Shown here: piece by piece, positions 1 through 64,000 of the stretch
Position numbering within the stretch: the stretch's first letter is position 1
Layout of the letters: every line of letters begins with the position of its first letter
Assembly (NCBI RefSeq): GCF_003171515.1
Contig: NC_089393.1
Coordinates: 496,001 to 560,000 of the forward strand
Direction: 5' to 3'
DNA from: Pyrenophora tritici-repentis
Taxonomy: Eukaryota > Ascomycota > Dothideomycetes > Pleosporales > Pleosporaceae
Length of the DNA stretch: 64,000 bases
Translations under genes and position numbers: made by a program
Notes under the pieces: generated by a model
What the model was told of the DNA's origin: nothing
Database searches by the model: none
The model's input: the letters and a program-made list of their open reading frames with translations, nothing else

Positions 1-876
1 ATCACTATCTTCACCCGTTCTGCACCCTCCACCCCGCACCCATCTTCAAACGTCTCCTACAAACAAGTCGACTACACAGATCGCGCGGCCCTAACCACCG
101 CCCTCAACGGAATCCACACCCTTCTCTCCTTTTTCGTGGTGCACCTCGACGTAGACAACACCGCGCAGAAAAACCTCCTCCACGCCGCCCTCGCTGCAGG
201 CGTAACCCGTTTCGCGCCTTCAGAATGGGGCATCGCGAGCTACAACGGCGTCCCCAGCTACGACAACAAAGACGCCTTTCGAGCCTACATCGAAGACCTC
301 GACAAGCAAAACGCACTCGGCTCCCTCCAAATCTGCCTCTTCCAACCCTCCATCTTCATGGATTACTTCGCGCACCCGTATCCCCTAGAGAAAGATCTCA
401 TCACTTGGCCCTTTTTCCTCGACTTCCAGAACAGAAAAGCTATGATCCTTGATGACGGGGATCAGCCTATCGTCCTAACCGCTATCCAAGATGACGCGCA
501 GATCCTGGCAAAAGCCCTCGACGACACGGAGAGACCTTGGCCCCGTATCGGCGGTATCAGGGGCTGTCGTACCAGCATCAACGAGATGGTGGCGCTGGGT
601 AAGAAGATCCGCGGTGGGGATTGGCACGTCGAGTATGTGAAGAGCGAAGATCTGCAAAAGGGCGTTTTGACGAGCAGTTGGATTCCGCAGCTTAGTCATC
701 CGACTATTCCAGAGGAGGTGAGGGAGAGCTTTTCAAAGGAGTTTTTGATGGTGTTTTTCGAGGCGATTAGGAGGGGGAGCTGGGATGTTAGTGCGGAGTG
801 GAATGAGAGGTTCCCTGAATATGCGTTTTTGGGCGTGGAGGAGTATTTGAGGAGGGCGTGGGAGGGGAGGCCGTAG
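1..876 (+). CDS. NmrA-like / isoflavone-reductase-like NAD(P)-binding protein, 5' partial
   Basis: The reading frame is open from the first base of the window to TAG at 874-876, so the N-terminus, including the expected Rossmann GxxGxxG motif, lies outside. The visible 291 codons include a central FAPSEWG motif (about residue 70), a YDNKDAFRAYIED segment matching the family's catalytic-Lys region, and a LFQPSIFMDYF strand. These are typical of fungal NmrA-like (PF05368) / isoflavone reductase-like proteins, which bind NAD(P) and act either as reductases or as redox-sensing regulators. It is convergent with the cellulase gene downstream. The substrate cannot be told from sequence. The family call is good; the exact role is unknown. 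Confidence 0.8.
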   Translation: MTIFTRSAPSTPHPSSNVSYKQVDYTDRAALTTALNGIHTLLSFFVVHLDVDNTAQKNLLHAALAAGVTRFAPSEWGIASYNGVPSYDNKDAFRAYIEDLDKQNALGSLQICLFQPSIFMDYFAHPYPLEKDLITWPFFLDFQNRKAMILDDGDQPIVLTAIQDDAQILAKALDDTERPWPRIGGIRGCRTSINEMVALGKKIRGGDWHVEYVKSEDLQKGVLTSSWIPQLSHPTIPEEVRESFSKEFLMVFFEAIRRGSWDVSAEWNERFPEYAFLGVEEYLRRAWEGRP

Positions 877-1304
877 GACTGCTCGTACGTCTGATCGAAG
901 TTTGAACATGTTTGTCATATTAGCAATATATGGTCGTCATCAATAGCCAGCCATTCATGACGTGACTGGATGTAAGGAAAATGCTTGTTCGGTTTACGTA
1001 GCTATTAATCCTCCAAGGTTTAGAACAGCAAGCAGCAGATAAGCAGGAGAATACTGTTGCAATGAGCATCACCAGCTGGTTTTACGATTACAAGATTCAT
1101 GGAGATCAAACAATAGAAACAAACAGTTTCATATTCCAGCAATGTCTCCCCTAACAAGAGGGACTGTTGCCACAAGATGCAAAAATTGCGAATCTACGTA
1201 CAAAAGGATCCACAAGAAAAAGATATATACAGCGAATATCCCCAATCCTATCCCCAAACCACTTTCTATCCCCTCCTTCTTTCTTCAAACCAGCCACAAC
1301 TTCT
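877..1304. other. Convergent intergenic spacer
   Basis: Shared 3' region between the NmrA-like gene (+) and the cellulase (-). It is AT-rich, with short ORFs only. I see no gene or structured element. Confidence 0.6.
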
Positions 1305-2362
1305 CTAAACGAAGAAGCTCTTAATGGCCGGCAACAACGTAGTCCAGCCCGCGGTACTCGGGGGCTCCATGTTGTAAATGTAATCACCCCACCAAGGACC
1401 CGCCGCCCACCAGATCGCACCCATCCAAACATCCGAGTTCTTCTGCATGTAACTGAGACCGTCCTTCAACGCCGCAATACACTGGGCATTGTTACCCCCC
1501 GCAAACTCTCCAATCACACCAACCTTCTTGTTATCCTTGAGCCACTTAGTCGCAGCCGCCAGACGCTCCGAGAAAATAGTGTTGGAAACACAGTTCGCAG
1601 ATGTACCACTGCCATCGGTGTCGAGGTACTGGTGCATTTGGTAGACGAGCTTGTTCTCGGGATCTTTCAGGTTAACAAGGCTGGCGGCGTTGCCGGAGGA
1701 AACCCAGGTCCAAGCACCGGTCCAGGAGTTTCCCTCTGGAGTGATGATTTGCTTAGTGGCGCCGGCAGCGCGGATACCGTCGATGGCGGCTTGGTTGAGG
1801 TTGAAGACGAGGTTTTGGTCCATGTCGTGGAATTCGTTGTTCGTGTCGAAGACTACGAGCGCGTTGTCTTTGTATTCGGCGGCGACTTTTGTCCACCAGG
1901 TTTTGAAGGCGGCTGTGTCGGTGATGATGTTGCCCATGAAGCGGCCGTAGTTGTGTGGTTGGATCATGGCGTAGCTGCCTTTGCTGGTGATGTGGTTGAC
2001 TTGTTGTGTCAGGTTGCCTAGGTAGTTTGCATCGAATGGGCTGGTGAGGGAGCCCGGGGTAAGGCGCTCCATTACTAGGTGGTTTTTAGTACATTGTAAG
2101 CTACCACTACCATGAGAATGAATAACTTACGGAAGTTCAGGCGGAACATGTTCATGCCCTGGTTCATGAATTGATCGAGCGTGTTCAAATCATACCATAT
2201 GTAATCCTTGTTGTAAACACCGGGAAACTTTGTCTCGCCAAACTCGGCACCAGACTCGTTGATGCCGAACCACTTCATCTTACGGGACTGGCGTTTCTCA
2301 GCCGGAGCCGCAAAGGCAGCGCTGGCCAGAGCGGCTACCGCAAAGAGATTGTTAAGAAGCAT
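1305..2362 (-). CDS. Secreted GH5 (subfamily 5 type) endo-beta-1,4-glucanase
   Basis: Exons 2362-2131 and 2074-1305 are separated by a 56-bp intron (GTAAGT...CTAG). The junction codon CTA gives FRLNFLMERL, a close match to the FRIPFMMERL-type block of fungal EGII/Cel5A. The product has 333 aa. It starts with a signal peptide (hydrophobic LFAVAALASAAFAAPA) followed by a Kex2-like KR site. Motifs seen: MIQPHNYGR, the acid/base Glu in NNEFHDMD, HQYLDTDGSGTS, and the nucleophile Glu in IGEFAGG. The protein is expected to cleave internal beta-1,4 bonds of cellulose outside the cell. There is no cellulose-binding module or linker, so this is the single-domain form. A TATA box lies 77 bp upstream. 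Confidence in function is high. Confidence 0.93.
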
Positions 2363-2438
2363 TGTGAAAAGAATGTTGAAGAGTGCCGAGAAAAGCTTGA
2401 ACTGTCTTGCCTTTCAAACAAACCCGGCGACAATCGCC

Positions 2439-2444
2439 TTTATA
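2439..2444 (-). promoter_or_regulatory. TATA box of the GH5 cellulase
   Basis: TATAAA on the minus strand, 77 bp upstream of the cellulase ATG. It is a normal distance for a fungal core promoter. Confidence 0.55.
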
Positions 2445-3372
2445 CCCACACCCTCAGATTGCCATGGTCCACTTCCAGACAGGTAGTCCGGGCCTAGAAT
2501 TCCGTGTCTTTGCTGGAAATGAGCATCTCGTCATCTGATATCACTATGAAGATGACGAGTGCGAACCCCTGCGGGCCTATGTTTTGCTGCCACGGTACCG
2601 CGTAGATTGCCCACCTATATTACAGGAACGGCATCAGGCCAAGAATGGCTAGCGAGGCAAATCATGTGTTTGAACGATTGCGGAGTATCAGGGGTCGCCA
2701 TAGGTGGGATAAACGGGAGCAAGGTCAATTTAGTGTTGAAACGACGGGCCAGCCGCCTAAGATCTGCAGTCTACGCACCGAGGCTTGCACAATCTTCAAT
2801 CAGCCAATGATGCCGCTCAACGCAGAGCGTTATACGCCCGTGCCTACCGGCGAACATTCGCTGCAGATGGGCCGCATATTAATTCTCCTGGACTCGGGTT
2901 TGGTTCCTCGTCTACCGGCATTTGTCCAATGTAAAGTGGTTCGCCACGCCCCTTGGCGAGATTGGCAAGCCATGGGCCCGGTAACGTACTCCTCATCAAG
3001 CCCTGATGCACTTTGGAAAAGCGGCTACTCGGTGAAACTGGTGTGATGGGTGCACAAGATCTTCTTGGAGCGCTACATGAGCCTCCGTATCGCTTTTGTC
3101 GATGTGTTGATGCACCAGTTCCAATTTGGGAGCATGCCGCAAAATGGGTTTTGACATCGTACCTCACATAGCACCCTGCAGCCGCCACAAAACAAGCACA
3201 GGCACATGCACACTGACAGATCGCCGATTAAGGTTTAATAGCATTCAATTGCCATCCATTTTCTTTACATACATTGGCTGACTCCGGATATGAGCCGTAG
3301 AATGCCACCGTTCGGAAATCCCTCCCGTTTCGTATCCCAGCATAACATAGATGCGCTGACATCTCGCGTCCG
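2445..3372. other. Spacer between cellulase promoter and RING gene 3' end
   Basis: Overlapping ORFs of 83-133 codons occur on both strands here, but none has a recognisable domain or convincing codon bias. I see no gene. The stretch just above the TATA box is probably cellulase promoter. Confidence 0.5.
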
Positions 3373-6016
3373 CTAGCGTCTAACATTGCGCCGAATAGAG
3401 CTTTGGAAAATGTCTCTTTGCGAGGCGGCTGGCCGCTGTTGGGCGCTGGTGCTAAAAGCGTTGCGGCTACTTCTGACACCTGCTCGCTGTAGATTCTCCC
3501 ATTGAGGTTGTGTGCGAGTGGGAGAGCGACGTGGAATACTGGGAGGCATGGATGAAAGAACCGGCTCGATACGGGAGTAGTAAGGTCTATCGCTGTATGG
3601 TAAATCAATCCTTGTTCGGGTATACGTCGGTGACTGTCGCGCATAAGAAGGTATGTTTTGCGATGAGCCATAAGTACTGTCGTTCGCATACGGTAAACTT
3701 CCATTTTCTAGTCGGGTGATATATCCATGAGAGTTGATACGACGACTTTGAAAATGATCTGATGCTGATATCGGTTCTACCTCTGTCACTCTGCGCCGAT
3801 GACCTGTTTCAATAGGCTCATTCCTTGAGTTGACCGGCGAATCAAAGAACGAAAGCCCATTGAGGCTCCGGGGTTCATGCCAATCGGGCTGGGGCTCTCC
3901 CATCCTGGGCCTTTGTGACCGATAGACGCCGGAACGAGTGGAACTGCCTTGACGTTCAGCGAGTCCGGATTGCGGGTAAAGACGAGCTTGGTTGTGACCG
4001 CTTCGGAAATAGGGACTTACTACGCTCTCCATCTGCCGGCCTGGACTTTGTTGTCGCCTAGGAGCTGGGGTGGCCGGACCAAGTGACTGGTTGTATGTTC
4101 TGTTTGTATGCCTGTTAGTCTGGTGCTGACCGGCATGTTGCTGATGGATATCCGCAGAAGTAGATGGTTCGTGCGGCAATTGGTGCATGAACGGATGTCC
4201 AAGATCCCAACGCCTCTGATATCCTGCTTCTTGCAAATCCTGTTCATCCCAACCATTGCGCATAACTTGCCTGCTTCCACCATCTTGCTGATACTCGACG
4301 GCCATGTCCTCGCGAGGGTCTTTCAGACCCAATTCAACCCCATTATCACTCGATAAACCGTCCATTAGTCGGATGTATGAAGGCTCGGTAGGCAGCTGAG
4401 AACCACGATTGTTGTTTTGCCTATCCATCTTGATCGGCGATGAAGCTCGAAATGTGAAGTCGGACCGGTTGTCGTGGATTCCTACGCTGCTGAGAAGCTG
4501 TGAGCCCCGGCGTTCAGAGCCTCTGGAAGGTTGCTGGATTGGCAGACCTCCCGACATGTACGGGGTCTCGCTACGGCGATTATCGCGTGATTGCTGTTGT
4601 TGATTGAACGTATTGTCCTGGGAATGCTCATCTGCATACATGCGAATATCGCTCGTGCTCTCCGAGATGTTCTCCATGACAGGCGCAGCACGGCCGTTAG
4701 AGAACTTCTTCCTGAGACTTGGAAACATCTTTCGCACGGAGTTCATTCTGGACAATGGCTTTAGCGGAGGTGGCATTGCTTCTCTACTCGCAGGATGGTC
4801 AATCTGCATCTTGTTAGGGAGAGGCGAGTCAAGGCGTTGCCGCTTCAGTGGTCGATGGAAGAAAGTGTGAGAGGACGCTGTTCCTGGCCTGCCTGACATA
4901 TGTACAGATCTACCGACTGTGTGGCTTGACGCAGTCTTGCGCAGCAACGCGGCGGAATCGTCGTTGCCTTCGCCGGGGTAATCCTCGTCGCTATCCAATG
5001 CGTGCGGGTCGATGCCTGTAAACTTGGATATGGGCTCTAGTGCCATGGCAAATCCGAGCTTAGCTAGCCGCTTCTGCATCTGTTCATTTTGACTGTGACA
5101 ATTTAGTATTGTAATTACTGATAGGGCAGCATGACCTACTCTAGTAGCTTGGGAACAAGCTTTAGATAGTGACGTATCGCTGTCTTGTTCTCAATGAATG
5201 TCTCAAGATCGCGTGGGTTGACATGCAAGCAGCGGAAACGCTCCATCTCCTGCTCAAGATCTCGTAGTCGCTGGAGTTCAGCTTTCATGGCTTCGGACTG
5301 CTTGTTCTGTGCTCGCAGTCGCTCATTCTCCTGCTGCAGGCTCAAGACCTTTGCGTGTTCGCCCGAGGCGAGATCCTGCATGCTAGCGAGCTTCGTTTCC
5401 ACTGCTGTGAGGGCATCCTGGAGAGGCTTGCGGGCCGCATGAGTGTTCTGGCAGTATCGGATAAGCGCGATGTACTGGAACTGGACACTGTTAGTGATTG
5501 CTTCTTCCTCAGCCGTTGTATGTAGGACGTACCCGTAAAGCCTCCATTTCCTTCCCGCTACCATCGAGTCGAATGGGAGGTGCAGTAAACCAGGAAGGCG
5601 GAATGTGAGGGTCATATTCGTCCTTGTGGAAGCCGCGAATGGAGTAGAGATCCCGCTCAGTGCTATCACCCTTTTCTTTGATACAAATGGGACATGGCGC
5701 TTTCGGTTGTTGCCCAGCGGGGTGAAATGGCGGACCTATTAAGACTTTGTAAGCAGCTGGCTTTCTCCAGTTAATTCATTGATCACTGACCACCGCCTTC
5801 GAGGTGAGAGCTGCAGAACACATGACAACAGCTAGCAAGAAAGATTCGAGTCACAAGACGATTCTTGGGGTTGATACCGTCCGAAAGGCCTTGAACAGTC
5901 TCATGATGACCCTCATAGACGTCGGCGAACGAGGCAAAGCACACAGAGCAGGCGTAGATGAAGTTGAGGGGAGCTGCGCCCAACTCTGCAGCTCCTTTCA
6001 TAGGAGGACTGCTCAT
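3373..6016 (-). CDS. RING-finger / coiled-coil protein with long disordered tail
   Basis: Four exons: 6016-5791, 5735-5533, 5480-5140, 5092-3373. The introns are 55, 52 and 47 bp with GTCAGT, GTACGT and GTAGGT donors, and the model gives 829 aa. Residues about 24-105 form a RING-type zinc finger: CSVC, then CCHVFCSSH, then CPIC. This is the C-C-C-H-C-H-C-C pattern with a long first loop. Residues about 155-250 form a coiled coil rich in Leu, Glu and Gln. The last 560 residues are disordered and rich in Ser, Arg, Gln and Pro. RING followed by coiled coil and a Ser-rich tail is the layout of Zip3/HEI10/CCNB1IP1 SUMO or ubiquitin ligases of meiotic crossover sites, so that role is possible but inferred from layout only. 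An in-frame ATG at 6130 would add 38 residues; I prefer 6016 because the RING follows closely. Confidence 0.75.
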
Positions 6017-6331
6017 ATCTGCGACTGCGACAACTTGCGTAGAGACAATCAGCGGTGCAGCAGGTGGGGTGTGGTACTTGTAAGGTGCAGGCGTGGTGGC
6101 AGATGTGGAAGTCGCGAACAGCAACGCCAAGACATGGCCTTGGACCCTGATTGTGCTTTCCGTTCGGGCCTCGAGGAAAGAGAAAGGTTGAATGATGAAG
6201 TACTCTTCATTGCGGAAGGATGACTGGAAAAGAGGAAATCACACATAATCGTCATGCAGGCACACAAGGGGAATTTCCATATGTACAGAACCTCTATTAT
6301 CTTTGACTACCTACCACTGACTCGCTGATGC
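6017..6331. other. Short intergenic stretch
   Basis: Lies between the RING gene start and the complex I subunit stop. It may carry the RING gene promoter, or an N-terminal extension if the ATG at 6130 is used. Nothing else is seen. Confidence 0.4.
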
Positions 6332-7035
6332 TCAAGCAAACGTTCGGCACGGGTAACTGTATTTGATTAGCGCTGTTTTTGAATAACAAATCAAGTTGAT
6401 GCTTACTTTGTGCCATATGACTGCTCGCTCTCCAAGTCGTATCGCTTCTGTCCCGCAACACCGGTGTTGTGAAGACCGCTCGGTAGCGGAGGAAGACCAC
6501 CAGGACCCAGTACATCCTTTACAAGCCCAGTGTTCTTCTCAAATGCAACTGCCAGTCCCCTTGTGCCTTCTTCTTGCGCAGCGACAAGTTGCTTGGTGCC
6601 GGCCTCGCCAATCAACTCCTGCTTTGGTGCTGCAGCGCTTCCAACTGAGAGCAGCGCAACCGCGTCAGACTGGGTGACTGTCGAGAGCCTTGGGTATCGT
6701 CGTCGCACATCACGCTTCCAGTAAGGATTTTCGGCGATATCGGCGGCAGGGACAGTGACGGGGTCGTCGTAGGAGTTAGGGTCAAGACCTCCTGGGGGTG
6801 GGTTGCGAAATTGCGGGTTCATGGGGATACCGGTCGACCGCTTGGGGTCGAGGGCGAAGAGCCTATTAATGGCGGCATAGATACCAGTCGGTTGGACAGT
6901 GTATTTCTACATTTAAGCAATTAGCACTGCTAATAGAATGCAGGAAGCGGTACAGAGGGGCGTTCGGCCAAAGGCGTGTCCAAGTGGGCATCGTACCGAA
7001 AACACCGTCGTCTTAACGTTCTTGGCCATAGACAT
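6332..7035 (-). CDS. Mitochondrial complex I 21.3 kDa-type subunit (NUZM / B14.5a related)
   Basis: Three exons: 7035-6997, 6906-6407, 6356-6332, giving 187 aa. The 25-base last exon is easy to miss: it follows a GTAAGC...ACAG intron and ends in YPCRTFA before TGA, as in fungal orthologues. Core motifs are FRNPPPGG, YDDPVTVPAADIAENPYWKRDVRR and LPPLPSG. They match the NADH:ubiquinone oxidoreductase 21.3 kDa accessory subunit described in Neurospora. The protein acts in the inner-membrane respiratory complex I and has no catalytic site of its own. The first intron donor could be GTACGA at 6996 (used here) or a GTGTTT nine bases earlier, which would drop three residues. A second Met lies two codons after the first. 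Confidence 0.9.
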
Positions 7036-7953
7036 GTCGAATTGCGGGCGCCTGGGCGGCTGGAAGAGTGGAGAATGGTCAATGGGCGGGTGTCGTGCTC
7101 TGCGCCTTCTCGATACCATCGTGAGGCTCGGTGATGTTCGCGCAGCTCAACGCCCGCCAAGACGGCAACTGCCGTATTTAGTAATCGCCGTCTGTCATTT
7201 GTCCGAACGTCACCTCTCCTTCACTTCCTATCGCGTGTGGTTTTGCGCGCGAGATGGCAAGCGTAACCGGGTATAATCGCGACAAGGAGTTGTGTGTTGA
7301 AAGTTTTGACCCTAGACAGTCTTTGATGACCTATGTAGTGCGATTTTCCGCGTGTAGTATTCGATAGCCTGCATGCTCATCTTGAGATCAATTCGGGCTG
7401 GAAATAGACTCAATAGTAGTAGTGTAGTATTCGACTATAGTGAGTACCTGGGTGAATTTCAACCGTCTTATGGCAAGTAGATTTGTGAATAATAGGGTTT
7501 TTTGTTGCGTCCGTCAAAACTTCTCCCCACCTATCACTTTAGAGAACAAGTATGATCGTGATGTCAATCTTGCAAAGATTCCATAATAACAGTGATAGAA
7601 GACATCATCGGCAAGCCTGAACATCCTCAGTGCATAGCAACGTCAAGTAAACATAGGCATTGGTAGCCTGAAGTAGGTTCGGGTATTTCAGAAGCATCAC
7701 AAAGGGTCAATGGAGAATACAGCGTCAAAGAAAAAGGGTATCATTACATTATGCGCCGAAGCGCGGCATCAATGATGCCCACAAAAGAACTCGAAAACTC
7801 TCAACGACCGACCGAAAAAATCCGACCCCCCAGCCCCCAAACACCCAAGGCCCATCCAGAAAACAGCCAAACACCCGAGCATCTAACCCCCCCAGCCCTT
7901 TCACGCCGTATCAGGGCGTCGTCGTCGTTGTTGTCGTCTTCATCTCCCTCATC
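7036..7953. other. Intergenic spacer
   Basis: Holds the complex I subunit promoter on its left side. The phrase GTGTAGTATTCGA occurs twice (near 7351 and 7420). No gene is seen. Confidence 0.5.
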
Positions 7954-8256
7954 TCACCGTCCTCCACCGAACAGCCAAAGGGAAGGCCCCACCGGACGTC
8001 GGCAAGCCCACACGGAGGGCTTGCGACGCTGGAACTCTCCCTGCCACTCCCGAGTGGGCAGGGAGTAGTAGAATGCATGCCATTCCTCGGCCGACAAGCC
8101 TCTCTCCCAAGCCCTCCACTCCCCGATGAAACGATCAAAGGGGAGCGGAGGTGGTGCCTGAGGCAAGCCGGCCTGACCCTGGCGACCTTGACCTGGCAGC
8201 GTCGGTAGAGAGACGGTGCCGGTGTCGGTGTTGTTGTTGTTGTTGGTGGCGGACAT
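7954..8256 (-). CDS. Hypothetical small protein, doubtful
   Basis: A single 100-codon ORF. The N-terminal 30 residues are low complexity (MSATNNNNNTDTG, then Gly/Gln/Pro-rich). A compact central part, FDRFIGEWRAWERGLSAEEWHAFYYSL, is rich in Trp and looks like a folded helix pair. The 5' leader on the minus strand carries CAG/CAA/TTC-type triplet runs, and TATTTAA occurs about 125 bp upstream. I do not recognise the family. The last 25 residues may be intronic or non-coding read-through. Confidence 0.35.
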   Translation of the reverse strand: MSATNNNNNTDTGTVSLPTLPGQGRQGQAGLPQAPPPLPFDRFIGEWRAWERGLSAEEWHAFYYSLPTREWQGEFQRRKPSVWACRRPVGPSLWLFGGGR

Positions 8257-8277
8257 CTTGATGATGGTGATGGTGAT

Positions 8278-8333
8278 GGTGAAGAAGAAGAAGAAGAAGT
8301 TGTTGTTGCTGCTGCTTCTGCTGCTGTTGCTGC
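8278..8333. repeat. Trinucleotide microsatellite
   Basis: Runs of GAA, then TTG, then CTG/TTG triplets. On the minus strand they fall in the presumed 5' leader of the small ORF at 7954-8256. Confidence 0.8.
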
Positions 8334-11300
8334 CCGAGGGTAGACTGTAGACTAGGGATGTACAGTAGGAAGAAGAGTTTAAATAGACGGGCGCTGGAGG
8401 GCCCCAGCGCCCGTCACGGGACTCGCCAAGCCTAGAGCGGCAGTGAGGTCCAGTCCACTGCCACCCCCGTATGGCACCCAGAAAACAATTGGCGCTTTGC
8501 AGAAGTCATATAGCACCCAGCTCGTGCAAACACAAATTTCATTGGTCCTTGCAGCCCCCCAATTGACTCCATGCAGCACTGTGCTGTTGTTTTGAGTAAC
8601 AACCGCTGGTTGCGATGTTCTGCCGGGGACCTGGCGCTACTGGGCCCCCGAGGCTACTCAGAAGGCAGCGACTGACTGGAATCTGCCGGGACTTGACGAA
8701 ACACCATCGAGGAATACCTGCCACTGACACCAAGGCTAGTGATGTTCGAAAGCCACCAACGAGGTGACTGTGCACCGGCAGAGGGATACGATCGAAGAAG
8801 TGCAAAGAGAGTCCAGGGCATGATGGGTGCTAGACTGAGAGAAGAGGATGGAGGATATACCGAGTCGAGGATAGACAGAGGGATCGGGAAAGATGACAAG
8901 CTTAGGACAAGAGGCAAGGAGCAGACGGCTGAGGAGACATAGTGTCTTGATCTAGGCGGCAATTCGTAGACCCAGACACGTTGAATGCTCATATCAAACA
9001 GCCTGACAGGTGTCTCTGATACCCAGTGTACTCATCTTGAAGACTGTACCTTGGATCTCTTCCGCACTGCAGCGCAGAAGCCTCCAGGCGACTACGTTGC
9101 ACGAGCTGGAATCATGATCGAACATGCAACACTGCGCATGCTTGATGTAAGGACCCGGGTTGTGCTGCAAAAAGCCTGCATTCACAGAGAACAGTCCGTC
9201 GGCCTTACTTGTGATCTCCTGGAATGAAGAGGCCTCAATGTACGAATTGCTGCTGAGCCTCATGATGCTGCTTCTACCGTGGCGGGGCTAAGTGGTAGGC
9301 TTCTATCACCAGCACCACCATCCTGCCTCCGACCACACCGAAAGCGACTGTCGCAACACCTCAGGATCTGCTCAGGATCTCAAAATATGCGGCCAGGGGA
9401 TTTGCAGATCGTCGCCCCCGAAGCTGACTTCGACAGGACAAGCACCGTTCCCGTTCGCCGGCCGAGATGAGCACGACCTCTACTCCGGCACAACATGGCA
9501 GAAAAATAGCTTTGATGCCATTTTGGACTCAGCCGCGTCTCCCAGGCTTTTGGATCGTTGTCGCTCATGGCGTTTGCCTGCCACCAAGCCGCGAGGTGCC
9601 GTAAACTTCCAATACTGCAACGGTGGCTAGACGAGACACATACGAAGTACTGTGTAACGTCCATGCATCTTTCATCGGAGCAGAAAGGAGAAGTCGGCTA
9701 CCATGTCGCTGGAGTATACTATGACCGGAGGCGAGGGTGGCGAACCGGAGGACATGATTGAAGGACGACTTTGTGTTTTGCATAGGCATAGGATGCTGGA
9801 TATTCTGCCTGATAAGTCATAGACAGGAGTTCCGAGCAGCAACGGTATTCCGCAGCACGGTCAGTGGAGGCCCACACTATCCGGATGTGATAGGGTAGGT
9901 GGTATTACGGATATGAACAAAGGCCACATCTCTTGAATCCTATGAAGACTACATCAGACGGTGGTGCCTTCAGATTACTATTCCTTGAAGGGAGTTGGAA
10001 GCATCTCTTGCCACCGGGTAGGGGTTATCCTCGATCACAAATTTGCTGCGTCGATGTAATATTTTGAAGTCTTCTGGGTGCGGTACTTCGGGTGACTGGT
10101 CGGGTTCCTACCGCAGGTATACTGACACAATACACTTGGGGATGTTCGAGCACTTGATCCATCTCTTGCAGGCCGGCGAGATGTTTGCGAGGCCTCAGCG
10201 ACGATACATAGGCAGCCTACACGCTCGCTCCATATGATACATCGCGAGGGTAGTTATTCATCTCTTTGTTTGTGTTGGGTTCCGAGAACAACCCAGGACA
10301 ATGAGACCTGAAATGTGTTGGGTTGGGCATCCAGCATGCCAGACGGACCAGCATACGTGCCCTCAGAGTCCTAGAGAGACGAAGCACACAACTTCTTGCT
10401 CAGTTTCGTGTAGAAGGGTGACCAGATAGTCATCAACGGTACTCCGGGTGGCCTATGGCGTCTTCGCGGACCAGCGAACAGGGGCGATGATGCCGATAAG
10501 GAGGTTTGCGCATGGCGATCGAGCCAAGGCGCCGGAAGAACAGGGCGGCAGCTTCTCAAACCAGTATACTTCAGATAAAGCAGAGAGTAGACCGAAGATG
10601 CCTAGGTAAGATCGAAGAAGCGGTAAAGGCCATGCCGAAGATGGATGTTGTGGAATATGAGGAATGATGTCTGTAGTTTAGGAAGGATGACGGGCGGTAG
10701 CGAGCAGGGGTCGGCAGCATCCTTCCGCCAAGCTACGCCGCCATAATACCTCAGCTTCTGGAATCATCGATTTTCTATCTCCAACGCGGTTGTTGTATGT
10801 TCAAGCCGCAATTAAAGTGTCATATGGGGCAAGAGGCGTCTTGTGAATAAGTCCAGAGTGTTCGAAGTCGGCGAAATGTCGACAGTATAGACTGCGCACT
10901 TAGAGCAGCGAGGAATACGGCTTGCGCAAACCCACAGGACCCGTATGACCGATGCGTAGGGCGTCGGGAGATAGGTAAGAGATGGAGTATCCCGAATGTC
11001 GATGAGAATATTACGAGCAAACCCATGAGCCGGCGAATGACACCTCTGGATACCGTTCCACCCGACACTCAAGCATTGCAAGAGTAGCTGCAATAGCTCT
11101 TTCTCTGTGCTCAGAGAATGTTTCTGGTGCAGTGGCACTACAATGGCGCGGAGCCGGTCGGAGGCTGGGAAGCAACGCGCGCAGGGTACTTTGAGGAAGT
11201 TGAATCCACACACAACACCTTGAGTGTCTTTGAGGTCGATTACATTTGAAATCGATCAGGCCGACAGTTCGTCTCCTGGAAACCCCGTTCCCTGGGTCAT

Positions 11301-13614
11301 CTGGACTACATGCCCATTTGTCCCATCCCACTTCTTGGCCTCTGGATCCTCATATCCTTGCACGTGTTATGATTACACTGGCGGACGGCTCCTCAGCAGC
11401 TTGATTCAGATATGAGGGCTCTGGCGCGAATCGCAATGCTTCCAGATATCCGGCAACCTCATGTAGTACGTCGCCTTTCATCTGCCCCAGGGTAGCCGAG
11501 AACTGCGTGCTTGCTATGAAGGGGAGAGTCATTGATAAGTACAGTATTGTGCTGACCAAATCGACCGCCAGTTTCGTGACCTGGGTGACACGACTGGATC
11601 TGACTCCGTGAAGAACCGGCTTGGTCAGTCCTCTAATAATGTGCCGGACCAGGAGCCATCTGAGGCTGTTGCGGTTGATGGATGTGGGACACAGCTATCA
11701 TCGTCCTTGAACGATCCGTTCCGCCATAGCGAGCCATTCTGGCCGTTGTTCATGCATGCACGTTGGGAAGGGTCGAAATTCCGTACGAGGTTGACTCGCT
11801 GACCTCGCTCTCAACCGGCATACCGGTCTGTACGGGACCTCTGTGTTTGCGGAGGAAGACTCCATGTATTGTGCCAGTCTTTAGAAGACGGGATCGATTG
11901 GCTTTGAGAGAAGAGATCGTTGTCCAGAGCTTGGCTGTCGAGTGACTTTGATGTTTTCAGACTTAGCGACAGACCGTTGTCCTAGCCAGGATGAAATTGG
12001 ATAGGTCAAAGGGCCATATACTCTCTCAGGGAATGTGAAGAGACCTCGACAGCTCTTTCTCTACTTGATTGCAAGTCAGTACAAGTAAGAGATAGTGAGA
12101 TTCAGGAAGTGTCTTGTGACATGGAAGGGGCAGGTGTTGCGAAAGTGGAGCTATCCTCAGAATTTGCACTGCGACATAGGCGACGAGCCCGGCCTAGCTC
12201 AAGCAGGTCGTAATACCGAAGGCAGAGTGTATACTGGACTCAAGAAGAGAGGGGATATGAGTATGTGACTTACTGGCATGATGGCGCTGCCTTGCCACCC
12301 TTGCGGTAGCTACGAAAAATGCCGTGAGGAAGTCAAGCTGTCTCTGGGAAATGCCAGGGGATGCTCAGCAGAGCTGTATGCTATAGTCTGAATCTGGTGT
12401 ACATGACTAAAGAGGTAGACGACACGAGTGAGGTGGTGTTGGGGTAGTGGAGTGGAGTGTAGAAGAGTTGGAGCTGGAGGCGGGGTGGGAAGTAAGTATA
12501 GCGCCGTTGCCACCGGCGCTAGCCTCACCGCAGAAGTCCACGGCCTCAAGTTCACTACCGCTGAGCATTCAGGATAGTGAAGAGTCTTACAGAAATCGTA
12601 GCAGCACCAGGATACTTGGAGGAGAATAACACGAGCTTCGCGGTACTCCTAGTACAACCTCGAGTGTGTCCATAGGTAGGGTGTTGAGATACGAGCAATA
12701 GAGGGTAGAACAGCAAAGGGTTCGATGAATGGACCCTGAAGTATTGCACCATGGTGTGAGTGGGCGCTCACCGACGGGATGCAAATGTAAGGATGCAACG
12801 CCACCACATTAGAATGAGAGTATAGGCGAGTTTAAGGCGAATATAACGAGTTCTGCGCTTCTTTTAGTACTATTCTAGGACTTTTGTGTCTGATGGTTCC
12901 AGAGATACAGCATGGGCAGGGTAAACTGCTTGAGACTCCCGTTCTGCTTTAGCGCCTCGAGCCACGCTACCTCGCTATCGCCACCTCACTATTGTTCAGA
13001 GTATCTTGTAACTCAGATAACCCGCTCTACAAATACAAAAACCCTCTACAGGAAGAGAATAACGTCGCTGTGTTTTCTCTTCTTCACACGAGCCTTGGAA
13101 GTATCAGATGTAACAATCACGAATCCCCTACCCTACCTTAAACGTTCAAACACCGCAGTCTTACTCGACATCTCTCCGCAACTCGTAGCTTCTAAATCAT
13201 CGATCCAACGCGTCGCTATACGCTGAATAACAAGCTGGTACTTGAACTACCCAGACCGCCAAACTGTACCATTCAAGGAGTGGCCAGCGAACACATACAA
13301 ACCGCGCGAAGTCTCGAGTCTCGCTGTGAGCCAGCAACAGAATTTCAAGTCTACACGAGGATAGTTGTACCCAAGAACTTCACAAAATAGGTGTACGAGA
13401 GTACACGTCTCCAGGGCATAAAGGGGATCACGCGCTTGCTGGACGATGGGAAAGCGATCATGTACATATATCTAGGATCAAACGTTGTATAAAGGCTGTC
13501 TGTTTAGTTGAGACAACAACTTAAGCTATATTTATAAGGGCACTTGTTCATATTGTATATAAAGCTGTAGGATAGGCGTTCTCTTTAATCGCGGACTTTT
13601 TGCTTGAATGTCAT
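8334..13614. other. 5.3-kb gene-poor block
   Basis: Only ORFs below about 135 codons, overlapping on both strands, with no recognised domain. A plus-strand stretch at about 11,560-11,802 (ending RWEGSKFRTRLTR) and minus-strand stretches at 11,350-11,559 and 10,812-11,213 look the most protein-like. They are interrupted by stops and could be remnants of decayed genes. Base composition is not strongly AT-biased, so heavy RIP is not evident. No tRNA, long terminal repeats or inverted repeats were found by eye. Confidence 0.5.
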
Positions 13615-13829
13615 ATTTTGAAGTAATTTATACGCCTCACCTTGGGATGCATTGTCGCGTCAATTGCGATCTTTTGAAGTAGGTTGTGCACCTTATCTTT
13701 GGGCGTATCGTCGTACTAATTGTGATCTTTTGAAGTGGATTATGCGCCTCAGCTTCGGGCACCTCGTCGTGTGGGTATCATCTTTTGAAGTAGGCTGTGC
13801 GCCTCACCTTCAGGCGCCTTGTTGAGTCT
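13615..13829. repeat. Tandem repeat, four copies of a ~56-bp unit
   Basis: The anchor TTTTGAAGT recurs at about 13,615, 13,671, 13,727 and 13,782 (steps of 56, 56 and 55 bp). Each copy is followed by a variant of TGTGCGCCTCACCTTCGGGCG and then CGTCGTGT. Copies differ at many positions, so the array is old. It is probably non-coding. Confidence 0.85.
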
Positions 13830-14006
13830 ATACAAAGCTGCAGACAAGCTCCACTGTAAAAATCTTTTGTGTCTCTAAGCTTTTGATAGTGGCGAGAGAT
13901 ATATACGTAAGATACACTATTCTCTTTTGATTACCTCAGTCCTTTCCCTCGTAGAAAGTCTAGTCTGCCCCCTTTCCCCAGATCCCAGCTTCACAAACGC
14001 AAGCCA

Positions 14007-15053
14007 TCATTCCTCCTCTCCCTTAGGCAGCTGCTCAGCCCTAAGCCTTTCCTCCTTATTGTGATCCTGCAACACCCCTGTCCCCCACCCCAAGGTCTCT
14101 CCCTCCAGCGTCATGGGCCACTCATCCAACCCCCTCCACACCTTCTTGCCACGCACCACATACTCCCAGCACCCCCTCGCATACACAGTTCTGGGCGTCC
14201 CTATTCCCGATAACGCCGGCCTGCGAACCTCTATTGTCTCACCGTAATGTTTGTAGTGCCACTTGCCGTCTGTAGGCTGGCCCTCGGGAGGACAGCGCTT
14301 GGAGCGGAGGTACTCGAGGCGCTCGATCTCGTTGACCCAGAAGCGGGTCAAGACCTCGTGGTCTTCGAGGGATGTGAGCGAGGGGTGGGGAAGTGGTTTG
14401 TTAAGGCCGGTGTAAGGGGCTGCGCAAAGTATGCCGATGCCTGGTAACAGGATTGTATTCGATGAAGAAGAAAGCTATCTGCAGTGCAACGATATCTGTA
14501 TACGTTTGGCTTGTTGTTCACGTAGCTTCTCGAAGCATCTAAAGTGCCGAGGAAGCTCCGAAGGTTCCACCGAGGATCACCATAGCATCTGGGCTCTAGC
14601 CCGTTACAGCCGGTGAGCCAGTGGGGGCGGTCGGTCGGATTGTTGTCGTATTGAAGGTCGCAGAGGGCGAATATGTATGTTTCCATTAGCGAAGTTTGGG
14701 CCTGGATCATGTTAGTTGTTGATGCCTAGGGGGATTGGAGAGTGTACGACTTCATCGTCATCTTGGTTATCGCTGTCCTCCTTCTCCTGGTCAACGCGCA
14801 GAGAATGACAAGTTGCGCCCATATCAGTGTCGTCATCTTCAACATCTATTAGAGTTCTTGCGACGGTGCTAGTATCCCTCCTTCTCTTCTTCTCTTTATT
14901 CCGATCTGACAATAACTCTGAGGGGTTGGAAAGAATGCTGCTCAGCTCGCTACTGGTGTCCGTAATAACAGCGTCGACACTGTCGTAGTTGTCTAGTACC
15001 ATTTTGTCTTCGCACTCCGTATCAGGCGCGCTTTGATGTGAATTGGTCTGCAT
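14007..15053 (-). CDS. Conserved-looking hypothetical protein, three exons
   Basis: Exons 15053-14748, 14701-14522 and 14474-14007 (all whole codons) give 317 aa. Intron 1 (46 bp, GTAC...CTAAC...CCAG) has a textbook branch site. Intron 2 (47 bp) has a GTGAAC donor, and other donors are possible. Residues 1-102 are acidic and disordered, with a basic KEKKRRR patch and a DVEDDDTDMG run. The C-terminal two-thirds is folded, with ILCAAPYTGLNKPLPHPSL, RFWVNEIERLEYLRSKRCP and GTPRTVYARGCWEYVVRGKKVWRGLDEWP. I do not recognise the family. The basic patch beside an acidic region would suit a nuclear protein, but that is a guess. Confidence 0.6.
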
Positions 15054-15370
15054 AGTTGATTTTGAGATCAGCCTAAACAAGATCAGGTATTAGGGTAGTG
15101 ATGGTATGGGCCTTAGAATCAAGGAACGGATTGAAGCAAAGAAGACAGTGAATGCAGGTGACTGTTAGTATAGATGGGATGACCACAACGGCGACTCTAT
15201 CGCAATCAAGCCAGCCACGCTAGTACAAATCTCGCGCCTCACTATCCCTTACCACTCACGTTCTAATCTTTGCGAGCAGACACCTGTAGTATATTGCAAT
15301 TGTTACACACATAGTACTCCTTAGATTGTGCTCTTTATATCATACTCTCTATATACACAGCACTGTCATT
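15054..15370. other. Divergent spacer
   Basis: Head-to-head promoter region between the two hypothetical genes at 14,007-15,053 (-) and 15,371-16,101 (+). No defined element is seen. Confidence 0.4.
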
Positions 15371-16101
15371 ATGGCACAAGACAAGCGCGCTGTGTGTAAT
15401 AATCCCTCAGTTCTCGCTGAAGGTCACAGTCACAACGTAATGCAGCACCAGTTTAACTATGTCGCAAAGAACACATTTTCGATACCGTAGATCATAAGTT
15501 ATTCCCAATTAACTGGGTAAGTCCTTGTCGTATCTTGTGTCCAAAGCCATCAGCCACTAACCACCACCTGGAAATATAGGTCGAGCAGATTATTAACCAA
15601 AGCACGAAACAACGCAAGTGCAACCTCGAAAAGGCGCTGTACATCACCACTGCCCGCCTCGATGGCAGATCAGTGATTACGTATGAGCTTGAGTGGGCAA
15701 AACAAGTAGCTCTCGAGGAAGAGGAACTGGCCATAATGGAGATGGTCGGAATAGTTGAGAAGGATGACAAGAATGCCAAGTGGAAGGCGAGATGGAAGGA
15801 ATTCAGGATGCCAGAAACTTCGAGGCAGAAGGGAACAGAGCCGCATCAAGCAACATCCTTCAAGGACAAAGAGAAGAAGCAAGCTCGAGATCCAGAGCTG
15901 GAGCCGCAACAAGCAAACCAATTCAAGGGCAAGGGCAAGGGCAAGGGCAAGGAGCCAGCTGAAGCTCCATCTCCACTTCCGGACCTAAACCCCTCTATAA
16001 AGTGGCCCCATAAGCACACAATCGCCAAGAATGCGCTAGACAGAGCGAGGAAGCCGGAGTCCAACTGTCAGATTGTGATGGGTTATCAAAGACGGGGATA
16101 A
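15371..16101 (+). CDS. Hypothetical charged protein, three exons
   Basis: Exons 15371-15422, 15470-15516 and 15580-16101 give 206 aa in frame. The second intron is strong (GTAAGT, branch CACTAACC, ATATAG); the first (47 bp, GTCACA...AAAG) is weaker. The N-terminal half contains FDTVDHKLFPINWVEQII and an acidic helix ALEEEELAIMEMVG. The second half is charged and low complexity, with a GKGKGKGKE run from repeated AAGGGC units. The product ends with a block (PSIKWPHKHTIAKNALDRARK) whose DNA seems to recur in decayed form downstream. No family is recognised. Confidence 0.45.
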
Positions 16102-17429
16102 TAGTATAATAATATGATCGGGGATCGATTGTATTGTTCTGGTCTGATGTCGTCTTGTTCTGTTGTCCAACGCTGTTCGATCAGTTGGGTCGCGGTGGAT
16201 TGTGCGCGCTGACTAATTTAACTGATCCACAGAATCCACAGCTCCGAACACCCGGATTTTGTCCACCACCCAAAATATGCCCATATTCTGACACCAACAT
16301 TCCGCCATCTAAGCCAAGGGAGCCAGACCCCTTGATAAAGTGGCTCAACTAAGCTCAAGCTTATCAACTGAGCGCCAGGCGAGGAAAGTAAGCCCAACCT
16401 CAACATGGCTCTTCCCTGAGTTAGAGGAATTAGAGCTGGGAGTCGAGAACAGACCCAGACCCGTCTGTGGAATGGCCAACTAAGCTCACAATCATTAACA
16501 GAGCCTAGGCGAGGAGCGGAAGACCAAGCCCAACACCCTTTCCTCTAAGTTAGAGGAAAAGCATCCCGTCCCCTGAGTCAGAGGAGCCAGAGACGAACAC
16601 TGAAGTCCCGGCACAGTGTCATGCACTCTCATCTAGCATATCACTGCGGAAGATATTGAGACGGCTGTACAAGTTAACAGCAGAACAACACCTTAATGCT
16701 TGTCATGAACTGCCGACACTTGCTTTGATACCGATAATTGCTCTCAGACAACAAACTACACAGACACAAACAGGTAGAGGAATGGTATTCTATCTCCCCT
16801 CGGTTCTATTCATCGGCCAGGTCCCATGACCAAGATCCAGTACATTGAACTTGGCGAACACATGGAGCGTTTCTCACTGATGCATGACTGGGATGAAGTT
16901 GTGGAATGGAAAGTTCCGTTCTCCTTCTAGGCTTTTGTAAGTGCCCATGTAGTGCCTTACAGGTCCAGGGGTCTACGTTTATGTCTTGTAGCTATTATAA
17001 AAGAATACGGATATACAAATACAAATACGCCCTCCACAGAACTCCTCGCTCATATCATCGTCATCGTCAAAACATCACACATACATCTCTTGCGTCGATA
17101 CTTCTGCTCCACCCCTTTGTAACAGGCTGAGCCTATTACATGCGCTACGCTGTGTGCGTAGCTGTCGTCATGCGATTCCTTCGAGATACATCTATAGGTT
17201 TCTGTCATCATCCATCTAATTCTACTTCGGCCCATCTTCGGTCCGCTCCTGTATTTATGTACAGCTAGCATCCTTTTGTAGCTCTTTGTCAAATCCACTC
17301 TGTTACAAGGCATCTCTTGATCAGTCATCTGTGTATCGTCATCGATACAGCCGCTGGGGTCTAGCCCCTTACACCCTTCCCCTCAACAAACACACACAAA
17401 CACACATACTCTCTCTTCCCACAGACCCC
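16102..17429. other. Spacer with decayed short repeats
   Basis: A 15-bp phrase close to CCCTGAGTTAGAGGA occurs at 16414-16428, 16543-16557 and 16571-16585. Segments at about 16,337-16,393 and 16,469-16,528 resemble the 3' coding part of the gene ending at 16,101. Beyond 16,620 nothing coding is seen. Confidence 0.55.
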
Positions 17430-17915
17430 CTACATATGATCATGCCTCCCCAGCAACTTCCCCTTCTTGCCCAACGCCTTCGCCTCACCCTGTTTGATCT
17501 TCGCAAGTCTCGCCCTACAAAACTCGTTAGCATCATCCTCACCGCACTCCTTTCTATCAAATACTTACTCCTCACCAGCTTCCCTCTCTAACCTAGCAAC
17601 ATGTTCCCTCGCCTCCCTCACCGCATTCCTAGCAACAAAAAGCGCGCGATCGGCATCTCGTTCCGCGGCTTCAGCATTCATCAGACTCTGTTTCGCAGTG
17701 GCGATGCTAGGGTCCCCGGAGCCGGTACTGCGGCTGAACATCCCGGATGTGCGTTTGGGGGACGAGGTGCTGGTGCGGTGGGTGGATGTCGAGGTTGTGC
17801 TGTGGTGGGCGGTGCTGGGAGAGGAGGAGCGGCGGCGGGAGAAGAGGGAGTGTTTTTGTGCTGGGGGCGGTGGAGGAGGAGGGGAGGGTTCGCGTTTGGA
17901 TCCGAATAAGGGCAT
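17430..17915 (-). CDS. Small Ser/Pro-rich protein with C-terminal charged helix
   Basis: Exons 17915-17569 and 17514-17430, joined across a 54-bp intron (GTAAGT...GCTAAC...TGTAG), give 143 aa. The start MPLFGSKREPS is chosen because TATATAAAG lies about 135 bp upstream. A run of seven prolines is followed by a Ser/Thr/Arg-rich segment, then a helix of about 60 residues (AEAAERDADRALFVARNAVREAREHVARLE). That helix continues through the splice into EEARLAKIKQ and ends GRHDHM. I recall similar small uncharacterised proteins ending in a KIKQ...LGRH tail in other filamentous ascomycetes. Function is unknown. Confidence 0.75.
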
Positions 17916-18045
17916 TTTGGTGGTTTGTTTATTCGTTGTCGGAGTGTTTGTCGAGAGTCGTTGATGTGTTGGACTAAACTTCAAACTTGCAACTCTTAGG
18001 TATCTTACAACAAAATGGTACAAGAACCCACCGCGATAAAGCCCA

Positions 18046-18054
18046 CTTTATATA
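18046..18054 (-). promoter_or_regulatory. TATA box of the small Ser/Pro-rich gene
   Basis: TATATAAAG on the minus strand, about 131 bp upstream of the ATG at 17,915. Confidence 0.5.
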
Positions 18055-18737
18055 CCACTCATCCACCCGCCTATCCCCTGTCACACAAACCCCCTTTTCC
18101 CCCTCCGTCCATTCATCCTCGCTGTCTGTTGTCACCAAAAAGCAGGGTCACCGTATCCTATGACGTCAATCCTACCGTATGTAGCACAAGATCCGCGGCC
18201 ACCATCATCAACAAGCCAGCCGCCATCGTCATCGGCAATCTGCACACACGGAGGTGAATTACCAGAAATGTGTGTAAGGACTGATTAAAAAAAAGCGATT
18301 GAATGCGACACGCGACAAATGTGATGGAGTGTAGTTGTTGGAATTATGTGGGTCATGGTAAGCTTGCCGGTCTTGGTGTACCGAAGTCCAGGTACGGTAG
18401 TAGAGCTAGTGAGCTTGTTCGTACTTTGCTCTAGGAAATATCAAGGATGGGGTTGCCGATGTAGCCGTGATGTGGGTATTATCTAAACGTGCAGGGGAAG
18501 AGATGGAGAATTGATTGATGCTTAGATTTTGCTTCCATCTTGCAGATATGATAAGATCCCGCCGTCATAGCTATGCGACATGGGATCTTCACTTGCACTT
18601 CTATAATCATTTATACATCCGGCTCTCCCGACAGATGCCATGAACCCCATCATGTTGGATGGTCGCGCGCCGTGTAATGCAATGTGTATACCCCAGACGC
18701 CGCCCAATGCATCGCTGTAACACAAGACAAGCAAGAA
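18055..18737. other. Intergenic spacer
   Basis: Between the small Ser/Pro-rich gene's promoter and the transporter stop codon. No gene is seen. Confidence 0.5.
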
Positions 18738-20532
18738 TCAACCACATTTGGCGCTCTCATTGTTCCCCATCATCGTCTTGCTCGTAGTTTTGATGATGCT
18801 GATGACCATGACCGTGCATCCAAACGCCACAACTCCGCCTGCAAGATACGTCTTGCTGCTCTTCTGGCTCAGTTTGATATAACAAAGAGGCGGCAGGATG
18901 AACGCCAATGCGCACGCAGAAGTAGCGCCGAAAAGTTCGAAGACGACACCGAGATCGCAGGTGAGGAGGGATAGGGTAAGCGCGGTGACGACGAGCGAGG
19001 TGGTGAAGATGAGATGGCGGTTGGGGTTGTAAGGTTCATCAGGGAACCAGTAGTTGTTCATTACTTCTCGACACACAAAGGCTTCAAGGGGGAGGGTGGT
19101 GAGCATGTTGAGGCCGAAGAAGAGGCGTGCAATGTTGACCATGAGATTGTCATCTGGGAAGTTGTTAAGCACATTGCCTAGCGTCTTGTCTCCAAAGGTC
19201 AAGTAACCTGAGAGAGCCATGACGAGACATGCGACCAGCGAGATGCTGGTGCTGTAATGTGTTACGCGCGAGAAGCGGTCGATGGTGGGTTTGCGCAGCG
19301 AGCCGTAGATGAGCAGGCTGTTGTGATGGCAGACGAAAGCAAAGGATATTACGCCTATGGCTTCGAATATGCCGGAGTTTATAACGAGCGAGCCACGGAG
19401 TTGGCCTTTCGATTCTGGGGGTACGCGGAATGCTTGGGTCACGACTGTGATGATGATGACGATCATACTGACAAGTGCCAGGCCACTGGCTTTGGCGAGC
19501 TGCTTCGTGTTAGCTCATGCAGTGCTGAGATTCCAGGTGGCATTACTTTGGAAATGTCACGGTAGAGTGACAAGGGAAAGGATATGCCGAGAATAAGCAA
19601 TATCATCACAGCCCTTCTGTTAGCGAGGAGCCAAAGAAAGGGCATGTCATCCAACGAGGGGAAGAATGAGTTCAGAACTCTTGGTATGGTGTCGCCGACA
19701 ATAACACAAAAGGCCACCATGCCACCAAAGGCACTACACACTGTCAATACACCTCTTTCCAATTGTGTCACGGTGAACATACAATAGCCATTGGGCCAAA
19801 GATATTGCTATCAGTCCCGACTTCCCAAAGCAGTGTTGTACCGTGGCCTGGAACGAATCTGTTCCGCTGAGCTTCGAGTTTATGACAATGAGCCGTATTG
19901 TCCAGTCTACCACGATGGTGAGGCCGATGAGAAGCGCGGTGCCTGTTATGAGCCCTGCGTTACGAATTGCATATGGCTGACCAATGATACCTGCGCCTCT
20001 GCTTCGTATTAGTCTCTGACATCTCATATTTGCTATACTTCAAGCCTTACATGATGCTGTTTGCCATATTCATGAAAGCGCTTCGCATACCGCTGCGTGG
20101 CCGCGCGTTCTCCAAATGGTCTTCTGGATTGAACGACTCATTCGCAACCGTAACACTGGGCGCCTCAATGCCGGTAAGCAACGGCAGTCTTTGCACTCTT
20201 TCATGGCCGTCCGGGTCATCCAGGTAGTTGTCGCCTTCCAGCTCCAACCAGTCGCCAGCATTATTCCCATTTCCATTTATGGATCTCCTCGGCTCTTCGA
20301 AGCGCACTCGATTCGGCGTCCTCGGTGCGCCATCAGGCCGCGGCTGTGCAAACGACGATTGGCGCTTGATGCCACCATTTGGACGTGAATCCGGGGGTAC
20401 TGGAGATTCGGAAGCAGTGCGCGATGATTTAGAAGATGGCGACAGGTTCCGTGGACTCGTCTTCTGTTCGTGTTCAGGTTCCGAGTCGCTGTCTGAAGGA
20501 TGCTCATGCAGGAGCTTCTGGCTTTCGCTCAT
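18738..20532 (-). CDS. Vacuolar-type amino-acid transporter (AVT/AAAP family)
   Basis: Four exons: 20532-20051, 19998-19783, 19733-19547, 19499-18738, with introns of 52, 49 and 47 bp, give 548 aa. The N-terminal 150 residues are a Ser/Pro/Glu-rich cytosolic tail (MSESQKLLHEHPSDSDSEP). The transporter core (PF01490) starts at the first splice with NSIIGAGIIGQPYAIRNAG, and continues with AQWLFAFGGMVAFCVIVGDTIPRVL and FVCHHNSLLIYGSL. About eleven hydrophobic segments follow. The family moves neutral amino acids with protons, often at the vacuole; the closest yeast relatives appear to be the Avt proteins with acidic N-terminal tails. Substrate is not predictable. All three splice joins rebuild conserved motifs, so the gene model is strong. 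Confidence 0.93.
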
Positions 20533-21129
20533 CGTGGCATTGTCGAGATTTAAGGAGGCGTTGACGGCGAGGGTAGCCGTGACGGTGTCATTCGCGACTT
20601 CTAAGATCGGACTTTAGACCCCTGTAACTACGCTAGATCAAATTTGTTCTGGCGCGCTTCATCGCTCCCGACTGCGAAACGTGGGGTGAGCCCCGTCGGC
20701 ATCACAAAATGCGCCCAGGAAAAATCACATGCACGTGCTTGTCTTTGGAACTTGCATGTTTGGGTGTATTACTATCCATGGGTAGATGTTTTTATATCGT
20801 TCATATTTGGAATCATTGATTATACACGTTGAGAAAAAGCAAGCACTCTGCAGTCAGCTCACGTCGTCGTCAGCCAGAGCTGAGGCTATGAATTGTATTC
20901 TAGTAACCAGTGCGCTTTACCGTTTAAAGATTGATGGTTTTTTAGTAGATGCATCGCTGAGAGGACGATAGTGGCATTGCATTCCGAAACTGCTTCTCGG
21001 CGATAATTGTTCCGCCTATTGGTTCCAGGTAGACGAGGACGTAAAGCATGGAAATTGAGAGCGGAGTCACTCTAGACAGTGCAATCAACACATTGCGGCG
21101 TTGTTTTGAAATTGAAAGTTCCATTCTAG
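20533..21129. other. Intergenic spacer
   Basis: Transporter promoter on the left and the 3' flank of GTPase 1 on the right. Only short ORFs. Confidence 0.5.
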
Positions 21130-22307
21130 CTACATCATCACGCATGGCTGATTAGCCATTTGCCGAAGATACCTTTCCTTCAACTGTTTCTGCACCACTA
21201 TCCTCTGCTTCTCCAAATCCAATGCATGAGCCTCGTGTGCAAGTTTCAAGCTTTCCTGCTGCCTCTTCTCGTACTCTTCAAAACGTTTCCTCGTCTCCTC
21301 GATCATCTGCTCGGAGCTGAGTCGGAGACTGGCCATCTCCTGATACTGCTTAGTGAGCTTCTCTTGATATTCCTTTCTTTCCAGTTCGCGGATCTCTTTA
21401 TCCTCTTTGCTTTGCTTCTCTCGCGCTTCTTTTACCTCCCTTTCCAAGTCTTTCAGCTTTTTCTCGTAATGCTTGATAAGGTGTTCCACTGTCGAGGCTA
21501 GCTCTCCGCCTGCGCCTGTGTCAACCAGATCTTTTCCCTGGTCGACCATTTCGCGTTGGATATCGAGTGTGACTGGCCGCTTCCTGCCTCTAAGATAATT
21601 GATGATTTTGAGCGCTGATTCTTTGCCCTTGTCGTGGCGATAAACTTTACTGCCGTGATCTATCATCCTCTTCCAAAGCTGAGGTTCACTTTTCAGTTGC
21701 TTTTCCCTCTCCTTCGCTGCTTGCTCGCCTGCTTGGTCCCACATGGTCGTCGCTAGGACTACGCTGGCGAGAGTTTCCTCGCCGCATAATTTCTGAAACA
21801 TTTTGAGGTTCTTGATGCCGCTGCCACCCACTCGAAAGTCAGATATCCTCTGGAGGTAGATTATACCCGCGAGCTTCACGTTCGACATGTGCGCTTTACT
21901 AAGCCAAATGGCAACCTCTCGTAGGATTTCAGAATCAGACCGGTACGTATCGTCGAAGCCTGGTGTATCAACCAGGTATATATTGGTGCCATCTTCGGCC
22001 TTGTAAGTCGCTACCTGTACTGCTGTTGTGCCTTGATATAGTCAGATCGGAACACATGTAGTGTGAGTGATGCTACTCACATGAATCTAAGCCATGTCCA
22101 ACCTCAAGTTTTTCCTCTGCAAATAGATTGACAAATGTTGTCTTTCCGCACCCAGTGATACCCATCACGGCGATTATGATGTCGTCGGGCCTTTGGAACA
22201 CGGTTAGTGTACGATTTCATCGACCCTAGAAAGACATACTTCAAATTTGGGAGACGCAGCTCCTCGCGATGAGGGCTGTCCACCCTACTTCCTCTATTCG
22301 CTATCAT
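21130..22307 (-). CDS. AIG1-like P-loop GTPase 1 with C-terminal CaaX box
   Basis: Exons 22307-22240, 22190-22081 and 22031-21130 give 359 aa. Introns of 49 bp each sit just before the P-loop (phase 2) and inside a Cys codon (phase 1). The G domain runs from about 25 to 215: G1 GITGCGKTT, G3 LVDTPGFDDT, G4-like position TTMWDQ. Residues about 235-345 are a long charged coiled coil (KKLKDLEREVKEAREKQ and on). The protein ends CVMM, a good CaaX farnesylation signal, so it is probably membrane-attached. The fold resembles AIG1/GIMAP-type septin-like GTPases, which in other lineages act in immunity; the role here is unknown. Two paralogues follow. Confidence 0.85.
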
Positions 22308-23021
22308 ATTTGCGTGCCGAAAGGAAGACTTTATAGTATAATGATTTGATTGAAGAAAAATTTGAGTCCTTGTATAGCTTCAGCCTTGTGAAGCAGGCGC
22401 GAGGGTTATATCGATATTGCAAAGCAAGGCAGAAAGGCAGCATTCTACTGCCTGGGCTATGCGAGCTGTAGGTGCAAGTACAGGCGCCATGCATACAGCC
22501 ACACCGCGCTGTGACCAACAGTGCGCTCCCAAAGCACCTTGCGATATCATCCGCCTGCTCATGCAAGTCGCCGGGTTAGTAATTGGGTAAGGCTTACGGG
22601 GAGGCCCATTTCGAAGGTCAGACGGCGTCATGACCACTCCACCATATGTATTGCTATTAGGCAACCATTCTGAAGGAGCTGACCGGCGAACGCCAGCTCA
22701 TTGACTGATACTACAGTTTGTAATGTGCATCGCCCTAGGTGGGGGCAGTGTATGCACCTCTCTGCGCCGGGAAGTGACAGATACGGATATTGTTCCCGTA
22801 GCTTCCAGCCAGTCAAAGCTAGTGACACTACACCATTGACTATTGCGCTATGATACATGCAAAGCCACCATTACAAACTGAGTGGATACGAGGTTTGAGA
22901 CAAACATTGTTTTGCTTTACATACAATGTTCGAAAATGGGCACTGGGCGATGTATCTAGTAACGGTGGAAATTTATTAAATCCATTAACTTCACTTAGTA
23001 ATCGATTGTCACTGTAATTGG
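22308..23021. other. Spacer between GTPase 1 and GTPase 2
   Basis: Presumed GTPase 1 promoter. TATAAAG lies only 22 bp upstream of its ATG (22329-22335), which is unusually close. No gene is seen. Confidence 0.45.
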
Positions 23022-24924
23022 CTATCTTGTGTAGTTCCGACTGCGCGAGATCACTACATCGTACTGGCTGTCATGATATGAACCAGATTGAAGGGAAGGT
23101 TGCCAGCTAGATGCACGTGCTGGATCGTCGTATTTTCGTGAGAGGGAGCTAACACACTGAACTGGATTCCGTTTCAGCCCAGAAGGATCCACAGTGACTG
23201 GACCGGGCAGTGGGTGGACCTGCCCACTTGGAAAGCCAGGTGTTACAGGCGTATAAGTTGGTGTTGGTCTTTGTGCCGGATATGTCGCATATCGTGGGTT
23301 CTCAAGTCCACCTGCGTCATACATAGGCAGATAGGGTTGATCGTACTCCTCACAGTACGGACTGGGACTTTCAGAATGATGATAAGTATCGAAGGGCTGT
23401 ATGTCTTGCTCTTCGAGAAAAGTGACATGTTTTGAGTGCATCCTGTTGCTTTGCCGATTTCTCGATTGACTTCGTCTCCTTGTGAGCTTTGTAACAGACT
23501 TTTTAGATGTCTTTGTATCCAGTGGCATTGACTCTGTACGACGGAAGGCTTCCCGCACATGTTTTGGTGCAGATCCGAAATAAGCAAGCATTTTCATGTA
23601 ATGTTCCTGTTGAGGGACTCTCCATCCTTTCGACTTGTCGCGTTGTCTCTGATCTTCAAGGGCTTTCTTGGCTGCTTCAAGCTTCTTGGTACGGTCTTCC
23701 AATTCCTCTAGTTCCTCCTCCTGCGCACGTCTTTCCTTGAGGCGTTCCCGGTTCTCCTTTTCTAGGGTATAGACCTTTTGCTGGAGCTCGTGTAACATGC
23801 GCGCTGACGGCGCATCTGAGATACTGTCTCTCATCATACTATCATACTTTCTTGCATAGAATGCTGCTTGTTCGTTGTGTATGTCTTCAAGAGTAACCGA
23901 AAGGCTACCCTTCTCGGCCTCCAGTCTCTCTACAACGGCTGCGCATTCTCTGACCTGCTCTGAAAATTCGCTCCTGAGATCTTCATCATCTTGGAACTCT
24001 TCTGCGCTCTCTTCTAACTCTTTCTTCTGCATCTCATATCTCTTTCGGACGTTTTCCAATTCACCTTCCAAGTACTGCCCTGCTGTGGATTCCTCCAGTT
24101 TGGTGGTCACGCTGCGCTTCATTTCTTGTTGTAGCTGCAAAGATATGTCTCTTTGCTTGTTTTCAAGCTGTTCAACAATGTTACGGGCGCTTTGTTCATT
24201 AGAGTGCCTCTCCATCATGGCACCAGCTCCCACTAAAGCGCCGAAGAACTCAGGCCTTTCCCTCAACGTCTTCTCACGTATCGTCGCAGCTTCATTTGAT
24301 TCTGGAGACTGGAGCTGATCCCACATAGTCGTAACAATTGTGACATGCTGGAAGCACTGTTCACCACAGATCTTTTCGAAAATACGCAGGCTTTTTAGTG
24401 AAGATCCTGACATTCGCACGTCAGTTATCCGGTGGACGTATATCAATCCGCCTATGGTGAAGGCTTTCCGAGGGCCATCGCAGACGATGCAGAGAAATGC
24501 AGCAATTTTCTTGAACACACCGGCATAGTCTGTGCTAGTATCGTCAAAGCCCGGTGTGTCGATGAGATGGATCACTTTCCCATTAGGTAACCGGTACTCG
24601 TAGGGTATGACATCCGCAGTACCTAGTGATGTAAGACCATGAAATCAACGACTAATTCTACAAAACCATACAAGAGTTCAGCGAATGTCCGACCTCGGCC
24701 TCTTGATGAGTGAGTTGTGAGATGAATGTGCTTTTACCGGCCCCCGTAAGCCCCATGACGAGAAATCCGATACCTCTAATAGCTTAGTTAGACAGGAGAT
24801 CAGTTGCGCAAGATATTTCGACATACTGAAGAGACGATGCATTGTTGTGGTGGCTGAGAGGCTGCCGAGATAGATGTACATCCATACTTTCCCGTCCAAC
24901 AACGGCGTTACTCAGGGAACTCAT
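23022..24924 (-). CDS. AIG1-like P-loop GTPase 2 with long coiled coil and Pro/Tyr-rich tail
   Basis: Exons 24924-24827, 24775-24672 and 24622-23022 give 600 aa. The introns (51 and 49 bp) are at the same places and phases as in GTPase 1. G domain: G1 GLTGAGKST, G3 LIDTPGFDDTSTDY, G4-like TTMWDQ. A coiled coil of about 160 residues (RYEMQKKELEESAEEF, ENRERLKERRAQEEELEELEDRTKKLEAAKK) is followed by a basic KLTRRRSQSRNRQSNR patch. The tail of about 150 residues is rich in Pro, Tyr and Ser and ends SRSRNYTR. There is no CaaX, so unlike its neighbours it is not expected to be prenylated. It is divergent from GTPase 3, with a 442-bp shared promoter. Confidence 0.85.
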
Positions 24925-25366
24925 TTCGGACGCGTTCAAACAACTGTTGCTTTGAAAGATAGAGTCGCGAACTGGTTGCGCATCTGCGCAAGTTGCCGAA
25001 ATTACACACCTCCACGGAGACGCTAGAGTAACTAGGATACGTCGTCTATGCCTGTTTGTAGTGCTGACTGTAGCCTAACAAGCGAGTGCGTGAGTGCGCA
25101 GTGCATAGATTAGGCACAAGCCACAAATTCCGCCTCCAAACCGTTGTGGAACCATCCGGTCAAGCAGCTCTGACGTGTAAGTTGCTGATTGGTGATGCCT
25201 CAGCCACGGGTGGGAAGCCAGATTCAGCCTTATCCCGGGGTGTATGCAGCTGTTCTAAACGATCTTCAGCCGCGCCACTTGATGTTACATAGCAATAGCA
25301 AAAAACGACTGGACACTATTCCAACCAAATCATCGAACACGTTGCGAGTCCAGCCCATACGCTTTG
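24925..25366. promoter_or_regulatory. Divergent promoter region of GTPase 2 and GTPase 3
   Basis: A 442-bp head-to-head interval between the ATG codons of two paralogous GTPases. I saw no clear TATA or named operator. The layout suggests the two may be co-expressed. Confidence 0.4.
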
Positions 25367-26744
25367 ATGAACAACACTCCAGCAAATCATGGCTCACCAG
25401 CCATCAGGTATGTTTATTTTGAATCTAGCATGAGATAAAAGCTCATGAGAGTCGGTTAGTCCGGATGATATATTCATAGCGGTTATGGGAATGACTGGTG
25501 CTGGAAAGTCAACCTTCATTGAGTACTGCACCAAACCACCAGAGCGCCTTTCAGATGATGGATTATTCTCTTGTAAGATTGGAAATCCGGAAAACATTCC
25601 AACCAACGTTAGTTGACATGAGTTAGGCACCAGTCGCGTATCGATTCATACCACTGTGATCCAAGGTCGTACTGTCCACCTGTTGGACACACCTGGGTTC
25701 AATGATAGTCGGCAGTCTGATGGCGAAGTATTACAGGAATTAGCATTCTGGTTGACAGCTGCCTATGAAAGGGACATCAAACTTAGCGGCATCGTCTATC
25801 TTCATTGTATCACAAACATTCGTCTCCAGGGCACCGCCGCGCGAGCTTTAGAAGCTTTCAAGAAAATGTGTGGCAAGGAAGCATACAAAGGGGTGGTCCT
25901 CGCAACAACCATGTGGAACATGGTTCCCGTGAAAGATATCGCCAAAGCCGGAATAAGACATAAGGAGTTTTACGAAAAGATTCGCCATGATGTTATCCAG
26001 GAAGGTGGTAGACTAGTCAGACTATCAGCTGGCGAGATGGACGCAATGAAGATACTCCATCATATTGTACAAAAGGACCAAAGGTTCACACTCGCCTTCC
26101 AGCGGGAGTTAGTAGATGAAGGTCGACTCATCTATGAGACGGAAGCCGGAAACGTCCTCTTTGATCATCTGAACGAACGCTTTCAGTCATTACAAACCAT
26201 GACAGATGAGGCTCATACACGGATGGATGCGATTGTCAACACCGGGCGATTGGAAGCCTTGGATCAGCTCAGCGATGCTGCTTCTGTGATGGCTGGAGAT
26301 ATGCGATTGGTAGACGAGGAAATTAAGCGCACAAAAGTAGCATTCGGCGACATTCAGAAGACGTGGGAAGATATCATCCATCGAGACGATGAAGGTCTCG
26401 TCCTAACCGCACAACGTCTAGAGCGGCAATTAGCGCTAGAGAGCAGCCGCAATGAAGACGATGAGAGTGCTGCAACCGCAAGCGAAGAAAGACCAACATC
26501 CTCACTGAGCGAAGCTTCTGGAAACACCGTCAACAGTACTTGTTCTAGCTGCACATCCCAAGAGTCCATGAAGTTGAGGTTGCAGGAGCTCAATAGAGAA
26601 CGGCGAGCGCTTGCGATTCGGATGGGACAAAGGCTCAGCGGAAGATACACGGCTCACTCACGAGGAACAACGACAATAGGCGTCATAGGCACCACTTTGG
26701 CTGCTGGTCAGCTCATTGCAGCATTAGCCTGCGTGGTGATGTGA
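25367..26744 (+). CDS. AIG1-like P-loop GTPase 3 with hydrophobic tail and CaaX box
   Basis: Exons 25367-25407, 25460-25572 and 25627-26744 give 423 aa. The ATG at 25,367 is chosen because only this frame splices in phase to the P-loop; the ATG 22 bases later does not. Intron positions and phases match the two paralogues. G1 GMTGAGKST, G3 LLDTPGFNDS. The G4-like position reads TTMWN, so the usual Asp for guanine is Asn here and base specificity may differ. Helical middle, then a Ser/Thr-rich acidic linker. The last 25 residues are hydrophobic (GVIGTTLAAGQLIAALA) and end CVVM, a CaaX box of the N-Ras type. Membrane attachment is likely; function is unknown. Confidence 0.85.
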
Positions 26745-27839
26745 TGAGATGGCATTGAGTGGAGTGGTGGCGCCCGAAAATCGAGCTCCTTTAGTGTATT
26801 GTCAGATATTCACTCTCATCTGGAATACTGATGAAATAGGTAATGATGGTGATTATATTGATCATTGATTGTGTTGTGGTTCTGTCTACGGTTGTGGGCA
26901 CACCTAGGGGGTGCCAAGCCTTCCTGTGTTCTGATTGGCTCTCACAGATGCCGGGTCGCACTAGTCAGACCCGGCGTCTGTACGCTCTCATCTTCAACAG
27001 TGCTATTATCTGGCATGTATCTAGATATGGACTAGTTGACTCGCACTTGGAAGGGACGCGTCCCTCGCATCAGCAAACAGCATCGCAATTCTCTTCTTTA
27101 GCACATACGCCAGAATGGTCGGAATATTGTCATTTTGTCAGTTTTTCATGTATCATATCAGAGGAAGTACTCCATGTAAGAAGGTGCCAAATAGGATCAC
27201 GTGATAACAAACGAAGAACATCGCATCTACACATCCATCTAAGTCACATAGGAAGATCCGCTTTCGCGTATCAGTTTATCTTTCGCAAATCTAGTCATAA
27301 TACAGTGCGATAGACAAGTCAGTCTACCTAGTCATTGCACACACAGAATTCCAAAACACGCATGCCAATCACAGCACGTGTGACCACATGAGACGGTTCT
27401 TTTCAGTATCACTATCACGCACCCAGAATGACCCATGTAGCACACAATTCCAAGATCTTACCATGACAAACTCAATTTGCAAGTAACACATACACATGTA
27501 CCACCACCCCTTCAACTCCGACCGCCAAGACGGCATAAAACTTTCAGTACCTCGACAGTCCCGTGAAAGGGTACATGTACATTGCCGCTTTCTCGATATC
27601 GGACTGGTACACAGAGTGCAAGTAACACTGCCATTGTTTGAGAAGGACGGGTAGCACATCGACTGAGGGGCAGTGCACCGTACATGTGGTTGTAAAAGAA
27701 GGTATATAAGTCATCTGAAACTCTTCTACGTCGTGATATTGCATGTCATCTCCTCCACTTCCAAAACATAATCCCAACCCCTCTATCTCTCACCGCACTA
27801 CCAATACACCCATTAAGAAGACAAGCTATCAACTTCACC
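26745..27839. other. 1.1-kb intergenic stretch
   Basis: ORFs of up to 156 codons (for example at 26,843-27,313, +) lack domains and plausible codon use. Nothing is supported as a gene. The right end is the promoter of the small secreted protein. Confidence 0.5.
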
Positions 27840-28198
27840 ATGCATCTCTCAAGCCTCCTCATTACCGCCATCGCTGGCTTTGCTTTTGCCGCAGAATCGT
27901 CAAAGTATGACCTGCTTTTCCTATCTCCTCCAAGCTGCTCAATCATCTTCCTAGTCTTACTACCGTTAACAAACTCAACAGCCCTGTAGTCCCCGGGTCC
28001 TCCGTTATGGCTTCCATGGCTTCTTCCATGAAATCTGAGGCATCGAAGATCACATCGACTGCTCCGAAGACTGTGACGGGGACAGAGACAGCGACTACCA
28101 CCAAGGATAGCAAGGCAACGAATGTAGCTGTTGCTATGGGTGTTGGAGATGCTGGTATGATGGCTGCGGCGTTGGGGGTTGCTGCCTGGATGTTGTAG
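27840..28198 (+). CDS. Small secreted, probably GPI-anchored protein
   Basis: Exons 27840-27904 and 27982-28198 around a 77-bp intron (GTATGA...GTTAAC...CAACAG) give 93 aa. The N-terminal signal peptide is MHLSSLLITAIAGFAFA. The middle is rich in Ser, Thr, Lys and Met (SSVMASMASSMKSEASKITS), a likely O-glycosylation zone. The last 22 residues are hydrophobic (VAVAMGVGDAGMMAAALGVAAW), as in a GPI attachment signal, with a candidate omega site near SKATN. There are no cysteines, so it is not a classical cysteine-rich effector. A cell-wall or membrane-surface role is inferred from layout. Confidence 0.75.
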
Positions 28199-28454
28199 AG
28201 GTGCCTGCCTTGGCGGGACGTGAGAAGTGGAGAATGTTGGAATGAGAAATATAGTTACGGAAGATACGCATCGTCGATAGTAAGATGGAGACATACTTTA
28301 GCAATGCAATTATTGATTCGATAATGGTAGCTAAACATCCCATGCAAATACTTTAGAGAACCCAGAGTTATCATATGCAACCGGAACTCCACATGATGCA
28401 GTCCTTGTTCATACATTTACTATCCATTAATTTCGCCATCTTATCCATGTCCAC

Positions 28455-29417
28455 CTACGAGATAGTGATCCTCCTCAACTGTGGTACCTGTGCCCTTGGA
28501 GCAGTGATGCTGAGCACACCATCCTTGAAGCTAGCGCTCACGTTCGCGACGTCGATGCGCTCTGGAAAGCGGAAGGTGCGCTCGAAAGATCCGTGCACGC
28601 GCTTTTCTTGCTGAGGCTGTTCTTGTGACTGCTGAGCTGGTACCTCGGTCTGGGGTTGAGTGGCAAGAGCTGTTTCGGTAGTAGCAGGCTCCTCAACAGC
28701 CTTCTCCTTGCCCTTGGGCTCCCTGGGTTCGGCAGGAGTCGATGATGATACAGATGATGTGGCGTCATCGCCGAGGTCTTCGAAGTCGTCCTCCACAGTT
28801 GGCTGGTATGACTTGTGCGATGCGGTATCGCTATCTGGAGTGGCAGCGCCGGCAGTTGTAGTGTCAGTCTCTGTGGCGTCCGCGGCCTCATGCTCGTTGG
28901 GTTTCTCCTCAGTAGCGGGTGCAGCTTCGATTTGAGGTTGCTGCGGCTCCGGCTGCGCCTTCTCAGACTGCCACAGAGTGTTGCCAGCGACCTTCAGTGT
29001 GCGTTCGTCAATCATCTCGACGTTGATGTTCTCCTGGTCGAAACCGTGGAAGTGACCATTGATCTGCCATCCCTTCTCGTTCTGGTTGACATCGAATTCA
29101 GCGCGGAGTGCACGCCTCCGTTCAAGCTCTTGTTGACGCTGGAGTTCGAGCTGACGTTGTGCCTCACGCTGAGCTTCGAGCCGTGCTGCAAGCTCTGCCT
29201 CACGCTGAGCTTCAAGTTGTGCTTGGCGCTTTGCTTCGCGGTCGATTTCGTTCAGTAGCTCATCGACTTGGCTGAGGAAGTACTGAGAGCGGCGAGCCTG
29301 AGGACGAGAGACACGATAAGCGTATGGAGACCGTGATGCCGGAGCACAGAAGCCATAGGGGTTGTACTGCGGCACCTGATAGGCGGGTGCGAAGCGGGGT
29401 GTGAGAACAAAAGCCAT
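28455..29417 (-). CDS. Small heat shock protein (Hsp20 / alpha-crystallin), split-domain type
   Basis: Single exon, 320 aa. An N-terminal region (MAFVLTPRFAPAY) leads into a charged helix of about 65 residues built of QREAELAARLEAQREAQ-like repeats. The alpha-crystallin domain begins with AEFDVNQNEKGWQINGHFHGFDQENINVEM. It is then interrupted by about 130 residues of low-complexity Glu/Gln/Thr/Pro sequence and resumes with SFERTFRFPERIDVANVSASFKDGVLSITAP, which contains the conserved GVL motif. This is the fungal Hsp30-like layout. It is an ATP-independent chaperone that holds unfolded proteins in the cytosol. An exceptional heat-shock element array and a TATA box lie upstream, so heat induction by Hsf1 is strongly suggested. 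Confidence 0.92.
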   Translation of the reverse strand: MAFVLTPRFAPAYQVPQYNPYGFCAPASRSPYAYRVSRPQARRSQYFLSQVDELLNEIDREAKRQAQLEAQREAELAARLEAQREAQRQLELQRQQELERRRALRAEFDVNQNEKGWQINGHFHGFDQENINVEMIDERTLKVAGNTLWQSEKAQPEPQQPQIEAAPATEEKPNEHEAADATETDTTTAGAATPDSDTASHKSYQPTVEDDFEDLGDDATSSVSSSTPAEPREPKGKEKAVEEPATTETALATQPQTEVPAQQSQEQPQQEKRVHGSFERTFRFPERIDVANVSASFKDGVLSITAPRAQVPQLRRITIS

Positions 29418-29571
29418 TGCTAATATGATAGGCTGGATGCTTGGAATTTGTTGATCGATATGTAGAATATTGGAGAAGGTTGGGGCTCAAGGGTAGTTGC
29501 GGATCTTAGATCTGTAGATATGTTTGTCTTTCAAATTGATGATGGACTCTTGGAGAGCGGAGATCCACTGA

Positions 29572-29577
29572 TTTATA
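29572..29577 (-). promoter_or_regulatory. TATA box of the Hsp20 gene
   Basis: TATAAA on the minus strand, 155 bp upstream of the Hsp20 ATG and about 136 bp downstream of the heat-shock elements. Confidence 0.6.
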
Positions 29578-29712
29578 GACATGGTGTAGGAAGCAACAGC
29601 TTGCGTGCGCACTGATGAGAAATCCAGATTTCGTAAGATACGGAGAATGTCAGAAGTGTGTAGATGCTTCACGATGGTTGCTGATGGTTCCAGCTTTGTC
29701 ACGAAGATGCGC

Positions 29713-29740
29713 GAAGTTTCGCGATACTTCTAGAATTTTC
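29713..29740 (-). promoter_or_regulatory. Six-unit heat-shock element
   Basis: Alternating 5-bp units with perfect phasing: GAA-gt-TTC-gc-GAt-ac-TTC-ta-GAA-tt-TTC. Five of the six units match the Hsf1 consensus exactly, and the third has one mismatch. The array lies about 300 bp upstream of the Hsp20 start. Confidence 0.85.
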
Positions 29741-30830
29741 TACGTCATTTGGTGGCTGAAGTGGCGCAAGAGTCGCTTATGTAATGTGGCTGGCGCAGCA
29801 CCCCTTAACCGTTAGTCCCCTTCCGTATCAACACGTCGAGAGCTGCAACAAGACTTTTTAGAATCATTCCTACATATTCGCGATGCAGTCTGTATTGTGA
29901 ATTGCTTATCAAAGGCTTCGATAAGAGTCACTTTAGTAGCCACATAAGGGGGGCACAGCTACGCCGTCTGTATACATGCGCGATGTCTTCTTCACCACAC
30001 TCGGTACACTAAGAAGTAACTTGGGGTGTTCTTCCAGTATGCGAGACGAGCTCAATTTGTTCAATGGCGATCAGCTGACGCGAAATGAGTCTTCCAATGA
30101 AAGCTGTATATGAGATAAACTCGGATAGGTATTATATCTGAGTTCATCAGTTATAATTTTGTAGAAGGCAGATGTGCATTACCGGTACACAGAGTTGGGA
30201 ACGGAAGTGTATGTAAAAGTGAAAAGTGTCACTGACACCGGCATGTCGGTCAATTCCCTTCTCAACAGGGCTAGTGCTAGTACCAAGGGTACGAACGCGT
30301 AGTCGTAGCGGACTCAATGTTACTCTGCCATCACCCTTGAAACCTGTTACTCTACTCAGAGATACTCAAAGATAATGACTAACAGCACATACGAAACAAT
30401 CGATTACAAAAAAGCACCAGCAACCAGCAAACCTCCGCCGTCGGCCACATCAAAGAATCTGCCTTCTCCATCAGCGGCCCGATCCCATCTAGCCTCGCAT
30501 TCATCCCACAAAAAATACTCCGAAGGATTCCCCCCAACCCCTGCCTTCTCGTCCAATACCCCTGCATACCGCGGTTAGCGAAAACAAAATGCCAGATGCT
30601 GAGAACTCCAAGATTCTGGACCCGCGATGCGTTTTTTGTGAGCTAGGTATCGTCACGGCAAGCCTTCCTAATATGAACCCCATGTAGAAAACCGACGCTT
30701 CGGTCGAAAAATGCACCAAACGAATGAGGCTAGGGAAACTGGGGGGTTCCGTAGCTAACTACGAAACAATGCGCGATATTGTTGTACTTTTGTAACAAAC
30801 CACTACCGTTGGTACGGATAGATGTTAGCA
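29741..30830. other. Spacer between Hsp20 and FAD oxidase genes
   Basis: Short ORFs on both strands near 30,375-30,719, including a 67-codon Ser/Pro-rich one (+) and 62-72-codon ones (-). None has a recognised domain. I do not call a gene. Confidence 0.45.
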
Positions 30831-32497
30831 ATGGCGAATTATATTCTACCCCTCATAGCAGCCGTAGCACTCACCCCCTTCACCCAAGCAGACTACTGCG
30901 TACGTTCCCTCGCACCCATGTCCTCCAAACTCAACCAACTAACCAACCCGCAAACACCCAGTGTACAGCTCTCTCCCTAAGCTCCCTCTCCCCCCACATC
31001 CTCTACCCAAACAGCACCGCCTACACCGCCCGAGAAGCCACCTACTTCGACATAAAACAACAACTCCTCACCCCCTCCTGCATCCTGCAGCCCAAAACCG
31101 CGCAACAAGTCTCCCTAGCCATCAAAACCCTCACAACAGCAAGTCGCCTCAAATCCTGTCCCTTCGCCATCCGCAGCGCAGGCCACACGCCCTACGCCGG
31201 CGCCTCGAATATTCAAGATGGTGTGACAATCGACCTGAAATACCTCAGCGACGTCATCTATGACACCGCCTCCCGCGTCGTTAGTATCGGGCCCGCGGCC
31301 AACTGGGGTGATGTATTCAAAACTCTGGAGCCGTATGGTGTCATGACAACAGGTGGACGCGCATCCTCCGTCGGCGTAGGCGGTTTGGTGCTAGGGGGCG
31401 GTATATCGTATTTCTCGCCCGAGCACGGGCTCGTTTGCGACAACGTGGTTGAGTTTGAAGTTGTGCTTTCCGACGGTTCCATTGTCGTGGCGAACAAAAC
31501 CGTTGACGCTGACCTCTTCACCGTATTGAGAGGCGGAAACAACAATTTCGGTATCGTGACGGGGATTAAAATGAGCACGTTTCCCTACCAGGGCCTGTGG
31601 GGTGGACTAGTCTTGTACCCCGGTGAGAAGGAAAAGGTTCAACAACATTTTGAAGCGCTGGTCAGGTTCTCGGAAAACATGGGAAATGAACCAAAGGGCG
31701 CGGTTATTGTGATGCCGGTTTATATGAATGCGGTTGGGAAAGAGCAGGTGCTTAATGCGTATGATTATGCGGAGCCGGTACCGAGACCGGAGATTTACAG
31801 CGAATTTCTTGCGATTCAGGGAAATGTTTCTGATACGACGGGGATTAGAAATATGTCGTCGCTGGCGGGCGAGCTGGGGGCTTCGACTACGCATAGGTTT
31901 GTTTGAGCTGTTCTGAGTAGTACGTGGGAGGCGCTGACTTGAGTGATAGGATCTATTTTGGAACATTGACTTTTGCCAATGACATAAGAGTCATAACCAA
32001 AGCCCATGAGATCTTCTTGGACGTGCTGTCCAGTCTCAAGGCCAAGGCGGCGGGTGATTGGTCCATTTATACGCTTTTCCAACCCCTTCCTCCCGCGTAC
32101 TGGAAAGATACCGCGGCAAAGGGTGGTAATGTCCTGGGTTTAGAGCGCTTTGGCAAACAGGCACTGTGTCGTAAGTATTGTTGCTCTCTGCAGCTAGTCA
32201 GGTGCTAACAGAAGGTCAGTGTACCAGCCCTATCTCATGTGGCAAGGAGCGGTCCAAGATGCGCTCTTTCAAGCTGCCGGTGCCGAGCTTGTCAGAAGAA
32301 TCAGAGAGTATGCTGAGAGTCTCGAAGCTGCTAACCCGTATCTTTACCTGAACTACGCGGATATAACGCAGGACCCGCTCGCAAGTTACGGTGCTGAGGC
32401 TGTGGAGAAGATGAGAGCTGCAGCGAAAAAGTATGATCCCTCGGGCGTTTTCCAGGAACTCGTTCCAGGTGGCTTCAAAATCTCTCATGTACAGTAG
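30831..32497 (+). CDS. Secreted FAD-linked oxidoreductase (BBE-like, FAD_binding_4)
   Basis: Exons 30831-30899, 30962-31896, 31950-32170 and 32220-32497 give 500 aa. Signal peptide: MANYILPLIAAVALTPFTQA. The FAD-binding part carries RSAGHTPYAGASN, whose His is the expected covalent FAD attachment site, then TIDLKYL, GVGGLVLGGGISYFS and GLVCDNVVEFEVVLSDG. The C-terminal berberine-bridge-type motif is YLNYAD, followed by YDPSGVFQELVPGGFK. The Cys in LVCDNV may be a second FAD anchor. Enzymes of this type oxidise sugars or secondary metabolites with O2. The gene is convergent with an SDR gene, 121 bp away. Substrate is unknown. Confidence 0.93.
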
Positions 32498-32618
32498 ATG
32501 TGTGGGTCGGTATGGTATAATCCATTCGTATATATACTTGTTGCTGTCTAATGACATACAATATGTACAGCTGGCATAGTTTACTAGAAGGTGCTTCTAC
32601 AGATTATTTCACTATCAT

Positions 32619-33571
32619 CTAGAAGCTGAACTTCATACCACCGTTTGCGCAAATGACGCTGCCCGTGGTCCATCCAGCTTCGGGCAAGCAAAGCATGCCG
32701 ACAACGCCTGCAACCTCCTCGCTGTAGCCTGGTCGTCCTCCAGCATTCTGCGAAGCCTCGTAGATCCTGTCTGGGTCAATGCCCTTTCTTGGCGCCGCAA
32801 GCGGAGTGTTCTCGATGAAAGGCTTGTTCTGGGCAATGAAAGCGTCGTCGTTACTCCAGTACATATCAGTTGCGACGGGGCCGGGGTTGATTGCATTGAC
32901 AGTGCATCGCTCCGCAAGCTCGCGAGACCAAGTACGGGTCATACTTTCAAGCGCCGCCTTGGTTCCGCCGTAGATGGATTGGCCCTTGTATCCGAGCGAG
33001 GAGCTGACAGAGGAGAGGTTGATGATTCGTCCGGAGCGGTCATTTGGCAGATATGGGTGAGCGGCTTGCACAAGCAGCAGTGGTCCTCGCACGTTGATGT
33101 TGTATTGTCTCGCGAAGTCCTCGCAGTCGACATTTTCAACATAGTTGTTCCCCGCCACACCAGCATTGTTGATGATGATGTCCAGCTGGAACTTGCCCGT
33201 CTTGGGGTGTTGGAAGTTGTTCTTGGTCACTTCCACCAGATGTTTTGGTCCATTCTCCGATCCCATGCTCGCTTGCACGCTGATAGCCTTGACTCCATAT
33301 TCAGCTTCGAGCTCGGAGGCGAGGTCTTGGGCGGTTTGGGTAGACGAGTCGGACGTGTAGTTGATGACGACATTGCAGCCTTTGCTGGCCAAGTTGCGGG
33401 CAACCTCAACACCGATCCCTACACATGTCAGCATTGAACGAGGATAGTTATATGGCTGGTCATACCTCTAGAGGCTCCAGTTACAATGGCCGTCCGTCCC
33501 TCGAGGATGCGCTGACCAGAGCCACCGAGGTTAGTAGAGGCGGTGCGGGTGTGAGGTGGTCTGGTAGCCAT
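32619..33571 (-). CDS. Short-chain dehydrogenase/reductase
   Basis: Exons 33571-33466 and 33418-32619 around a 47-bp intron (GTATGA...GTGTAG) give 301 aa. The splice rebuilds the cofactor motif TGASRGIG. Other classical SDR marks are IIINNAGVAG, NLSSVSSSLG (catalytic Ser), the YGGTK active site (Tyr and Lys), and INPGPVATDM. The C-terminus is ICANGGMKFSF. A 3-oxoacyl-reductase-like, NADP(H)-dependent enzyme is likely; the substrate is open. It sits tail-to-tail with the FAD oxidase, and the two could act on one metabolite, but no further pathway genes lie nearby. Confidence 0.93.
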
Positions 33572-34398
33572 TTTGGGGTATGCAAGGAAGATTATCCGCG
33601 GAGTTTTGAGTGTGTGCGAGGTTGATGGTGTATCCCTTAGCTACAGTTGGTGTCTTGATGGTGGCATGGCGGGGTTTTATCGGCGATGCGGGGTTGTGGA
33701 GACAGCTCAACCAGGCAAGTCACTCGGTGGTCTGGCCGCATCATCGTGAGTCTTCCTTCGGCGATTCACCGAATGCCACGGGAAGCTCTAGGCAATGCCT
33801 GGATCGCCAAAAAACCTGGATAACGCGGCGTCGAGGTGACTATAAAGGGAGAGTCGTGGCACGATTCCATGGCGGGGATCTACAGGGTCTGAGCTAGCTC
33901 GGAACTTGCCTGTTGAGCTGCAGATAGCTGCGCAAGCTGATTCATGGCCGTTACGACGACTCGTTGGAGTCGGAGAGCGGAGTAAATCCCTTGCTTCTGT
34001 ATCATGGGAAAATCCGCATTGAGACACCGAAAACCGTAGATCTCAGTCAGACATGGCATTGCCAAGACTCCGATTTTCTCCCGCCGATGTCGGATATGGT
34101 GGAAGATTGAGCTGGCCTTGATAGTTAAGATTGGGATAGTGAGAACTTTACTCCGTTTCAACGAGTGGGAGACAGCACAAGTGACGCTCTAGATGAAACT
34201 AAGGTAGGCGCCCGAATTGTGCTTGATGCTGCCCAGATGCAGAACAGCGAGGTGCATAAACCCCTAGTAACTCCGGTGACGAGGTAACAAAGTTCAAAGG
34301 CGGTAAGAGGGCGCCAACGCGTATCGGAGCCGGTCTAGCGGTCTAGCGATGGACCCCGCGACGCTGCATACGCCAGCAAAAAACATAAAGCACACCAT
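33572..34398. other. Spacer upstream of methionine synthase
   Basis: Divergent interval between the SDR and methionine synthase genes. Short ORFs only, no recognised gene. Confidence 0.5.
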
Positions 34399-34482
34399 CC
34401 GCCTTTGCTTTTCTCCTCACACCCCTCCCTCCCTCCCCTCCTCCTCCTGCAACCAGTTCCTCATCTTACTCTCCCTCCCTTC
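34399..34482 (+). promoter_or_regulatory. Pyrimidine-rich core promoter of methionine synthase
   Basis: CT-rich tracts (for example CCCTCCCTCCCTCCCCTCC near 34,424) 35-120 bp before the ATG. Such CT boxes are common just above transcription starts of highly expressed filamentous-fungal genes. Confidence 0.45.
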
Positions 34483-34515
34483 ATCACACAAGTCCATTGG
34501 ACTAGCACAATCACA

Positions 34516-36917
34516 ATGGTACACTCATCAGTACTCGGTTTCCCCCGCATGGGCGCGGACCGTGAGCTGAAGAAGGCCAACGAAGCTTACTGGGCTGACA
34601 AGCTCTCGCGGGACGACCTCATCAAGGAGGGCAAGCGTCTGCGATTGGAGCACTGGAAGATCCAAAAGGATGCCGGTGTCGATGTCATTCCCAGCAACGA
34701 CTTTGCTTTCTACGACCATCTCCTAGACCACATCCAGCTCTTCAACGTAAGTTCATCTGACGCGAATAACAAGCACAATTGTCTAACTATTCCAGGCTAT
34801 CCCAGAGCGCTACTCCAAGCACTCCCTCCACAAGCTCGATGAGTACTTTGCCATGGGCCGTGGCCACCAGAAGGAGGGTGTCGATGTCCCCAGTCTGGTA
34901 AGTCGAAACAGTCAGGCACAACAAAGAGCAATCGCTAACACTCATACAGGAAATGGTCAAGTGGTTCGACTCAAACTACCACTACGTCAAGCCCACCTTC
35001 CAGGATGGCCAGAGCTTCCAGCTTGCCGAGAACCCCAAGCCCGTTGCTGAGTTCCTCGAGGCCAAGGAGGCTGGCATCGTCACCCGCCCTGTCCTCATCG
35101 GTCCCGTCTCCTTCCTCGCCCTTGGCAAGGCCGACCGTGACCAGACCGTCGACCCCATCTCTCTCCTCGAGAAGCTCTTACCCGTATACGTTGAGCTCCT
35201 CCAGAAGCTGAAGGAGGCTGGTGCCGAATACGTTCAGATTGACGAGCCTGTTCTCGTTTACGATCTGCCCCAGAAGGTCAAGGACGCCTTCAAGCCCGCA
35301 TACGAGAAGCTCGTTGCCAGCGGCCTTCCTAAGCTCATCCTCGCCACCTACTTCGGTGATGTTGTACACAACTTGGACGTCTTCCCCAGCCTGCAGGGTG
35401 TTGCTGGTATCCACATCGACCTTGTCAGGAACCCTGAACAGCTCGACCAGGTCATCAGCAAGCTTGGCTCCAGCCAGGTTCTCTCTGCTGGTGTTGTCGA
35501 CGGCCGCAACATCTGGAAGACCAACTTCAAGAACGCCATTGAGATCATCGAGACCGCCGTCCAGAAGCTTGGCAAGGACCGTGTTCTCGTCGCCACTTCC
35601 AGCTCGCTTCTCCACACTCCCCACTCTCTCGACAGCGAGAAGAAGCTTCCCGAGGAGGTCAAGGATTGGTTCTCCTTCGCCGTCCAGAAGGTCTCCGAGG
35701 TTGTCGTCATTGCCAAGGCTGTCAACGACGGCCCTGCTGCCGTCCGTGAGGCACTCGAGGCCAACGCCAAGTCGATGCAGGCTCGCGCCTCATCGGCCCG
35801 CACCAACAACAAGGCTGTCAAGGACCGCCAGGCTAGTGTCACCCCCGAGCAGCACGAGCGCAAGTCTGCCTTCCCTGAGCGATATGCTCAGCAGAAGAAG
35901 CACCTCAGCCTCCCCACCTTCCCTACCACTACCATTGGATCCTTCCCTCAGACCAAGGAGATCCGTATCTCGCGTAACAAGTTCACCAAGGGTGAGATCA
36001 CCGCTGAGGAGTACGAGAAGTTCATTGAGAAGGAGATCGACGATGTCATCAAGATCCAAGATGAGCTTGACCTTGATGTCTACGTCCACGGTGAGCCCGA
36101 GCGTAACGACATGGTGCAGTACTTCGGTGAGCGCCTTGACGGTTATGTCTTCACCACCAAGGGCTGGGTTCAGTCTTACGGATCTCGTTGCGTCCGTCCT
36201 CCGATCATTGTCGGTGACATCTCCCGCCCGGCTCCTATGACCGTCAAGGAGTCCAAGTACGCTGCCTCGGTATCCAAGAAGCCCATGAAGGGTATGCTTA
36301 CTGGACCCATCACCTGCCTCCGATGGTCCTTCCCCCGTGACGATGTCCACCAGTCTGTCCAAGCTCAACAGCTTGCTCTCGCTCTCCGCGACGAGGTCGT
36401 TGACCTCGAGGCTGCCGGCATCTACGTCATTCAGGTCGACGAGCCTGCTCTCCGTGAAGGTCTTCCCCTCCGTGCTGGCACTGAGCGTGAGAAGTACCTC
36501 TCATGGGCCGTTGACTCTTTCAAGCTTGCTTGCGCTGGTGTCCAGGACTCGACTCAGATACACTCCCACTTCTGCTACTCTGAGTTCCAGGACTTCTTCC
36601 ACGCCATTGCCGCGCTTGATGCCGACGTTCTGTCCATCGAGAACAGCAAGAGCGACGCCAAGCTCCTCAAGGTGTTTGAGGACAAGGCCTACCCCCGCCA
36701 CATCGGACCTGGTGTCTACGACATCCACTCCCCTCGTGTTCCTTCCGAGGAGGAGATTAAGGACCGCATGGCGGAGATGCTCAAGTACCTCAAGCCCGAG
36801 CAGCTCTGGGTCAACCCCGACTGCGGTCTCAAGACGCGTCAGTGGAAGGAGACCAAGGCTGCGCTGATCAACATGGTCAACGCGGCCAAGTTCTACCGCA
36901 AGAAGTACTCTTCTTAA
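34516..36917 (+). CDS. MET6: Cobalamin-independent methionine synthase (MetE type)
   Basis: Exons 34516-34746, 34796-34897 and 34950-36917 give 766 aa, the family's normal length. The enzyme transfers a methyl group from methyltetrahydrofolate polyglutamate to homocysteine, making methionine in the cytosol. Both halves are present: an N-terminal domain starting SSVLGFPRMG, and a catalytic C-terminal domain from TTTIGSFPQT. Zinc and homocysteine ligands are seen in HSHFCYSEF (His and Cys near residue 650) and NPDCGLKTR (Cys near 735), plus QVDEPALREGLP. Codon use is strongly biased to C-ending codons, as in a highly expressed gene, and this creates long shadow ORFs in other frames. Confidence 0.98.
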
Positions 36918-38330
36918 ATTCTTCTGCCATTTGGCATAAATTTGTGACTGTGTTTCATCAACGCAGTCACGTCCGAGCAGCATATCAACTTACTGCCGTG
37001 TAATGTGTGTAATGAATAGTTATGATACCCAAAAGTTCAACCTGCACCATGGGTCATTTAGGGGTGCAAAATGGAGAGAGGTCTGGGGTGAACGATCTCA
37101 ACATGGGCGTTCATCATCATCATCAAGCAGCAGGGGGCTGGCTTTGGCGTTATTTGGGGCCTTTATTTAGGCATGGCATGGCATGGTCGTTATGACGGAG
37201 CCCGGATGGTGCATGTTAGAATAGAGGACCTCATCTGAATGAGTAGTACCAAAAAAATCTATCAATGTTTGCATCACATCCATCTTGACATATCAGATTG
37301 CAGCCATAGTTATATCCTTGTCATGTATATATTCTTCTGTTGATAGTGATGAACGATGGGTTGGTGACATGGCCATTACGTGTTGTCGTGTTCTTACATG
37401 TAAGTGTACGTCACAGCAGGACGAGCAGTATTGTATTTGCTTTTGGTGGACCCTTTGGAATTAGGAGGCGTGATACAGACGTACGAGGGTGCCAAGGAAC
37501 GTCAAAACTACATTCTGCACGAGGATATTGTTCAATGGACTACATGCGTGGCGATGCAGCTGGAGTTTGCAGTATCAGTGGATCTGACATGTTCGTAGCG
37601 TTGAGGGCGACTAGAGCGCAATTGGCAATGGCCTGATGTTTATTTCCTGGCTTGCGCGTGGAATCGGCTGCTCTTGCCTTGGTGGAGAGAAAGAGGCCGG
37701 GTGGGGCTCCGCTCGTGCGGTCATACCGACTGTCAACCAGCCTCCCTTTCATCACGCGTGCACCGTGTTGCAGCATAATCCCTACTGTACACTGTAGATG
37801 CTATTTACAACTCCGAATGCGATAATGATTTTACGCGTTGCTGTGATGGCCAATGATGAAAAGGTTGCGATGAACATGTTCACATGTGATGATGCGCAAC
37901 AAGGCACGTGCGGACGGTTCGTTGCCCTGCGCGACCCTGTTTACCAACCCACTTGGCGGCCGCAATCAGGGCCAAAAGCACATTCCGAGCCCGTGTGCCC
38001 CAACACGGCATGCTCTGCTGATTGGACGCCTCCACGCAGTTTCAACCCAAGTACGGGCGTCAGGGTACTGCGTTGCGCAACTGCGGAGAGCTGGAAGGCT
38101 GGGCCTCTGTGTTGATGACCCGGGTAGCCAGCCACCTTGACGGCCCCGTGCATGAACTGCAGATCTGATTCTGCCCCTCTAGCCTTTCATCTACGCCATT
38201 GAATTCAGTAGTGTCGTCGCTACTACTCTCTGTGCGACGTCGTCTTGCAAGAAACAGCAACGTGGTTCATGGGTCGTTTGTTGCACTGTTTGAGGTGAAC
38301 GTCCTCTTCCAGTCAGCACGACTCACCACC
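36918..38330. other. 1.4-kb intergenic stretch
   Basis: The 3' flank of methionine synthase and the promoter of the Kelch gene. GGCATGGCATGGCATGG near 37,170 is a small direct repeat. No gene is seen. Confidence 0.5.
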
Positions 38331-41300
38331 ATGTCTTCACGCAAACTGCTGTCCCTTGAGGGACGAATACGAAGCATGTCAATCCTCCATCTGGCGCTCA
38401 TCCTCTCTACCGTCGCAACATCTGTCGCCCAAATGCCTTACAACCCGACGCGGATTCTCCAGAACAACGATACCCTCTATGTCTTCCGCCCATCGTCCCA
38501 GTCGACTGCTCAGTTTCAGTTAGATAGCGTCGATATTTCGTCCAAGCTTGTGGCCTCGAATCTCCCCTACAACACGATATCTTCAACCCTACCTTTCCTC
38601 GACGACACCACGCCGCGCGCCTTTACTCCGATCCTCGATCATGACGGGAACTTGACTGTGTATGCTGGCGACTGTACTTTGGGGGCAAGTGGAGGACAGA
38701 TATGGAGTTTTACGTCGGGTGGAAATGGAAAGCCCAGCTGGAGCAAGGAAAAGGTGTCTGTCGTGGACGGTTCGCACACTTCCATCATGGGTGCCAATTA
38801 CCTCAGTGGTGGAATGTCCTTTTCATCTGTCGTAGGCGGAAAAGCTAGGAACACTGGAGCATACTTCTTTGGCGGCATGTGTCCCAACCAAACCGAGTCC
38901 GACAGCAAGTGGCAATCTGCGGCCAACTACTCCAACCTCATGGTCACTCTCCAGCCCGATGGCTCCGCCAGTCAACCCCTCAACTTAAAGCTGGATATTT
39001 CATCAAGTCGCGGACCACCGGTACCAGAAGCTGGCTTCACCATCACTGGCCTACCACCAACCTTCTCAGATCGGAGCGACGGCACGCAAATTCAACAACA
39101 GAACTTCCTTCTCATTGGAGGACACACCAGTGCTGCCTTCATCAACATGTCGCAAATTGCCTTGTTCTCGCTCCCCGAACAAGGCTGGACCTTTGTCGGT
39201 GTGCAACAACCCGATACATCTCGTAAAGATCTGGCGGTCCGAGCAGACGTCTCTACCGTCGATCCTCGATCAGGTCATACTGCTGTCATGAGTGAAGATG
39301 GGAAACAGATCATTGTCGTTGGTGGCTGGGTTGGCGACGTCAATACACCGGCAGAGCCTCCACTCGCGATTCTTAACATCGCCGACGGCTATGGGGGTGA
39401 TGGTAACTGGCAATGGACAGTACCTGTTACGAATGGTGCAGGGCTACCGAAGGGCTCAGGTCTCTATGGTCATGGTGCGGCCATGCTGCCAGGCGGCGTA
39501 ATGATGATCACTGGGGGTTATACTATTTCACCACCTAGCACGCGGCGCGCAAGGGCTATTTCAGCCAAGGCCAATACTCTCACCTACTTCTTGAACGTCA
39601 CTTCCAGGACCTGGATCGCCGATTACATGCCTCCTCCAGGCATGTTTTTCGATTCAGCCAACAGCGGGCTGTTATCTACCACAGCACAAAAAGCCGGCTT
39701 GGGAGTTGGGATAGGTATTGGACTGGCCGCTGTATGTGGCCTGTTTGCCTTTTACATCTGGTATACAAGGCGTCTCAAAAAGCAACGAGATATCCGCGAG
39801 AAACAACTTCAGAACTTATCATACAACACGCACAGATATAGTCCCGAAGACTACTCACCAGGCTTTGACGGCCGCATTGGTCACTCTGATCCTTTGGATC
39901 GCCTTCCAGATCCGAACGGCCCGTACTACTTCCCGCCTGGCACTCAGGGAGGTCAAGGCTGGAAAGCCACAAGTCGGGGAGATGTTGAGAGGACCGGGCT
40001 GCTAGTTGAGATTCCAAGTCCGACGCGCGGACTGCGACGTAATCTGGGCGGTAGACCCTATTCCATCGGTAGAACTCGTGGTCCGGGAGGCATACACCCG
40101 ATTGACGAACTTGAAGAAGATGCCGAAGACGATTCTGGCCACGACAATGCTTACCAAACTGAAATGACCGAAACGCGCCCCAGGTCTAGGGCGAACATAC
40201 TAGATAATGCCCCGATTCTTGACCCTTTCATCACCTCTCGCGCCAATGCCCAACGAGATCTCTTCTCCACGCCACATGGTTTGTCTGCAATTCAAACTTC
40301 TGACCTCAACGGAAACCAGGGATCCGGACGTATCAGTCTGAACATGGCAGGAAGGATATCACCGGAAAAGTCTACCTCTGACCGTACCGACTCCAACTTG
40401 AGCGAGACTAGTGTTCATTCTTGGACATCTTCTCATGCTGGCGTAGTGCGCAGTACTTCAATGCGATCGAGCGCCATGATGGACATGGTGACTGCCAATC
40501 CCTTCAAGACGCCAGACGCAAGCCCGACACACGAAAAAGTCAAGAGGACATTCGAAACTGGCCTTTCCCGTGATGATGTTCCGCAAACTGTCAGCATTGA
40601 ACCAGATGGCGTTCCCCATTATAACACCACCTCTTCCTTTCCACGTCTTCAAGCAGAAGGCCAGGCGTTATTGGGAGGCAATCCTGAGCGATCAAGACCA
40701 GACACAGGTTCTTCTAATTCAGCACATCGCCACACAGAAAGCGGTGGTAGTCAAACTGTGACAACGACTCCAGCAACATCAGTTGGGTTAGATTCGGCTG
40801 CTATCGCACAACCAGCAGCAAGAGTGCGCAGGATGAGCTGGCTGGGAAGTGTTCGCAGAGTATTAACAAGATCCGCCTCGAGCGCCGAGCGTAGATCACT
40901 CGCTGCCACAATGACCTACCACGAACCCTATAGAGACGATCCCATCTCCCCCATCGAAAAGACCCCAGCCTCTGCAAGAAAGTCCTTCCCAGCAGCAACA
41001 GCACCACCCCGCCGAGCCGCCTCCGACGCAAGCTTCTGGCGCAACCGCCGCGGCCAACAAGACTGGCTAGAAGACGAACAAGACTCAACCTGGCGCCGAA
41101 CGGCCGGCGACGACTGGGGCACCCCCGAAGACATCGCCATGGCGGAACGCGAACGCGCACGACAAGAATGGCGCGAACGAGGAAACCTCCTCGTCAACAT
41201 CAACAACGGCGATCGCCTACCCACCCCCCGCACACCAATCAGCCCCGACCAACTCGGCATCCCGCCCATCCTTGACCGGCCCTGCACCCCCGCCAGCGAA

Positions 41301-41741
41301 GCAGACTGGGACGTTGAAGCCGCCGTCGAGCGCCGCGTAGTCCAAGTCATGTTTACAGTTCCGAAATCTAAACTCCGCGTTGTCAACGCTGACATCGATG
41401 GCTGTAGTATCATGTCCGTCCCTACTCGTGATGCTGGTGGTGGTGGTGGTGGTGGCAGTGATGATCGCACTGCTCCCCCGGAGTCTGGCAATGCTACCGG
41501 TTCGCCAAGTCGTGTCAAAGATCTCGCGGGGAGGTTTGAGCAGTTGAATTATAATAGTAGCCCGCGTACGTTGCCAAGGCCTTCGCCGTCGAATTCTATC
41601 AAGTCGATGAAGATTAGGCAGAAGGGGAGTTCGGCGTCGTTGGCGGCCGGGCAGATGGGTGCAGGTACGGGTGCGAGGGGGAGGGGGGTGAGAAAAAGGA
41701 GTGGTGGTGGTGGTGGTGGTGATGGTGAGGCAGGGGAGTAA
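38331..41741 (+). CDS. Kelch-repeat single-pass membrane protein
   Basis: Single exon. The ATG at 38,331 lies in a good context (CACCATGT) and gives 1,136 aa. An alternative ATG at 38,376 would put the signal peptide (MSILHLALILSTVATSVAQ) right at the N-terminus. Residues about 35-450 form a Kelch/galactose-oxidase-type beta-propeller with repeats such as QIIVVGGWVGDV and GVMMITGGYT, and several N-glycosylation sites. One TM helix follows (about 457-480, GVGIGIGLAAVCGLFAFYIWY) with a basic stop-transfer RRLKKQRD. The cytosolic tail of about 650 residues is disordered, rich in Ser, Pro and Arg, and ends in Gly runs from GGT repeats. The layout suggests a surface sensor or cell-wall-linked polarity protein. 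Function is unknown. Confidence 0.85.
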   Translation: MSSRKLLSLEGRIRSMSILHLALILSTVATSVAQMPYNPTRILQNNDTLYVFRPSSQSTAQFQLDSVDISSKLVASNLPYNTISSTLPFLDDTTPRAFTPILDHDGNLTVYAGDCTLGASGGQIWSFTSGGNGKPSWSKEKVSVVDGSHTSIMGANYLSGGMSFSSVVGGKARNTGAYFFGGMCPNQTESDSKWQSAANYSNLMVTLQPDGSASQPLNLKLDISSSRGPPVPEAGFTITGLPPTFSDRSDGTQIQQQNFLLIGGHTSAAFINMSQIALFSLPEQGWTFVGVQQPDTSRKDLAVRADVSTVDPRSGHTAVMSEDGKQIIVVGGWVGDVNTPAEPPLAILNIADGYGGDGNWQWTVPVTNGAGLPKGSGLYGHGAAMLPGGVMMITGGYTISPPSTRRARAISAKANTLTYFLNVTSRTWIADYMPPPGMFFDSANSGLLSTTAQKAGLGVGIGIGLAAVCGLFAFYIWYTRRLKKQRDIREKQLQNLSYNTHRYSPEDYSPGFDGRIGHSDPLDRLPDPNGPYYFPPGTQGGQGWKATSRGDVERTGLLVEIPSPTRGLRRNLGGRPYSIGRTRGPGGIHPIDELEEDAEDDSGHDNAYQTEMTETRPRSRANILDNAPILDPFITSRANAQRDLFSTPHGLSAIQTSDLNGNQGSGRISLNMAGRISPEKSTSDRTDSNLSETSVHSWTSSHAGVVRSTSMRSSAMMDMVTANPFKTPDASPTHEKVKRTFETGLSRDDVPQTVSIEPDGVPHYNTTSSFPRLQAEGQALLGGNPERSRPDTGSSNSAHRHTESGGSQTVTTTPATSVGLDSAAIAQPAARVRRMSWLGSVRRVLTRSASSAERRSLAATMTYHEPYRDDPISPIEKTPASARKSFPAATAPPRRAASDASFWRNRRGQQDWLEDEQDSTWRRTAGDDWGTPEDIAMAERERARQEWRERGNLLVNINNGDRLPTPRTPISPDQLGIPPILDRPCTPASEADWDVEAAVERRVVQVMFTVPKSKLRVVNADIDGCSIMSVPTRDAGGGGGGGSDDRTAPPESGNATGSPSRVKDLAGRFEQLNYNSSPRTLPRPSPSNSIKSMKIRQKGSSASLAAGQMGAGTGARGRGVRKRSGGGGGGDGEAGE

Positions 41742-41986
41742 GGCGGTCGTGCTCTTCTGCTTTCAATGTTCTTTTTCATATTTTCGACAAGAATTTGCTA
41801 GTCATGCACAGCGGTATAGTGGTTTTACCGCGATAGGCGTTCGTTTTCTTCAGTCAGAGCGATACCTCAGGATGTGTTATGTAGGGGGTTTTATTATTCG
41901 GGTTAGATATTTTATTGCATGGGGGGGAGGGCAACGTCTGTGGTTATGATGACGATGTTGATGTTGATGTTACGGGGAAAATATCA
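41742..41986. other. Kelch gene 3' flank
   Basis: Short spacer between the Kelch stop codon and the target duplication of Copia-1 (TTATA at 41987-41991). No feature is seen. Confidence 0.5.
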
Positions 41987-41991
41987 TTATA

Positions 41992-42179
41992 TGTTGGTAG
42001 GCCTTGTACGATCGTACGGGTGAATAACAACAACGAGGTTCTTCTGGTGACTGGTATTGGTATTGATCTTCTACGAACATAGCTGCTACGAAGGTACACC
42101 TAAGCTCTGCGCAAGGTGGGCCGAAGTCGGGCCGAAGTGTCAAGCAGCCGACGTCTCTACCGATACTCACGATTCGACA
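41992..42179 (-). repeat. Copia-1 3' LTR
   Basis: 188 bp. It reads TGTCGAATCGTGAG...CCTACCAACA on the element's own strand. On that strand an A-rich tract (AGAAAAGACTTCCAA) precedes it as a likely polypurine tract. Confidence 0.93.
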
Positions 42180-43545
42180 TTGGAAGTCTTTTCTTTCTGG
42201 ATAGCTAGTAACTCTGCTTGTATCGGTAGTGACAGTGTGTGTAGCATCAAACATCAAAGCTTGTCGGCCTCTGCACCCATCCATCTACTCGGACTGTCAG
42301 CTTGTTGCCGTCAATAAAGCGTTCAAGAGCGCGGTTTGGCGATGCCTTCGTGAAGGCGTCAGCAGGATTATCGTCACCATTGATCCAGCGGATCTCAGTG
42401 ATCTCGCGACGCTCATATGATTGACGCAGCGCCATGATGTCGATCATAAGACGCTTCTCCTTCGTTGTTCCAAGCTTAACGAGGCACTCGTACAAGGAGT
42501 ACGAGTCTGTACAGACAACCAAGGGAACCTCAGGTATTCTAAGTCGTTCTGTGACTATTCTTAAGGTAGTGGCAATAGCGATGCCTATATCAAAGCCGTT
42601 GACCATGCCATAAATCTCAGAGGCTAGTACGCTCCTTGTGACGCGCTTACATTTTGTAGAGCTGTAGTGGATTATGTTGCCTTGGATTGTGAAGGTGTTA
42701 GCGTCAATAGACTCGTTGACGAGCATGAGGACAAAGCCGAGCTGTGAGCTGAGGTCCTTGTTGTTGGCAAAGGAGCCGTCTACGAAGACCATCAACTTAG
42801 CCTCCGTGAGATTGACAGTGATGTAACGGAGGCCACGATCGAGGTTCTCTATCTGCCACTTCAGGCGCTTGTTGAGTGCCTTGATGTCCTCATCTGATGG
42901 TTGCTGCGCCTGAGCGGCGACGGACAGATCGAATGACGCCTCTGGTTGGCATGTTGATGCGATGTACGCTCCGCGGGCGCGCTGCTCTGTGTACTGTTGC
43001 GCGCGGTCGGGTGCCCTAACGTCCACAAGTTTGATCTTTCCTCCTTGTCCTTTCTGCCTAAGGTTCAGAATTGGTTTGCTAGCGTCGATCGTGAGTGTAC
43101 ATCCATTAAAATCCAATTGAATTTCTGGTGTAAGGACAGACTTTGGTTTCGATCTAAACTCTGCCTTCTGGATCTTTTTCTCTTCAAGTAACGAGAACGC
43201 GGGTGTCCCAAGCATGAGAGTGTCATCTGTTTGCATGCCAACGATGCCGAAGATGCTGGTGTCGCTGTTTGTGATTAACAGGCATGGGTCGTACGTAGAT
43301 GTTGCCATGTCCAGTTCCTTGCAATGGTGCCCATGATAGGTTGTCCACCAGTGGACTCCTGCCTCTGCGATTCCATACAGTGGCTTGATCACATGGAGTA
43401 GCGTGCCCCTCGGATATCGTGGTACCAGCTCAGTAGGAAGATGTGCGAGTATCGTCCTCTTCAGGGTTGTCTGCGCCTGGGGATACGCCTGCGTGATATC
43501 ACGGAGCTCTATGTTCATTCCGCGTTGTACCATCTCGGGCGCCAG

Positions 43546-43646
43546 CAGTGATCGGAATGGTCTGGTCTGGTCTGGTCTGAGGGTACAGACCAGACCAGAC
43601 CAGGTGCTTACATAAGGACCGGTCCGACCAGACCGGTCCGACCAAC
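43546..43646. repeat. hAT left terminal and subterminal repeats
   Basis: The TIR is followed by three GGTCTG units, then CCAGACCAGACCAGG in the other direction, then two GACCGGTCCGACC-type units. The right end (about 46,490-46,612) mirrors this arrangement. Confidence 0.8.
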
Positions 43647-44967
43647 AAGACCGCCAAGAATGAGGCTGAAGCAAAGAAGGAAGCCGAGGAAATGTGTTTT
43701 ACTACTGACTGTCAATCTAGTCGTCTTCGTTCTCACTATCCTCGATATCGCTGTTCCCCTCAGCTTGGGGCTTTCCATACCAGGCCCGGAGACACTCGCA
43801 CGCTTCTATAATATCTGCCTTCAGCCTACCACGGCGATCGACGATAGTAAGCTTCGCGCTACTAAAAAGACGTTCGCATTCATCCGACATAGGCGAGATC
43901 GCAAACATGTCTAGAGCGAAGCGAGCGAGATCTCGTTGGGAGTCGTAGCGAGATAGCCAGTACGCAATAGCCTCATTGCAACCTGCCTCTTCGTTATGAA
44001 GCCGGTCAGTAGAGATGTATTGTTCATACAAATCAGTTGTAGAAACTGGAGCGTCTATTCGAATGCGCTTATGTTCCCGCTGGCGATCAAATGCTGGGTC
44101 AGGATCTCTCTCCTTCCTGGCTGGTGGTGGCAGCATCTCGACAGGGTACCTTCCCTTATACTCTGTCTCCCAGAGATGCTTCACCGCTAATTGTGCGTTT
44201 TCAAACCACCTCTTCTTCTCTTCGTCGCCATGAAGAACCCACTCTTGCCTGAACCATCCCCACTTGCGATATGGATCAAGGATTTGAGCCGCATAATATG
44301 CCGGTGGAAGGTCAGTATCTTCAGGGAATCGATTTTGCCAATTCAGCTGCTGATTGTTATAGTACTCAACGCACTTTAACCAAGCAGCATCAGCGCAGCC
44401 TTGAAGGTACTTCCATGTAAAGTTGTTATCGTCCTCAGTGTGGATGTCGTGGTAGTGATCCTTCGTCTCGCTTATCTCCCGGAGAAGGCAGTCCAAAGTT
44501 GAAAACCAGTCCGCAAGTGACGTCTTCTTACCTTCAGAAAGCAAAGTTGCAGCATAGAAGTCTTTGAGAGCGAGTTCAATCTTTTCAAGCTCAAACCAGT
44601 GCTGTCCATCAAGCTTAAAGTTCGCGATCCCTACGGAGCCCTTTCCAGGTACATGACGAGCCGAGAAGAGCTCTAAACGTTCTCGAACATTTAATGCACG
44701 TGTAATCGAATAAAACCATGAGTTCCAGCGGGTCGAGTTGTTCTGGATAAGCTCAAGCCCGTCGAATTGCGAAAGATCTCCGCCGATAATAATTGTAGCA
44801 AACTCCTCACGCCGTTGTGGAGTAAGCCTGATGTATCGCACCAGGTTGTGAAGACGACCCAAACATCCGAACTTCTTCCAGAGCTCTTCCACCTTCGTAT
44901 AGTCGCCACGTTGATGATGCTTCTCCAGCTTCGCAAGATACTTCTCACAGTTTCGCCCCATAAGGAA

Positions 44968-45125
44968 CAGAGATGTCAACAAGCAAGTCAAGCTGGCTTG
45001 ATTCTTATCGATTGCAGATCACAGACCATTCTCTGGGACGTGCCACTGTGCACGAGCCTCTATATTGTCTGTGATCTGCAATCGATAAGAATCAAGCCAG
45101 CTTGACTTGCTTGTTGACATCTCTG
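44968..45125. mobile_element. MITE-1: 158-bp foldback element in the hAT transposase
   Basis: Two perfect 59-bp inverted arms starting CAGAGATGTC surround a 40-bp loop. It is flanked by the 8-bp duplication ATAAGGAA (44960-44967 and 45126-45133). TIR start and duplication size fit a non-autonomous hAT. It has no coding capacity. Confidence 0.93.
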
Positions 45126-46091
45126 ATAAGGAACGCCTGGCAACAGAGGTTGATGACATGGCCCAAGCAACGCAGCCGGCGATGACGACGTTGTTTTGAC
45201 TTCATCCATGGGCAGAGATCCTTGAGTATAAACTCAACAGCGGTATCATTTGCCGAGGCATTATCCAGCATAAAGTATCCAATCTGATCTCCGCTAATGT
45301 CGTATTCTTCCAGCAATTCAAGGACCACCGATCCAAGATTCTCTCCAGTATGTTCGCCGTATATACGTCGCATACCTAAAGCGGTAACACGTCGCATGCC
45401 GGTAGTATCAATCCACATAGCGACGACGCCTAGGATAGCGTAAGGGTTTGGTGAAGTCCAGAGATCAAAGGAGATAGAGATCCTACTCCGTGAATGGTGT
45501 AGGTCCTCCCTAAGCTGTTGCTTCTTCGATATGAATGCATTCATTACCCAGCTTCGGATAGTCTTCGCAGCCTTCGGGAGGTGGTTGAGTAGTGCCGGAT
45601 TTAAAAAGAGGAGTAGTTCACGAAAGTACTGGTTCTCTAATTGAAAGAAGGCGATATGGCAGTACACAATCCAACGAATTAGAAGCTCTTTAAACTTCTC
45701 TACTGACTCCTTCCAGAAAAAGATGCTGGAAGCAGCCCCATCCTTTTGCTGGTCGATTATAGACTTCCGTACAGAACCCTTTCGCTTGATGCCACTCTGG
45801 GGATCAATCTGGTGCTTCTGTTCCAGGTGATTCCGGATCCTAGAAGTGCCATTGATGACAAACAACTCTTGCTTGCTCTTCCCAACCCTGCACTCATGGC
45901 AGTAATACACCTCTTTCTTATCGCTATCTCGAATGTATTGGAGTCCGTACTTCCAGATGTGTGATGTACCTTGACGGAAATCCTTCCTTGCAATTATTGC
46001 ACGTTTCACGTACGTGATACCGCCCTGCACGAACTCATCTGGAGATTCGTGATATTGAATAGGAGTGGGTGATAGTATAGGGGTGGGTGAT

Positions 46092-46253
46092 CACAGTCCG
46101 CAACAATCAATTAAGTGGGTCCTAGAAGGTTCAGATTGGATTGATTGATTACCGCTTTAAGCCTAGTAGTTACCTATAGGAGTTTAAGCCCTACCTAGAT
46201 AGGTAAGTGGGTCTAGGAGAGTGACCGGATTGAATTGATTGTTGCGGAGTCTA
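46092..46253 (+). mobile_element. MITE-2 copy A, 162 bp, in the hAT transposase
   Basis: Ends CACAGTCCGCAACAATC and GATTGTTGCGGAGTCTA give inverted repeats sharing TCCGCAACAATCAATT. It is flanked by the 8-bp duplication TGGGTGAT (46084-46091 and 46254-46261). It differs from copy B by one base that I can find. It interrupts the transposase near codon 33. Confidence 0.92.
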
Positions 46254-48258
46254 TGGGTGATGACGTGGGGATAGGAGATGGAGTAAGAGACGTTAAATCT
46301 AGTCTTATAATATTCGATGGGGACGGTGAGGTTGGTGTTGAAGGCTCCATAACAATAGTATATAAGTAGGTTGTTAAGGACTTGATTGTTCTATGTAAGT
46401 AGAAGACTTACCTTGATCTTAATGACTCATATTGTGCTAAATTTTCTGGCTAGATTAGTCTAAGATCTAGTCACGTGGACCTATTTATAGCCGGACCGGT
46501 CCGATCATCTAGACCGGTCCGACCACGGTCTCAAAAAATCGCCAGACCAGACCAAGTCTTGGCGGTCTAGACCAGACCAAGACCAAGTCAGACCAGACCA
46601 TTCCGATCACTGGGCGCCAGCGACATGATCAGGCGCTGGCTGCATCGCTGGATGGTTGGAGATTGCGTCAAGATAGCCTCTTTGCCGTGGTCCTGGTAGC
46701 CTTGGATAACCAGGCGGGATTTCTCATAGGGCTTGGTTGTCTTTCCCTTGACCTCACGTACCAGGCGTGACTTGAAGATCCGGATCTTGCTGTGTAGCCT
46801 CTCGTCGTATTGCTCAAACTTGAAGACTCCACGACCTACGAGGTCGCTGATCTCTTGGTCATCAGATGCTTCAAAGGGTGCGCCTGGTGTTGTGATAACT
46901 CCATCGTTACGTAGCTTGATAGCTAGCTCAAGATCGTCCTGCTCCTTCTTGGTGATGTACGCGTGCCCCTTCCGCTTGTTCTTTGATCCTGGAGGGCGGC
47001 CTCTCTTGCGTGGTTGCACTGCCGGTGGTACTGCTACCGGCTCATGCGGCTCATTCAGCGCGTGTGGCGCATCGGGGTCGCTCCAAAGATGGTCCGGTCT
47101 GTAGTATGGCTTGACGACAGTAGATCTGAATGTTGTTGGACCATTGACCATATCGACAGTAACGTTGTGGCCGTCTATACTGGCGATCTTGTACGGGCCA
47201 TTCCAGCCATCACTCTCTCTCCATACTAAGACTTCACTCTGGAGTGGGAGCGCGAGCATGTCTGCAGTGGCTGGTCCATTGCGGGTGTTCAAGGCGTCTG
47301 CAACTTGGCGCTCTGCAGTAAGCTTGCGCAGGGCTTTCGTCGCCTTTTGAATAGCCTCGCTGCGCCTAACCATTGAAGGTGCCGGCGGCGACTCTGTAGT
47401 CATTCGTGGGTATGCTCCAAAGACTAGTAGAGTCGGGACTAGACCATCGGGTCCAGCGGTGTCATTGACAGCTTTCACGGCCATTTGAAGGATCGCTTCA
47501 TCAGACATATCGTCTTGGAGCTCGTCATGGAGTATATCCCATGCTCGGCGAAGTGGTGCGTGGTATCTCTCAGTCTTGCCCACCGACCAGTGAGCCTCTG
47601 TAGGCACCTGCTTGCATGTAACTCCCATGATCTTTGCCTCAGCACGGAACTCTGCGCTTGCAAAGTTGGTGCCTGCATCATGTGTGATGATGTCTGGTGG
47701 TCCTTGATACGTGTCGATCCATAGCATCCGCAGTGCCTGCCATGTCTCCTTAGCTGAGATAGCGCTGAGGAATTTTGCGCCTTGGAAAGCAGTTGAAGAA
47801 TCAACCACATGTAATACTGGCTTGCCGCTGAGATACATCACATCCACCAGGATCTCATAGTTGAAGTGGTGATCATCCTTCAGAGTGAATTTGAATCGGC
47901 GCGGCGCGGAGCTGTGGAGCTGGCAGTGGTGGCAGAATTCAGTGACCTCCTCTAGGGTTCTCTCTTCAAAGTCGTTATGGCCAGCGTCCTTTAAGAGTTT
48001 AACTAGTCGCGTGACAGCTGGGTGTCCAAACCGGCGATGGAGCCGTCTCAGCTCTGTCTCAGTGAGAAACACCGTTGCTCTCTCTCTCTTGTTGAGATGG
48101 AACCATGGGTGTCCCCATTTGCGTAGAACAGGGATGCGTATCTTGTCCTGAACAAGCTCATCTGTAGTGTTATTGAAGTAGACTTTTAAGCGGTCCATAT
48201 CTGCAAGGCACAGCAAGAACGGTGTAGGCGCCTCGAGCACTTCGAAGTTGATCTTCCC

Positions 48259-48420
48259 TAGACTCCGCAACAATCAATTCAATCCGGTCACTCTCCTAGA
48301 CCCACTTACCTATCTAGGTAGGGCTTAAACTCCTATAGGTAACTACTAGACTTAAAGCGGTAATCAATCAATCCAATCTGAACCTTCTAGGACCCACTTA
48401 ATTGATTGTTGCGGACTGTG
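48259..48420 (-). mobile_element. MITE-2 copy B, 162 bp, in Copia-1 gag-pol
   Basis: The same 162-bp element as copy A in the opposite orientation, with the 8-bp duplication ATCTTCCC (48251-48258 and 48421-48428). It splits the Copia-1 polyprotein between the protease region and the integrase, within the codons for ..IGKI.. . Confidence 0.92.
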
Positions 48421-50624
48421 ATCTTCCCAATCTCTGTAGAGACCTGCACTGTTCCAATAGACGCTGTAGCCTCGCCTTTTCCGAATTTGATAGATGCTTT
48501 CCCAGCTGTAGATGTGTCTATCTTAACTGTTGGATCTTCTCGTGTGAGTGCAAGATACTGCTCTTTGCCAACTGTAGATACGTTGGCAGCGCCTGTATCC
48601 GGGAGGATACCTTGGTACAGAGATCGTGTATAGCGGTCCTCGAGCAGAAACTGCGACGCTGGTGCTGACGGCGCGCCTCGACCGTATATGTCGTCGCCAG
48701 AAATGTGATGCAAGAACGCCTGGTCTGCAAGGCATTGCTCCTTGAAGAACTGCTGCTCAAAGTATTGTTGTTCGCCAGTGCCGTCGTCATTGTCGTCATC
48801 CTCGCAGTCTTCCTCCTCTTTCCAGCCTCTCTGGTTATACTGGCTGGTGTGCTCAATTCCTTCGTACTCTGCAAGGTGTACTGAGAAGTCCTTGGGTGGT
48901 GGCGCACCTGTAAAATACAGCATAGAGAAGAACTGCGCACGGGCAGTCTTGCGCTCTTCGTCTGTGTGGTTTGTGGACCAGCATCCTTCCTTCTGGCAGA
49001 CAAAGCACTTCTTCTTCCAGCGTGGCTTGAATCCACGGCTACTGTCAAAGCTTTGTTCGCCTTTTTGAAATGCGCCTCTAGTTCCGCCTCGGGACCCACC
49101 TCGGTTTCTTCCATTGCTGTTGTACCGGCGGTCTAAGTAGTACTGGTTACCTTGGTCTACCTCTGTGAAGTTGACAGAGGTAGTCATAGCGAGTGAGTTT
49201 TCAATCGAAGATCGTAGATCTCCAAATAGGACCTCGCATTCTAGAGACGGCCTGTAGAGCGCCATTGCGAACTCTTTAACGCCTCGACATGCTGTGATTA
49301 CTGTGGTCCGGAGCGCATATTCTCCCATATACTGCTGCCCAAGCGCCCTCTGGCATAACTGGAGTTTGTCTAGCATAATGTCAAGGACCTCATGGAGTGT
49401 CTTGTCAGGATTCTCCCTATGGACTTTAGCAAAGGATGTCGTCGTCCAGTCTGCATAGTAGTGACTGTGGTTGACGTCCGTGTCGAAGTGGTTCTTAAGC
49501 TTCGTGTATACAGTCAAGAATGTATCTGTCCGCTGATCAACGAAGTGGAGGTAGTAGTCTTGCGCACGGCCTTCCAGGATCCGTGGAAAGACTGCATGGA
49601 ATTGGTCTGGCTGGATGTCTGCGTGATAGCAGATGCTGTAGAAGATCTTCAATTTGTCGTCTAGGAGGTCGTACGGCTTCCCTGTGTATTTCTTCTCACG
49701 ATCCCACATCTTTGTAAAGACATTGATTGTCTTCGGATCTAGTTTCCCATTATTAAACTCGATTGGGGGAACTGCCTTGTATGGGTCTGTATCCCCTGAA
49801 GGTATAATTGGAGGGACGCTCGGTCCCTTTGGGCGTTGTGGGTATGCTGGCGTGTATTCGCGGAATCTGTCAAAGTTGTTGTACGTTAAGCGAGGTTGAT
49901 GACTTTGCTGTCGCTGGTCCGCCTGGTGTCGCCCGTCTGCCTGTGGTGTCTGTTCAATTGTCTCTACAAGCGGATCTGCTAGTTGTTGGCTGACCTGGGT
50001 ACGGGTGCGGGTCTCGTCTTGGACATCGGTTTGTTGATCCTCTGCGTCTTGGTCTCTTGCCCTTGCAGAGGTTTGGCTCTGCGCTCGACTCGCTGTCCCT
50101 ACGTTTGTAGGTTGTACCGATCCCGTAGTGTGTCGTCCTAGTAGCCTCCGCTGTTGCAGCATATACGCCGCTGACCGCTCGTCGAAGGCAGTAGATTGGA
50201 ACTGATCGTCCGGCCACTTCGGACAATCCTCCTTGTGCAGTAGCTTGGCCACAGCTTCGCTTGGCGGCATGTTAACACGGCCAGTGTACACGCCCTTAAA
50301 GCGGAGGATCCGCTTTAGTTCCTTAGTATACGTTGCATGCGCGCGCATAAACATAGCTTCAGTCCAGCCTTCAAAGTCCTGACAGAACTCACCAAAGAGC
50401 TCTGCGTCTGCTGTTGGCCGGTCTGTGTAGTCTGCGATCGCACGCGCAATGTACGTTGTTGCTGCAGTTCCGTCTACCTCGTCGTCTGGGGCTTCGATCT
50501 CATCGTCCCAGATCTTTGGATCAATGTGACGCCACTCTCTTGCCTTTAGGTTTGTGGTCCCTAGCAACTCCTCTCGTGTGAGTGTACAGCCTCCATTACT
50601 GCTTGCTGTTTCGCTCGCCATTTG

Positions 50625-50740
50625 TTGTTGACGCGTGCCGTGCTGGCTGCGTTCGCCAGGGATACGTCGGTTGTCGTAGATTGTTGACGTGTGCCTTGCT
50701 GGCTGCGTTCGCCAGGGACTCGTCGGTAGTCGTGGGTTGT
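50625..50740. repeat. 56-bp direct duplication in the Copia-1 leader
   Basis: TTGTTGACGCGTGCCGTGC and TTGTTGACGTGTGCCTTGC start two copies of about 56 bp (from 50,625 and 50,681), just upstream of the gag ATG on the minus strand. Confidence 0.8.
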
Positions 50741-50977
50741 ACACGGGTCAATGGCGCGACCAAGTGGGGGTCGGTGCGTGTATGGACTGCGTCTGGGAAC
50801 GCTCTGATACGGCTGGAACGGTCGGTCTCAAGCCGGATGAGACGCCTGATACAGCTAACAGTGAACTTAGCACAGATAACTCCGCCGCTGATGTAGGCGA
50901 TCTAGGGAACGCGCGGGGTTATAGGATCTGTCTCTTCTAACCTAACTGTCTGTGACTGCCATGCAATCACTGATCAG

Positions 50978-51165
50978 TGTTGGTAGGCCTTGTACGATCG
51001 TACGGGTGAATAACAACAACGAGGTTCTTCTGGTGACTGGTATTGGTATTGATCTTCTACGAACATAGCTGCTACGAAGGTACACCTAAGCTCTGCGCAA
51101 GGTGGGCCGAAGTCGGGCCGAAGTGTCAAGCAGCCGACGTCTCTACCGATACTCACGATTCGACA
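50978..51165 (-). repeat. Copia-1 5' LTR
   Basis: 188 bp, read as identical to the 3' LTR. On the element strand it is followed by CTGATCAGTGATTGCATGG, where the primer site should lie. CTGATCAG is self-complementary. No tRNA match is recognised. Confidence 0.93.
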
Positions 51166-51178
51166 TTATATTCACTTG

Positions 51179-51413
51179 TGTTAGAACAAGGTCTCCTCTG
51201 GTGGTATGACTACCATAGGCGACCGAGTAGAGGTACGAAAGGTAACCCTGTATTGGATTGAACTTCACTAAGAGCTATTGTTCTATCTACTTGTTGTTAT
51301 GATGATCTTAGGACGTACATGACAGATCATCATTCCGCGTCGGTCCTTCTGCTCGGGCTTACTCCACGAACCTCACCTCGCCGACCTGGACTGAACCTAA
51401 CATATTCTTAACA
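51179..51413 (-). repeat. Copia-2 3' LTR
   Basis: 235 bp, TG...CA, identical by eye to the 5' copy at 56333-56567. Confidence 0.95.
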
Positions 51414-51423
51414 CTCCCCTCAG
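51414..51423 (-). promoter_or_regulatory. Copia-2 polypurine tract
   Basis: TGAGGGGAG directly abuts the 3' LTR on the element strand and overlaps the gag-pol stop codon TGA (51420-51422). It primes plus-strand DNA synthesis. Confidence 0.8.
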
Positions 51424-54400
51424 GGCAGGTCCGGTCCAAGGACAACTCCTAATTGGTTCTTGAATCTCTCGAATGCGACTCGCTGCAATGGCTTTGTCAT
51501 TCCATCAGCCACCATGTCTGCAGTTGGAACGTAGGCCACATCGAGTTTGCCTTGTTCTGCTAGGTCTCGGATAAAATGATAACAGACGTCGATGTGCTTT
51601 GATCTTTCGTGAAGGTGAGGGTTCTTTGTAAGTGCAATGGCACCCTGGTTGTCTCCTAGCATCTGGACCTTGTTGGTGTCTTTTCCAATGTACTTTGGGA
51701 ACCCAAGATCTCTAAACATTTGAGCAATCCACTGGCCTTGCTTGCAGCATGTTGATAGTGCGATGTATTCAGATTCGCAGCTTGACGTTGCAACAGACCG
51801 TTGCTTCTTGCTAGACCATGATATTGGACCTCCGTAGAACATTGCAGTGCTCCCTGAAACGCTCTTTCGGTCTACCATGTCGCTTGCCCAGTCAGCATCA
51901 GAGTAGATGACAAATTGCGAGTGTACTCCCCCTGGTCCGTAGCGTAGCTTCAATGTCACTGTCGACCTTAGATATCGTAGCAGGTTCTTCAACGCATGGC
52001 CATGGTGTTCTGCTGGATCGCTCATGTATTGGCTTAGCTTTCCGAGGGTGAATGCAATGTCTGGACGTGTAAGAACCATAGCAAACATAAGGCTCCCTAT
52101 CACTTGCTGGTATTCAGTGATGTCGATTCGGGTGTCGTTGTCAGTGGCTGGCCTAAATGAAGTGTAATCTGCAGATGGAATCTTCTTGTCTCTGTGTTGT
52201 TTGCTAGACATTCCAAACTTGTCAAGTACTGCGTGTAGGTACTGCTCTTGATCGAGGTAGATTGTGCGGCGCTTTCTGTCTCGCGTAACTCGTACTCCAA
52301 GGATCTTATGAATCTCCCCAGGTTCTTGGTGTTGAATCTTCCAGAAAGCTTCTCGTAGAACCAATCAATTTGAGCTCGATCTTTTGCAGCAGCAGCAATG
52401 TCATCAACGTAGACGAGGATACGGAGTTGTTTTTCTTTGTGGATAAACATGCACGGGTCTGCGAGGCTTTGTACGAATCCCCATGCCAGAAGTTCTTTCT
52501 TTATCAACAAGTTCCAGTCGCGAGCAGCCTGTTTGAGTCCGTATAAGCTGCGGAGAACTCTAAGGACGTATCCTTTTTTGACTTCTACTCCTTGGGGTTG
52601 CTTAAGAAAGATCTCTTCCTTCAAGTGCGACTCTGTGAATGCATTCTTAATGTCAAAGTGGAAACATTCCAGGTTTTCCGCTGCGACAGTGGCCATAAAC
52701 AGACGTAAGGTGTCCATGCGGACTGTCGGGGCAAAAGTCTCGTTGTAGTCTGTTCCGTGTGCTTGCGTAAAACCTCTTGCCACAAGGCGTGCCTTAAACC
52801 TCTCAACAGTCCCGTCGAGATTCGTTTTGACTGTAAAAACCCACTTTGAATCAACCATGTTCGCGTCTTTTGGCTTTGGAACTTCCTCCCAGGTTCGATT
52901 CTCTATTAACGCGATTATCTCTTCAAGTATTGCTGCTTTCCATTGCTTTCCATACTTTGGGTCGTTGATAGCTTGCTCGTGTGTCTGGGGGATCTGGATT
53001 CCTGCGATCTCGGTTGCTGCGAAAGCCTTCTCAGATAGTCGTGTTTGCTCTTCTGTAAGGCCAACTTGGGCTAGCATAGCTTTAACGATCTTGCTAAATC
53101 TCTCGTCCTCAACAATCTCTTCGTTAGACCTCTTCCGTTTGGCTTGTCTAGTGAAGTATCGTGGAATCTCCTTTTCTCGTACAGACTGGGTACACGGTTC
53201 TTCGGGCCCCTCTTCGTTCACAAGATTAGGAACCCGCTCATCAGATGGTGCAGTAGGAGGAATAGTAGTTAGCCTCCTTGGTCTTCCTCTGTGACGCTTC
53301 ACTGGTTCATGAGTTAGCTCTGCCGAAGATGGTTCCATTAGGTTCTCGGAAACTGGTTCTATTGGTTCTGCAGGAGATGGTTCCATTGGTTCGGTAGGAG
53401 ATGGTTCCATTGGTTCTGCAGGAGATGGTTCCATTCGTTCGGTAGGAGTTGGTTCCATTCGTTCGGCAGGAGATAATTCTAGATCCTTCCTAGGTCTTCC
53501 TCTTGGTTTTCGGTCTGGCATCGTATTCTGCGTTCCTTGTGGTCCAGCTGGTATGTTTCGCAGTCGTAGTTCAACTTTCCCTCCAGGGGTGTATTCGTCC
53601 ACTGACAATCGGCTTGTCCTTGAGGTGTATCCAAGCTCTGGCGAATAGAACTTGAACTGCTTATTTGTTGTCTCAGAATATCCCATAAATACTCCAATTC
53701 TGCCACGGTCCACGAGCTTGTCATGTCGTTGGTCTGCTGGAATCGTTTTAGGGTTGATGTACGAATAGCATTTGCTCCCCCATACACGGATGTGGTCAAT
53801 GGATGGTTTCGTTCCTGTGAATGCCTCTTCAGGACTGACTTGCTTTCCATTGATCATAGGTCCTGTGTTTGTACGGTTGCGTAGGTATGCGTCTGCTTCG
53901 ACAGCTTCATCCCAAAACTCAATTGGTAAACCAGCGTCTTTCAACATTGCTCTCATATCAGCTTCAGCAGTTTGGATGTTTCGCTCGGCTGGTCCATTCT
54001 GGTGTGAGGAAGCAATTGTTGTAGGCTGAATTTCCACGCCTTGTGTAACTCTCCATTCCTCAGCTTGCTGTAGAAGTTCTGGTGCATTGTCGGTTCCAGC
54101 AGCTTTGACTTTCTCGCCAGTTTGATGTTCTACAAAGGTCTTCCAGATTCGGAGTTCCCGTTGTGCGTCTCCCTTTTTCTTCAGCGGGATAACCCAGTTT
54201 TTCCGCGTGTAGCTATCAATAATTTGGAGGAACCACCTGTTTCCTCGTAGAGATGTTGGAAAGGGTCCAGCAATGTCAAACTGTACTAAGGCTAGCTTCG
54301 TGGCCTTGTGCTCTCTTAGCTGCTTAGGGATGCTGTTCTTCATCTTTGTCAGGGAACACACTTCGCAGATTTCAATCTTCTCTGGAACTTGAATCTTCTT

Positions 54401-55972
54401 CTGGAGAGTTGTAACTTCGTGGAGTTTGGCAATCTTTGTAGGTCCTAGGTGTGCGAAACGTCTGTGATACAGCAGGTATCTCTCCTTTTCATTAACCTTA
54501 AGCTCGCTCTTAACTGGTGTATGGGGTTCCGTGCCTAGGAATGCTGTCTCGTGGTATCCATCGGCAATGTGTGACACTACGTAGAGGCCGTCGTCCATAG
54601 TTGCTTTAATAATGATCTCCTTTCCTAGTTTGAAGCATAGTACGTGTGAATTGAAACGACCCTTCAGGCCTGCTGCGCAAATTCTTCTCCCTGATAACAA
54701 ATTGACTCCAAGGTTAGGTACAAGCAGTACTTCTGACAACCATGTCGACGATCCGTCTTTACACACCACTTGAGCTTCTCCTTTCCAGTCTGCATATAAT
54801 TCTCCCCCTCCAACCCGAACTAGTCTTCGCTTGATCTTGATCATTCGTCTAAACAATGAGGGTTGGTCAGACATGTGGGAGGAGGCGCCAGTGTCGGCAG
54901 CCCAAGTAGATGGAGAGGCCTTACCGACAATGTCTTTTGAGAGACGGCATGTCTCAATTTCCTCGGGTTCAGAGTCTGAGGTCTCGGATAATTCATCTGA
55001 CTCTGAATTGACTTCTTCGGCTCCATATGCTTTGCCAGTCTTTTTGTGAGAATTCCTTTGCTTGAGTGTCTTAATAGGCGGCTTAGATGATTTCTTAGCG
55101 TCGTATTCCTCAAGGAGCTTTCGAGCTCTCTCACGTCTTGGACAGTCTCGTACGCCATGGGCTCCGTCACAAAGGAAGCATTGGACCATAAACTTAGTAC
55201 CAGATTCGGAGTCAGACGATAGTGGTGAGCTCTTGTGATTTCGGCGCTTGTAAGGCGGAACATACTTCTCCGTCTTCCGGAATGCTGGGAGAGCTTTTTC
55301 GTCGGCGTCTTGCTGGTCTCGAACCTCCTTCTCTTCCAGAAACTTAAGTTTCTGTTCAACCGTAAGGTTAAGTTGGGCGTTTAAGGTGTCAATCGTAGTC
55401 TTAAATTCTTTCGGGAGTGATCTAATAAGAACGAGTAGTAGTGCAGAGTCCTTGTAAGCTCCGTTGGTGTCAGCGTCTGCTGCTACGAGTTTGCGTCGGT
55501 ATTCCTTTAGCTTTTCCCATGATCCAACAATTGTGTTCCCAGGATTGAATGTGAACGTTTGAATTCTGGTCATGTAAATGTTGGCGGTTGTGGCGTCAGT
55601 TTGGGTGTACTTCTTTTGTAGGTAGGCCCAGAACTGGAAGGCAGTGTCGTATTCGTCAATAAGGGCTTGGTCATCTTCAGTAAGCGACCGAAACAAGAGA
55701 TCGATTGCAGTGGCTTCATCTTCTAGGTACTTGTCTCTTTTTTCAATGTTGACGCGGATCTTAGTATGCTTGTCTGCTTCAGCAATTTCCAACTCTTCCA
55801 TAGCCTCCGTTAGTTCACCGGCTATTGCTATTTGGCAGTGCTGTACCAGGTTTTTCTCGCAGACATAGAAGACTTTCTTCCCCTTAAGCTTGACCTTGTT
55901 TCGGCGGAACCAAGTATCGTGGTTTTCAGCTGTAAGTTGGGGAATCTTCCATTCTTCCTTCTCTACAGCCAT
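51420..55972 (-). pseudogene. Copia-2 gag-pol polyprotein with one frameshift
   Basis: The frame runs 55972-52316 and then continues one base out of register to 51420. One extra C in the run at 52316-52319 would give 1,518 open codons (1,517 aa). Gag: retrotransposon gag domain, then zinc knuckle CFLCDGAHGVRDC. Protease WAADTGASSH. Integrase: HRRFAH...CEVC finger and D-D-E core (QFDIAGPF, GTDNAPELL, NGPAERNIQ). A Pro-Glu linker with imperfect EPSPAEPM repeats is framed by two AT-hooks (KPRGRPRKD, HRGRPRR). RT: WVFTVKTN, FDIKNAF and the catalytic YVDDI. RNase H: YSDADWASD, SSCESEYIAL, DNQGAIAL. All catalytic motifs look intact apart from the shift. Confidence 0.92.
53330..53470 (-). repeat. 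Tandem repeat in the Copia-2 integrase-RT linker
   Basis: Units of about 24-27 bp (GGTTCCATTGGTTCTGCAGG-like on the + strand) encode alternating EPSPAEPM / EPSPTEPM octamers. The array is in frame and low complexity. Confidence 0.8.
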
Positions 55973-56040
55973 CTTGTGTGTTTTGAGTTGGTGAGACTAT
56001 TATGCGAGCAAGGTACGTGGTATGATGCTAAGAGTGTAGG

Positions 56041-56099
56041 TGATGCGGGCGATGCGGGCGATACAGGCGATGCGGGCGATCCGGGCGATCCGGGTGATA
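56041..56099. repeat. 9-bp minisatellite in the Copia-2 leader
   Basis: About six copies of GCGGGCGAT (variants ACAGGCGAT, CCGGGCGAT) between the 5' LTR and the gag ATG. Confidence 0.85.
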
Positions 56100-56200
56100 T
56101 TCTGCGGGCGGTGCAGTCGTTATCGGTTCTCGGGTGTAGAGACGGTGTATTTAAGTGTGATTGCGTGTTAACCGCGTTGTACACGACTTCTTTTCTTTTC

Positions 56201-56291
56201 TGATTCCTTCTTGAATCTAAGTCCTTCGTGACTTGGGTGGATGTTTTGATTCCTTCTTGAATCTGAGTCCTTCGTGACTCGGGTAGGTGTT
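56201..56291. repeat. 46-bp direct duplication in the Copia-2 leader
   Basis: TGATTCCTTCTTGAATCT begins copies at 56,201 and 56,247. They differ at a few bases. Confidence 0.85.
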
Positions 56292-56313
56292 TGAAAACAA
56301 TAACGTTGGGTTA

Positions 56314-56332
56314 GGCAACCGGGCTCATAACC
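56314..56332 (-). promoter_or_regulatory. Copia-2 primer-binding site (half-tRNA, initiator Met)
   Basis: Right after the 5' LTR the element reads GGTTATGAGCCCGGTTGCC. This is complementary to the anticodon stem-loop of initiator tRNA-Met (GGGCTCATAACC), not to a tRNA 3' end. Priming by an internal tRNA-iMet half is known for Copia elements. Confidence 0.8.
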
Positions 56333-56567
56333 TGTTAGAACAAGGTCTCCTCTGGTGGTATGACTACCATAGGCGACCGAGTAGAGGTACGAAAGGTAAC
56401 CCTGTATTGGATTGAACTTCACTAAGAGCTATTGTTCTATCTACTTGTTGTTATGATGATCTTAGGACGTACATGACAGATCATCATTCCGCGTCGGTCC
56501 TTCTGCTCGGGCTTACTCCACGAACCTCACCTCGCCGACCTGGACTGAACCTAACATATTCTTAACA
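56333..56567 (-). repeat. Copia-2 5' LTR
   Basis: 235 bp, identical by eye to the 3' copy. It should hold the element's promoter. Confidence 0.95.
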
Positions 56568-56572
56568 ACTTG

Positions 56573-57147
56573 CCTATTTTTCTGTCTGTCTGTCTGTCTG
56601 TCGAATTACCGTGTGTTGAGATAGTAGCTTGGTCGGATGAAGTAACGAACGCGGTCGATGTCGTTGATCATGATGAGAAACGGGTCGGTGGAAGGGCGGA
56701 GCGGGTATGCGGGATGGGGACACGGTACGGGGGTAACGGGAATGTAGATTGCGGGTACCACGCATCAACCCTACGGCATATATACTAGCTTCCGTTCTCT
56801 AATATAGATGCGGATGCGCATGTGATTGTGCAACGGTAGAATTGAGGCGTTGGTACCACAGTGTTACATTGAGTACCATGTAGAAGGGAGACGAGTCAAG
56901 TACTGTAGATGAAGGCATGTGGGAGGATCAGGGGGTTTAGTAGGAGATGAAAAAGCGAGATAGAGTGGAGGGTGATGATGGGGGGAAGTGTAGGTAGAGG
57001 GGAAGAGTGTAGCGGGTGAGTAGAGTAGATAGATTGGGGCCGACTGGGACTAGTTAGGGGTGATGGGAAAAATGATACATCTACTATGAAATACATATCC
57101 TTTTTTGCATGCTTAGAAACTTCAAACTAGACTCCTTGCTCACTTGA
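56573..57147. other. Spacer right of the transposon cluster
   Basis: Contains a (TGTC)n run near 56,582-56,601 and short ORFs on both strands. No gene is supported. Confidence 0.5.
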
Positions 57148-57798
57148 TTGATGGAAATGCATTTTCCATGCTATTATTATGCTTCCCCCGAGGACCCATC
57201 GCCCCATAACCCTCCGCCTAAGCATGATTCTCTACATATCATCCTGACATTCTACTTCCCCTCCTCTACTATCTTGCCCTCGCCGTCCATCCCCACTTCA
57301 ACACACACCTTCACCCTCCCCTACACCCTCTACACCCACTACTCCGCCATACACGACCTCCTCAACCTTCTCCGCGACGACGGCATCCTCGTCCGATCAC
57401 TCTGGGATTTAGACAACGACACACTTGTGGGAAGTGGAGATTGGCATGCTAGAGTTAGACCGGGGTGGAGGGTTGGTGTATGGTGTGTTGATGGTGATGT
57501 CAAAGTGTTGGGTAGGAAAGGAGGATGTGGGAGATGGTGCTGGGGAGAGGGTTGCTGGGGGAGATGTTGGAGCTGGTGCTGGTGGAATCGTTACAGTGGA
57601 GAAGTTGAGGATGAAGACGGCGATGATGAAGATTGTGCAGGTAACAAATGGTGGTTTAAACGGTGGAGGGATAGAGTGGAAAGTGTGACACTGCATCAGC
57701 GGGACCTTGCATCTGAAGAACCGACGACACGTATGATCGTGATTTATCTCGCTTCCATGCTAGTTCTCATCATCATGATAAATATACATCCACATTGA
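57148..57798 (+). CDS. Hypothetical protein, uncertain
   Basis: 216 codons in one frame. The first half (HIILTFYFPS...FTLPYTLYTHYSAIHDLLNLLRDDGILVR, then SGDWHARVRPGWRVGVW) resembles the strand-helix-strand pattern of fungal ubiquitin-like (ULD-type) domains, where a WR..VRPGW..-like end is common. After about residue 115 the sequence becomes Gly/Trp/Cys-rich and odd, which may be an unspliced intron or non-coding sequence. A hydrophobic segment (IVIYLASMLVLIIMI) is near the end. The domain guess is weak. Confidence 0.35.
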   Translation: MMEMHFPCYYYASPEDPSPHNPPPKHDSLHIILTFYFPSSTILPSPSIPTSTHTFTLPYTLYTHYSAIHDLLNLLRDDGILVRSLWDLDNDTLVGSGDWHARVRPGWRVGVWCVDGDVKVLGRKGGCGRWCWGEGCWGRCWSWCWWNRYSGEVEDEDGDDEDCAGNKWWFKRWRDRVESVTLHQRDLASEEPTTRMIVIYLASMLVLIIMINIHPH

Positions 57799-58249
57799 AA
57801 GACGTAGATTCAGTAAAACGAGTGTGGGTGTCGGATTACAGATATCAACGATATCTCAGCCACGCGATCGGCCGCACTAATCTCGGTCACGCGGACAGGC
57901 GCACTGATCGCGGCGTCCGAGCAGCGCTCAGACCAGACCTCCTATATCTAGCTCTTCCATAGTTCTCCTTCGCAAGACAATCAATCAGAACCATCACCGA
58001 ACAGAATGCATTCCTAGTTATCGTTATTTCCTTTCAGCACTAGTGCTACAGCCCTACCAACAGTGGGGGTTTTATTCTTGCTACCTAACTATGACATCTT
58101 TTGTCTTCCTGTGTATTTGACGATTTTTTTGGGTACTTTCTATTTTCTTGGTACAAAAAGACAACGCGATATTCAAACTCTGCTCTTTCTTGCTTGGCCT
58201 TTGAGGGCCCCATGTTGAGAGTGCAACGCTTGTTTGGGAAACAGAGAAA
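57799..58249. other. Intergenic spacer
   Basis: The 3' flanks of two convergent genes. Near 57,856-57,900 there are GCGATCGGCCGC and ACGCGGACAGGCGC stretches, but no repeat or gene is clear. Confidence 0.45.
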
Positions 58250-61228
58250 TTATAGGTTGATACCCTCACGGCCTAGCTCTGCAGCCGCTGCATTGAACTC
58301 CATGACGCGGCGAGCAATTTCAGGGTCCCATCTGGAGTACTCATCATCATCGTCATCATCATTATCGTGATCGTGATCGTGATCGTGATCGTGATCGTGA
58401 TCGTGATCGTGATCGTGATCGTGATTGTGATTGTGATTGTGATCGTGATCGTGATTGTGATCGTGATCGTCACCGTCACCTGCCAGGCGGTGGGCTACCA
58501 TGTGGTGGAGTTGTTCAGGACGAATTTCCAAGCACCTCGATATTACCGCATTTATATGTTCCCCCCAAGCCCACATGATCTTGGCATCCTTTAACACCTG
58601 TCCCGGCCAATTGCCATACAGGTGTACAAAGTCGACGGGACTAAAGGAGTGGAAGAAGATTTTGCTGTCTGTCGCCATTCGGCTGAGACATACATCTCCT
58701 CCCCTCGCCAAGTGCTCGTTGACTTGGGTTTGAGGCAGCATAGAAAAGATGCCCAGGTTGTTTGGGGGTGGCTTTGCCTTTTCGAATATCGTGGCTTGTA
58801 TGGCGATGTGAACCTTGCGAAGATGAATGGCAAATTTGGGGTCATCTTTGGCAATGCATTCCCAATGATGCTCGTCTGCAGCGGCTTCCTCGAGAATGTA
58901 GACACCCAAGTAAGGGGTCAAGCTCTTCTTCTTATCCCATTTGGTATCCTTACTGAAGGAACTCACTATCCTTGACCAAATCTTTCCGCATTGGTCTTGG
59001 AGCGCTTGCCAGCTGAAGTAAAGGTCTGTAGCATCACCCTCAAGCCAACTTGAGAGATCACGCAAGAGAGTAGTGGGCCCGTTATCACTACCAGGGTGGT
59101 ACTCGCAGCGACCACGTCTCTCAGATGCGAATTTCTCGTCAAGTTCTTCAGGTGTGAGACGAAGCTTCTTGGCCAAACGAGCCATTTCGGTTGGAGACCG
59201 CATGGTGCTGAAAAGGTTCCTGACTTGGGTGTCGATGGACGCGGCGTTTGCCGCCGTCCCAAAGCTCCGTTCGCGGAAAATCGGAGCAAGAATGCTGGGG
59301 TCCTGTATCCAACGGCTATTCTTGGGCTTCAAGGATCGTCCCCGCGCTGCATTTTTGGCTTTTTCACTCATTCTTTCCTCACGAGCTTGGTCAGCACGAG
59401 ACTGGCCCATCATGAGCTTCACTTTTCGCACACACTCCTCAAACGTCTTGGGAACACCCCCAAAGAAGATATGGGCCTCGTCTTGTTGGTATATCAGATA
59501 CTCCATGTCGGGCCATTTTGGCGAGTCGGGAGCAATAAGACGAGTAGCTTTGTACAGATGGGCCATCATACACATTTCACCGGCCACGCGCTCAAGGTTG
59601 TGCCCGGTTGTGTTGAGTTCCAAGTAGGCATCGTACATGAGCAGTCCACAGCGAATAGGATTAGGCTTCAAGGTATCGCATGGATCCTTGGCAAGCTCCT
59701 GGTTGTATTTGAGGTTGTGCGTCATGTCCACTCGAAGTTCTTCAATGCGCTCGTCGGTAAATGGCGAAGACGACTTGCACGTAAAGACCTCGTTGTATGA
59801 GATTTCCTTATCCAGACGCTCTTGTAGCTCCCATAGTGGCTTCTGGGCGTCTTCTTCGCCTATGACATCCTGAATGTCGAGGAGAAGTTGCATGCCAAAC
59901 TGAGGCCGAGTTAGTGGTATCTCACATGGGGTCGTACTCTAGGGCTACTTACGGTCGTCCACAGAGGAACTTCGTTGTGTTTGAACATGTGGTCCATGCC
60001 GCGGGTGACCTCATCTATTGCTATAGTGTCATGATGTTTGGTTGTGAAATGCCGGAATGTCTGGCACAGTTTGACCGTGCGCATGGTATCCTTGTGAACA
60101 CCTCCGACGGGTTCGAAGGCGGTCTCGCTAATGCTTGGAATGCAGGGTTTCTTGCATTTCCTGCATGTAATTACATCGTACAGATAGTATTTCAACCCTG
60201 AGTAGACGGGCCAAAAGCACCAATAAACCTGGGAGCAATCGTGGGCGCCAGGCATCATTAGGCCACTGGGGAACAAGAAATCATGAAGCTCCTCTTCGCC
60301 ATGCAAATCGTCCCCATGCTGGGTCGTCAAGAGGAGTGCAGGGAGTACCCTTACAGGGAACCTCTTGCTTGGGTATTTCTTCGGGCGCTTGAGAGTTAAT
60401 TCAAACTCGGACTCAGCATGACGAACGAGGTCGATAGCCGTGTTTACGACGATGGATGCATGTGCCATGTCAACTCTGTTGTTTTTGTAATCCCACCAAG
60501 TTTGTTGTACGATATCGCGGAGCTCGTGCAAGTTGGTCAGAAAGGATTGAATAGCGAAGAAGAACTCAGCTTCGAGCTCAGACTCATCCTGATAGACCTC
60601 AACGAGGTTGACGGGTGGAAGAGAGTCTAGGGGGTCCTCTGGCCTTGCAGCCGGTTCGCCCTGTTCCCCTGCATCGTCGGCCACGTTGTCACCGTCCACA
60701 GCAAGGCTAGAAAAAGCGTTGGTCATATCTCGCTTTGAATCGAGATCCGATGCCTGGCGACGTCGGCCAGGTCCGGAGGCTTGCCGTGGCCGTTCACGAA
60801 CGAGTGGTTGGAGGATTTGAGCAGCATTGCTTAGGATGTCGATGAAATGAGCATGCGTCTGATTGCTCTGCTCGATAGGCTGCTGATGCTTGTCGCGAGA
60901 TGAACTGATCCAGGCCGCAGCTTTTTTTCGAGCTTCAATGACGCGCTTAAACAACTTGGTGAGGGCGCCCGGGACAGAAATCCTTGGGGTATGATTCGCG
61001 ATAGCCTCGGCCATAGGGACAAAGTCTCCGACTTTGATGCGATGACTTCCTTTCTCAACTGCTTGTCCATTCGGATACGTATATTGGAATCCGGCTTTCT
61101 TGGCCGTATCCGCAAGCCATCCCGCAATATATTCTAAGAAAGTCAGAAACAACGAAGTTGCGATTGGGGCACAGCGTACCAGTGTCTTTCTTGTACTGCC
61201 GATAATTCGACGAAAAGAAAGAATCCAT
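58250..61228 (-). CDS. DUF6604-type hypothetical protein with His-Asp repeat
   Basis: Exons 61228-61180, 61133-59953 and 59899-58250, with introns of 46 and 53 bp, give 959 aa. The start MDSFFSSNYRQYKKDTEYIAGWLADTAKKAG and the block HAHFIDILSNAAQIL fit the fungal DUF6604 N-terminal domain (family recognised from memory). Residues about 130-180 are a disordered linker. The C-terminal half is helical and of unknown fold. Near the C-terminus a run of about 35 residues alternates Asp and His (with some Asn), then poly-Asp, and the protein ends ELGREGINL. The repeat comes from a GATCAC hexamer microsatellite and could bind metal. Biological role is unknown. Confidence 0.85.
58367..58470 (-). repeat. 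Hexanucleotide microsatellite coding for His-Asp
   Basis: About 17 copies of GTGATC (GATCAC on the coding strand), with a few GTGATT variants giving Asn. It is in frame in the DUF6604 gene. The unit length keeps the frame whatever the copy number. Confidence 0.95.
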
Positions 61229-61649
61229 GATGGATCTCAAGGGTTGGCGCTCTCTCGGACAGTAGATTTAATCGAGAAGAATATTTGTGGTGTTGGAATG
61301 AGCCAAACGACGTCTGCTTTCACGAAACAAGAACCATAAATCAACCAACTACCTAGGCCTGATGTGGGTTGACCGTCCCCGCATCCGCCACGCCAAAGGC
61401 CGCGACGAGATAGAGTGTGCGCAACATGATAGGGAACGGGCGGTCGCCTTTGAGATTTCAAACATGTCTTCTCCGTATCGCGTGAATAGTAAAAGACGCG
61501 TAGTCAGAAGCATGGGTTGTAGTTCTTAATATTGATGATTGATGTTGCATGTGATAGTGCGAGAGGTACCTGTAGCAGCAGGGATGAGCTCCCACCCCGC
61601 CCTGGGCTGGGCTGTGAGCGACAGGTCGAGCAAGCAGCTCGCGACCATC
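61229..61649. other. Divergent spacer
   Basis: Head-to-head promoter region of the DUF6604 gene (-) and the nucleotidyltransferase gene (+). No defined motif is seen. Confidence 0.45.
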
Positions 61650-62579
61650 ATGGCCGACATGGCATCGCGCGTCGCGTCGCTGAGGGCGCTGTTACCAGAC
61701 CTCGAATCGGTACTGCATTCATTTACAGATTCAGCGGCAAAGTTTCGCGTGGTGCGCACAGTCAACAGCACCACGACGCAGCCCAAGACGCTCTACATTC
61801 TCGACTCTTCCTTCAATCCGCCGTCCATTGCCCATCTCACCCTCGCCACATCGGCGTTGAAGCAATCTGTAGCGTCAGAGCAGAGTCCGTACCGGCTGCT
61901 CTTGCTGTTTAGCACGCACAATGCAGACAAGGCGCCGAGCCCCGCAAGCTTCGTGCAGCGACTTGCCATGATGACCATGTTTGCAGAGGACCTGTCACAG
62001 AGCCTCAAGACGGCCGAGCCCCCTTTGAGCCCTGAAGTCTCCAGCGTCTCCATAGATATTGGCCTCACCAAAGAGCCCTACTACAGTGACAAATCGGCTG
62101 CCATTGCCAATGCCACCCCGCCTGTGTATCCGTCCAAGCCAATTCATGTCCATCTTGTTGGCTATGACACCTTGATCCGCTTCTGCAACCCAAAGTACTA
62201 CCCTAAGCACGACCCACCCCTCTCGGCCCTAAAACCCTTCTTCGACGCCAACCACAAGCTACGTGTCACCCAGCGACCGGCAGACGCGAGCGACGAGTCC
62301 TCTAACGATTTTGGCACAACAGAGGAGCAGGCAAGATACTTGGATGACCTGAAGCTTGGAAAGCAAGAAGAAGATGGGTTTGCGCCCACATGGGGCAACA
62401 ATATCGACATGGTGCAGGCCGAGGAAGGTGTGGGCGTGAGCTCAACGCGAGTGCGAAAAGCTGCCAAGGAGGGCCAATGGGAAACAGTCGACCAACTGTG
62501 TACCGAAGGTGTGGCTACGTGGATCAAAGACCAGATACTGTACAGCGAAGATGCAAGTGGCAAGAAGATGATGAGCTGA
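61650..62579 (+). CDS. POF1/NMNAT-like nucleotidyltransferase
   Basis: 309 aa from ATG 61,650. In-frame ATGs at 61,539 and 61,584 would add 37 or 22 residues, but the chosen one has the better context (ATCATGG) and the domain follows at a normal distance. Nucleotidyltransferase marks: SSFNPPSIAHLTLA (residues about 52-65, the HxGH-like loop, here S-I-A-H), LLLLFSTHNADK, HVHLVGYDTLIRF and the C-terminal SSTRVRKA (ISSTxxR motif). The family includes NMN adenylyltransferases and yeast Pof1, linked to filamentous growth and protein quality control. NAD synthesis is possible, but the altered HxGH-like loop resembles Pof1 more. Confidence 0.85.
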   Translation: MADMASRVASLRALLPDLESVLHSFTDSAAKFRVVRTVNSTTTQPKTLYILDSSFNPPSIAHLTLATSALKQSVASEQSPYRLLLLFSTHNADKAPSPASFVQRLAMMTMFAEDLSQSLKTAEPPLSPEVSSVSIDIGLTKEPYYSDKSAAIANATPPVYPSKPIHVHLVGYDTLIRFCNPKYYPKHDPPLSALKPFFDANHKLRVTQRPADASDESSNDFGTTEEQARYLDDLKLGKQEEDGFAPTWGNNIDMVQAEEGVGVSSTRVRKAAKEGQWETVDQLCTEGVATWIKDQILYSEDASGKKMMS

Positions 62580-63001
62580 GCAGTATTGGTAGGCAAGCGC
62601 CAATGGTAGCTCAGTCGGAGTCATACATTTGGGAAGCATTGCAGTGACGACTTGAGCCATGGCAATCACTCCTTCTTCGTCTGTATGCCCACAGTATCAG
62701 ACATGCAGTCATGACTAATAGTATGGGATGAAAGGTGCGCCCATTTCAGCCGTCATGCACGACCCACCATCTCCTCAACTCGCCGTGCATGAAGTGCGTC
62801 TTTTTGTAATTTTGAAGCCCTTGATTGCCCTGTTCTGTACTGTGTTGCTTTGCTTAACTTTGCCGCGTCATGTGGTTGTGAGCTTCCTTCCTGGCTTGCG
62901 TTGTTGTAGGAGGTACTCCGCGTGGAAACAGACGTCAGTCAACAAACAGCAAACTCCAAACCAAAGGCCAACCTCAACTATCCATCCTCCGCTTGCTCAT
63001 C
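62580..63001. other. Intergenic spacer
   Basis: Between the nucleotidyltransferase stop and the ATG of the last gene. A longer ORF here (62,728-63,177) overlaps the next gene in another frame and is not supported. Confidence 0.45.
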
Positions 63002-64000
63002 ATGACAGCCAAGTTGTGCTGCACTGCCGAGCAGGAGGGTCGATCAGACTCTCCCGAGCTGCCCAATGCTCGTATCAGCCAGGCCACACCAGCGAAACGG
63101 CCTCTCTTACCAAAGGACTCCAGCTCACCAAACTCGCACTCCACGAGTGCTCGCTCAGAAGATCTCCACGAGCTTAGAGAGATCTTTCACAATGCAGGAG
63201 ACGCTGATGACGACAGAGCCATGCCCATGCCCGCCGGTCGTGCACGTTTCAGCCGCCCATCGATGCAGAGCATCCGCAGCCTGCACAAGATGACGAGCAT
63301 GCGTTCCATCATCAGACGGAAGTTCTCCAAGGACCCTTCAAACACGGCTCCTATTCTTACAGAAGACAAATACGACGTTCAGGACACCACTACCATATCC
63401 AAATCTGGTACTGTAGTCAAGCAGTCGCAACATGGGCCGCTTCAGCCACTCCACGTTACCAAAGGCGCCCTGAAGAAGGATTTGCTCAGTGACAGGAAGC
63501 CCGATCAAGGGGGGTACGACTCGGATGCTGAAGTACTTGACGACATTGCAAGGAATATCAGCAAGAAGCTACCAACCAAGCGGCCAAGCATCCATAGCAT
63601 TGACTGGACCACATCCACGGGAAGGTGGGTTGACTTCACCTCGTCTCTGCCCTTGCTCATGCATCACAGTAAAACCACATACGAGTCGTCAACAAAAGAC
63701 TGCATCAGCGCCGACCACCAAAACAACGTTCATCCTTATGATATCTCTAAGCCGCAGGCAGTGTCCCTCTCGACTCGCTTCAACCATGTCTTTAGCACGC
63801 CCAACCTACGGCCAAACACATCGGAGGAAAGGGATCGAAGGATACGACGCTCACACTCTGCTACATCAATGGGCCTGCCAAAGCCCTCTCCCATCTCACC
63901 CCTACGATTGCCGAGTCTAACAGGCAATGACTCGACAGGGATACCATGGTCTGAAGCCATGCGAGAAAGTCTTCGTCTCTCGCAGTTCCCTGTACCTCCC
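63002..64000 (+). CDS. Ser/Lys-rich disordered protein, 3' partial
   Basis: Open from ATG 63,002 (MTAKLCCTAEQEG) to the window end, 333 codons without a stop. It is rich in Ser, Pro, Lys and Arg, with a basic helix-like block SMQSIRSLHKMTSMRSIIRRKF and an acidic GYDSDAEVLDDIA. No domain is recognised. A 45-base segment at 63,625-63,669 has splice-like ends (GTGGG...CACAG) and a length divisible by three, so it could be a retained or absent intron without changing frame. The rest of the gene lies to the right. Confidence 0.65.
   Translation, partial: MTAKLCCTAEQEGRSDSPELPNARISQATPAKRPLLPKDSSSPNSHSTSARSEDLHELREIFHNAGDADDDRAMPMPAGRARFSRPSMQSIRSLHKMTSMRSIIRRKFSKDPSNTAPILTEDKYDVQDTTTISKSGTVVKQSQHGPLQPLHVTKGALKKDLLSDRKPDQGGYDSDAEVLDDIARNISKKLPTKRPSIHSIDWTTSTGRWVDFTSSLPLLMHHSKTTYESSTKDCISADHQNNVHPYDISKPQAVSLSTRFNHVFSTPNLRPNTSEERDRRIRRSHSATSMGLPKPSPISPLRLPSLTGNDSTGIPWSEAMRESLRLSQFPVPP

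What the first reader, a model, noticed from the sequence alone, without database searches (positions are those of the whole stretch)
21130..26744. Cluster of three AIG1-like GTPases, two with CaaX boxes
Three paralogues lie together, sharing a P-loop G domain, a coiled-coil follow-up and two introns at the same positions and phases (phase 2 before the P-loop, phase 1 inside a Cys codon). GTPases 1 and 3 end in CVMM and CVVM, classical prenylation signals. GTPase 2 instead has a 150-residue Pro/Tyr-rich tail. A prenylated, coiled-coil, septin-like GTPase family recalls animal GIMAP and other immune GTPases, so a membrane-linked defence or self-recognition role is conceivable. I know of no described fungal system of this form.
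Basis: partly seen in the sequence, partly recalled or inferred. Interest (0 to 1): 0.75.

Follow-up and report, generated by a model that had tools for sequence, protein, structure and literature searches.

The report
Conserved fungal farnesyl-tagged GTPase gene trio
Three neighbouring genes in this fungus encode related GTP-binding switch proteins, two ending in a lipid-attachment signal and one without it, and the same arrangement recurs in other fungi, so it looks like an old, almost unstudied set of proteins that may work at membranes.

Summary
Three paralogous P-loop GTPase genes lie at 21130-26744 of what is very probably Pyrenophora tritici-repentis, with two introns at the same places and phases. 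CaaX is a family trait: Cys is at -4 in 110 of the 120 listed relatives of gene 1, 104 of them ending in Met, with 0-2 Cys at the other 14 of the last 15 positions. A G-domain tree of rows I chose gives three supported clades, one per gene, each with its own tail: coiled coil plus CaaX (gene 1), hydrophobic stretch plus CaaX (gene 3), long tail without CaaX (gene 2). CaaX/no-CaaX changes once on 66 rows, after seven distant rows were dropped, three of which would add changes. The genes stay neighbours in other fungi, Hypocreales included. The predicted fold is a GTPase domain plus coiled coil; GIMAP7 and Toc34 lead one structure search but not clearly the other. Most likely a membrane GTPase set working like GIMAPs, with two anchored members and one soluble partner. 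A defence role is untested. The one functional lead, TBRG-1 of Trichoderma virens, could not be compared by sequence. New variant of a known kind.

The parts
21130..22307 (-). GTPase gene 1: exons 22240-22307, 22081-22190, 21130-22031; 359 aa; G domain, coiled coil, C-terminal CVMM
   Evidence: Pfam MMR_HSR1 34.5 bits, cut-off 21.9; P0002 of Bipolaris sorokiniana 77% identical
21130..21144 (-). Codons of the CaaX box CVMM and the stop of gene 1
   Evidence: sequence; Cys at -4 in 110 of 120 listed relatives
23022..24924 (-). GTPase gene 2: exons 24827-24924, 24672-24775, 23022-24622; 600 aa; G domain, coiled-coil-like part, long Pro/Tyr/Ser-rich tail, no CaaX
   Evidence: MMR_HSR1 39.0 and AIG1 28.2 bits, both over cut-off; 100% over 95% to a P. 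tritici-repentis record P0237
23523..23543 (-). RRTESMP motif at the start of the gene-2 tail (pattern R[RK]xxSxP)
   Evidence: 26 of 51 gene-2-type proteins carry R[RK]xxSxP against 1.2 on average (at most 4) in 50 shuffles; also 9 of 246 gene-1-type (shuffles 0.8, at most 2) and 0 of 53 gene-3-type
25367..26744 (+). GTPase gene 3: exons 25367-25407, 25460-25572, 25627-26744; 423 aa; G domain, coiled coil, hydrophobic C-terminal stretch, CVVM
   Evidence: MMR_HSR1 27.7 bits, cut-off 21.9; 100% over 95% to a P. tritici-repentis record P0121
26673..26744 (+). Hydrophobic segment plus CaaX of gene 3 (TIGVIGTTLAAGQLIAALACVVM and stop)
   Evidence: 51 of 53 gene-3-type proteins have both features; the two without CaaX are P0162 and P0172

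Best explanation
The trio is an old set of septin/GIMAP/Toc-like (paraseptin, TRAFAC) GTPases that works at a membrane. Shown from sequence: three paralogue classes with different, class-specific tails, kept as neighbours. Inferred: genes 1 and 3 are farnesylated at C-x-x-M and sit on the cytosolic face of a membrane (gene 3 may also insert its hydrophobic stretch). Gene 2 is the soluble partner with a disordered, possibly phosphorylated tail. GTP drives side-by-side G-domain pairing and the coiled coils extend this into a membrane scaffold; the unanchored partner controls GTP hydrolysis and assembly, as proposed for soluble GIMAP7 with anchored GIMAP2. What the scaffold does (development, stress or self-defence) is open.
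For: CaaX is frequent in the gene-1 and gene-3 classes and absent from separate gene-2 proteins: C at -4 in 110 of 120, 72 of 120 and 13 of 120 listed hits of the gene-1, gene-3 and gene-2 searches (lists capped at 120 of 713, 132 and 456); by best match to the trio, gene-3 type 51 of 53, gene-2 type 1 of 51, that one being the fused P0239. Three clades on G-domain columns only, bootstrap/SH-aLRT 99/97, 98/97 and 100/100, one change of tail state among 66 chosen rows. Neighbours: of 23 named gene-1 rows among the top 40, 15 share species and contig length with a gene-2- or gene-3-type row and 3 are fused to gene 2. In T. gamsii, T. viride and Hirsutella, adjacent tags are one member of the CaaX clade and one of the no-CaaX clade. 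Fold: best Foldseek matches GIMAP7 (E 7e-10) and Toc34 (1e-7). An Arg just after the fourth strand is kept (R in 93 of 95, 47 of 50 and 21 of 21 rows); paraseptins are said to use an arginine finger (PMC11238149, passage). GIMAP7 can promote GTP hydrolysis by GIMAP2, and membrane scaffolds are proposed (PMC8201404, passages).
Confidence: 0.45

Rival explanations
1. Signalling switches of fungal development and secondary metabolism, like TBRG-1 ('Big Ras GTPase') of Trichoderma virens, with no immune role.
For: TBRG-1 is described as an atypical GTPase; of its ten relatives some are annotated as P-loop proteins and one as GTPase IMAP family, no G4 was found among them, and a Trp replaces the Ala of G5; it affects conidiation, gliotoxin genes and mycoparasitism (PMC8146680, section 12 and passages). 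Trichoderma has members of both the CaaX and the no-CaaX clade, and this family has TTxW and a weak G4.
Against: The review predicts a mainly nuclear place for BRG proteins, whereas two of the trio carry CaaX.
Confidence: 0.25
2. A self-defence or allorecognition module: membrane GTPases that sense damage or non-self and trigger or block cell death, a fungal counterpart of GIMAP/GBP/IRG immunity.
For: Clustered paralogues with membrane-type tails; the same G domain joined to WD40 repeats (P0348, P0184), to a kinase domain (P0172) or behind a sub-threshold TPR match (P0008), layouts recalled from fungal NLR-like proteins; gene-2 tail 69% identical to the P. teres protein against 82% for the G domain and coiled coil; a Sordariales orthogroup (OG0000027) with overlapping MMR_HSR1/RsgA/Septin/AIG1/Dynamin_N matches turned up in an NLR survey and was excluded (PMC12258605, passage); that it is this family is inferred.
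Against: The trio has no sensor repeats and no known cell-death domain. WD repeats of P0348 and P0184 are not alike (at most 21% and 11% identity at any period from 38 to 47), unlike the near-identical repeats recalled for HET-E. Disordered tails often evolve faster than domains, so 69 vs 82% proves little. The clusters are kept over long times rather than patchy. MMR_HSR1 was enriched among genes down-regulated in Podospora incompatibility and put to ribosome biogenesis (PMC3689799, passage).
Confidence: 0.15
3. Ordinary tandem duplicates with independent roles; neighbourhood is inertia and there is no joint function.
For: Tandem paralogues are common; all gene-3-clade rows of the tree come from the Dothideomycetes that I sampled, so the trio is not indivisible; 5 of 23 named gene-1 rows showed no partner in the capped lists; a Boeremia assembly has a gene-2-type protein on another contig than its gene-1- and gene-3-like pair (P0269 against P0053, P0172).
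Against: A CaaX/no-CaaX pair is adjacent both in Pleosporales and in Hypocreales, long after duplication, and each class keeps a distinct tail.
Confidence: 0.15

Closest known systems
GIMAP/IAN GTPases (AIG1 family, PF04548)
   Same: G domain followed by a helical/coiled-coil part; clustered paralogues; some members membrane-anchored, others soluble (PMC8201404, passages); best Foldseek match GIMAP7
   Different: Pfam AIG1 passes its cut-off for gene 2 only; CaaX ends instead of, or besides, a hydrophobic anchor; TTxW at G4
Big Ras GTPases, founder TBRG-1 of Trichoderma virens (PMC8146680)
   Same: Fungal, larger than small GTPases, P-loop or 'IMAP' annotation of relatives, G4 not recognisable
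   Different: Described as Ras-like with a predicted nuclear place; no CaaX clade, cluster or tail classes in the passages I saw; sequence not compared
Toc34/Toc33 and septins (paraseptins)
   Same: Similar predicted G domain; conserved Arg after the fourth strand, possibly an arginine finger
   Different: Septin Pfam under cut-off (19.1 vs 26.2 for gene 1, not listed for genes 2 and 3); no chloroplast in a fungus
Ras/Rho farnesylated GTPases
   Same: C-terminal CaaX, here almost always ending in Met
   Different: Different GTPase class, coiled coil between G domain and CaaX, no standard NKxD

Membership tests
AIG1/GIMAP (PF04548) | Pfam AIG1 model above its curated cut-off (27 bits) | tested here: inconclusive
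   gene 2 28.2 (met); gene 1 25.5 and gene 3 18.6 (not met); no match at E<=0.001 in the whole genome read exon by exon
AIG1/GIMAP (PF04548) | P-loop and DTPG (G1, G3) plus the Thr taken as switch-I Thr | tested here: met
   invariant or nearly so in the 95-row alignment A1; S-C-T aligns with S-V-T of GIMAP5
AIG1/GIMAP (PF04548) | Closest fold among solved structures | tested here: inconclusive
   GIMAP7 first by Foldseek; by VIA-align not ahead of Toc33/34, YsxC or pre-60S GTPases
AIG1/GIMAP (PF04548) | Nucleotide-dependent G-domain dimer | not testable with these tools
   needs biochemistry or a solved structure
Septin | Pfam Septin above cut-off (26.2 bits) | tested here: not met
   19.1 bits for gene 1; not listed at E<=1 for genes 2 and 3
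CaaX (farnesylated) proteins | C-terminal C-a-a-X, X favouring farnesyltransferase (Met; recalled) | tested here: met
   genes 1 and 3: CVMM and CVVM; 104 of 110 CaaX ends in the gene-1 set have Met. Gene 2 lacks it
CaaX (farnesylated) proteins | Lipid actually attached | not testable with these tools
   needs metabolic labelling or mass spectrometry
Big Ras GTPase (TBRG-1) | Sequence homology to TBRG-1 | not testable with these tools
   TBRG-1 sequence not held; only described features compared
Big Ras GTPase (TBRG-1) | Poorly conserved G4 | tested here: met
   TTxW in 300 of 350, next residue Asp in 127 of the 300
Fungal NLR | NACHT/NB-ARC domain with C-terminal repeats | tested here: not met
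   neither listed for the three proteins at E<=1; only far-below-cut-off nSTAND6 matches (14.5 and 12.2 bits vs 27.7) for genes 2 and 3

The most novel reading that the evidence does not exclude
A conserved three-part membrane GTPase module of filamentous ascomycetes: one farnesylated member, one farnesylated member with an extra hydrophobic segment, and one soluble regulator with a phospho-tail, assembling on GTP into a scaffold that guards the fungal cell (damage response, mycovirus or non-self), i.e. an independent fungal counterpart of the GIMAP cluster.
Probability: 0.2. Interest if true: 0.85.

Novelty: new variant of a known kind. Interest (0 to 1): 0.6.

Why it matters
A protein family that databases call 'hypothetical', 'G domain-containing protein' or 'P-loop hydrolase' has a kept farnesylation-type tag, three tail classes and a kept gene neighbourhood. 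That turns a pile of hypothetical proteins into a testable membrane system, and gives fungi a possible relative of the GIMAP/Toc/septin switch proteins. It also offers a way to read the isolated TBRG-1 phenotype in Trichoderma, if TBRG-1 belongs here.

Tried and rejected
Fused gene-2/gene-1 proteins: seven public models carry two P-loops (P0239, P0241, P0242, P0243, P0245, P0246, P0247), and others hold parts of both genes. In the window such a fusion could use a GT at 23064 and gene 1's exon 2, an 874-base intron, against 49-54 bases for the six introns seen; junctions differ between species. I take the fusions as annotation artefacts; this is not disproved.

Chance: Cys at the positions -1 to -15 other than -4 is 0-4 of 120 in each of the three hit sets, so the CaaX signal is not composition.

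Rows left out and choices: the quick tree had 74 rows; for the careful tree I dropped seven long or distant rows, P0171, P0173, P0178, P0187, P0191, P0208, P0343. P0187 and P0208 (no CaaX) fell on the gene-3 side of the quick tree and P0171 (no CaaX) on the gene-1 side, so with them the tail state would change more than once. The fused P0239 was in the careful tree but not in the count (66 of 67). Tree rows were my choice, mostly from named assemblies. The 34 contigs were picked because contig lengths agreed; they are not a sample. The count 15 + 3 of 23 uses every named row among the first 40 hits, matched by species and contig length; searches list 120 rows each, so a missing partner is not an absence. 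None of the 24 hits that I recognised by name as basidiomycete ends in CaaX. Of the 13 CaaX rows in the gene-2 search, 11 were checked as gene-2/gene-1 fusions, P0015 differs from the checked P0014 at one place, and P0311 was not checked.

A profile of relatives that lack the P-loop found mostly coiled-coil noise among solved structures. The nine paper searches that ran listed no paper that I recognised as being on this cluster or on CaaX in this family; I judged from listings, and most subscription journals are not in that library. The original TBRG-1 paper was not seen. MMR_HSR1 in the Podospora papers is linked to ribosome biogenesis or GTPase activity of down-regulated genes, not to this family (PMC3689799 and PMC4835503, passages). 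Variation between isolates was not tested: the protein database is clustered at 90% and I found no collection of other fungal genomes among the tools.

Full report
What is there. The window is G000:C4:496001-560000 of a 40.9 Mb genome. Genes 2 and 3 are 100% identical over 95% of their length to records named Pyrenophora tritici-repentis (P0237, P0121). Three genes lie at 21130-26744: genes 1 and 2 head to tail on the minus strand, gene 3 beyond them on the plus strand. Each has three coding exons, a phase-2 intron before the P-loop and a phase-1 intron inside a Cys codon. Pfam sees MMR_HSR1 above cut-off in all three; AIG1 above cut-off only in gene 2. Public models of genes 2 and 3 start differently (P0237, P0121). 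Gene 1 has no near-identical entry among the proteins found (best 78% over its whole length, 80% over 82%, which looks only at proteins of 0.55 to 1.75 times its length), so it may be unannotated in the Pyrenophora proteomes held.

How many in the genome. Searches with a third-exon piece of each gene find the same four places: the trio and one copy on C6 with an in-frame TGA (counts are lower bounds). That copy's last open stretch does not end in CaaX.

The CaaX tags are family features. Of the 120 listed relatives of gene 1 (of 713 found), 110 have Cys at -4 and 104 of these end in Met; the other 14 of the last 15 positions hold 0-2 Cys. For gene 3's search it is 72 of 120 listed (of 132), for gene 2's 13 of 120 (of 456). 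Of those 13, 11 were checked and are models fused to gene 1; P0015 is nearly the same as one of them and P0311 was not checked. Sorted by best match to the trio, gene-3 type has CaaX in 51 of 53, all 51 also with a hydrophobic C-terminal stretch; gene-2 type has CaaX in 1 of 51, the fused P0239; gene-1 type, which here also collects distant relatives, in 137 of 246. None of the 24 hits that I recognised by name as basidiomycete has it.

Three classes, kept apart and kept together. A tree of 67 G domains (240 residues from the P-loop, tails left out; rows of my choice) gives a gene-1 clade (99/97, 25 rows), a gene-2 clade (98/97, 25 rows) and a gene-3 clade (100/100, 15 rows), with two rows outside them and a single change of tail state over the 66 rows counted. 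Seven long or distant rows had been dropped; three of them would add changes. Neighbours: of 23 named rows among the 40 best gene-1 hits, 15 have a gene-2- or gene-3-type row of the same species and contig length, 3 are fused to gene 2, and 5 show no partner in the capped lists. Of 34 contigs picked for holding two or more family members, 13 have serial locus tags on both rows and in all 13 the tags are no more than three apart. In T. gamsii, T. viride and Hirsutella the two neighbours fall in the CaaX clade and the no-CaaX clade, so that pair is older than the split of Dothideomycetes and Sordariomycetes, or it moved as a pair.

Anatomy. A gene-1 relative (P0001) folds with mean pLDDT 90.8 into a G domain followed by long helices to residue 352 and a free CaaX end. 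A gene-3 relative (P0123) folds at 83.1; its last 28 residues are not confident. Foldseek ranks GIMAP7 first, then Toc34; VIA-align puts YsxC, Toc33/34, GIMAP7, GIMAP2 and pre-60S GTPases within about 2 Z units, and by sequence profile GTPase Der scores better than a septin or GIMAP4. G1, the presumed switch Thr and DTPGF are invariant or nearly so. G4 reads TTxW in 300 of 350 proteins, followed by Asp in 127. An Arg after the fourth strand is kept in 93 of 95, 47 of 50 and 21 of 21 rows of the three alignments. Gene 2's tail carries R[RK]xxSxP in 26 of 51 class members against 1.2 expected from shuffles, but not in the Hypocreales partners looked at (P0197, P0217, P0199, P0294, P0331); the pattern recalls basophilic kinase and 14-3-3 sites (recalled, untested).

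Working model. Two anchored GTPases and one soluble one, with coiled coils and a possible arginine finger, most resemble the proposed GIMAP logic: anchored members form GTP scaffolds, a soluble member triggers hydrolysis (PMC8201404, passages; PMC11238149, passage). Shown: genes, tags, classes, neighbourhood. Inferred: prenylation, membrane, dimer, scaffold, partner role. The biological task is open. The best functional lead is TBRG-1 of Trichoderma virens, whose described features fit but whose sequence I could not compare (PMC8146680, section 12 and passages). A defence role has indirect hints only: the G domain with WD40 repeats, a kinase domain or a sub-threshold TPR match in relatives, and a Sordariales orthogroup with the same kind of overlapping Pfam matches that an NLR survey excluded (PMC12258605, passage).

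Verdict. A real, old and nearly unstudied arrangement: a new variant of the septin/AIG1-like GTPases.

Noticed in passing
L002 2862-2923 and 2958-3019 (G000:C6): A 62-base inverted repeat, 98% complementary with a 34-base loop, lies upstream of the fourth GTPase copy.
   Followed up: partly
G000:C6:2302526-2303320 (L002): Fourth paralogue with P-loop and TTMW motif but an in-frame TGA and no CaaX at the end of its last open stretch; looks like a decaying copy.
   Followed up: partly
window 22307-23064: Public models of related species fuse genes 2 and 1 into one double-GTPase protein, most ending in CaaX (P0239, P0242, P0243, P0245, P0246, P0247; P0241 ends otherwise). Likely annotation artefacts, but a read-through isoform is not excluded.
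   Followed up: partly
P0348, P0184, P0172, P0008 (database proteins): The same G domain in front of WD40 repeats (Colletotrichum siamense, Thyridium curvatum) or a kinase domain (Boeremia exigua), and behind a sub-threshold TPR match (Alternaria alternata).
   Followed up: partly
window 43720-45018 and 46591-55996 (-): hAT transposase dimerisation domain and Copia-type retrotransposon domains (RVT_2, gag, integrase-related) to the right of the trio.
   Followed up: no
window 59914-61236 (-): ORF with DUF6604 (E 2e-51), a family of unknown function.
   Followed up: no
window 27840-28198 (+): Probable small protein starting MHLSSLLITAIAGFAFAAESSK, signal-peptide-like start and a hydrophobic end after a possible intron.
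   Followed up: no
window 18741-20613 (-): Amino-acid transporter domain (Aa_trans at 18741-19514) next to gene 1; the ORF at 20050-20613 may hold its N-terminal part (inferred, not tested).
   Followed up: no
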